Positions 1 through 28,925 of a DNA stretch of 28,925 bases are shown here, piece after piece. How positions within the stretch are numbered: position 1 is the stretch's first letter; every line of letters begins with the position of its first letter. Source of the stretch: Fidelibacterota bacterium (GTDB lineage Bacteria > Marinisomatota > Marinisomatia > Marinisomatales > TCS55). The stretch spans positions 1-28,925 of the forward strand of contig SCKQ01000026.1 in the NCBI GenBank assembly GCA_004124535.1. The letters run 5' to 3'. A program made the position numbers and the translations under genes. The notes under the pieces are model-generated. The model was not told the DNA's origin. It ran no database searches and was given only the letters and a program-made list of their open reading frames with translations.

Positions 1-129
1 GATCAGAATATAGAGGCTGGATATCATAGCGTTATCTGGAATGCTGATAATCATGCCAGTGGTATGTATTTTGTGAAAATGCATGCTGGCAACTATATCA
101 GCACTCAGAAGTTGATGCTGGTTAAATAG
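1..129 (+). CDS. C-terminal end of a secreted protein with T9SS-type sorting domain (partial)
   Basis: Reading frame 1 is open from the first base to a TAG stop and gives 42 residues; the start lies outside the window. The tail has the pattern W-N-x-D-x3-A-S-G-M-Y-F-V-K, then a short turn, then a K-L-M-L-V-K end. This is typical of the last two or three beta strands of the type IX secretion 'type A' sorting domain (also called Por secretion tail) or of the related FlgD-like fold. In that family the domain is a C-terminal signal for export across the outer membrane and is found in Bacteroidota and related FCB phyla. The function of the rest of the protein cannot be told. The gene converges on the proline dehydrogenase gene with only 2 bases between the two stop codons. 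Confidence 0.7.
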   Translation, partial: DQNIEAGYHSVIWNADNHASGMYFVKMHAGNYISTQKLMLVK

Positions 130-131
130 CT

Positions 132-1046
132 CTACCTCCTAAATAAATCCTTCAAAATATAACCGGCAATATTAGGGTTTTCCTTTAAGCGTCGAATAGA
201 ATAGGCGTACCAGTCTTTACCAAAAGGTACATACACCCGTACTTTAAAGTTATTCTTTAAGTGTTTTTCCAGCCAGCCAGACATGGGTACGCCGTATAAA
301 ACCTGAAATTCAAATTTATCAGCAGAAACATTGAGTTCGCTAATGAGGGCATAGGCTGATTCCAATAGTTCTAAATCATGAGTGGCTATGCCAACATAAA
401 TCCCCTTTTCAAAGGCAAAGCGTAAAAGTTTAATAAAATTACTGTTAATCTTCCGCCGTCTCTGGATGGCAATTGCAGGAGGTTCTTTATAAATTCCTTT
501 GCACAGGCGGAAATTAAAACTACCATTTTGAGAGAGATCTTCTAAATCTGTTTGGGTGCGATACAGATATGCCTGAAAAACAGTTCCCACTTTTTGATAT
601 TTTTCATAACAGCTTTTAAAGAGGGAAATAGTCACATCTGTTATAACTGAGCTTTCCATATCGATGCGTAAAAAATTATGAGTCTCCTCTGCTTTGCTGA
701 GGAGTTTATCCAAATTGCTTTGGAGAATTTCATTACTGATATCCAGACCAATATGGCTGGGCTTTATGGAGATATTGCAGTCCAGACCCTGTTGAGAAAT
801 CTTGTCATAAATTTTTAAATAATCGTGGGTGATTTCATCTGCTTCAGATTCCGATTCAGTATGCTCTCCTAAAATATCCACCGTTGCAGAATACCCTTTT
901 TCATTTAACTGACGAATCACCACTAATGCATCGGTTATGCTTTCTCCAGCTACGTATCTGCCGGCAATTTTCCAAACCAACCAGAGGGGAAGCAGGGGAG
1001 TGATTTTAATAATAAATTGGTTAAAAATGCTTTTAATCATCTGCAT
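132..1046 (-). CDS. putB: Proline dehydrogenase (monofunctional, FAD-dependent)
   Basis: A 304-aa protein of the size expected for single-domain bacterial proline dehydrogenase. It oxidises L-proline to pyrroline-5-carboxylate and passes electrons through FAD to the quinone pool. Family motifs appear in order along the TIM-barrel: SIKPSHIGL (93-101), RIDMES (127-132), QAYLYRT (158-164), RLCKGIYKE (180-188), ATHD (221-224), EFQVLYG (246-252), and a C-terminal block with YVPFG (272-276) and the substrate-binding Arg pair R285/R286. A short hydrophobic stretch at 16-27 may help peripheral membrane contact. ATG at M1 or M3 could be the start; neither has a clear Shine-Dalgarno. It is divergent from the first nuo operon and shares its 124-bp upstream region. 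No P5C dehydrogenase domain is fused. Confidence 0.93.
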   Translation of the reverse strand: MQMIKSIFNQFIIKITPLLPLWLVWKIAGRYVAGESITDALVVIRQLNEKGYSATVDILGEHTESESEADEITHDYLKIYDKISQQGLDCNISIKPSHIGLDISNEILQSNLDKLLSKAEETHNFLRIDMESSVITDVTISLFKSCYEKYQKVGTVFQAYLYRTQTDLEDLSQNGSFNFRLCKGIYKEPPAIAIQRRRKINSNFIKLLRFAFEKGIYVGIATHDLELLESAYALISELNVSADKFEFQVLYGVPMSGWLEKHLKNNFKVRVYVPFGKDWYAYSIRRLKENPNIAGYILKDLFRR

Positions 1047-1170
1047 AATATTATCAGGTATTTCTATGAATATCCAAAAATGAAAAATATCTTCAATACT
1101 ATTGTGATTTTGGGTTGTTTATTAAAAAATTAACCATCTAAATTTAACACTCTGTCAGACAGAAATATTT
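1047..1170. promoter_or_regulatory. Divergent intergenic region (putB / nuoA1) with a palindrome at 1151-1163
   Basis: This 124-bp AT-rich gap is the only place for promoters of both the proline dehydrogenase gene (leftward) and the first nuo operon (rightward). I could not assign convincing -35/-10 hexamers. A perfect palindrome TCTGTC-A-GACAGA occupies 1151-1163 and ends 7 bases before the GTG of nuoA1. It could be an operator or a small structure over the ribosome-binding region. No clear Shine-Dalgarno precedes the GTG. Confidence 0.45.
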
Positions 1171-1593
1171 GTGTATCAAGACTTTTTACCTATAATAATA
1201 TTCACCGTTTTAGCAGCCGTACTCATTGGAGTACCACTTGGGCTGCAATACCTCCTTTCTCCAAGAAAAAATAAAGGCGGCGATAAGCTCATATCCTATG
1301 AATGTGGTGAACTCCCCGAAGGCTCAGCCTGGGTTAAATTCAACATCCGCTTTTATGTCATAGCCCTCGTCTTCCTCATTTTTGATGTTGAAATTGTATT
1401 CCTTTTCCCCTGGGCAGTTGTTTTCCAGGACTTAGGTCTGCTGGCCTTTATTGAAGCCTTCATCTTTGTATTAATTCTGGTTGTGGGATTTATTTATGTC
1501 TGGGCCAAAGGTGATCTTGACTGGGTAAAAATGAATGTCCGCTACGGTAAAGGGCGCTATGCTAATCTACAATCTAAAGGAGAAACAAGCTGA
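1171..1593 (+). CDS. nuoA: NADH-quinone oxidoreductase subunit A (operon 1)
   Basis: A 140-aa membrane subunit of the complex I quinone module, three transmembrane helices. The family signature is clear: the TM1-TM2 loop has YECG with the conserved Cys at 45, followed by [19 protein letters not shown] around 57-75 with acidic D72/E74, and FLFPWA at 78-82. Start is GTG at 1171: the frame has an in-frame TAA at 1123-1125 and no better ATG. The stop overlaps the nuoB1 start by one base (TGATG). The hydrophilic C-terminal tail ([14 protein letters not shown]) is longer than in subunit A of operon 2 (121 aa). It is the first gene of an 11-gene nuoABCDHIJKLMN operon. Confidence 0.95.
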
Positions 1594-2087
1594 TGGATGC
1601 TACGTTATTAGAGAGATTTGACAAGGACAATATTGTAGTTGAAAAATTAGATGACCTTATTAATTGGTCTCGCGCTAATTCACAGTGGTATTTCCAGTTT
1701 GGCCTGGCATGCTGTGCTATTGAAATGATGGCAACAGCTGCCCCTCGTCATGACCTGGAACGCTTTGGCGCCATGCCCAGAGCATCACCCCGGCAGTCTG
1801 ATGTGATGATTGTAGCCGGCACAGTTACTTTAAAAATGGCAGAACGGGTAAAACGATTATTTGAACAAATGTCCGATCCTAAATATGTCATTTCCATGGG
1901 AAGCTGTTCCAATAGTGGGGGTCCTTACTGGCAGTATGGCTACCATGTACTCAAGGGTGTTGATTTAGTAGTACCCGTTGATGTGTATGTCCCTGGTTGT
2001 CCACCCCGTCCTGAAGCGCTTTTACAGGGATTGTTAGAACTCCAGAAGAAAATCAAAACTGAGACTCCCCTCAGGAAGAAGGCCTAA
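1593..2087 (+). CDS. nuoB: NADH-quinone oxidoreductase subunit B, N2 cluster carrier (operon 1)
   Basis: A 164-aa peripheral-arm subunit holding the terminal 4Fe-4S cluster N2, which reduces quinone. All four ligands are visible: tandem C40-C41, C105 (MGSCSNSGG) and C136 (VPGCPPRPE). SPRQSD (65-70) and [13 protein letters not shown] (128-140) are family signatures. The ATG overlaps the nuoA1 stop by one base, so translation is probably coupled. nuoC1 follows after one base. It differs clearly from the NuoB of operon 2 (GSCSNSGG here, GACASTGG there), so the two operons look like separate lineages rather than a recent duplication. Confidence 0.97.
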
Positions 2088-2088
2088 T

Positions 2089-2574
2089 ATGACCTTTGCT
2101 GATATTATAAAATTTCTAGAAACGAAGGCTGCTGGTAAATCCTCCATAATTGAAGGGAAAGAGGTTATTTTGGTCTCACCTGATAATTGGGTTGAAATTT
2201 CCACTTTGCTGAAAAATGAATCTAAACTTGATTTTGATTATCTCATGTGCATCTCCTCCTATGATAAAGGCGATAACAAGACTTATGGTGCAGCCTATAA
2301 TTTATTTTCCACTACCATTAACCACTATTTGGAAGTGAGGGTGGAAACTGAAGACGGCACAGCAATCCCCTCTGTCACCGGCTTATGGCAGGCGGCGGAC
2401 TGGCATGAGCGTGAAGCTTTTGATATGATGGGGCTTCAATTTGAGGGTCATCCCAACTTGAAGAGAATTTTACTATCTGAAGATTGGGATGGGTATCCGC
2501 TGCGGAAAGATTACAAGGAACCGGATTACTATCGTGGTATGCCTGTACCTAAAGACAAAACATATTGGGATTAA
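2089..2574 (+). CDS. nuoC: NADH-quinone oxidoreductase subunit C (operon 1)
   Basis: A 161-aa '30-kDa' subunit of the quinone module. The conserved C-terminal signature is complete: DWHEREAFDMMGLQFEGHPN, then RILL, then GYPLRKDY near residue 150. It is not fused to NuoD. The gene starts one base after the nuoB1 stop and its TAA overlaps the nuoD1 ATG. It has no cofactor; it packs against NuoB, D and I at the base of the peripheral arm. Confidence 0.95.
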   Translation: MTFADIIKFLETKAAGKSSIIEGKEVILVSPDNWVEISTLLKNESKLDFDYLMCISSYDKGDNKTYGAAYNLFSTTINHYLEVRVETEDGTAIPSVTGLWQAADWHEREAFDMMGLQFEGHPNLKRILLSEDWDGYPLRKDYKEPDYYRGMPVPKDKTYWD

Positions 2575-3713
2575 TGGAAGAACAAGCCATAGCTAAATCA
2601 GTGTTGGAAACGGGCGAAATGGTGCTGAATATGGGGCCTCAGCACCCCAGTACTCATGGTGTATTGCGTTTGAAAATTCACACCGATGGAGAAATCGTAT
2701 CCAAAATAGAACCAGTTATTGGTTATCTCCATAGATGTTTTGAAAAACACTGTGAATATTTATCTTATGAGCAAATTGTTCCCTTTACGGACCGTTGCGA
2801 CTATCTTGCATCCATGCACATGGATCATGCCTTTTCAATCGCCGTTGAAAAATTATTGGATGTTGAACTTCCGGAGCGAGTGGAATATATCAGGGTTATC
2901 ATTGCAGAATTACAGCGCATTGCCAGCCACCTGGTTGCCCTGGGTACATTTGGTTTGGATGTAGGCGCAATAACCCCCTTTACCTGGGCCATCCGTGACC
3001 GGGAAAGAATCCTGGATTTATTTGAAGCCCTCTGTGGTGCACGCCTGCTCTATAATTATATCTGGCCTGGTGGTGTATCCCACGATTTACCGCCCAAGTT
3101 TGTAGAGAGAACTCTGGATTTCCTGGATTACTTTGACCCTCAGATTGATGAATTTAATAACCTGTTGAGTACCAATAAAATATTTATTGAACGCACCGGA
3201 GATGTAGGTGTTCTTCCACCGGATGTGGGAATCAATTTCGGTGTTACCGGTCCCAGCCTCCGTGGTAGTGGAGTTAATTGGGATCTGCGAAAAAATGAGC
3301 CATATTCCATTTATGATAAATTTGATTTTGATGTGCCGCTAGGTGAGGGCACAATGGGTACAATAGGGGATACTTGGGATCGTTATTATGTCCGAGTGCT
3401 GGAGATGCGGGAGTCAGCTAAAATTATCCGCCAGGCCTGTGCCCAGCTTCCTGATGGAGATGTGCATGAGGCAATACCGAAAAAGATACGGCCTGCAGTG
3501 GGGGAAGTTTATGGCAGATACGAATCGGCTCGTGGAGATGTAGGTTTTTACATTATCAGTAATGGCAAGAATATTCCGTTGCGAGTGAAAATGCGTTCCC
3601 CGGCATTTTGTAATCTATCAGTCCTCAGTGAAATTGCTGAGGGATGGATGATATCTGATGTCATCGCTATTTTAGGCAGTCTGGATATTGTTCTGGGAGA
3701 AATTGACAGATGA
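2574..3713 (+). CDS. nuoD: NADH-quinone oxidoreductase subunit D, quinone-site subunit (operon 1)
   Basis: About 379 aa with the ATG at 2574, which overlaps the nuoC1 stop as TAATG. A TTG nine bases upstream (2565) is possible but less likely. The family signature MGPQHPSTHGVLR near the N-terminus holds the quinone-head histidine. The DRCDYLASM segment holds the conserved tyrosine of the same pocket, and the protein ends in the typical LGEIDR. The paired nickel-binding cysteines of related [NiFe] hydrogenase large subunits are absent, so this is complex I and not a membrane-bound hydrogenase. The stop overlaps nuoH1 by four bases (ATGA). Confidence 0.95.
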   Translation: MEEQAIAKSVLETGEMVLNMGPQHPSTHGVLRLKIHTDGEIVSKIEPVIGYLHRCFEKHCEYLSYEQIVPFTDRCDYLASMHMDHAFSIAVEKLLDVELPERVEYIRVIIAELQRIASHLVALGTFGLDVGAITPFTWAIRDRERILDLFEALCGARLLYNYIWPGGVSHDLPPKFVERTLDFLDYFDPQIDEFNNLLSTNKIFIERTGDVGVLPPDVGINFGVTGPSLRGSGVNWDLRKNEPYSIYDKFDFDVPLGEGTMGTIGDTWDRYYVRVLEMRESAKIIRQACAQLPDGDVHEAIPKKIRPAVGEVYGRYESARGDVGFYIISNGKNIPLRVKMRSPAFCNLSVLSEIAEGWMISDVIAILGSLDIVLGEIDR

Positions 3714-4810
3714 CATCCATTGTCGATTCATTGGTAAAATCTTTTTCATCCTTTAATCTGGATATAGCAGTTTTGCTGCCAGTTATTACCCTCATAGGCG
3801 GAACCGTAATATTTTTAATTATGGCCGTCAACGCTCTCATAGCTGTCTATTTTGAACGAAAAATATCCGCCTTCATGCAGGACAGGTTAGGTCCCATGGA
3901 AGTGGGAATATTTGGCTTTAAGGGTGGGAAGAAGTTTTGGGGTGGTATTGGCCAAACGCTTGCTGATGCCATAAAGCTATTAGTGAAAGAAGATATTCTC
4001 CCCAATAATGCAGATAAATTCTTAATGATTCTTGCCCCATTTATTATTTTTACAGGAGCATTTCTTACATTTATTGGCCTTCCTTTTGCCCAAAATATTG
4101 TTATTTCAGATTTTAATATAGGTATTTTTTATATTTTTGCCATGAGTTCCATTGGTGTTATCGGTGTCATTCTTGCTGGATGGTCTTCCAATAATAAATG
4201 GTCCTTGTATGGATCTATGCGGGCTGCAGCTCAGATTATTAGTTATGAAATTCCAATTGGTTTGTCTTTGCTTTTAGTTGTGCTTGTAGCTGGAAGTTTA
4301 CATTTAGGTGATATTGTTCAATGGCAGGCTGACCATCGCTGGTTTATTTTTCACAGTCCTTTTACCTTTTTAGCCTTTTTTATTTTCTATATTTCAACAA
4401 TTGCGGAGACCAACCGTACTCCTTTTGATATACCGGAAGCTGAATCAGAATTGGTGGCAGGTTGGATGACGGAATATTCCGGATTCCGATGGGCGCTTTT
4501 CTTTTTGAGTGAGTATGCCAACATGCTTATCGTCAGTATTGTAGCTTCTATTGTATTCCTTGGCGGCTGGTTATCTCCCTTGCAGATATTCAATATTTTC
4601 CCCGATTCCTGGCTTATATTAGATGGCCCGGCAATTGGGTTGTTCTGGGTACTATTTAAAGCAGTTATTCTCATTTTTATTATGATGTGGTTTCGTTGGA
4701 CTTTCCCCCGTTTAAGAGTAGACCAACTCATGTATCTCTGCTGGAAGGTCTTTATTCCATTTGCATTGGCCAATCTATTTTTAGTGAGTTTATGGGAACT
4801 TATTTTTTAA
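3710..4810 (+). CDS. nuoH: NADH-quinone oxidoreductase subunit H (operon 1)
   Basis: A 366-aa membrane subunit that forms the entrance of the quinone chamber and links it to the proton-pumping arm. Signatures: ERKISAFMQDRLGP (49-62), the loop around 175-200 with SMRAAAQIISYEI, AETNRTPFDIPEAESELVAG in the central acidic loop, and YSGFRWALFFLSEYANM after it. Compared with NuoH of operon 2 it has a longer N-terminus and about 10 extra residues just after RLGPMEVG, giving IFGFKGGKKFWGGI before GQTLADAIK. This is the cytoplasmic loop after TM1 near the quinone entry. The next gene begins directly after the stop. Confidence 0.95.
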   Translation: MTSIVDSLVKSFSSFNLDIAVLLPVITLIGGTVIFLIMAVNALIAVYFERKISAFMQDRLGPMEVGIFGFKGGKKFWGGIGQTLADAIKLLVKEDILPNNADKFLMILAPFIIFTGAFLTFIGLPFAQNIVISDFNIGIFYIFAMSSIGVIGVILAGWSSNNKWSLYGSMRAAAQIISYEIPIGLSLLLVVLVAGSLHLGDIVQWQADHRWFIFHSPFTFLAFFIFYISTIAETNRTPFDIPEAESELVAGWMTEYSGFRWALFFLSEYANMLIVSIVASIVFLGGWLSPLQIFNIFPDSWLILDGPAIGLFWVLFKAVILIFIMMWFRWTFPRLRVDQLMYLCWKVFIPFALANLFLVSLWELIF

Positions 4811-6286
4811 ATGAGTGAATATTTTAGCAATATTATATATGGAGTAAAATCATTTCTCACCGGTATGAAACTTACTCTGGATCATTTTAATAATAAGAAG
4901 GAACGGGTTGCCACTCTGCAGTATCCCCATGAAAAGTGGCCCATTCCGGAACGTAATATTGGTTTTGACCATGCGGAGTACAACCTCATCCGCTCCCGGC
5001 TGCACGTTGATATTGATGATTGTATCTCTTGTATGCAATGTGAAAAGTTCTGCCCTGTTGATTGCATCAAAATTGATTTCATAAAGCCTCCCAAGGATAG
5101 TGATGTGGATTGCGGTATCACTTCAAATGATACTCAGAAAAAAATGATTGTGAGCCGTTTTACCATTGACATGTCGGAGTGCATGTACTGCAATCTCTGT
5201 GTTTTCCCTTGCCCTGAAGAATGTATTTATATGGTGGGCGGCCCTAATGCAGAAAAACATGAAATTGATTACGAATTCAGTCAGTATAAACGGGACGGGA
5301 TGATATTTGAGTTTGCCGATGCCACTGATGATATGATCCGTGATGCCGGCGGTGAAAAATGGCTAGAACAGCGGGATGCAAAATTAAAAAAGAATTCTGA
5401 AGGTGTAGAATTAATGGGCATTGTGCCCGAAGCAACTCCAGTGCAAGTTGCCGCGCCTGTGCTAGAAACAGGTACTGCAGCTGCCAAACCAGTTACTGCT
5501 GTAAAACCCCTCGGTGGTGAGTTTGATATCAAGTCCTTAAATGGCATTGCTGATAAAATGTGCCGGGGTATCGCCAAAAAAGCCTTTATGGCTGCCAAGC
5601 GTGCCGGTAAAGATACAACCGCTATTTTGGCTGATGTGGCTCAGGCTCTTAGTGATGCCGGAAAAATGACTGAAGATATCCAGTCTATTTTAGATGGATT
5701 ATCAGCGCCATCACCAGAAGCAGTTACGCCAGTAGTGGAAACAGAGGGAGCTACTAAAGCGGAAAGTGTTGCTGAAGTTCCACCAACTACAGAAGTAAAA
5801 GAATTTGATATCAAAGATTTAAATGTTATTGAAGATAAAATGGCCAGAGGGACTGCTAAAAAAGCATTCCTTGCTGCTAAACGATCTGGTGAAGATAAAG
5901 TTGAGGCTGTCCGTAAAGCGCTTGGCGATGCTGGGAAATTAGATGTAGCTGCTGAAAAATTGCTAAATTCATTTACCAGTGCTGCCGCAGAACCTTCCCA
6001 GCCTACTGCTGTGGAAAAAACAGCCGAACCCACTGAAGAAGCTGCAGCAGAATCGCTAGCCGCATCAGAGCCTGCAGAAGATTTGCCACTGTTTGAGATT
6101 GCTGAACTGAATGGTATTGATGATAAGATGACTCGAGGCATGGCCAAGAAAATCTATATGGCAGGGAAGAGGGCTGACAAATCAAGAACAGAAGTCATTG
6201 CTGATCTCCGTGCTGGTTTAACAGAGGCTGGCAAATTGGATGATGCCACAGCTGCAATTCTCAATAATCTGGAGAGTGGAAATTAA
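4811..6286 (+). CDS. nuoI: NADH-quinone oxidoreductase subunit I with a three-repeat C-terminal extension (operon 1)
   Basis: The first ~195 residues are a normal NuoI carrying clusters N6a and N6b: C71, C74, C77, C81 and C124, C127, C130, C134. The N-terminal amphipathic part sits on the membrane. Ordinary NuoI is about 150-200 aa, while this protein is 491 aa. After an Ala/Pro linker (205-237) come three homologous domains at about 238-297, 332-388 and 428-487, separated by Ala/Pro/Glu/Thr-rich linkers. The shared pattern is F-[DE]-I-x2-L-N-x-I-x-D-K-M-x-R-G-x-A-K-K, then A-x-K-R, then AGK[ML], then L-x2-[LF]. Each unit looks like a small helical bundle with a basic middle. I do not recognise the domain. 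The reading frame is intact and the nuoJ1 start overlaps its stop, so it is a real part of the gene. The extension's function is unknown; it may dock an electron donor or regulate assembly. Confidence 0.93.
   Translation: MSEYFSNIIYGVKSFLTGMKLTLDHFNNKKERVATLQYPHEKWPIPERNIGFDHAEYNLIRSRLHVDIDDCISCMQCEKFCPVDCIKIDFIKPPKDSDVDCGITSNDTQKKMIVSRFTIDMSECMYCNLCVFPCPEECIYMVGGPNAEKHEIDYEFSQYKRDGMIFEFADATDDMIRDAGGEKWLEQRDAKLKKNSEGVELMGIVPEATPVQVAAPVLETGTAAAKPVTAVKPLGGEFDIKSLNGIADKMCRGIAKKAFMAAKRAGKDTTAILADVAQALSDAGKMTEDIQSILDGLSAPSPEAVTPVVETEGATKAESVAEVPPTTEVKEFDIKDLNVIEDKMARGTAKKAFLAAKRSGEDKVEAVRKALGDAGKLDVAAEKLLNSFTSAAAEPSQPTAVEKTAEPTEEAAAESLAASEPAEDLPLFEIAELNGIDDKMTRGMAKKIYMAGKRADKSRTEVIADLRAGLTEAGKLDDATAAILNNLESGN
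5522..6271 (+). repeat. Three diverged coding repeats in nuoI1
   Basis: Units at about 5522-5701, 5804-5974 and 6092-6271, encoding residues 238-297, 332-388 and 428-487 of NuoI1. Positions shared by all three include L-N-x-I-x-D-K-M-x-R-G-x-A-K-K, A-x-K-R and A-G-K. The DNA has diverged while the protein pattern holds, which suggests the repeats are old and selected. Linkers (5702-5803, 5975-6091) are Ala/Pro/Glu-rich. Confidence 0.9.
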
Positions 6287-6771
6287 TGGCTGAGAACCTC
6301 TTTTTAATCATCGCTGCTTTGGTTATTGCATCTGCTTTCTGGGTAGTATTCTCGCCAAATTTAATTCATTCTGCTGTATCATTATTATTCACCCTCTTTA
6401 GTACCGCCGGATTATATATTTTTCTCTATGCAGATTTTATCGCTGCTACCCAGGTTGTGATTTATGTTGGAGGCATTCTGGTCTTGATAATTTTTGGTGT
6501 AATGCTCACCAACCGCATTGATACCCCCAGCATAGCTGCCAGCAGCAAGAACCAGTTTATTGGCGGCATGGGGGCATTTTCAATTTTTGTCATACAGGTA
6601 TCCGTTATTTTTAATACCCCTTGGCATATTGGTACTGAGCAAAGTCGGGATTCCACTGTAGCCAGTATTGGCTATCTATTATTAAACGAATACCTGCTGC
6701 CCTTTGAAATTATTTCAATTTTACTGTTGGCAGCCCTCATGGGCGCAGCCTTATTATCGAGGCGCACCTAA
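6286..6771 (+). CDS. nuoJ: NADH-quinone oxidoreductase subunit J (operon 1)
   Basis: A 161-aa subunit with five predicted transmembrane helices, placed between NuoH and NuoK in the membrane arm. The family core is visible: NLIHSAVSLLFTLFSTAGLYIFL, then ADFIAATQVVIYVGG with the conserved TM3 segment that carries the pi-bulge in solved structures, then ILVLIIFGVML. The ATG overlaps the nuoI1 stop and the TAA overlaps the nuoK1 ATG (TAATG). Confidence 0.95.
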   Translation: MAENLFLIIAALVIASAFWVVFSPNLIHSAVSLLFTLFSTAGLYIFLYADFIAATQVVIYVGGILVLIIFGVMLTNRIDTPSIAASSKNQFIGGMGAFSIFVIQVSVIFNTPWHIGTEQSRDSTVASIGYLLLNEYLLPFEIISILLLAALMGAALLSRRT

Positions 6772-7079
6772 TGGATTCCTTACAATCCTATCTCATTATT
6801 GCAGCAATATTATTTTCCATGGGAATATACGGTGTCATCACCCGGAAAAATGCAGTGGCTATCCTCATGGGGATTGAACTGATTCTTAATTCCGCCAATA
6901 TCAATTTTATCGCATTTAACCGTTTTGGCGGAATGACCAATTTAGACGGTCATGTATTCAGTATATTTGTTATTGTTTTGGCTGCAGCCGAAGCGGCAGT
7001 TGCGCTGGCAATTGTCATAAATTTATTTAAAAATGTTGGCAGCGTTGATGTAGATGATGCTGATCTTCTAAAGGGATAA
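6771..7079 (+). CDS. nuoK: NADH-quinone oxidoreductase subunit K (operon 1)
   Basis: A 102-aa, three-helix subunit homologous to MrpC. The two membrane glutamates needed for proton transfer are present at E36 (MGIELILNSANI) and E74 (LAAAEAAVALAI). Translationally coupled to nuoJ1 by TAATG overlap; nuoL1 follows after two bases. Confidence 0.96.
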   Translation: MDSLQSYLIIAAILFSMGIYGVITRKNAVAILMGIELILNSANINFIAFNRFGGMTNLDGHVFSIFVIVLAAAEAAVALAIVINLFKNVGSVDVDDADLLKG

Positions 7080-7081
7080 TT

Positions 7082-9142
7082 ATGGATAATTATTCTACAA
7101 CTCTGGCTTTACTTAATTTGTTTTTACCGCTCTTATCCTTTGTGATTCTCATATTTTTTGGCAAGAAAATTGGCAATTCTGCCCATTGGGTAGCCTTAGC
7201 CCTGATTGGCGGTTCGCTGGGTATCGCCGTGAGTTTTTTCGCCAATGTATTCGTAGATACAGGCCAGCCAATTTTAGAAACATCCGTCCGCTGGTTTAGT
7301 ACCGGAAGTTTCAGCGTAAACCTGGGTTTTCTTATCAATAATGAAGCAGCAATTATGCTTTTGGTAGTGGCTCTTATATCCTTTCTGGTGCATTTTTATT
7401 CGGTGGGCTACATGAAAGGCGATCCTCGGTATTCACGTTATTTTGCATATTTGGGAATATTTACCTTTTCTATGAACGGCATTGTACTGGCTGATAATCT
7501 CATAATGATGTACATATTTTGGGAATTGGTTGGCTTAAGCTCTTATCTTTTAATTGGCTTCTGGTTTGAAAAAAACAGCGCTGCTGATGCCTGCAAAAAA
7601 GCCTTCCTCACCAACAGGGTAGGGGATATCGGCATGTTCATCGGCATCATGATTCTTTTCTTCAGCATCGGTACTTTCCAGATTGATGGATTAATTGAGG
7701 GTGTTCGCAATGGCGCTTTTGCCGGGAATATGAGTCTCTTGACCATTGCAGGGATTTTGGTATTTATGGGTGCAGTAGGTAAATCTGCCCAGTTTCCCCT
7801 GCATATTTGGCTGCCGGATGCCATGGAAGGCCCTACGCCAGTCAGCGCCCTAATCCATGCGGCAACTATGGTAGCAGCCGGGGTGTATATGGTGGTGCGG
7901 ATTTTCCCAATACTGACACCAGGGGCATTAGAAATTATTGCAGTGGTAGGGGGAATTACCGCAATCATGGCGGCTATCATCGCTATCACTCAAAATGACA
8001 TCAAGCGCGTATTGGCATACTCTACGGTGAGCCAGTTGGGATATATGATTATGGCTCTTGGGGTTGGCGCATATCAAGCCGGATTCTTCCATTTAACCAC
8101 TCATGCCATGTTTAAAGCCTGCCTCTTTTTATGCAGTGGCTCTGTAATCCATGCCATGCACCATGCTCTCCATGAACTTAATGACCATGAAACTGATCCT
8201 CAGGATATGAACAATATGGGTGGATTGCGTGATAAAATGCCCATAACCTTCTGGACAATGCTCATTGCTACTCTGGCTATTTCGGGTGTACCCTTCTTCT
8301 CCGGCTTTTTATCTAAGGATGCAATCTTGGCCGGTACTTTATCTTATTACCATTTACACCATGGTTGGACGCTCTTTCTGCCCATTGCCGGATTTGGCGC
8401 CGCAGTCATTACGGCTTTTTATATGTTCCGCTTAATCTTCCTCACCTTTTTTGGCAAGCCTGCCAATGATAAAGTTTATGCCCATATCCATGAATCACCT
8501 TTCCAGATGACCTTTCCCCTCATTCTGCTGGCAGGATTGAGTTTCGCTATATTCTTTACGGTGCCGTTTTCTGTTAATCCTCTGGATAACCACGGCTGGT
8601 TTACTGAGGCAGTCCCCATGATAGAAAATGTGGCTGGATTGGATATGCATGCGGTTGAGGAGGGAATTCATCATGCCCATTATACAGCCATGGGAATTTC
8701 TTTGACCGTAGCAACTATTGGTATTCTGCTGGCTATTCTCTTTTATCTCTTAAGAAAAGTGGATGCGGCTAAAATAGCGGGCATGGCAAATAAATTAAAG
8801 CTCTACAATCTTTCTTTTAACAAATTCTATATTGATGAAATTTACAATATCATTATTTACAAACCCTTCTTGGCACTATCCTGGTTATGCTCAAAACTTG
8901 ATTGGGATGTTTATGATCAGAAATTTATAGATGGCTGGGGCTGGCTCACTATCAAACTTTCGGATAAATCCGCCGAGGTAGATTATAACTGGCTGGATCA
9001 AAAAGTGGTGGACGGACTTGGGAAAATTACTCAATATTTTGGTAAGACTTTGAAATCAACTCAAAATGGTGTGGTGCAGAACTACCTCCTTGGCGGAATG
9101 TTGGGAGCTTTGCTACTCATTATTTTAATTCAACAATTTTAA
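7082..9142 (+). CDS. nuoL: NADH-quinone oxidoreductase subunit L, with duplicated lateral-helix segment (operon 1)
   Basis: A 686-aa distal antiporter-like proton pump. Key residues are visible: TM5 E148 (FWELVGLSSYLLIGFW), TM7 K234 (GAVGKSAQFPLHIWLPDAM), PTPVSALIHAATM at 251-263, and TM12 region K412 (FLSKDAIL). The first ~555 residues form the antiporter core. After it comes NKFYIDEIYN and the long lateral helix that ties L, M and N together, ending in a last transmembrane helix at about 668-685. The lateral helix holds two copies of a motif D-Q-K-[FV]-[IV]-D-G-x-G-x2-T, at 612-623 and 639-650, spaced exactly 27 residues. Most NuoL proteins have one such block, so the helix should be about 27 residues longer than normal. 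Histidine-rich MHHALHELNDHE at 359-370 is a common NuoL loop. Confidence 0.95.
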   Translation: MDNYSTTLALLNLFLPLLSFVILIFFGKKIGNSAHWVALALIGGSLGIAVSFFANVFVDTGQPILETSVRWFSTGSFSVNLGFLINNEAAIMLLVVALISFLVHFYSVGYMKGDPRYSRYFAYLGIFTFSMNGIVLADNLIMMYIFWELVGLSSYLLIGFWFEKNSAADACKKAFLTNRVGDIGMFIGIMILFFSIGTFQIDGLIEGVRNGAFAGNMSLLTIAGILVFMGAVGKSAQFPLHIWLPDAMEGPTPVSALIHAATMVAAGVYMVVRIFPILTPGALEIIAVVGGITAIMAAIIAITQNDIKRVLAYSTVSQLGYMIMALGVGAYQAGFFHLTTHAMFKACLFLCSGSVIHAMHHALHELNDHETDPQDMNNMGGLRDKMPITFWTMLIATLAISGVPFFSGFLSKDAILAGTLSYYHLHHGWTLFLPIAGFGAAVITAFYMFRLIFLTFFGKPANDKVYAHIHESPFQMTFPLILLAGLSFAIFFTVPFSVNPLDNHGWFTEAVPMIENVAGLDMHAVEEGIHHAHYTAMGISLTVATIGILLAILFYLLRKVDAAKIAGMANKLKLYNLSFNKFYIDEIYNIIIYKPFLALSWLCSKLDWDVYDQKFIDGWGWLTIKLSDKSAEVDYNWLDQKVVDGLGKITQYFGKTLKSTQNGVVQNYLLGGMLGALLLIILIQQF
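8897..9055 (+). repeat. 27-residue tandem duplication in the NuoL1 lateral helix
   Basis: Residues 606-632 and 633-658 of NuoL1 align at an offset of 27. Identical pairs include D607/D634, D612/D639, Q613/Q640, K614/K641, D617/D644, G618/G645, G620/G647 and T623/T650, with conservative pairs between them. The DNA copies have diverged, so this is an old, selected duplication. Confidence 0.8.
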
Positions 9143-9154
9143 TTAGAGGATAAT

Positions 9155-10726
9155 ATGGAATCGTCAATACTCACCTTGTTGATATTTGTACCCGTAGCCG
9201 GAGCAGTTTTAATGCTGCCTTTTGCTATGTTGTACGGAAAAGAAAATGCCCATTATTATAAATGGATTGCTGCAATTACAACCGGTATTCAGCTGGTCCT
9301 GGCCGGTATATTATATCTTAATTTTGATCCCGCCCTAAGCGTTACTGAATCACCATTTACCGTACAATTGAATTGGATTACACATTTTAACATCCAGTAT
9401 TATTTAGGCGTGGATGGTTTAAGCATACCCATGGTTTTATTAACAGCTCTCTTGTCTTTTATCTGCATCATTTCCAGCTGGAAAATTGATAAACAGCCAT
9501 TAGGTTACTTTTCTCTTTTTCTCCTATTGGATGCTGGAATGATGGGTGTGTTTTTATCTCTGGATTTCTTCCTCTTTTACATATTCTGGGAAGTCATGCT
9601 GCTGCCCATGTATTTTCTCATCGGTATTTGGGGCGGACCACAGCGAATGTATGCTGCCATTAAGTTCTTCCTCTATACCTTATTTGGATCCGTATTTATG
9701 CTTCTAGCATTGCTGGCATTGTATTATTACTCCGATCCGCATACATTCAGTCTTATTACACTTATTCATACAGTAGGCAGTATTGATGCCACTATCTGGG
9801 GTTTAAGCGTTAAATATCTCATTTGGATGTCCCTGTTTATTGGGTTTGCCATAAAAGTTCCCATTGTTCCCTTTCATACCTGGCTGCCCCTTGCGCATGT
9901 GGAGGCGCCCACAGCCATTTCAGTCATCCTTGCGGGTGTATTGTTGAAAATGGGTACCTATGGACTCCTGCGAATCAGTTACCCCTTGCTGCCGGGTGAG
10001 GTGGTAAACTTTGCCTATATTCTGGCAGTGCTGGGAGTAATTAACATAATCTGGGGCGCTACCAATGCCATTGCCCAAATTGACATGAAGAAGATGGTTG
10101 CCTATTCCTCTGTGAGTCATATGGGCTACGTGCTATTGGGAATGGCTGCTGCCATCAGTGACAGCCCTGCCGGTGCCCAAGCTGGAATGAATGGCGCTCT
10201 CATGCAGATGTTTAACCATGGAACCATTACGGCAATGTTGTTTTTGCTGGTTGGCATGTTATATGATAGAGCTCATCATCGTTGGATAGTATTCCCCAAT
10301 GATTATGAAAAGCCGGAATTAGCCGGCCAGCAGGGATTTGGCGGATTAGGTGCTAAGGTTCCGGTTTATACAGCTTTTGTGGCCTTTGCATTTTTTGCTG
10401 GACTTGGGCTGCCAGCCCTTTCAGGCTTTATCAGTGAAGCCATGTGTTTTATCGGCGGTTTCAGTGTTTTCCGCACCTTAACCATTATTGGTACTTTAGG
10501 GATTCTGCTGAATGCTATTTACTTTTTACGAGCCTATCAGAGAATCTTCCTGGGACCACTTAATGAAACCTATAAAGATTTAACGGATATCAGCCACCGG
10601 GAGCTGTTTACCTTAATTCCATTGGCAGTACTCATTTTATTCTTAGGGGTCTATCCAGCGCCATTATTGGATATGATCAGCCCGGCAATGGATGGAATCA
10701 TTAAAATCGTACAATCCGTAATTTAA
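9155..10726 (+). CDS. nuoM: NADH-quinone oxidoreductase subunit M (operon 1)
   Basis: A 523-aa antiporter-like pump of the membrane arm. Essential residues: TM5 E146 (FWEVMLLPMYFLIGIWGG), TM7 K234 (FAIKVPIVPFHTWLP), TM8 K265 (GVLLKMGTYGLLRI), and the TM12 acidic residue E428 (GFISEAM) that marks NuoM rather than L or N. The 12-base gap after nuoL1 contains an AGAGGA Shine-Dalgarno. A loop of about 25 residues between 374 and 398 is longer than in NuoM of operon 2. Confidence 0.95.
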   Translation: MESSILTLLIFVPVAGAVLMLPFAMLYGKENAHYYKWIAAITTGIQLVLAGILYLNFDPALSVTESPFTVQLNWITHFNIQYYLGVDGLSIPMVLLTALLSFICIISSWKIDKQPLGYFSLFLLLDAGMMGVFLSLDFFLFYIFWEVMLLPMYFLIGIWGGPQRMYAAIKFFLYTLFGSVFMLLALLALYYYSDPHTFSLITLIHTVGSIDATIWGLSVKYLIWMSLFIGFAIKVPIVPFHTWLPLAHVEAPTAISVILAGVLLKMGTYGLLRISYPLLPGEVVNFAYILAVLGVINIIWGATNAIAQIDMKKMVAYSSVSHMGYVLLGMAAAISDSPAGAQAGMNGALMQMFNHGTITAMLFLLVGMLYDRAHHRWIVFPNDYEKPELAGQQGFGGLGAKVPVYTAFVAFAFFAGLGLPALSGFISEAMCFIGGFSVFRTLTIIGTLGILLNAIYFLRAYQRIFLGPLNETYKDLTDISHRELFTLIPLAVLILFLGVYPAPLLDMISPAMDGIIKIVQSVI

Positions 10727-10737
10727 CGGAGACGGAA

Positions 10738-12204
10738 ATGTCGAACCTCAGCAGTCTAACATATTATATTCCCGAACTGATTATTATTTCAGCTATTTTG
10801 CTGGTGATCGTATTGGATGTAATTCCTGCTTGTAAGAAATATACCTTCTCTCTATCCCTTGGCGCTATACTATTGGCAAGTGTTTTCCTCTGGCAGAGTT
10901 ATGGTGAATCTCATGGTTTGTTTATGGGGATGATCAGTATTGACCCTTTTTCTCATTTTTTTAAAATGATATTTTTGCTTAGTACTTTTTCCATTATTCT
11001 CATATCCCGTTATGAAAAACAGTTAGACAAAAATTATTCAGCTGAATATAATGCCCTGCTGTTAATCGTTCTGCTGGGCATGTTTCTCATGTCATCCTCA
11101 ATCAACCTGATAATGATTTATCTCTCGATTGAGTTGGTGAGTATTCCATCGTATATACTGGCAGGAATGCTGAAGAATGATAAAGAATCCAATGAAGCAT
11201 CACTGAAATATGTAATTTTCGGCTCCTTTGCTTCCGGCTTAATGTTGTTTGGACTGAGCATCCTTTACGGTATCACCGGCTCAACCGATATTGGAGTAAT
11301 TACCGCCGCACTGCAAGCCATTGAATACCCTTTAAGCATTTACTTCCCACTTATATTATTACTGGTGGGATTTGGGTATAAAATCTCCATGGTGCCCTTC
11401 CATTTTTGGACGCCGGATGTGTATGAAGGCGCACCCACGCCCATTACCGCCTTTTTATCTGTAGCGCCAAAGGCTGCGGGGTTTGCTATTTTGATAAGGG
11501 TATTCTATACCATGTTCACCATTGATGGCAGCGTAACCGCCACCTTGCCCCTTACCAATATAAATTGGCCAGCACTCATTGCAGTAGCCTCAGCCATAAC
11601 CATGACCCTGGGCAACCTGCTGGCAGTTCAGCAGGAAGATGTAAAGAGATTGCTGGCGTATTCCACTATTTCACATGTAGGCTTTATGTTGATGGCATTT
11701 GCCATAATCAGCCCTGACGCAGTACGCGCTATCATGCTGTACCTTTTTATTTACCTCTTTATGAATCTCGCCGCCTTTTACATGGCTATATTTGCCTCCA
11801 ATAAACTTAATGCCCATCATATTAACGATTGGGATGGGTTAAGCAGGAAAAACCCGGTTCTATGTGCCTTCATGGCGCTCACACTAATTTCCCTTACCGG
11901 TTTGCCGCCAACGGCCGGGTTTGTAGGAAAATTTTATATCTTTGCTGAGTTATTTAAACATCAACAATTCTACTGGCTGGCTGTGGTTGCCATTTTAAAT
12001 TCAGTGGTCTCGCTGTACTATTATTTTAAAATTGTCAAAAGTATGTACCTAGTCGATGTAGAAGGTGAGGTAAATAAAATTGAAGCTCACCCGGTTGTAA
12101 ATTGGTCTATTATTTTATTTTCTTCCCAAAACCTCCTATTTTTTCTTTATTGGGAACCCCTCATCGGTTTTATTGAAAAATCTATAAATCTCTGGAAAGG
12201 ATAA
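10738..12204 (+). CDS. nuoN: NADH-quinone oxidoreductase subunit N (operon 1)
   Basis: A 488-aa antiporter-like pump next to NuoK. Key residues: TM5 E132 (YLSIELVSIPSYILAG), TM7 K215 (GFGYKISMVPFHFWTPDVYEGAP), K245 (SVAPKAAGFA), and a lysine late in the core (GFVGKFYIF). GGAGACGG precedes the ATG. It is the last nuo gene of operon 1, but the thioesterase gene starts only 7 bases downstream, so transcription probably continues. Confidence 0.95.
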   Translation: MSNLSSLTYYIPELIIISAILLVIVLDVIPACKKYTFSLSLGAILLASVFLWQSYGESHGLFMGMISIDPFSHFFKMIFLLSTFSIILISRYEKQLDKNYSAEYNALLLIVLLGMFLMSSSINLIMIYLSIELVSIPSYILAGMLKNDKESNEASLKYVIFGSFASGLMLFGLSILYGITGSTDIGVITAALQAIEYPLSIYFPLILLLVGFGYKISMVPFHFWTPDVYEGAPTPITAFLSVAPKAAGFAILIRVFYTMFTIDGSVTATLPLTNINWPALIAVASAITMTLGNLLAVQQEDVKRLLAYSTISHVGFMLMAFAIISPDAVRAIMLYLFIYLFMNLAAFYMAIFASNKLNAHHINDWDGLSRKNPVLCAFMALTLISLTGLPPTAGFVGKFYIFAELFKHQQFYWLAVVAILNSVVSLYYYFKIVKSMYLVDVEGEVNKIEAHPVVNWSIILFSSQNLLFFLYWEPLIGFIEKSINLWKG

Positions 12205-12211
12205 TCTCTGA

Positions 12212-12688
12212 ATGGAAACAAAAGCTCTCAAGGATACCCAAGTCATTATGCATGAGTTGGTTCTCCCTAATGATACCAATTTATTAGGTAATGTACTGGG
12301 TGGCAGGGTTATGCATCTTATGGATATGTGTGCCGCCATGTCTGCCTACAAACATGCCCGTACCGCAGTTGTCACCGCCAGTGTAGATCAATTGGATTTT
12401 CTGGCCCCGGTAAAAATGGGTGATATCATGATATTAAAATCCTCGGTGAATTATACCGGTAAATCTTCTATGGAAGTGGGGGTGCGGATTGAATCTGAAA
12501 ATCCCAAAACCGGTGCTATCTACCACACTTCTTCTGCCTACCTGACCTTTGTTTCCTTAAATGACAATGGCAAACCCCAGGGAGTTCCAATGGTAACTCC
12601 TGAAACAGATGTGGAAAAACAGCGCTTTGAGGAAGGTAGGGTACGCCATGAAGAGCGTAAACGGAGATTGAGAAAAGATAATAAATGA
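12212..12688 (+). CDS. Acyl-CoA thioesterase, hotdog fold (YciA/YkhA-type)
   Basis: A 158-aa single hotdog domain. The catalytic signature is present: N27 and the Gly-Gly turn in LLGNVLGGRVMHLMD, with D38, followed by the HARTAVVTASVDQLDF strand and the VKMGD motif at 67-71. Enzymes of this family hydrolyse acyl-CoA to free fatty acid and CoA in the cytoplasm; the chain-length preference cannot be told from sequence. The C-terminal ~30 residues are charged (EKQRFEEGRVRHEERKRR) and probably helical. A strong GGAAAGGA lies in the end of nuoN1, 10 bases before the ATG. The gene sits between two nuo operons on the same strand with 7 and 22 bases on either side, so it is probably cotranscribed with operon 1, operon 2 or both. 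No link to complex I is known to me. Confidence 0.9.
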   Translation: METKALKDTQVIMHELVLPNDTNLLGNVLGGRVMHLMDMCAAMSAYKHARTAVVTASVDQLDFLAPVKMGDIMILKSSVNYTGKSSMEVGVRIESENPKTGAIYHTSSAYLTFVSLNDNGKPQGVPMVTPETDVEKQRFEEGRVRHEERKRRLRKDNK

Positions 12689-12710
12689 GTTTTAAGAGTA
12701 AAATTATAAT

Positions 12711-13076
12711 ATGATTGAAAATTATTTCCCTATACTGGTGGTGTTCATTCTAGCTTTTGGATTTGTGTTTATATCTCTGCTTGCCTCCCATTATTTTGGC
12801 CCCAGAGTGAAAAATATTGTCAAAGATATGCCCTATGAATCCGGTGTTGATTTAGTGGGAAAAACAAGAGTCCGCATATCCATTAAATATTTTCTGATTG
12901 CGCTGATATTTATAATCTTCGATATTGAGATAGTATTTCTTTTCCCCTGGGCGGTTGTTTACCGTGATTTCCTGCCATTTGGAAAATTTATTTTTATTGA
13001 AATGGTTGTATTTCTTGCTATCCTCACATTTGGCTACGTTTATGTCTGGAAAAAGGGAGCGCTTGATTGGGATTAA
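12711..13076 (+). CDS. nuoA: NADH-quinone oxidoreductase subunit A (operon 2)
   Basis: A 121-aa, three-helix subunit. Signatures: MPYESGVD at 40-47, then RISIKYFLIALIFIIFDIEI and [12 protein letters not shown]. The usual loop cysteine (YECG) is serine 44 here, whereas the copy in operon 1 keeps it. It lies 22 bases after the thioesterase gene and is separated from nuoB2 by 105 bases, the only large gap before nuoK2 in this otherwise overlapping operon. Confidence 0.94.
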   Translation: MIENYFPILVVFILAFGFVFISLLASHYFGPRVKNIVKDMPYESGVDLVGKTRVRISIKYFLIALIFIIFDIEIVFLFPWAVVYRDFLPFGKFIFIEMVVFLAILTFGYVYVWKKGALDWD

Positions 13077-13181
13077 CCTACCTAAATTTAAGCTTATTCT
13101 TATAAGGCAGATTAAGACATTTGAATAACATGTGTATGGACACACATTAAACTGTACAGACACAAATAACGGAGACAAGAT
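13077..13181 (+). promoter_or_regulatory. nuoA2-nuoB2 intergenic region with small palindromes
   Basis: 105 bases without a gene inside operon 2. It contains ATGTGT-atggac-ACACAT (13130-13147), an 8-base perfect palindrome CTGTACAG (13152-13159), and a good Shine-Dalgarno GGAGA (13171-13175) before the nuoB2 ATG. An internal promoter, operator or RNA processing site is possible; no clear promoter hexamers were seen. Confidence 0.3.
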
Positions 13182-13673
13182 ATGCAGCCGGATGATATTA
13201 AATCAAACATTTTAACCACCACACTGGAAAGCGCTGTCAATTGGGGCAGAAAACATTCCCTTTGGCCTATGCCTTTTGGTACTGCCTGCTGTGGGATAGA
13301 ATTCATGGCGGTATTAGCTGCTCGTACAGATATAGCCAGGTTTGGCGCCGAAGCTATTCGTTTTTCACCGCGGCAGTCCGATTTACTGATTGTTGCTGGT
13401 AGAATTTCAATAAAAATGATGCCGGTCCTGATTCGAATTTATGAACAGATGCCCGAACCAAAATGGGTTATTGCTATGGGCGCTTGCGCATCAACTGGCG
13501 GTGTATTTGATACCTATAGTGTCATTCAGGGTGTAGACAAATTTATACCAGTCGATGTTTATGTCCCCGGCTGTCCTCCACGTCCCGAAGGAGTAGTAGA
13601 GGGTTTAATTAAACTGCAGAAATTAGTGGAAACAGAAAAATTTTCTGATTATTCGACTACTCGGGGGAAATAA
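13182..13673 (+). CDS. nuoB: NADH-quinone oxidoreductase subunit B, N2 cluster carrier (operon 2)
   Basis: A 163-aa protein with all N2 ligands: C36-C37 (GTACCGIEF), C102 (MGACASTGG) and C131 ([10 protein letters not shown]). [12 protein letters not shown] follows the Fe-S tandem cysteines. GGAGA upstream supports the ATG. The GACASTGG form is the common one in 14-subunit NADH-oxidising enzymes, which matches the E, F and G genes downstream. nuoC2 starts immediately after the stop. Confidence 0.97.
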
Positions 13674-14186
13674 ATGCTCCTTCCAAAAATTATTACCAAG
13701 GTCCATGATAAGTTCCCGAGTGCCACCCTTGATACCACCCAGTTTGCAGGGGAAGATATCATTCATATTCAAGGGTCCTATAACTTAGATGTTTTAAAAT
13801 TGTTCAGGGACAATGGATTTAACTTCCTGGCTGATATTACCGCTATAGATAATTTAACGCTGGGCGGTTTTGAGCGCTTTGCTGTTGTTTACCACCTGCT
13901 GTCACACGAAACTGCAGAAAGAGTAACCATAAAAGCATACGTGCCTGAAGATCAACCCGAATTACCATCCGCAGAATCTCTATGGAAAACTGCCGATTGG
14001 CAGGAAAGAGAAATATATGACCTTTTTGGGATATCATTTAAAGGCCATCCCAATCTGATCCGCATCATGAACCCGGACGATTATCAAGGCCATCCATTAC
14101 GAAAAGATTATCCGCGTTTGGGAAGGAAAGAAAGAGATGATTTTCCGGTGGTTAAACGTGGAATAAATAAAGAGGCTGCACAATAA
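13674..14186 (+). CDS. nuoC: NADH-quinone oxidoreductase subunit C (operon 2)
   Basis: A 170-aa '30-kDa' subunit with the complete signature DWQEREIYDLFGISFKGHPN, RIMNPDDYQGHPLRKDYP. The ATG at 13674 directly follows the nuoB2 TAA, with a G-rich GGGGGAAA upstream. The stop overlaps the nuoD2 ATG (TAATG). It is not fused to NuoD. Confidence 0.95.
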   Translation: MLLPKIITKVHDKFPSATLDTTQFAGEDIIHIQGSYNLDVLKLFRDNGFNFLADITAIDNLTLGGFERFAVVYHLLSHETAERVTIKAYVPEDQPELPSAESLWKTADWQEREIYDLFGISFKGHPNLIRIMNPDDYQGHPLRKDYPRLGRKERDDFPVVKRGINKEAAQ

Positions 14187-15388
14187 TGGTGCAGGGAGCA
14201 GATCAGCCAATGGATACCGAGCGGATGGTTCTCAACTTTGGCCCCCAGCATCCATCTACTCACGGTACTCTGCGTATTATTATGGAACTGGAAGGGGAAA
14301 CTGTTATCAAGGGCACCCCCGAAATTGGTTATCTCCATTCCGGATTTGAAAAACTGGGCGAATACCTTGATTATAACCAATACATAACTATTACAGACCG
14401 CATGAATTATCTGTCCCCGCTCTGTAACAATGTAGCTTATGCCTTGACAGCAGAAAAACTCATGGGGCTTGAAGTTTCTAAACGTACAGAATATATTCGT
14501 GTACTAATGTGCGAACTGAGCAGAATTGCTGATCATATTTTGAATGTGGGAATGCTGGCAGTGGACTTGGGAGCCCTGACTGCTTTTCTGTACGGATTTC
14601 GGCTCAGGGAAGATATTTATGACCTGTTTGAGATAGCAACAGGTACGCGGCTTACAACCAGCTATACTTTGGTTGGAGGTTTAATGCGGGATATTCCGGA
14701 CAAATTTGATGAAGCCGTTATCAAAGTTCTTGATAATGTGGATGTGGTTGCCCGGGATATTGAGACCCTTTTAAATAAAAATCGTATCTGGCAGGATCGG
14801 ACCAAGGATATCGGAATAATATCAAAAGAAGATGCCATATCTTACGGACTCTCGGGACCCATGGCACGGGCATCGGGTATTGATTGGGATATTCGTGTGC
14901 AAGAGCCATATTCCAGGTATGAGGAATTCGATTTTGATGTGGCCATTGCATTAAATGGAGATGTATTTGACAGATATTTGGTTAGAATGGAGGAAATGCG
15001 TCAATCTGTGAAAATCTGCCGCCAAGCTTTGGATAAAATGCCTGCAGGCGATGTTATGGTTGATCCGGATTTAGGTTTTAGTCTTCCCCCAAAAGATGAG
15101 GTTTATAATTCAATAGAAGGATTGATATATCATTTTGAGATTACTATGCGTAATAGAGGAATGACACCACCAATTGGAGAGGCCTATGTAGCTACAGAAT
15201 CTCCCAATGGAGAGCTTGGTTTTTACATTGTTTCCGATGGAGGCAGGGTGCCCTACAGGGTCCGCACACGTCCGCCGTCACTGATGAATTATTCAATTTT
15301 TCCCAAACTGATTGAGGGACATATGCTGTCCGATGCACCGGCAATTATAGGGAGCACGAACGTTATCGCAGGAGAATTGGACCGCTGA
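14186..15388 (+). CDS. nuoD: NADH-quinone oxidoreductase subunit D (operon 2)
   Basis: A 400-aa quinone-site subunit. Signatures: NFGPQHPSTHGTLR near the N-terminus (quinone-pocket His), IGYLHSGFEKLGEYLDYNQ, DRMNYLSPL with the pocket tyrosine, and the LDR C-terminal end typical of complex I. No hydrogenase nickel-cysteine motifs. It is about 20 residues longer than its operon 1 partner, mostly from an insertion around DVMVDPDLGFSLPPKDEVYN (290-310), a loop also present in other 14-subunit enzymes. Confidence 0.96.
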   Translation: MVQGADQPMDTERMVLNFGPQHPSTHGTLRIIMELEGETVIKGTPEIGYLHSGFEKLGEYLDYNQYITITDRMNYLSPLCNNVAYALTAEKLMGLEVSKRTEYIRVLMCELSRIADHILNVGMLAVDLGALTAFLYGFRLREDIYDLFEIATGTRLTTSYTLVGGLMRDIPDKFDEAVIKVLDNVDVVARDIETLLNKNRIWQDRTKDIGIISKEDAISYGLSGPMARASGIDWDIRVQEPYSRYEEFDFDVAIALNGDVFDRYLVRMEEMRQSVKICRQALDKMPAGDVMVDPDLGFSLPPKDEVYNSIEGLIYHFEITMRNRGMTPPIGEAYVATESPNGELGFYIVSDGGRVPYRVRTRPPSLMNYSIFPKLIEGHMLSDAPAIIGSTNVIAGELDR

Positions 15389-15431
15389 ACTCCAAGAGTA
15401 TGAAAAGTTTATTTTTGCCAATCAGGATAAA

Positions 15432-15869
15432 GTGGATAGAATATTTTCCCAATATCCGGATAAGAAATCAGCCACATTATCTCTACTGCATTTAGCGCAG
15501 GCGCATGAAGGATATATTTCTGGGAGCGTCATTGATACCATTGCTGACTTGGTAGAATGTCACCCTGCAATTGTCATGGATTGTGTTTCCTTTTATAGTA
15601 TGTTCTTTACTAAACCTCAAGGCCGCCATAAAATTCAAGTTTGCCAAACACTTTCCTGCAGCGTTAATGGAGCTGATGCGTTAGTTGATCATGTAACCAA
15701 TAAATTTAGTATCAAACCCGGTGAAACGACCGATGATAAACGGTTTACACTCATGAAAGTAGAATGTCTTGGCTCCTGCGGCACAGCGCCGGTAGTACAG
15801 ATCAATAACGATTATCATGAGGGGTTAACCAATGAAAGGTTTAATGAATTGCTGGAGTCTCTGCCATGA
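15432..15869 (+). CDS. nuoE: NADH-quinone oxidoreductase subunit E, 2Fe-2S protein (operon 2)
   Basis: A 145-aa thioredoxin-like ferredoxin subunit carrying cluster N1a. Ligands: C71 and C76 (CQTLSC), C112 and C116 (ECLGSC). The N-terminal YPDKKSATLSLLHLAQ helix is typical. The start is a GTG at 15432 with AGGA at 15424-15427, four bases upstream. The frame stays open upstream to a TAG at 15348 and codes there for a plausible NuoE-like helix (ELQEYEKFIFANQDK), but that stretch has no ATG, GTG or TTG; only an ATT at 15411 could extend it. Together with NuoF it makes the NADH-oxidising head. The stop overlaps nuoF2 by ATGA. Confidence 0.93.
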   Translation: MDRIFSQYPDKKSATLSLLHLAQAHEGYISGSVIDTIADLVECHPAIVMDCVSFYSMFFTKPQGRHKIQVCQTLSCSVNGADALVDHVTNKFSIKPGETTDDKRFTLMKVECLGSCGTAPVVQINNDYHEGLTNERFNELLESLP

Positions 15870-17164
15870 ACGCTTTTAAACCTGTCCTGACGGAACATAT
15901 TCATCAGAAAGACTGTCATACACTCCCCTTTTACAAAAGTGTCGGAGGATATAAGGCTTTAGAAAAAGTGCTTGCTATGCAACCTGACGCTGTTATTCAG
16001 GAAGTGAAAGAGTCCAACCTGCGCGGCAGGGGTGGCGCTGGATTTTCCACCGGGGTGAAATGGGGCTTTATTCCCAAAGATAGTGATCAACCAAAATACC
16101 TAATTAACAATGCCGATGAAAGTGAACCGGGTACTTTTAAGGATAGACTATTGATGAATAAAACTCCTCATCAGATGTTGGAAGGGATGATTATTGCATC
16201 CTATGCTATTAACTGCAATACAGCCTTCATTTACATACGGGGAGAATTCTATAAAGAATATCAGTTGTTGAAGGAAACATTAGCTGAAGCATATCAAGCC
16301 AACCTATTAGGCCAGGGGATTTTTGGCTCAGATTACAATCTGGACGTTGTTATTCATCGCGGCGCTGGAGCTTATATTTGCGGTGAAGAGACGGGATTGA
16401 TTGAATCCCTGGAAGGTAAACGGGGCTGGCCAAGAATAAAACCACCCTTTCCTGCCATCGAAGGTTATTTGCACTGTCCAACGGTGGTAAATAATGTTGA
16501 AACCCTTGCCTGTCTTCCCCATATCATTAATCACGGAGCTGACTGGTTTAAATCTATCGGATCCGAAAAAGGTCCCGGACCGAGACTTTTCTGTGTATCA
16601 GGCACGGTAAACAATCCCGGAGTTTTTGAAGAACCTATGGGCATCTCCCTTAAAGAATTGATTTTTGACAGAGCTGGTGGTATTCCAGAGAATAAGCAAT
16701 TAAAAGCTGTTTTTCCCGGCGGATCATCATCGGCAATTCTCACTGCGGAGGAAGCATTGGACGTAAAAATGGATTTTGAGGACCTGGTAGAAAAAAAGAG
16801 CATGCTGGGTTCCGCAGGAGTCATTGTTATGGATGAAACCGTGGATATGGTGCAGGCATGCCTCAATATCGCCCGATTCTACGCCCATGAATCTTGTGGA
16901 CAATGTACCCCCTGCCGGGAAGGAACTGCCTGGCTTGTAAAAATGCTTACTCGTATAGTCAATGGGCAGGGTAAGCCGGATGATATTGATATGCTGTATG
17001 AGATCACGGATAACATAGGCGGTCGCATTGATTTTTCAAAAGGCAGTTTTGGAAAGACGATTTGCCCCTTTGGAGAAGCAGTAGCCTGGCCCGTTCGCAG
17101 TTTTGTAGAAAAATTTGAAGATGAATTCCGCAGCTATATACAGCAGCTGGAGGCAGTCGCATAA
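15866..17164 (+). CDS. nuoF: NADH-quinone oxidoreductase subunit F, NADH/FMN site (operon 2)
   Basis: A 432-aa catalytic subunit that oxidises NADH through FMN and cluster N3. FMN/NADH motifs: RGRGGAGFSTGVKWGF (53-68), NNADESEPGTFKDR (81-94) and the glycine-rich GAGAYICGEETGLIESLEGK (166-185). N3 ligands: C344, C347, C350 (ESCGQCTPCREG) and C400 (TICPFG). Length is normal for the family. It is found only in operon 2, so this is the only recognisable NADH-binding module in the window. Confidence 0.97.
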   Translation: MNAFKPVLTEHIHQKDCHTLPFYKSVGGYKALEKVLAMQPDAVIQEVKESNLRGRGGAGFSTGVKWGFIPKDSDQPKYLINNADESEPGTFKDRLLMNKTPHQMLEGMIIASYAINCNTAFIYIRGEFYKEYQLLKETLAEAYQANLLGQGIFGSDYNLDVVIHRGAGAYICGEETGLIESLEGKRGWPRIKPPFPAIEGYLHCPTVVNNVETLACLPHIINHGADWFKSIGSEKGPGPRLFCVSGTVNNPGVFEEPMGISLKELIFDRAGGIPENKQLKAVFPGGSSSAILTAEEALDVKMDFEDLVEKKSMLGSAGVIVMDETVDMVQACLNIARFYAHESCGQCTPCREGTAWLVKMLTRIVNGQGKPDDIDMLYEITDNIGGRIDFSKGSFGKTICPFGEAVAWPVRSFVEKFEDEFRSYIQQLEAVA

Positions 17165-18741
17165 TGCCACTTTTGAAAATTGATGATTTAGAGATAGAGG
17201 TAAAAAATGGTACGACTGTTTTGGAAGCTGCCTTAAAAAATGGGATTGATATTCCCTATTATTGCTACCATCCAGCCCTGGAAATCGTAGGAAGCTGCCG
17301 GATGTGCCTGGTACAGGTAGAAGGGATGCCTAAACTGCAGGTATCATGCAACACGTTTGTTGGAGAAGTTCCCCCGGAGCGGAAAGTTGACGGCAATTTT
17401 GATATGGTAGTGCAGACACAGAACGACCTTGTTATACAGGAAAGAAAAAACATACTTGAATTTCTTCTTTTAAACCATCCCCTTGATTGTCCTGTATGCG
17501 ACCAGGCTGGAGAATGTTATCTTCAGGACTACTCCTTCAAATTTGGAAACGCCCATAGTAGATTCGATGAGGATAAAAGAGTACGTCCCAATGAATATCT
17601 GGGGTCGCAAATTGTCATTAACCACAACCGCTGTATCTTATGCAGTCGTTGTACACGTTTCACTCGCGAAATCTCGGGAACCAGTGAATTATTTGTGGAT
17701 GAACGTGGTTACAGCTCAAAAATAGCAGCACTGGAAGATCGGCCCCTTAATAATCTTTTAGCCGGTAATGTGGCGGATATTTGTCCGGTAGGTGCACTTT
17801 TAAGTACAGACTATGTTCACAAGAATCGCATCTGGAACCTGCAAAAAAAGTCTTCTGTATGCCAGGATTGCAGTGTGGGCTGCAACATTGATGCCTTCTA
17901 TCAGAAGCGGAAAATATTCCGATTAAATCCCAGGGAGAACCAGGATGTAAATGGTTACTTTATGTGTGATATAGGCCGCTATGGATTCCACCGATTTGAA
18001 GATTTAGAACGGGTAGCTCGACCCCTGTTCAAATCTAATGGAATATTCAGTGAAATAAGCTGGGATACAGCAATTGAAAAGATAAGTGATAAGTTTAATG
18101 GCGCTGAAGAAAAAGTTGCGGGTGTTGTATCTCCTTTTCACACCAATGAAACAAATTTTATGCTTGGGCGCCTCATAAAAGGAATTATTGGAACCTTCCC
18201 TCACATTGAAGACGAAGAGATAACGTACCCATCCGGCTTCCGAATTAGTAGCGACCGCTCCCCTAATAAGCGGGGTATGCATGATGTTTGTCCATCAATT
18301 GTGGATGATCTTGCTTCGGAAATCAATGATAAGGAAATCCGGGTGATATATATACTCGATAACGAGATCGATAAAGAAATAGATGAAACCTGGAATAAAA
18401 TATTAACGAAAATGGATTTTATCGTCGTTCAGGCTTACGCTATGACGAGGTTGGCGAAATCCGCACACCTTATACTTCCTGGGCTTGCCCCTTTTGAACG
18501 GGAGGGAACGATCACTAATGATCAAGGCCGTGTTCAATGGCTGCGGTCTGTGTTACCCAATAATGGAGAATCCCGCCCTGATTGGGAAATTCTGAATTTA
18601 CTATATAAAACCGGTGAGCGTTTTTCTGATATCAATGAGCTAATGAAAGGGATGGGGGAACAGTTTCCATCTTATTCTGGCATGACTTTTTTTAAATTGG
18701 GAGATCAGGGACTTCCGCTAAATGGAAACTTAAAAACTTAA
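17164..18741 (+). CDS. nuoG: NADH-quinone oxidoreductase subunit G, short form (operon 2)
   Basis: A 525-aa electron-wire subunit. Four Fe-S sites are visible: 2Fe-2S N1b (C34, C45, C48, C62), the His-ligated N5 (H105, C109, C112, C118), N4 (C157, C160, C163, C207) and the off-path N7 (C233, C236, C240, C268). N7 occurs in E. coli and Thermus but is lost in mitochondria. The molybdopterin-like domain that follows (from about 285) is much shorter than in the usual 780-900-aa bacterial NuoG; it keeps the segment HLILPGLAPFEREGTITNDQGRVQW and ends near 525. The frame is clean and the TAA overlaps the nuoH2 ATG, so this is a natural short form, not a broken gene. No molybdenum cofactor ligand is expected. 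Confidence 0.94.
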   Translation: MPLLKIDDLEIEVKNGTTVLEAALKNGIDIPYYCYHPALEIVGSCRMCLVQVEGMPKLQVSCNTFVGEVPPERKVDGNFDMVVQTQNDLVIQERKNILEFLLLNHPLDCPVCDQAGECYLQDYSFKFGNAHSRFDEDKRVRPNEYLGSQIVINHNRCILCSRCTRFTREISGTSELFVDERGYSSKIAALEDRPLNNLLAGNVADICPVGALLSTDYVHKNRIWNLQKKSSVCQDCSVGCNIDAFYQKRKIFRLNPRENQDVNGYFMCDIGRYGFHRFEDLERVARPLFKSNGIFSEISWDTAIEKISDKFNGAEEKVAGVVSPFHTNETNFMLGRLIKGIIGTFPHIEDEEITYPSGFRISSDRSPNKRGMHDVCPSIVDDLASEINDKEIRVIYILDNEIDKEIDETWNKILTKMDFIVVQAYAMTRLAKSAHLILPGLAPFEREGTITNDQGRVQWLRSVLPNNGESRPDWEILNLLYKTGERFSDINELMKGMGEQFPSYSGMTFFKLGDQGLPLNGNLKT

Positions 18742-19769
18742 TGGACTTTTTGGCCTTATTAATAATTTGTGTAAAGGTTTTATTAGTGTTCGCAGCAACA
18801 ATGCTTACAGTTTTGCTCATGATTTATGCCGAAAGACGAATCTCTGCTTTTATTCAGGGGAGATTAGGACCAAACAGAGTCGGTCCCCATGGACTTTTAC
18901 AGCCCATAGCTGATGGAATAAAATTCCTCATGAAGGAGGATATTATACCGGCGGGTGTAGATAAACCAATTTACCTGCTTGCTCCGGCAATGCTGCTTAT
19001 TCCAGCCTTAATGACCTTTGCAGTCATACCATTTGGTTCTGATATTACACTTTTTGGCAGAAATATTCCCCTGCAAGTTGCTGATGTGAATGTGGGTATC
19101 CTGTATATCCTCGCTTTGACAAGTATTGGCGTTTATGGCCTTGTATTGGCTGGCTGGGCTTCTAACAGTAAGTACCCCTTAATTGGAGGGCTCCGTTCAT
19201 CCGCACAACTCATTAGTTATGAATTAACTATGGGTCTTGCTATTGTAAGTATCGTTCTTTTATCGGGCTCATTAAGGCTAAATGATATCATTAGTCAGCA
19301 GCAGGGGCATTTCCTCTCTTGGAACGTTTTTAAACAGCCGCTTGCATTTCTTATTTTTTTAATTGCCGTTTATGCAGAAACCAATCGGCTGCCCTTTGAT
19401 CTTACCGAAGCTGAACAAGAATTGGTTGGGGGGTACCATACTGAATACAGCAGCATGAAATTCGCCATGTTTTACATGGCTGAGTATGCCAACATGATTA
19501 CTGCAGCGGCATTAACGGTCACACTCTTTTTTGGTGGATGGGATCTGCCATTTTTAAATGAAACCTCAATGGGCATGTTAGGCGTTGTTCTTTCCGTTGC
19601 AGCATTTATTTTGAAAACTGCATTTTTTCTGTTTCTCTTCATTTGGGTTCGATGGACTTTCCCGCGCTTCCGTTATGATCAGTTAATGAATCTGGGATGG
19701 AAAGTCATGCTTCCATTGGCGCTATTCAATATATTTATCACGGCTGGTTATCTCGCCCTGACTATTTAG
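18741..19769 (+). CDS. nuoH: NADH-quinone oxidoreductase subunit H (operon 2)
   Basis: A 342-aa membrane subunit lining the quinone chamber. Signatures: ERRISAFIQGRLGPNRVG (31-48), HGLLQPIADGIKFLMKEDI, LRSSAQLISYELTMGL, and AETNRLPFDLTEAEQELVGG followed by EYSSMKFAMFYMAEYANM. This is the standard form, without the extra loop after the GPNRVG motif that the operon 1 copy has. The ATG overlaps the nuoG2 stop (TAATG). Confidence 0.96.
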   Translation: MDFLALLIICVKVLLVFAATMLTVLLMIYAERRISAFIQGRLGPNRVGPHGLLQPIADGIKFLMKEDIIPAGVDKPIYLLAPAMLLIPALMTFAVIPFGSDITLFGRNIPLQVADVNVGILYILALTSIGVYGLVLAGWASNSKYPLIGGLRSSAQLISYELTMGLAIVSIVLLSGSLRLNDIISQQQGHFLSWNVFKQPLAFLIFLIAVYAETNRLPFDLTEAEQELVGGYHTEYSSMKFAMFYMAEYANMITAAALTVTLFFGGWDLPFLNETSMGMLGVVLSVAAFILKTAFFLFLFIWVRWTFPRFRYDQLMNLGWKVMLPLALFNIFITAGYLALTI

Positions 19770-19774
19770 AAATA

Positions 19775-20290
19775 ATGGCAACAATCATTAAGTCGTATGA
19801 ACCTACTTTCTGGGATAAACTTTATATCCCAGCCTTAGTACAAGGGCTTTTAGTCACCTTCAAACATTTATTGAGAAAGAAGGTAACCATTCAATACCCT
19901 GAAGAAAAGCTTATTCCGCCAGAAGGATATCGTGGTCTTCATCGGTTGAACAAAGATGCAAATGGCCGAATTAAGTGTGTCGCATGTGATATGTGTTCGG
20001 CAGCTTGTCCTGCTGATTGTATAGATATTATCCCCGGGTCTTCTCCCTGGGATGATGGAAAGGAGCGTTATCCAGTAAGTTTTGAGATTGACCTTCTGAA
20101 ATGTATATTCTGTGGTTTTTGTGAAATGGCATGCCCTGAAGAAGCGATCGAATTAACAGAAATTTATGATTTTTCAGATTATACTCGGGAAAAACTGATT
20201 ATTGATAAAGATGGACTGCTTGATGTTTATGATAAAACAAAAGATAAAAATTATTATTCTAATTCACAGAATCTTACAATAAAAGAATAG
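19775..20290 (+). CDS. nuoI: NADH-quinone oxidoreductase subunit I (operon 2)
   Basis: A 171-aa NuoI of ordinary length carrying N6a and N6b: C68, C71, C74, C78 and C110, C113, C116, C120. The start chosen is the ATG at 19775, 5 bases after the nuoH2 stop. An in-frame ATG at 19697 would add 26 residues inside nuoH2 that do not look like NuoI. It lacks the three-repeat extension seen in operon 1. Confidence 0.95.
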   Translation: MATIIKSYEPTFWDKLYIPALVQGLLVTFKHLLRKKVTIQYPEEKLIPPEGYRGLHRLNKDANGRIKCVACDMCSAACPADCIDIIPGSSPWDDGKERYPVSFEIDLLKCIFCGFCEMACPEEAIELTEIYDFSDYTREKLIIDKDGLLDVYDKTKDKNYYSNSQNLTIKE

Positions 20291-20317
20291 AATTGATCCC
20301 AGATTAGTTACTAATTG

Positions 20318-20815
20318 ATGACATTCCTTTTTTATTTTGTAGCCTGCCTCACTATAATTTCAGCCTTATTTGTAGTGTTAAATCGCAATCCTGTGTATAG
20401 TGCTGTGATGCTTGTCCTTTGCTTCTTTTCAATAGCCACCCTTTATCTATTATTAGAGGCGTATTTTGTAGCTGTTCTTGAAATTATAATTTATGCGGGT
20501 GCTATTATGGTTTTGTTTCTATTTGTAATCATGCTTTTAGATTTAGGCAGAGAAGCTGCCTTACCGAAATTGAAAAAACTTGATAAGGCTCTTTCCCTAT
20601 TTCTGGTAGTAATTATATTCTTAGGTATTCTCACTTTAACTATATGGTCAGGTGGAGACCTCCATCAAACTTTAAATCCCAGTTCAGTAGGAGATATCAA
20701 AGCCGTAGGGAAGGCACTTTTTACAGATTATCTACTGCCCTTTGAAGTTGCTTCGCTGCTGCTCCTGGTTGCCTTAATCGGCACGGTTTATTTAGCTAAA
20801 AGGAGAGTGAAGTGA
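20318..20815 (+). CDS. nuoJ: NADH-quinone oxidoreductase subunit J (operon 2)
   Basis: A 165-aa, five-helix membrane subunit. Core motifs: [51 protein letters not shown], and a C-terminal [24 protein letters not shown]. Translation could begin at TTG 20315 or, more likely, the ATG at 20318. It follows nuoI2 after 27 bases and its TGA overlaps the GTG of nuoK2. Confidence 0.94.
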
Positions 20816-21117
20816 TCGTACCAGTTGAACATGTTGTTATTCTTTCCCTGCTGCTTTTCTTGATTGGAATTATGGGTGTTTTGTTTAGAAGGAATGCTAT
20901 TATTATTTTTATGTCCATTGAGTTGATGCTCAATGCTGTTAATCTGTGTTTAATTGGCTTTTCTCGCTATTACCAAAGTGTTGACGGACAAGTCTTTGTT
21001 TTTCTGGTCATGACCCTCGCAGCAGCAGAGGTGTCGGTTGGATTGGCTATCATTGTTGCTTTATACAGGAACCGTCAAACCATCAATATTGATGAAATCA
21101 ATTTGATGCGGGGATAG
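20812..21117 (+). CDS. nuoK: NADH-quinone oxidoreductase subunit K (operon 2)
   Basis: A 101-aa, three-helix subunit related to MrpC. Membrane glutamates E37 ([12 protein letters not shown]) and E73 ([12 protein letters not shown]) are conserved. The start is a GTG inside GTGA, overlapping the nuoJ2 stop. It is followed by 119 noncoding bases, a break in an otherwise compact operon. Confidence 0.95.
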
Positions 21118-21236
21118 AAGTGAATTATAATTTTACTTTAAAGATATTGTTGAATAGCAGTAGAAAGATTTTTAATCAGACAACAGTCATTTTTCCATGT
21201 TGAGTCACATCAGCTTGCTAAGATAAAACAGAACAG
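21118..21236 (+). promoter_or_regulatory. Gap before the Mrp-like cassette
   Basis: 119 AT-rich bases separate nuoK2 from the antiporter-subunit cassette. There is no tRNA, no clear promoter hexamer and no Shine-Dalgarno close to the ATG at 21237. A short CTTTAAAG palindrome and TGTTG...CAACA arms are seen but are weak. An internal promoter is possible, but I see no firm evidence. Confidence 0.2.
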
Positions 21237-22733
21237 ATGGATACCATCATATCTATAAAACCATTACTGGCAGTATTAGTCTCTACGATAGGAGCCCTGC
21301 TCATCATTTCCGCCGGGAAAAACCCCAATCTCAGAGAGTCCTGGTCTATTATTGCAGGTGTATTGAAGCTGGGCATTGTCTTATCCATGGTGCCGACAGT
21401 GGTTTACGATAAGAAGGTAATTGAATATACCCTGTTCAAGTTGCTGCCCGGTATTGATATCAGTTTCAGAGTTGATGCTTTTGGTCTGCTGTTCGCCCTG
21501 GGAGCTGCACTGCTCTGGATTGCTACATCCTTTTATTCAATTGGGTATATGCGTTCAACCAATGAGAAGTTCCAGACCCGCTATTTTGCCTGTTTTGCCG
21601 TATCCCTGTCCACTACAATTGGTGTGGCTTTTTCTGCGAACCTTTTTACAATGTTTCTGTTCTATGAGGGCTTAACCATTATCACTTATCCTCTGGTGGC
21701 CCACAAGGACACCCTGGAGGCTAAAATGGGGGGTAGGAAATACATCATTTACCTGCTGGGAGCCGCTAAAGCCTTTTTAGTTGCAGCTATCATTCTCACT
21801 TATAATCTGGCAGGGACACTGGAGTTTTCAAAGGATGGGATTTTTCCGGCAATTGTTCAGTCAGACCAGCCGGAACTGCTGTATCTAATCTTCGTCTTGT
21901 TCCTATTTGGATTTGCCAAATGTGCTATCATGCCCTTCCATAGCTGGCTTCCGGCTGCAATGGTAGCTCCCACACCAGTGAGTGCGCTGCTGCATGCAGT
22001 TGCCGTAGTTAAGACGGGGGTTTTTTCTGTCCTGCGTATTATTTTCTTTGTCTTTGGATCCAACTTAATGATGGATATTGGTGTGGATGTTTTTGCCATC
22101 AGCTTAGCGTCATTTACCATTATTACAGCCTCACTTATTGCCTTGAGCAAGGATAATCTGAAAGCACGGCTGGCATATTCAACCATCAGCCAGCTTTCCT
22201 ACATTATCCTGGGGGCGGCACTGCTGACCCCCAGCGCAATGGTAGGTGGTATTATTCATATTACCAATCACGCCTTTTCAAAGATTACCCTGTTTTTCTG
22301 TGCTGGTTCAATATATGCTTCCTCCCATAAGACCGAGGTCAGTCAGTTAAACGGCATAGCCAAAAAAATGCCCTGGACTATGGCCGCCTTTACGATTGCC
22401 ACATTAAGTATGATAGGAGTCCCTCCCGTTTGCGGCTTTATTACAAAATGGTATTTGGTTATTGGGGCAATGGAAAGGCATAGTATCGCAGTCCTGGCTG
22501 TGCTGCTGGCAAGCTCGTTTCTTAATGCAGCTTACTTTGTCCCCATAGTGTATAAAGCCTATTTTGGCAGAGAAAATCCAGGAGAAGAGCATGAACCTGA
22601 AGATACTCACGATAACCAAAACAAGGAAATTCCCTTTATAGTGGTTCCGCTTAGTTTGACAGCCATTGTAAGTGTTGTACTGGGTTTGTATCCCCACTTT
22701 ATTGTCCAATTAGCTGAGAGTGTTGTGCGATGA
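21237..22733 (+). CDS. MrpD/NuoL-like antiporter subunit, first of the cassette (operon 2)
   Basis: A 498-aa membrane protein of the proton-conducting antiporter family (NuoL/M/N, MrpA/MrpD). Key residues: TM5 E144 (FLFYEGLTIITYPLVAH), TM7 K228 (FGFAKCAIMPFHSWLPAAM), PTPVSALLHAVAVVKTG with K259, and TM12 K404 (CGFITKWYLVIG). All residues needed for proton transfer are therefore kept. The sequence APTPVSALLHA is NuoL/MrpA-like, but the protein ends at the antiporter core and has no lateral helix. It closely resembles proteins annotated 'monovalent cation/H+ antiporter subunit D'. It sits where nuoL should be, upstream of an 80-aa protein and a second antiporter subunit. Its stop overlaps the next ATG (ATGA). 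Confidence 0.9.
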   Translation: MDTIISIKPLLAVLVSTIGALLIISAGKNPNLRESWSIIAGVLKLGIVLSMVPTVVYDKKVIEYTLFKLLPGIDISFRVDAFGLLFALGAALLWIATSFYSIGYMRSTNEKFQTRYFACFAVSLSTTIGVAFSANLFTMFLFYEGLTIITYPLVAHKDTLEAKMGGRKYIIYLLGAAKAFLVAAIILTYNLAGTLEFSKDGIFPAIVQSDQPELLYLIFVLFLFGFAKCAIMPFHSWLPAAMVAPTPVSALLHAVAVVKTGVFSVLRIIFFVFGSNLMMDIGVDVFAISLASFTIITASLIALSKDNLKARLAYSTISQLSYIILGAALLTPSAMVGGIIHITNHAFSKITLFFCAGSIYASSHKTEVSQLNGIAKKMPWTMAAFTIATLSMIGVPPVCGFITKWYLVIGAMERHSIAVLAVLLASSFLNAAYFVPIVYKAYFGRENPGEEHEPEDTHDNQNKEIPFIVVPLSLTAIVSVVLGLYPHFIVQLAESVVR

Positions 22734-22972
22734 AATTAGTGAATATGATAGAAACTCTCCGGACAAAAACAGTAAAGAAAATTGCTTATGGAATCTTGGT
22801 TTTACTGGTTATGGTGGATTTTATCATTCCCCGCCATGAAGTTCACTTTTTTGGCGATAAAATCCCTGGATTCTGGTCGCTCTTTGGTTTTAGCGCCTGT
22901 GTAGTGATTATAATTGTATCCAAATGGTTAGGCAAGAATGGCCTTATGAAGGATGAAGATTATTATGATTAA
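22730..22972 (+). CDS. Small two-helix membrane protein of the cassette
   Basis: An 80-aa protein with two likely transmembrane segments at about 17-33 (KIAYGILVLLVMVDFII) and 46-64. Between them is a polar loop, RHEVHFFGDKIPG, and the end is acidic (DEDYYD). The ATG overlaps the stop of the preceding antiporter subunit (ATGA) and its own end overlaps the next gene, so it is tightly coupled to the two antiporter subunits. It is not a NuoK, MrpC, MrpF or MrpG that I can recognise. It may be an accessory or interface subunit between the two pumps; this is inference from position. Confidence 0.75.
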   Translation: MKLVNMIETLRTKTVKKIAYGILVLLVMVDFIIPRHEVHFFGDKIPGFWSLFGFSACVVIIIVSKWLGKNGLMKDEDYYD

Positions 22973-24749
22973 TGATTTTATTCATCCAGCTGTTTTTTAC
23001 CTTTTAGGAGGACTCCTTATTCCGCTGCTCAGGGGAAAAGTGAAGCAGGGCTATATGCTGCTCCTGGTTGTAGCGGCTTTTCTTGCTGTTGTAATTATGC
23101 CCCAGGGAACATATGGAGTGTATGAGTTCCTGAACTGGAAATTGACTTTTGGTAATGTAGATAAATTGAGTAAGGTCTTCGCTTACATTTTCACAATCAT
23201 GGGAGTAATAGGAGTCATTTATTCGCTCCATGTTCAAAATGATGGTGAACATCTTGCTGCATTCTATTATGTGGGTGGTTCCCTGGGAGTGACTTTTGCC
23301 GGAGATTTTTTAACTTTATTCTTATTTTGGGAGATCATGGCTTTTTCTTCAGTATTTCTGGTTTGGTATCGAAAAATACCTGCTTCTGTTGCTTCGGGAT
23401 TTAGGTACCTGTTATGGCACGTTGCCGGTGGACTGATATTGTTAGCAGGGATTATATTATATTATTCAATAAGCGGCGACCTGACCATCAGGCATCTGCC
23501 CTTCCATGGGTGGTGGCCGGGAGACATAGAGGGCATGGCCTTATTCCTTATTTTGTTGGGGTTTATTTTTAATGCGGGTGTTCCTCCCTTTGGCGCCTGG
23601 CTTCCGGATGCTTACCCTGCCGCTACTGTCACAGGTGCCGTATTCATGAGCGCTTATACTACCAAGACTGCAGTCTATGCCTTGATCCGTGTCTGTGCCG
23701 GCTCAGAGATTCTCATTATTCTGGGCGTAGTTATGGCAATTTATGGCGTGGTATATGCAGTATTGGAGAATGATGCCCGCAGGCTGTTAGCTTACCACAT
23801 TATCAGTCAGGTGGGCTATATGGTTGCTGGCGTCGGCTTAGGCACCCAAATGGCTATTAACGGAGTTACAGCACATGCCTTTTGCCACATTCTCTATAAA
23901 TCTCTGCTCTTTATGGGAATAAGTTCGGTGCTCTACGTAACGGGAACCGCAAAGCTGACTGAATTGGGTGGCCTCTATAAGACCATGCCCCGGACCATGA
24001 TCTACACCATTATCGGTGGGCTGTCCATATCCGCCTTTCCTCTTTTCAGCGGTTTTGTGAGTAAATCCATGACAGTGACAGCTTTTGGTGAAGAGCATCT
24101 TATGTGGGCTTTTATCGCACTAATGCTTGCTTCAGCAGGAACCTTTCTGCATACCGGCTTGAAAGTGCCTTATTTTATCTGGTTCGGCAAAGACCGGGGA
24201 ATAAAGGCTCAAGAACCACCCCGGAATATGGAGATTGCCATGATCATAGGATCAATTTTCTGTATCGGTTTGGGTATCTTTTATCAACCTCTTTATGCCC
24301 TGCTTCCTTACCCGGTTCATTTTGCTCCTTATACTGCCTATCATACCTGGGAAACCCTGCAGATCCTGCTCTTTACACAGTTAGGGTTTTTCCTGCTTTT
24401 GAAAAAACTCTGGTGTGAAAATACCATTAGTTTAGATACAGATTGGTTCCCTAGGAAAGGAGCAAAGGGCTTAATGTGGTTTAGCAATAAGCCGCTGGCA
24501 AATACAGAAACCAATTTTATCGGTGAAGTGTACGAATTTATTATTCAGAAACCAATAATGAAAGTTGCCCAGCTTATGCAAACGATAGATACAGTTATTG
24601 TTGATGGCACTGTCCATAATTTGGGCAGGTTTACCATAGCCTGGAGCAGGATGATTCTCCTGTTTCAGAGCGGCCAGATCCATCACTATGCAATGTTTAT
24701 GACAGCGGGGGTAGTAGCGCTGATAGTAATGATCGTTAGGTTATTTTAG
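22965..24749 (+). CDS. MrpD-like antiporter subunit with NuoL-like C-terminal arm (operon 2)
   Basis: About 594 aa from the ATG at 22965 (598 from the ATG at 22953, which leaves no room for a ribosome site). The core has TM5 Glu in FWEIMAFSSVFLVWYR, a TM8-type Lys in SAYTTKTAVYALIRV, YHIISQVGYMVAGVGLG, HILYKSLLF, and TM12-type Lys in FSGFVSKSM. The usual TM7 lysine is replaced by Asn: GFIFNAGVPPFGAWLPDAYP. About 90 residues after the core match the NuoL lateral arm: YEFIIQKPIMK, IDTVIVDGTVHNLGRFT, LLFQSGQIHHYAMFM and a final membrane helix. So this is probably the functional NuoL equivalent of operon 2. It belongs to proteins usually annotated Na+/H+ antiporter subunit D. TAG is followed after 11 bases by nuoM2. 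Confidence 0.88.
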   Translation: MINDFIHPAVFYLLGGLLIPLLRGKVKQGYMLLLVVAAFLAVVIMPQGTYGVYEFLNWKLTFGNVDKLSKVFAYIFTIMGVIGVIYSLHVQNDGEHLAAFYYVGGSLGVTFAGDFLTLFLFWEIMAFSSVFLVWYRKIPASVASGFRYLLWHVAGGLILLAGIILYYSISGDLTIRHLPFHGWWPGDIEGMALFLILLGFIFNAGVPPFGAWLPDAYPAATVTGAVFMSAYTTKTAVYALIRVCAGSEILIILGVVMAIYGVVYAVLENDARRLLAYHIISQVGYMVAGVGLGTQMAINGVTAHAFCHILYKSLLFMGISSVLYVTGTAKLTELGGLYKTMPRTMIYTIIGGLSISAFPLFSGFVSKSMTVTAFGEEHLMWAFIALMLASAGTFLHTGLKVPYFIWFGKDRGIKAQEPPRNMEIAMIIGSIFCIGLGIFYQPLYALLPYPVHFAPYTAYHTWETLQILLFTQLGFFLLLKKLWCENTISLDTDWFPRKGAKGLMWFSNKPLANTETNFIGEVYEFIIQKPIMKVAQLMQTIDTVIVDGTVHNLGRFTIAWSRMILLFQSGQIHHYAMFMTAGVVALIVMIVRLF

Positions 24750-24760
24750 AGGGTCGGATT

Positions 24761-26326
24761 TTGGAAGGTATTTTGCTAAACGAACTTTCTTACCCGGTGT
24801 TGACAGTAATCACGTTCCTGCCATTGGCAGGGGCGCTGATGATTCTGCTGCTTAGAAACACCGCCCAGATCAAATGGCTGGCTCTGGCGACCACTATTGC
24901 TACATTTATTGCTTCACTGCCTGTGTACAAATATTTTGATAAGACGACTCACCTGATGCAGTTTGTTGAAACCCACTCCTGGATTCCTGTTTGGAATATC
25001 AACTACCGGGTTGGAATCGATGGAATCAGTGTTCTATTCCTATTTTTGGCTGGATTATTAAGTATTCTGTGCGTCACTGTTTCCTGGAAGGCAATTCAGA
25101 TCAAAACAAAAGAATTTTACATATCTCTTTTAATAATGGAAACAGCCATGATGGGAATTTTTGTTTCTCTGAATGTCTTCCTTTTTTATCTATTCTGGGA
25201 ACTCACCCTCATACCCATGTTTCTGCTGATTGGTGTATGGGGAGGCCCCAAACGGGTATATGCTGCTGTTAAATTTATCCTTTTTATGCTGGCTGGCAGC
25301 GTTTTTATGCTGGTGGGGATTATTGTACTCTACCATGCCGGCGGCAGGACATTTGATATAATAGAGCTTTCCAAGATTAGTTACCCTGCAGGATTACAAT
25401 TTTGGCTGTTCCTCGCCTTTTTTGCCGCATTTGCGGTGAAGATGCCCATGTTCCCCATCCACACCTGGCTACCGGATGCCCATACAGAAGCTCCCACAGC
25501 AGGGAGTGTGCTCCTGGCGGGTATTCTGCTTAAGATGGGAGCATACGGTTTTCTGAGGTTTTCTTTCCCTATGTTTCCCCATGCAGTCCAGATGCTTTTT
25601 ATTCCGCTGCTCATCCTGTCTGTGACTGCCATTATTTACGGGGCTTACGTCACGCTGATGCAGAATGATTTGAAACGGCTGATTGCCTATTCCAGCGTCA
25701 GTCATATGGGCTTTATAACCCTGGGCATTTTTACATTGAACCAAGCTGGTATTGAAGGGGGTATTCTTCAGATGATCAATCATGGAGTGATTACCGGAGC
25801 TCTCTTCTTGTGTGTCGGAATGATCTATGAGAGAACCCACTCCAGGATGATAAAAGATTATGGAGGGCTTTTTAAGACTGTTCCTGTATTTACGGTATTT
25901 TTTGCAATTTTCACACTTGCTGCAATTGGGTTTCCAGGTATGAACGCCTTCGTAGGTGAGTTTCTTATTATCAGCGGCACCTTCAAAGCCAATATGGTCA
26001 TTGCGGCTTTTTCCATCCTGGGAGTGATACTGGGTGCAATCTATATGGTTTGGTTGTATTACCGTGTTGCCTTGAATGAAATAAATTCCGCTACTAAATC
26101 CCGTCTCTTCGATCTAGATCTAAGGGAAATTGCAACTCTCGTTCCTCTGGTTGTCCTTGTATTCCTCATCGGTGTTCAGCCAAATATTCTGTTAAGCTAT
26201 ATGCATGTATCAGTGGAACATCTCCTTGAACAAGTCCATACAACTGTCGTCAGTGACACCAATCCATTGTATGACTCGGCAATTGGTATCGCTCAATATA
26301 TCAGGGAATTATTCGTATGGATTTAA
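24761..26326 (+). CDS. nuoM: NADH-quinone oxidoreductase subunit M (operon 2)
   Basis: A 521-aa antiporter-like subunit. TM5 E147 (FWELTLIPMFLLIGVWGG), TM7 K227 (FAVKMPMFPIHTWLPDAHTEAPT), TM8 K258 (ILLKMGAYGFLRF) and the TM12 Glu (AFVGEFLII) identify NuoM. The start is a TTG at 24761 with AGAGGG at 24748-24753; no in-frame ATG gives a better N-terminus. The end overlaps the nuoN2 start by 10 bases. Confidence 0.94.
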   Translation: MEGILLNELSYPVLTVITFLPLAGALMILLLRNTAQIKWLALATTIATFIASLPVYKYFDKTTHLMQFVETHSWIPVWNINYRVGIDGISVLFLFLAGLLSILCVTVSWKAIQIKTKEFYISLLIMETAMMGIFVSLNVFLFYLFWELTLIPMFLLIGVWGGPKRVYAAVKFILFMLAGSVFMLVGIIVLYHAGGRTFDIIELSKISYPAGLQFWLFLAFFAAFAVKMPMFPIHTWLPDAHTEAPTAGSVLLAGILLKMGAYGFLRFSFPMFPHAVQMLFIPLLILSVTAIIYGAYVTLMQNDLKRLIAYSSVSHMGFITLGIFTLNQAGIEGGILQMINHGVITGALFLCVGMIYERTHSRMIKDYGGLFKTVPVFTVFFAIFTLAAIGFPGMNAFVGEFLIISGTFKANMVIAAFSILGVILGAIYMVWLYYRVALNEINSATKSRLFDLDLREIATLVPLVVLVFLIGVQPNILLSYMHVSVEHLLEQVHTTVVSDTNPLYDSAIGIAQYIRELFVWI

Positions 26327-27789
26327 GCCTATATTTTACATCTGCTGACTTAGCCGGAATTACCCCGGAAATAATTTTAACCATAACAGCCTTACTAGTT
26401 CTAACCCTGGATATGACACGAATCACCCGTCCTGGATTAAATCTGTTGGTAGCAATCATTGGTTTAATAACTGCCGGATATGTTATAGTCCAAAGCGGGG
26501 GAGGTGAGAGAAGCCTCTTTGGGGGGATGCTGTTGCTAAACAAGTTTACTCTATTCCTGGATATTCTTTATCTTGCTGTGGGACTGGCAACACTTGTTTT
26601 CTCACAGGGTTATCTGGAGAAACGTGGAGGTGAAACCCAGGGAGAATACCCGGCGCTCATCCTTTTTGCAGTGATTGGGATGATGCTCATGACTCGAGCC
26701 AATGATCTGGTAATGGTATTTCTTGGTTTGGAACTGCTCTCGCTATCCCTATATGTTTTAGTAGGGTTCCTCCATCATAGCCTCCTGAGTAATGAGGCAG
26801 GTTTGAAGTACCTTTTACTGGGCGCATTTTCCACTGGGTTTTTCCTATTTGGCGCAACTCTCATTTACGGCACAACTGGAAGTACAAATTTTAACAATAT
26901 CGCATCAGCAATCTCATTAGGAGCGATTCTTTCTAATGGATATCTTTCTCTGGGAATCGGGTTGTTACTAATTGGTTTTGCATTCAAGGTAGCCCTGGTG
27001 CCATTTCACATGTGGTCTCCAGATGTTTACCAGGGAGCGCCTACCACAGTAACAGCCTTTCTTTGCACAGCACCCAAGGCTGCCGGATTCGGTGCATTAT
27101 TGAAGGTTTTGATTATTGCCTTTCCAGAAGTTTATTCACAATGGCAAAATATTTTCTGGATTTTGGCTGCATTGACCATGTCCGTTGGCAACATCTCTGC
27201 CTTGATGCAATCCAATGTGAAAAGGATGCTGGCTTTTTCAAGCATTTCCCATGCTGGGTATCTGGTTTTAGGAGTGTTGGTGTTGGATAGTGTTGGACTT
27301 TCAGCTGTACTTTTTTACTTGGTTATCTACTCAGTTATGAATCTAGGTTCCTTTGCTATAATAGCGGCGGTAGAAAAAGAAGAGAGTGGTTTAGGATTCG
27401 AAGATTACCGTGGACTAGCTACCAGGCACCCGTGGCTGGCAGCCGCTATGACACTATTCATGATTTCCATGGCTGGATTTCCACCCACTGCAGGATTTAT
27501 CGCAAAATACGGACTATTCTCCGCCGCAGTTGCCAACGGGTACATTTGGCTGGTTGTGATTGCCGTAATTAATACTTTGGTATCGGTGTATTACTATATC
27601 CGTCTGGTTGTGAATATGTATATGGAAGAAGAAGGGAAAGCGTTGTATCCTGTATCTGCTATGCCGGCAAGGATGCTAATTGGAATCTTAGCCATATTTG
27701 TTATTATATTCGGGGTTGCCCCGGGCTATCTGCTGGAAATGGCTGCTGAAGCAGGAAATATGGCGAACTTCCTTTTTTCAATTCATTAA
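26317..27789 (+). CDS. nuoN: NADH-quinone oxidoreductase subunit N (operon 2)
   Basis: A 490-aa antiporter-like subunit. TM5 ELLSLSLYVLVGF, TM7 GFAFKVALVPFHMWSPDVYQGAP, TAPKAAGFGA, and GFIAKYGLF near the end of the core match NuoN. The ATG lies inside the last codons of nuoM2 (overlap of 10 bases). It is the last gene of operon 2 and is followed by 200 noncoding bases with an inverted repeat. Confidence 0.95.
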   Translation: MDLSLYFTSADLAGITPEIILTITALLVLTLDMTRITRPGLNLLVAIIGLITAGYVIVQSGGGERSLFGGMLLLNKFTLFLDILYLAVGLATLVFSQGYLEKRGGETQGEYPALILFAVIGMMLMTRANDLVMVFLGLELLSLSLYVLVGFLHHSLLSNEAGLKYLLLGAFSTGFFLFGATLIYGTTGSTNFNNIASAISLGAILSNGYLSLGIGLLLIGFAFKVALVPFHMWSPDVYQGAPTTVTAFLCTAPKAAGFGALLKVLIIAFPEVYSQWQNIFWILAALTMSVGNISALMQSNVKRMLAFSSISHAGYLVLGVLVLDSVGLSAVLFYLVIYSVMNLGSFAIIAAVEKEESGLGFEDYRGLATRHPWLAAAMTLFMISMAGFPPTAGFIAKYGLFSAAVANGYIWLVVIAVINTLVSVYYYIRLVVNMYMEEEGKALYPVSAMPARMLIGILAIFVIIFGVAPGYLLEMAAEAGNMANFLFSIH

Positions 27790-27989
27790 AAAAAGCAATA
27801 TTAGAAAGCAGCTTTAAGCATTCATTTAATAAGAAAACAAGCAGGGAACTGATAATACAATCAACCCATTGCATGGCAATAAAACCTATAGTAATGCACA
27901 GATTTTGTATAGACTACTGTTGACTGTAGGTAGAATTGGACAGTCAACAGTACCATGACTGACACCACCAGAATAAAAAATGTAAATAT
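27790..27989 (+). other. Noncoding region between nuoN2 and apbE
   Basis: 200 bases without a supported gene on either strand. It holds the inverted repeat described separately and the presumed promoter of the following lipoprotein gene. A small AAAGC-A-GCTTT repeat lies soon after the nuoN2 stop. No clear promoter hexamers were assigned. Confidence 0.4.
27915..27952 (+). terminator. Perfect 13-bp inverted repeat, candidate terminator or operator
   Basis: Left arm TACTGTTGACTGT (27915-27927), a 12-base spacer, and right arm ACAGTCAACAGTA (27940-27952), a perfect match over all 13 pairs. It lies 125 bases after nuoN2 and 37 bases before the next start. There is no T-run after the right arm, so it is not a standard intrinsic terminator. 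It could be a terminator of another type, a transcript-stabilising hairpin or a dimeric operator site for the gene downstream. Confidence 0.5.
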
Positions 27990-28925
27990 TTGAAGATATC
28001 TCCCATCCTATCAAAACTTCTATTGGTCTATTTGTTAGTCCTTTCTTCCTGTAATTACCGGCAACATCCTGAAATTACCGGAGAGACAATGGGAACCACC
28101 TATTCTCTAAAAATTGTAGAACACCATTCCAAAATAATTGACTTTCATGGTCTGCAAAAAGAGGTTGATTCCCTACTATTTCAAATTAATATACAATTAT
28201 CAACCTATATTGACTCCAGCGTAATTAGTGAATTTAATCGGAATTACTCTCTGGAACCAATTGCAGTCTCTCCTGAAGTTTATGAAGTAGCTGAAAAAGC
28301 GGTAAATATGTATCAACTCTCGGAAGGTAGCTTTGACGCTACCGTTAAGCCTTTAGTGGACTTATGGGGTTTCGGCCCACAATTTAAGACGTTACAAATC
28401 CCTGACTCTTCAAAAATCATAGAGACTAAACTGAAGGTTGGATCGGAAAAATTAATTGTAAAGAATGGTAATCTTCAAAAAACAAATAGACAACTGCAAA
28501 TAGATTTAAGTGCCATCGCTAAGGGGTGGGGTGTGGATAAACTGGCTAAATATCTTCTCCAAAAAGGTTTCAATAATTTTATGGTAGAAATTGGTGGAGA
28601 AATTGTCGTCTCCGGATTAAATAAAGACAATCAACTTTGGCAAATTGGTATACTAAATCCAGATGGTCTGCATTCAGATTTATATTCCACAATTGAAGTC
28701 AGCAATAAAGCAGTCGCTACATCAGGGATCTACCAGAATTACTTCACCTGGGAGGGTAATGATTACTCGCATTTAATCAATCCCATAACGGGTTATCCAG
28801 TCAAGCATGATTTGGTGAGTGCAACCATTGTGGCTGATGATTGTGCCACTGCCGATGCGGTGGCTACAGCGGTGATGGTAAAAGGATTTGAAAGGGGGTT
28901 GGAATGGATTAATTCCCTAACGGGA
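27990..28925 (+). CDS. apbE: FAD:protein FMN transferase, lipoprotein, partial at window end
   Basis: 312 codons with no stop, running off the window end; about 25-40 residues should be missing. The enzyme attaches FMN covalently to threonine of partner proteins such as NqrB/NqrC and RnfD/RnfG. Motifs: MGTTYS (34-39), IDLSAIAKGWGVDKLA (171-186), VEIGGEI (199-205), VATSGIYQNYF (242-252), HLINPITGYP (261-270) and metal-site CATADAVATA (285-294). The start is TTG at 27990: it adds MKISPILSKLLLVYLLVLSSC, a lipoprotein signal with lipobox LSSC (Cys21), which the later in-frame ATG at 28089 would remove. The protein is therefore expected outside the inner membrane. No flavinylation target is visible in the window; it may lie downstream. 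Confidence 0.9.
   Translation, partial: MKISPILSKLLLVYLLVLSSCNYRQHPEITGETMGTTYSLKIVEHHSKIIDFHGLQKEVDSLLFQINIQLSTYIDSSVISEFNRNYSLEPIAVSPEVYEVAEKAVNMYQLSEGSFDATVKPLVDLWGFGPQFKTLQIPDSSKIIETKLKVGSEKLIVKNGNLQKTNRQLQIDLSAIAKGWGVDKLAKYLLQKGFNNFMVEIGGEIVVSGLNKDNQLWQIGILNPDGLHSDLYSTIEVSNKAVATSGIYQNYFTWEGNDYSHLINPITGYPVKHDLVSATIVADDCATADAVATAVMVKGFERGLEWINSLTG

What the first reader, a model, noticed from the sequence alone, without database searches (positions are those of the whole stretch)
5400..6286. NuoI of operon 1 carries three copies of an unrecognised helical domain on flexible linkers
NuoI is normally about 150-200 aa with two 4Fe-4S clusters. Here the clusters (C71-C81, C124-C134) are followed by nearly 300 extra residues: three homologous units (about 238-297, 332-388, 428-487) with consensus L-N-x-I-x-D-K-M-x-R-G-x-A-K-K ... 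A-x-K-R ... A-G-K, separated by Ala/Pro/Glu linkers. The layout recalls the swinging-arm design of dehydrogenase E2 proteins. Operon 1 has no NADH module (E, F, G), and NuoI lies at the point where that module would attach. My hypothesis is that the repeats dock an alternative electron donor (for example ferredoxin) or another partner enzyme.
Basis: partly seen in the sequence, partly recalled or inferred. Interest (0 to 1): 0.78.

Follow-up and report, generated by a model that had tools for sequence, protein, structure and literature searches.

The report
Repeat docking arm on ferredoxin-type complex I
A respiratory enzyme of uncultured marine bacteria that lacks its usual NADH-reading part carries, at the subunit where electrons enter, a flexible tail with three copies of an undescribed small helical domain; in relatives flavodoxin, an electron-carrier protein, is fused in the same place, which suggests how this enzyme may be fed.

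Summary
The NuoI gene at 4811-6286 encodes a ~200-residue two-cluster ferredoxin core plus three homologous ~60-residue units (238-298, 332-389, 428-488) on disordered linkers. A unit is predicted as a confident four-helix domain (pLDDT 93.8), matches no Pfam family or natural PDB protein convincingly, and is under strong purifying selection. The window is Candidatus Neomarinimicrobiota (SAR406).

In the loci read, Nuo subunits bear units only in EFG-less operons: C-terminal on NuoI (1-5 copies) in some families, N-terminal on NuoC (1-2) in others, never both. None of nine EFG-containing operons has them. Ten NuoI protein clusters carry one or two flavodoxin domains in the same tail, three of them followed by a unit, so units and an electron carrier share one arm.

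The unit is not complex-I-specific: a shorter form (shared core helix) sits on an SRPBCC-like protein, in one family beside cytochrome bc and oxidase-assembly genes, and a long unit on one Cys-rich protein.

I read it as a docking module that, on complex I, most likely recruits the low-potential electron carrier or its reductase. The partner is inferred, not shown. My searches found no printed description.

The parts
1171..4810 (+). nuoA, B, C, D, H of operon 1 (EFG-less complex I)
   Evidence: Pfam hits PF00507, PF01058, PF00329, PF00346, PF00146; no E, F, G homologue between them
4811..5410 (+). NuoI core, residues 1-200
   Evidence: best NCBIfam model TIGR01971 NuoI, 65.3 bits, below its curated cut-off of 113.05; Fer4 hits; lies between nuoH and nuoJ
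5021..5053 (+). first 4Fe-4S motif, C71-C74-C77-C81
   Evidence: translation; C74, C77, C81 invariant and C71 nearly invariant in the 56-sequence alignment
5180..5212 (+). second 4Fe-4S motif, C124-C127-C130-C134
   Evidence: translation; invariant in the 56-sequence alignment
5411..5521 (+). linker 0, residues 201-237
   Evidence: 68% A/P/E/T/S/V; pLDDT under 50 for residues 207-236
5522..5704 (+). unit 1, residues 238-298
   Evidence: profile and pairwise scores; four-helix model pLDDT 93.8
5705..5803 (+). linker 1, residues 299-331
   Evidence: 91% A/P/E/T/S/V, net charge -5; disordered in model
5804..5977 (+). unit 2, residues 332-389
5978..6091 (+). linker 2, residues 390-427
   Evidence: 84% A/P/E/T/S/V, net charge -8; disordered in model
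6092..6274 (+). unit 3, residues 428-488; the class that follows the flavodoxins in three fused relatives
6286..12204 (+). nuoJ, K, L, M, N of operon 1
   Evidence: Pfam PF00499, PF00420, PF00361; NCBIfam L, M, N
15432..18741 (+). nuoE, F, G of operon 2 (comparison: NADH module present)
   Evidence: Pfam PF01257, PF01512, PF00384
19697..20290 (+). NuoI of operon 2 (comparison: 197 aa, no unit)

Best explanation
The repeated unit is a small, independently folding docking module. On the EFG-less (11-subunit) complex I it is hung, on flexible Ala/Pro/Glu linkers, from a subunit of the electron-input arm: NuoI (window and relatives) or NuoC (other families). There it most likely recruits the soluble low-potential electron carrier (ferredoxin; flavodoxin in some species) or the enzyme that reduces it, raising its local concentration next to the first NuoI cluster. 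Shown here: the repeat, its predicted fold, selection, restriction to EFG-less operons in the loci read, modularity, and the sharing of one arm with flavodoxin domains. Inferred: that the unit binds a partner, that the partner is a carrier or its reductase, and that the conserved D-x3-R-x3-K-x6-K-R face is the contact.
For: Units on Nuo subunits in 32 of 58 EFG-less loci read (19 on NuoI, 13 on NuoC; none on both, both genes being readable in 53); 0 of 8 fetched EFG operons and not operon 2. Ten NuoI clusters (P0123-P0132) carry one or two flavodoxins in the tail (best 120 of 417 hits listed); three (P0125, P0126, P0132) also end in a unit, unit-3-like in 30 of 30 best matches each. The fused domain is a full long-chain flavodoxin (PF00258 1.4e-43; PDB 2mok 1.1e-43). 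Beads-on-string model: units pLDDT about 85-92, linkers about 30. Units dN/dS about 0.08, linkers about 0.39, window against L033. R15, K19, K20 invariant in A1; R, K, K invariant at the positions of R15, K19, K26 in A2. [quoted passage not shown] POR_N, a domain of oxidoreductases that reduce ferredoxin, matches in 30 of 30 genomes tested, 29 over cut-off. Getz et al. suggested flavodoxin as donor for this complex because the NADH subunits are missing (PMC6143742, passages).
Against: Units also occur on an SRPBCC-like protein, and one on a Cys-rich protein, with no known link to ferredoxin; in the f3, f4 and f9 genomes read the unit is on the SRPBCC-like protein only. 25 of 58 EFG-less loci have no unit. 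No flavodoxin match was reported for the window's genus label g28 (43 of 244 phylum genomes matched at E 1e-6, none of them g28), so there the partner would have to be something else, such as ferredoxin. Net charge of the window units is small (+1, +2, -1), so they are not strongly basic overall. Seven of the ten flavodoxin-fused clusters lack a unit, so the two need not work together.
Confidence: 0.45

Rival explanations
1. Respiratory clustering module: the unit binds a common scaffold or anchors respiratory proteins to one another (a prokaryotic respirasome tether), bringing complex I near an SRPBCC-like (perhaps quinone- or lipid-handling) protein and the cytochrome bc complex, rather than catching an electron donor.
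For: The same core is on NuoC or NuoI and on an SRPBCC-like protein with 2-4 copies in those read. In family f8 that gene lies between oxidase-assembly genes (DUF420, UbiA, SCO1, COX15) and Rieske, cytochrome b and cytochrome c genes (L095). Several f1 and f8 genomes have both bearers (e.g. G091, G103, G141).
Against: In f1 and f3 the SRPBCC-like gene has unrelated neighbours. In the f15-f17 genomes the short-unit profile matched only at NuoI, so no unit-bearing SRPBCC-like protein was seen there. It does not explain the shared arm with flavodoxin or the absence from EFG operons.
Confidence: 0.25
2. Homotypic assembly: units bind each other, clustering several copies of the complex or joining unit-bearing proteins directly.
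For: Units carry both conserved acidic (D11) and basic (R15, K19, K26) residues; copy number varies from 1 to 5 as in multivalent assembly modules.
Against: No direct test; single-copy versions exist on NuoC and on NuoI, which would give little multivalency.
Confidence: 0.12
3. Binding to RNA, DNA, ribosomes or anionic lipid through the basic helix, serving location in the cell.
For: Invariant Arg/Lys on helix 2.
Against: Median net charge only +1 (A1) to +3 (A2) per unit; no consistent resemblance to known families, nucleic-acid-binding ones included. It does not explain restriction to EFG-less complexes.
Confidence: 0.1
4. Neutral decoration without function, spread by recombination.
For: Copy number and place vary, and many EFG-less complexes lack it.
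Against: Units evolve under much stronger purifying selection than the linkers between them; the motif is kept across families.
Confidence: 0.03

Closest known systems
[quoted passage not shown] 2018, PMC6143742; D. hafniense enzyme, PMC11238625)
   Same: Complex I lacking NADH-module subunits; Getz et al. already noted it in this phylum and suggested flavodoxin as possible donor (passages).
   Different: The passages read do not mention a repeat tail, a unit on NuoC, or a NuoI-flavodoxin fusion; the search for Marinimicrobia with NuoI found no paper.
Cyanobacterial NDH-1 with ferredoxin-docking subunits (NdhV, NdhO; NdhS as foothold) (PMC7021789)
   Same: EFG-less complex I; ferredoxin binds at the NdhI apex, helped by Lys/Arg of small accessory proteins (passages).
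   Different: There separate, non-repeated subunits do it; here a covalent multi-copy tail with no detected sequence relation.
E2 subunit of 2-oxoacid dehydrogenases (lipoyl domain, linker, peripheral subunit-binding domain)
   Same: Beads on Ala/Pro-rich linkers; in P0125, P0126 and P0132 a carrier domain and a small helical domain share the arm, as lipoyl and binding domains do.
   Different: No sequence match to a binding-domain family; fold relation not established; no lipoyl domain. The E2 layout itself is recalled, not from a call.
Campylobacter complex I fed by flavodoxin (Weerakoon and Olson 2008, seen only as cited in PMC11238625 and PMC6143742)
   Same: Flavodoxin instead of NADH as donor to a complex I.
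   Different: There flavodoxin is, as recalled, a separate protein; here it is fused to NuoI in relatives of the window.

Membership tests
11-subunit (EFG-less) complex I | nuoABCDHIJKLMN in one operon, no nuoE, F, G | tested here: met
11-subunit (EFG-less) complex I | electron donor other than NADH | not testable with these tools
   inferred from absence of E, F, G and from flavodoxin fusions in relatives
NuoI (TIGR01971) | two 4Fe-4S ligand sets and place between nuoH and nuoJ | tested here: met
NuoI (TIGR01971) | score above the curated cut-off | tested here: not met
   65.3 bits against 113.05: best model, but a divergent NuoI-like subunit; naming rests on synteny and ligands
E2 peripheral subunit-binding domain | sequence match of the unit to that family (or any Pfam family) | tested here: not met
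   no family at E up to 10 for the three window units; over 27 units no family matched more than 2, best E 0.0023, none of them this one
E2 peripheral subunit-binding domain | same fold | tested here: inconclusive
E2-like swinging arm (layout) | folded beads on disordered linkers | tested here: met
   units pLDDT about 85-92, linkers about 30
Cyanobacterial ferredoxin-docking subunits NdhS, NdhV, NdhO | sequence match of the unit | tested here: not met
   no Pfam or PDB sequence match of the tail at E up to 10
Flavodoxin (domain fused in relatives, not in the window) | full-length flavodoxin homology | tested here: met
   PF00258 1.4e-43; PDB 2mok 1.1e-43 over query residues 9-175
Flavodoxin (domain fused in relatives, not in the window) | binds FMN | not testable with these tools
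   needs protein

The most novel reading that the evidence does not exclude
Complex I of these bacteria has replaced the NADH module by a modular swinging arm. A new family of docking domains, exchangeable with tethered flavodoxins, captures and hands over low-potential electrons, a redox counterpart of the lipoyl arm of E2; the same domain may mark other respiratory proteins for one electron-transfer assembly.
Probability: 0.3. Interest if true: 0.85.

Novelty: new variant of a known kind. Interest (0 to 1): 0.7.

Why it matters
Which protein feeds the 11-subunit complex I is stated as an open question in PMC11238625 (passages). NuoI-flavodoxin fusions are natural evidence that a low-potential carrier works at this site in at least one lineage. 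The repeat module gives a short, expressible bait (about 60 residues) to fish out the partner in an uncultured marine phylum. It would also be a multivalent, tethered way of feeding complex I.

Tried and rejected

Full-length NuoI prediction: the Fe-S core failed (pLDDT about 30-50, pTM 0.22), so no claim is made about how the tail packs on the core.

Outside the phylum: 392 relatives of G041 were searched with A1 (59 matched); the phylum search covered 245 genomes, so at least about 147 of the 392 should lie outside it. One outside match, G255 at 7.3e-4, partial (17-60), treated as noise. The short form (A2) was not searched outside the phylum.

Standalone unit proteins: the short frames of G236 and G237 turned out to be NuoI tails at contig ends.

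Flavodoxin presence does not track unit presence across genomes (by eye), so the idea that the partner is always flavodoxin was dropped.

One search was given the wrong half of the Cys-rich protein (minus strand) and is not used; it only re-found NuoI units.

The query-built profile scores were replaced by shuffles.

Full report
What is there. The window (28,925 bases) holds two nuo operons. Operon 1 (1171-12204) is nuoABCD-H-I-JKLMN without E, F, G; operon 2 (12711-27789) has E, F and G. Where a source names the organism of a close match to the NuoI protein, it is Candidatus Marinimicrobia / Neomarinimicrobiota, and G221, family label f15, genus label g28, encodes an identical NuoI core (180 of 180 residues). 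NuoI of operon 1 is 491 aa. Residues 1-200 hold both cluster ligand sets; the rest is three units at 238-298, 332-389 and 428-488 with linkers of 33-38 residues rich in A, P, E, T, S and V. Units match each other far above shuffles (z 17.7, 20.5 and 24.3 with 1000 shuffles each).

The unit. Alone, with 18 aligned units, it is predicted as helices 3-8, 12-27, 32-45 and 51-60, mean pLDDT 93.8, pTM 0.79. In the full protein the units are at pLDDT about 85-92 and the linkers near 30, i.e. beads on a string. No Pfam family at E up to 10 for the three window units, no PDB sequence for the tail, no Pfam family matched by more than 2 of 27 units, and no convincing fold match. The profile of 27 units does hit designed helical-repeat proteins of the PDB, best 2.3e-10; these align to about positions 30-61 and I take them as compositional. 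In 27 diverse long units R15, K19 and K20 are invariant and N7, D11, G16 and K26 nearly so. Between the window and L033, dN/dS is about 0.03 for the core, 0.08 for units and 0.39 for linkers (0.017/0.54, 0.048/0.64 and 0.263/0.67). Against L034 and L036 dN is 0.086 and 0.084 in units, 0.48 and 0.50 in linkers; against L035, the most diverged, it is 0.19 against 0.65, with dS saturated.

Distribution. With the long-unit profile 25 of 149 phylum genomes match, with the short-unit profile 50 of 149. The two profiles align over 30 core columns, hhalign probability 97.8, E 1e-12. Bearers are: (a) NuoI C-terminus of EFG-less operons; (b) NuoC N-terminus of EFG-less operons in families f1 and f8; (c) an SRPBCC-like protein with a tail of 2-4 short units, in f1, f3, f4, f8 and f9. 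The f1 protein hits Polyketide_cyc2 at 4.2e-4, below the Pfam cut-off, and the N-terminal parts of seven members from the five families are related to each other by phmmer; (d) one 233-aa Cys-rich protein in G122, whose unit found only itself and an 81% relative among 30 candidates. I read 58 loci of the operon-1 type, chosen to cover families rather than at random: units on NuoI in 19, on NuoC in 13, flavodoxins on NuoI in 1, none in 25. nuoD and nuoH adjoin, so that E, F and G are missing there, in 57 of 58; L174 starts inside nuoH. In five loci one of the two genes is off the contig or not found (L144 with units; L158, L174, L175, L176 among the 25). No locus has units on both. Copy number over the 219 proteins collected by the three protein searches is 3 in 175, 2 in 24, 1 in 8, 0 in 8, 4 in 2 and 5 in 2; the collection is biased because the queries had units or flavodoxins, and it includes fragments. 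In eight fetched operons with E, F, G the NuoI is 167-219 aa without a unit (L227-L234), and the same holds for operon 2. A search of 392 relatives of G041, reaching beyond the 245 phylum genomes, gave one weak partial match outside the phylum.

Flavodoxin on the same arm. This is not a single-assembly accident: ten protein clusters (P0123-P0132, 421-736 aa) show NuoI followed by one or two flavodoxins. Three of them (P0125, P0126, P0132) end in a helical unit after the flavodoxin(s), and that unit resembles unit 3 of three-unit relatives in 30 of 30 best matches each. So the arm reads NuoI-U1-U2-U3 in most of the collected proteins, NuoI-F(-F)-U3 in three, and NuoI-F-F or NuoI-F in seven. The fused domain is a complete long-chain flavodoxin by homology. 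Free flavodoxins related to it account for most of the matches in 43 of 244 phylum genomes, none of them labelled g28.

Mechanism. [quoted passage not shown] The donor of 11-subunit complexes is called an open question in PMC11238625 (passages), and Getz et al. suggested flavodoxin for the Marinimicrobia complex because NADH subunits are missing (PMC6143742, passages). POR_N, found in oxidoreductases that reduce ferredoxin, matches in 30 of 30 genomes tested, 29 over the cut-off. The fusions put a carrier where the units are, so I take the arm to be an electron-input arm and the unit a docking module for the carrier or its reductase (confidence 0.45). The step from 'same arm' to 'binds the carrier' is inference.

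What speaks against it. The short units on the SRPBCC-like protein need another account. In f8 that gene lies between DUF420, UbiA, SCO1 and COX15 on one side and HEAT, Rieske, cytochrome b and cytochrome c genes on the other (L095; L094 shows a similar arrangement of ORF lengths). In f1 and f3 its neighbours are unrelated. A common scaffold or respiratory clustering is therefore the main rival (0.25). Overall charge of the window units is only +1, +2 and -1, so simple electrostatic capture is not strongly indicated.

Novelty. Searches for Marinimicrobia with NuoI (no paper), NuoI with C-terminal extension and related terms, flavodoxin with fused and NuoI, Marinimicrobia with ferredoxin and complex I, Marinimicrobia with flavodoxin and 'flavodoxin domain' with the full subunit name (no paper) gave no listing whose title or abstract start describes the units or the fusion. 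Only listings were seen except for the three papers read in passages. The library holds open-licence papers only.

Noticed in passing
window 21237-24749: Operon 2 has two MrpD-type antiporter proteins (NF006236 702 bits and NF009310 708 bits) with an 80-aa ORF between them where NuoL would be, then NuoM and NuoN; the same order recurs in L231 (G069), while six other operon-2 loci have a NuoL-like protein (L232 is cut off before that point).
   Followed up: partly
window 12212-13076, compared with L033-L036 and L101: After operon 1 and a 4HBT thioesterase gene the window continues with the EFG-containing nuo operon, whereas the close relative L035 has NqrA, NqrB and an FMN-binding (NqrC-like) gene there, and L033, L034, L036 and L101 have ORFs of similar lengths.
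   Followed up: partly
window 132-1046 and operon-1 loci: A proline dehydrogenase gene lies divergently upstream of nuoA in the window; a homologue is present in 37 of the 49 read loci that reach nuoA, across families.
   Followed up: partly
L095:8530-9831, L094:9022-10527: Unit-bearing SRPBCC-like protein, in L095 between cytochrome oxidase assembly genes and cytochrome bc genes; the f1 form begins with an apparent transmembrane helix (by eye), the f8 form does not.
   Followed up: partly
L085:9534-10235 (-): 233-aa Cys-rich protein of unknown family with one long unit at its C-terminus, found in G122 and an 81% relative only.
   Followed up: partly
L001 (G001:C113): G001 belongs to family f1, yet contig C113 carries a window-type NuoI identical over the core, besides an f1-type operon on C52; the contig is probably a stray from an f15 organism in that assembly.
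   Followed up: no
L041: Record is titled Flavobacteriaceae but carries a Marinimicrobia-type operon-1 stretch with a unit on NuoI; probably mislabelled.
   Followed up: no
L053, L054: NuoI of EFG-less operons with long low-complexity tails (299 and 347 aa) and no recognisable unit or other domain; L161 (304 aa) may be similar.
   Followed up: no
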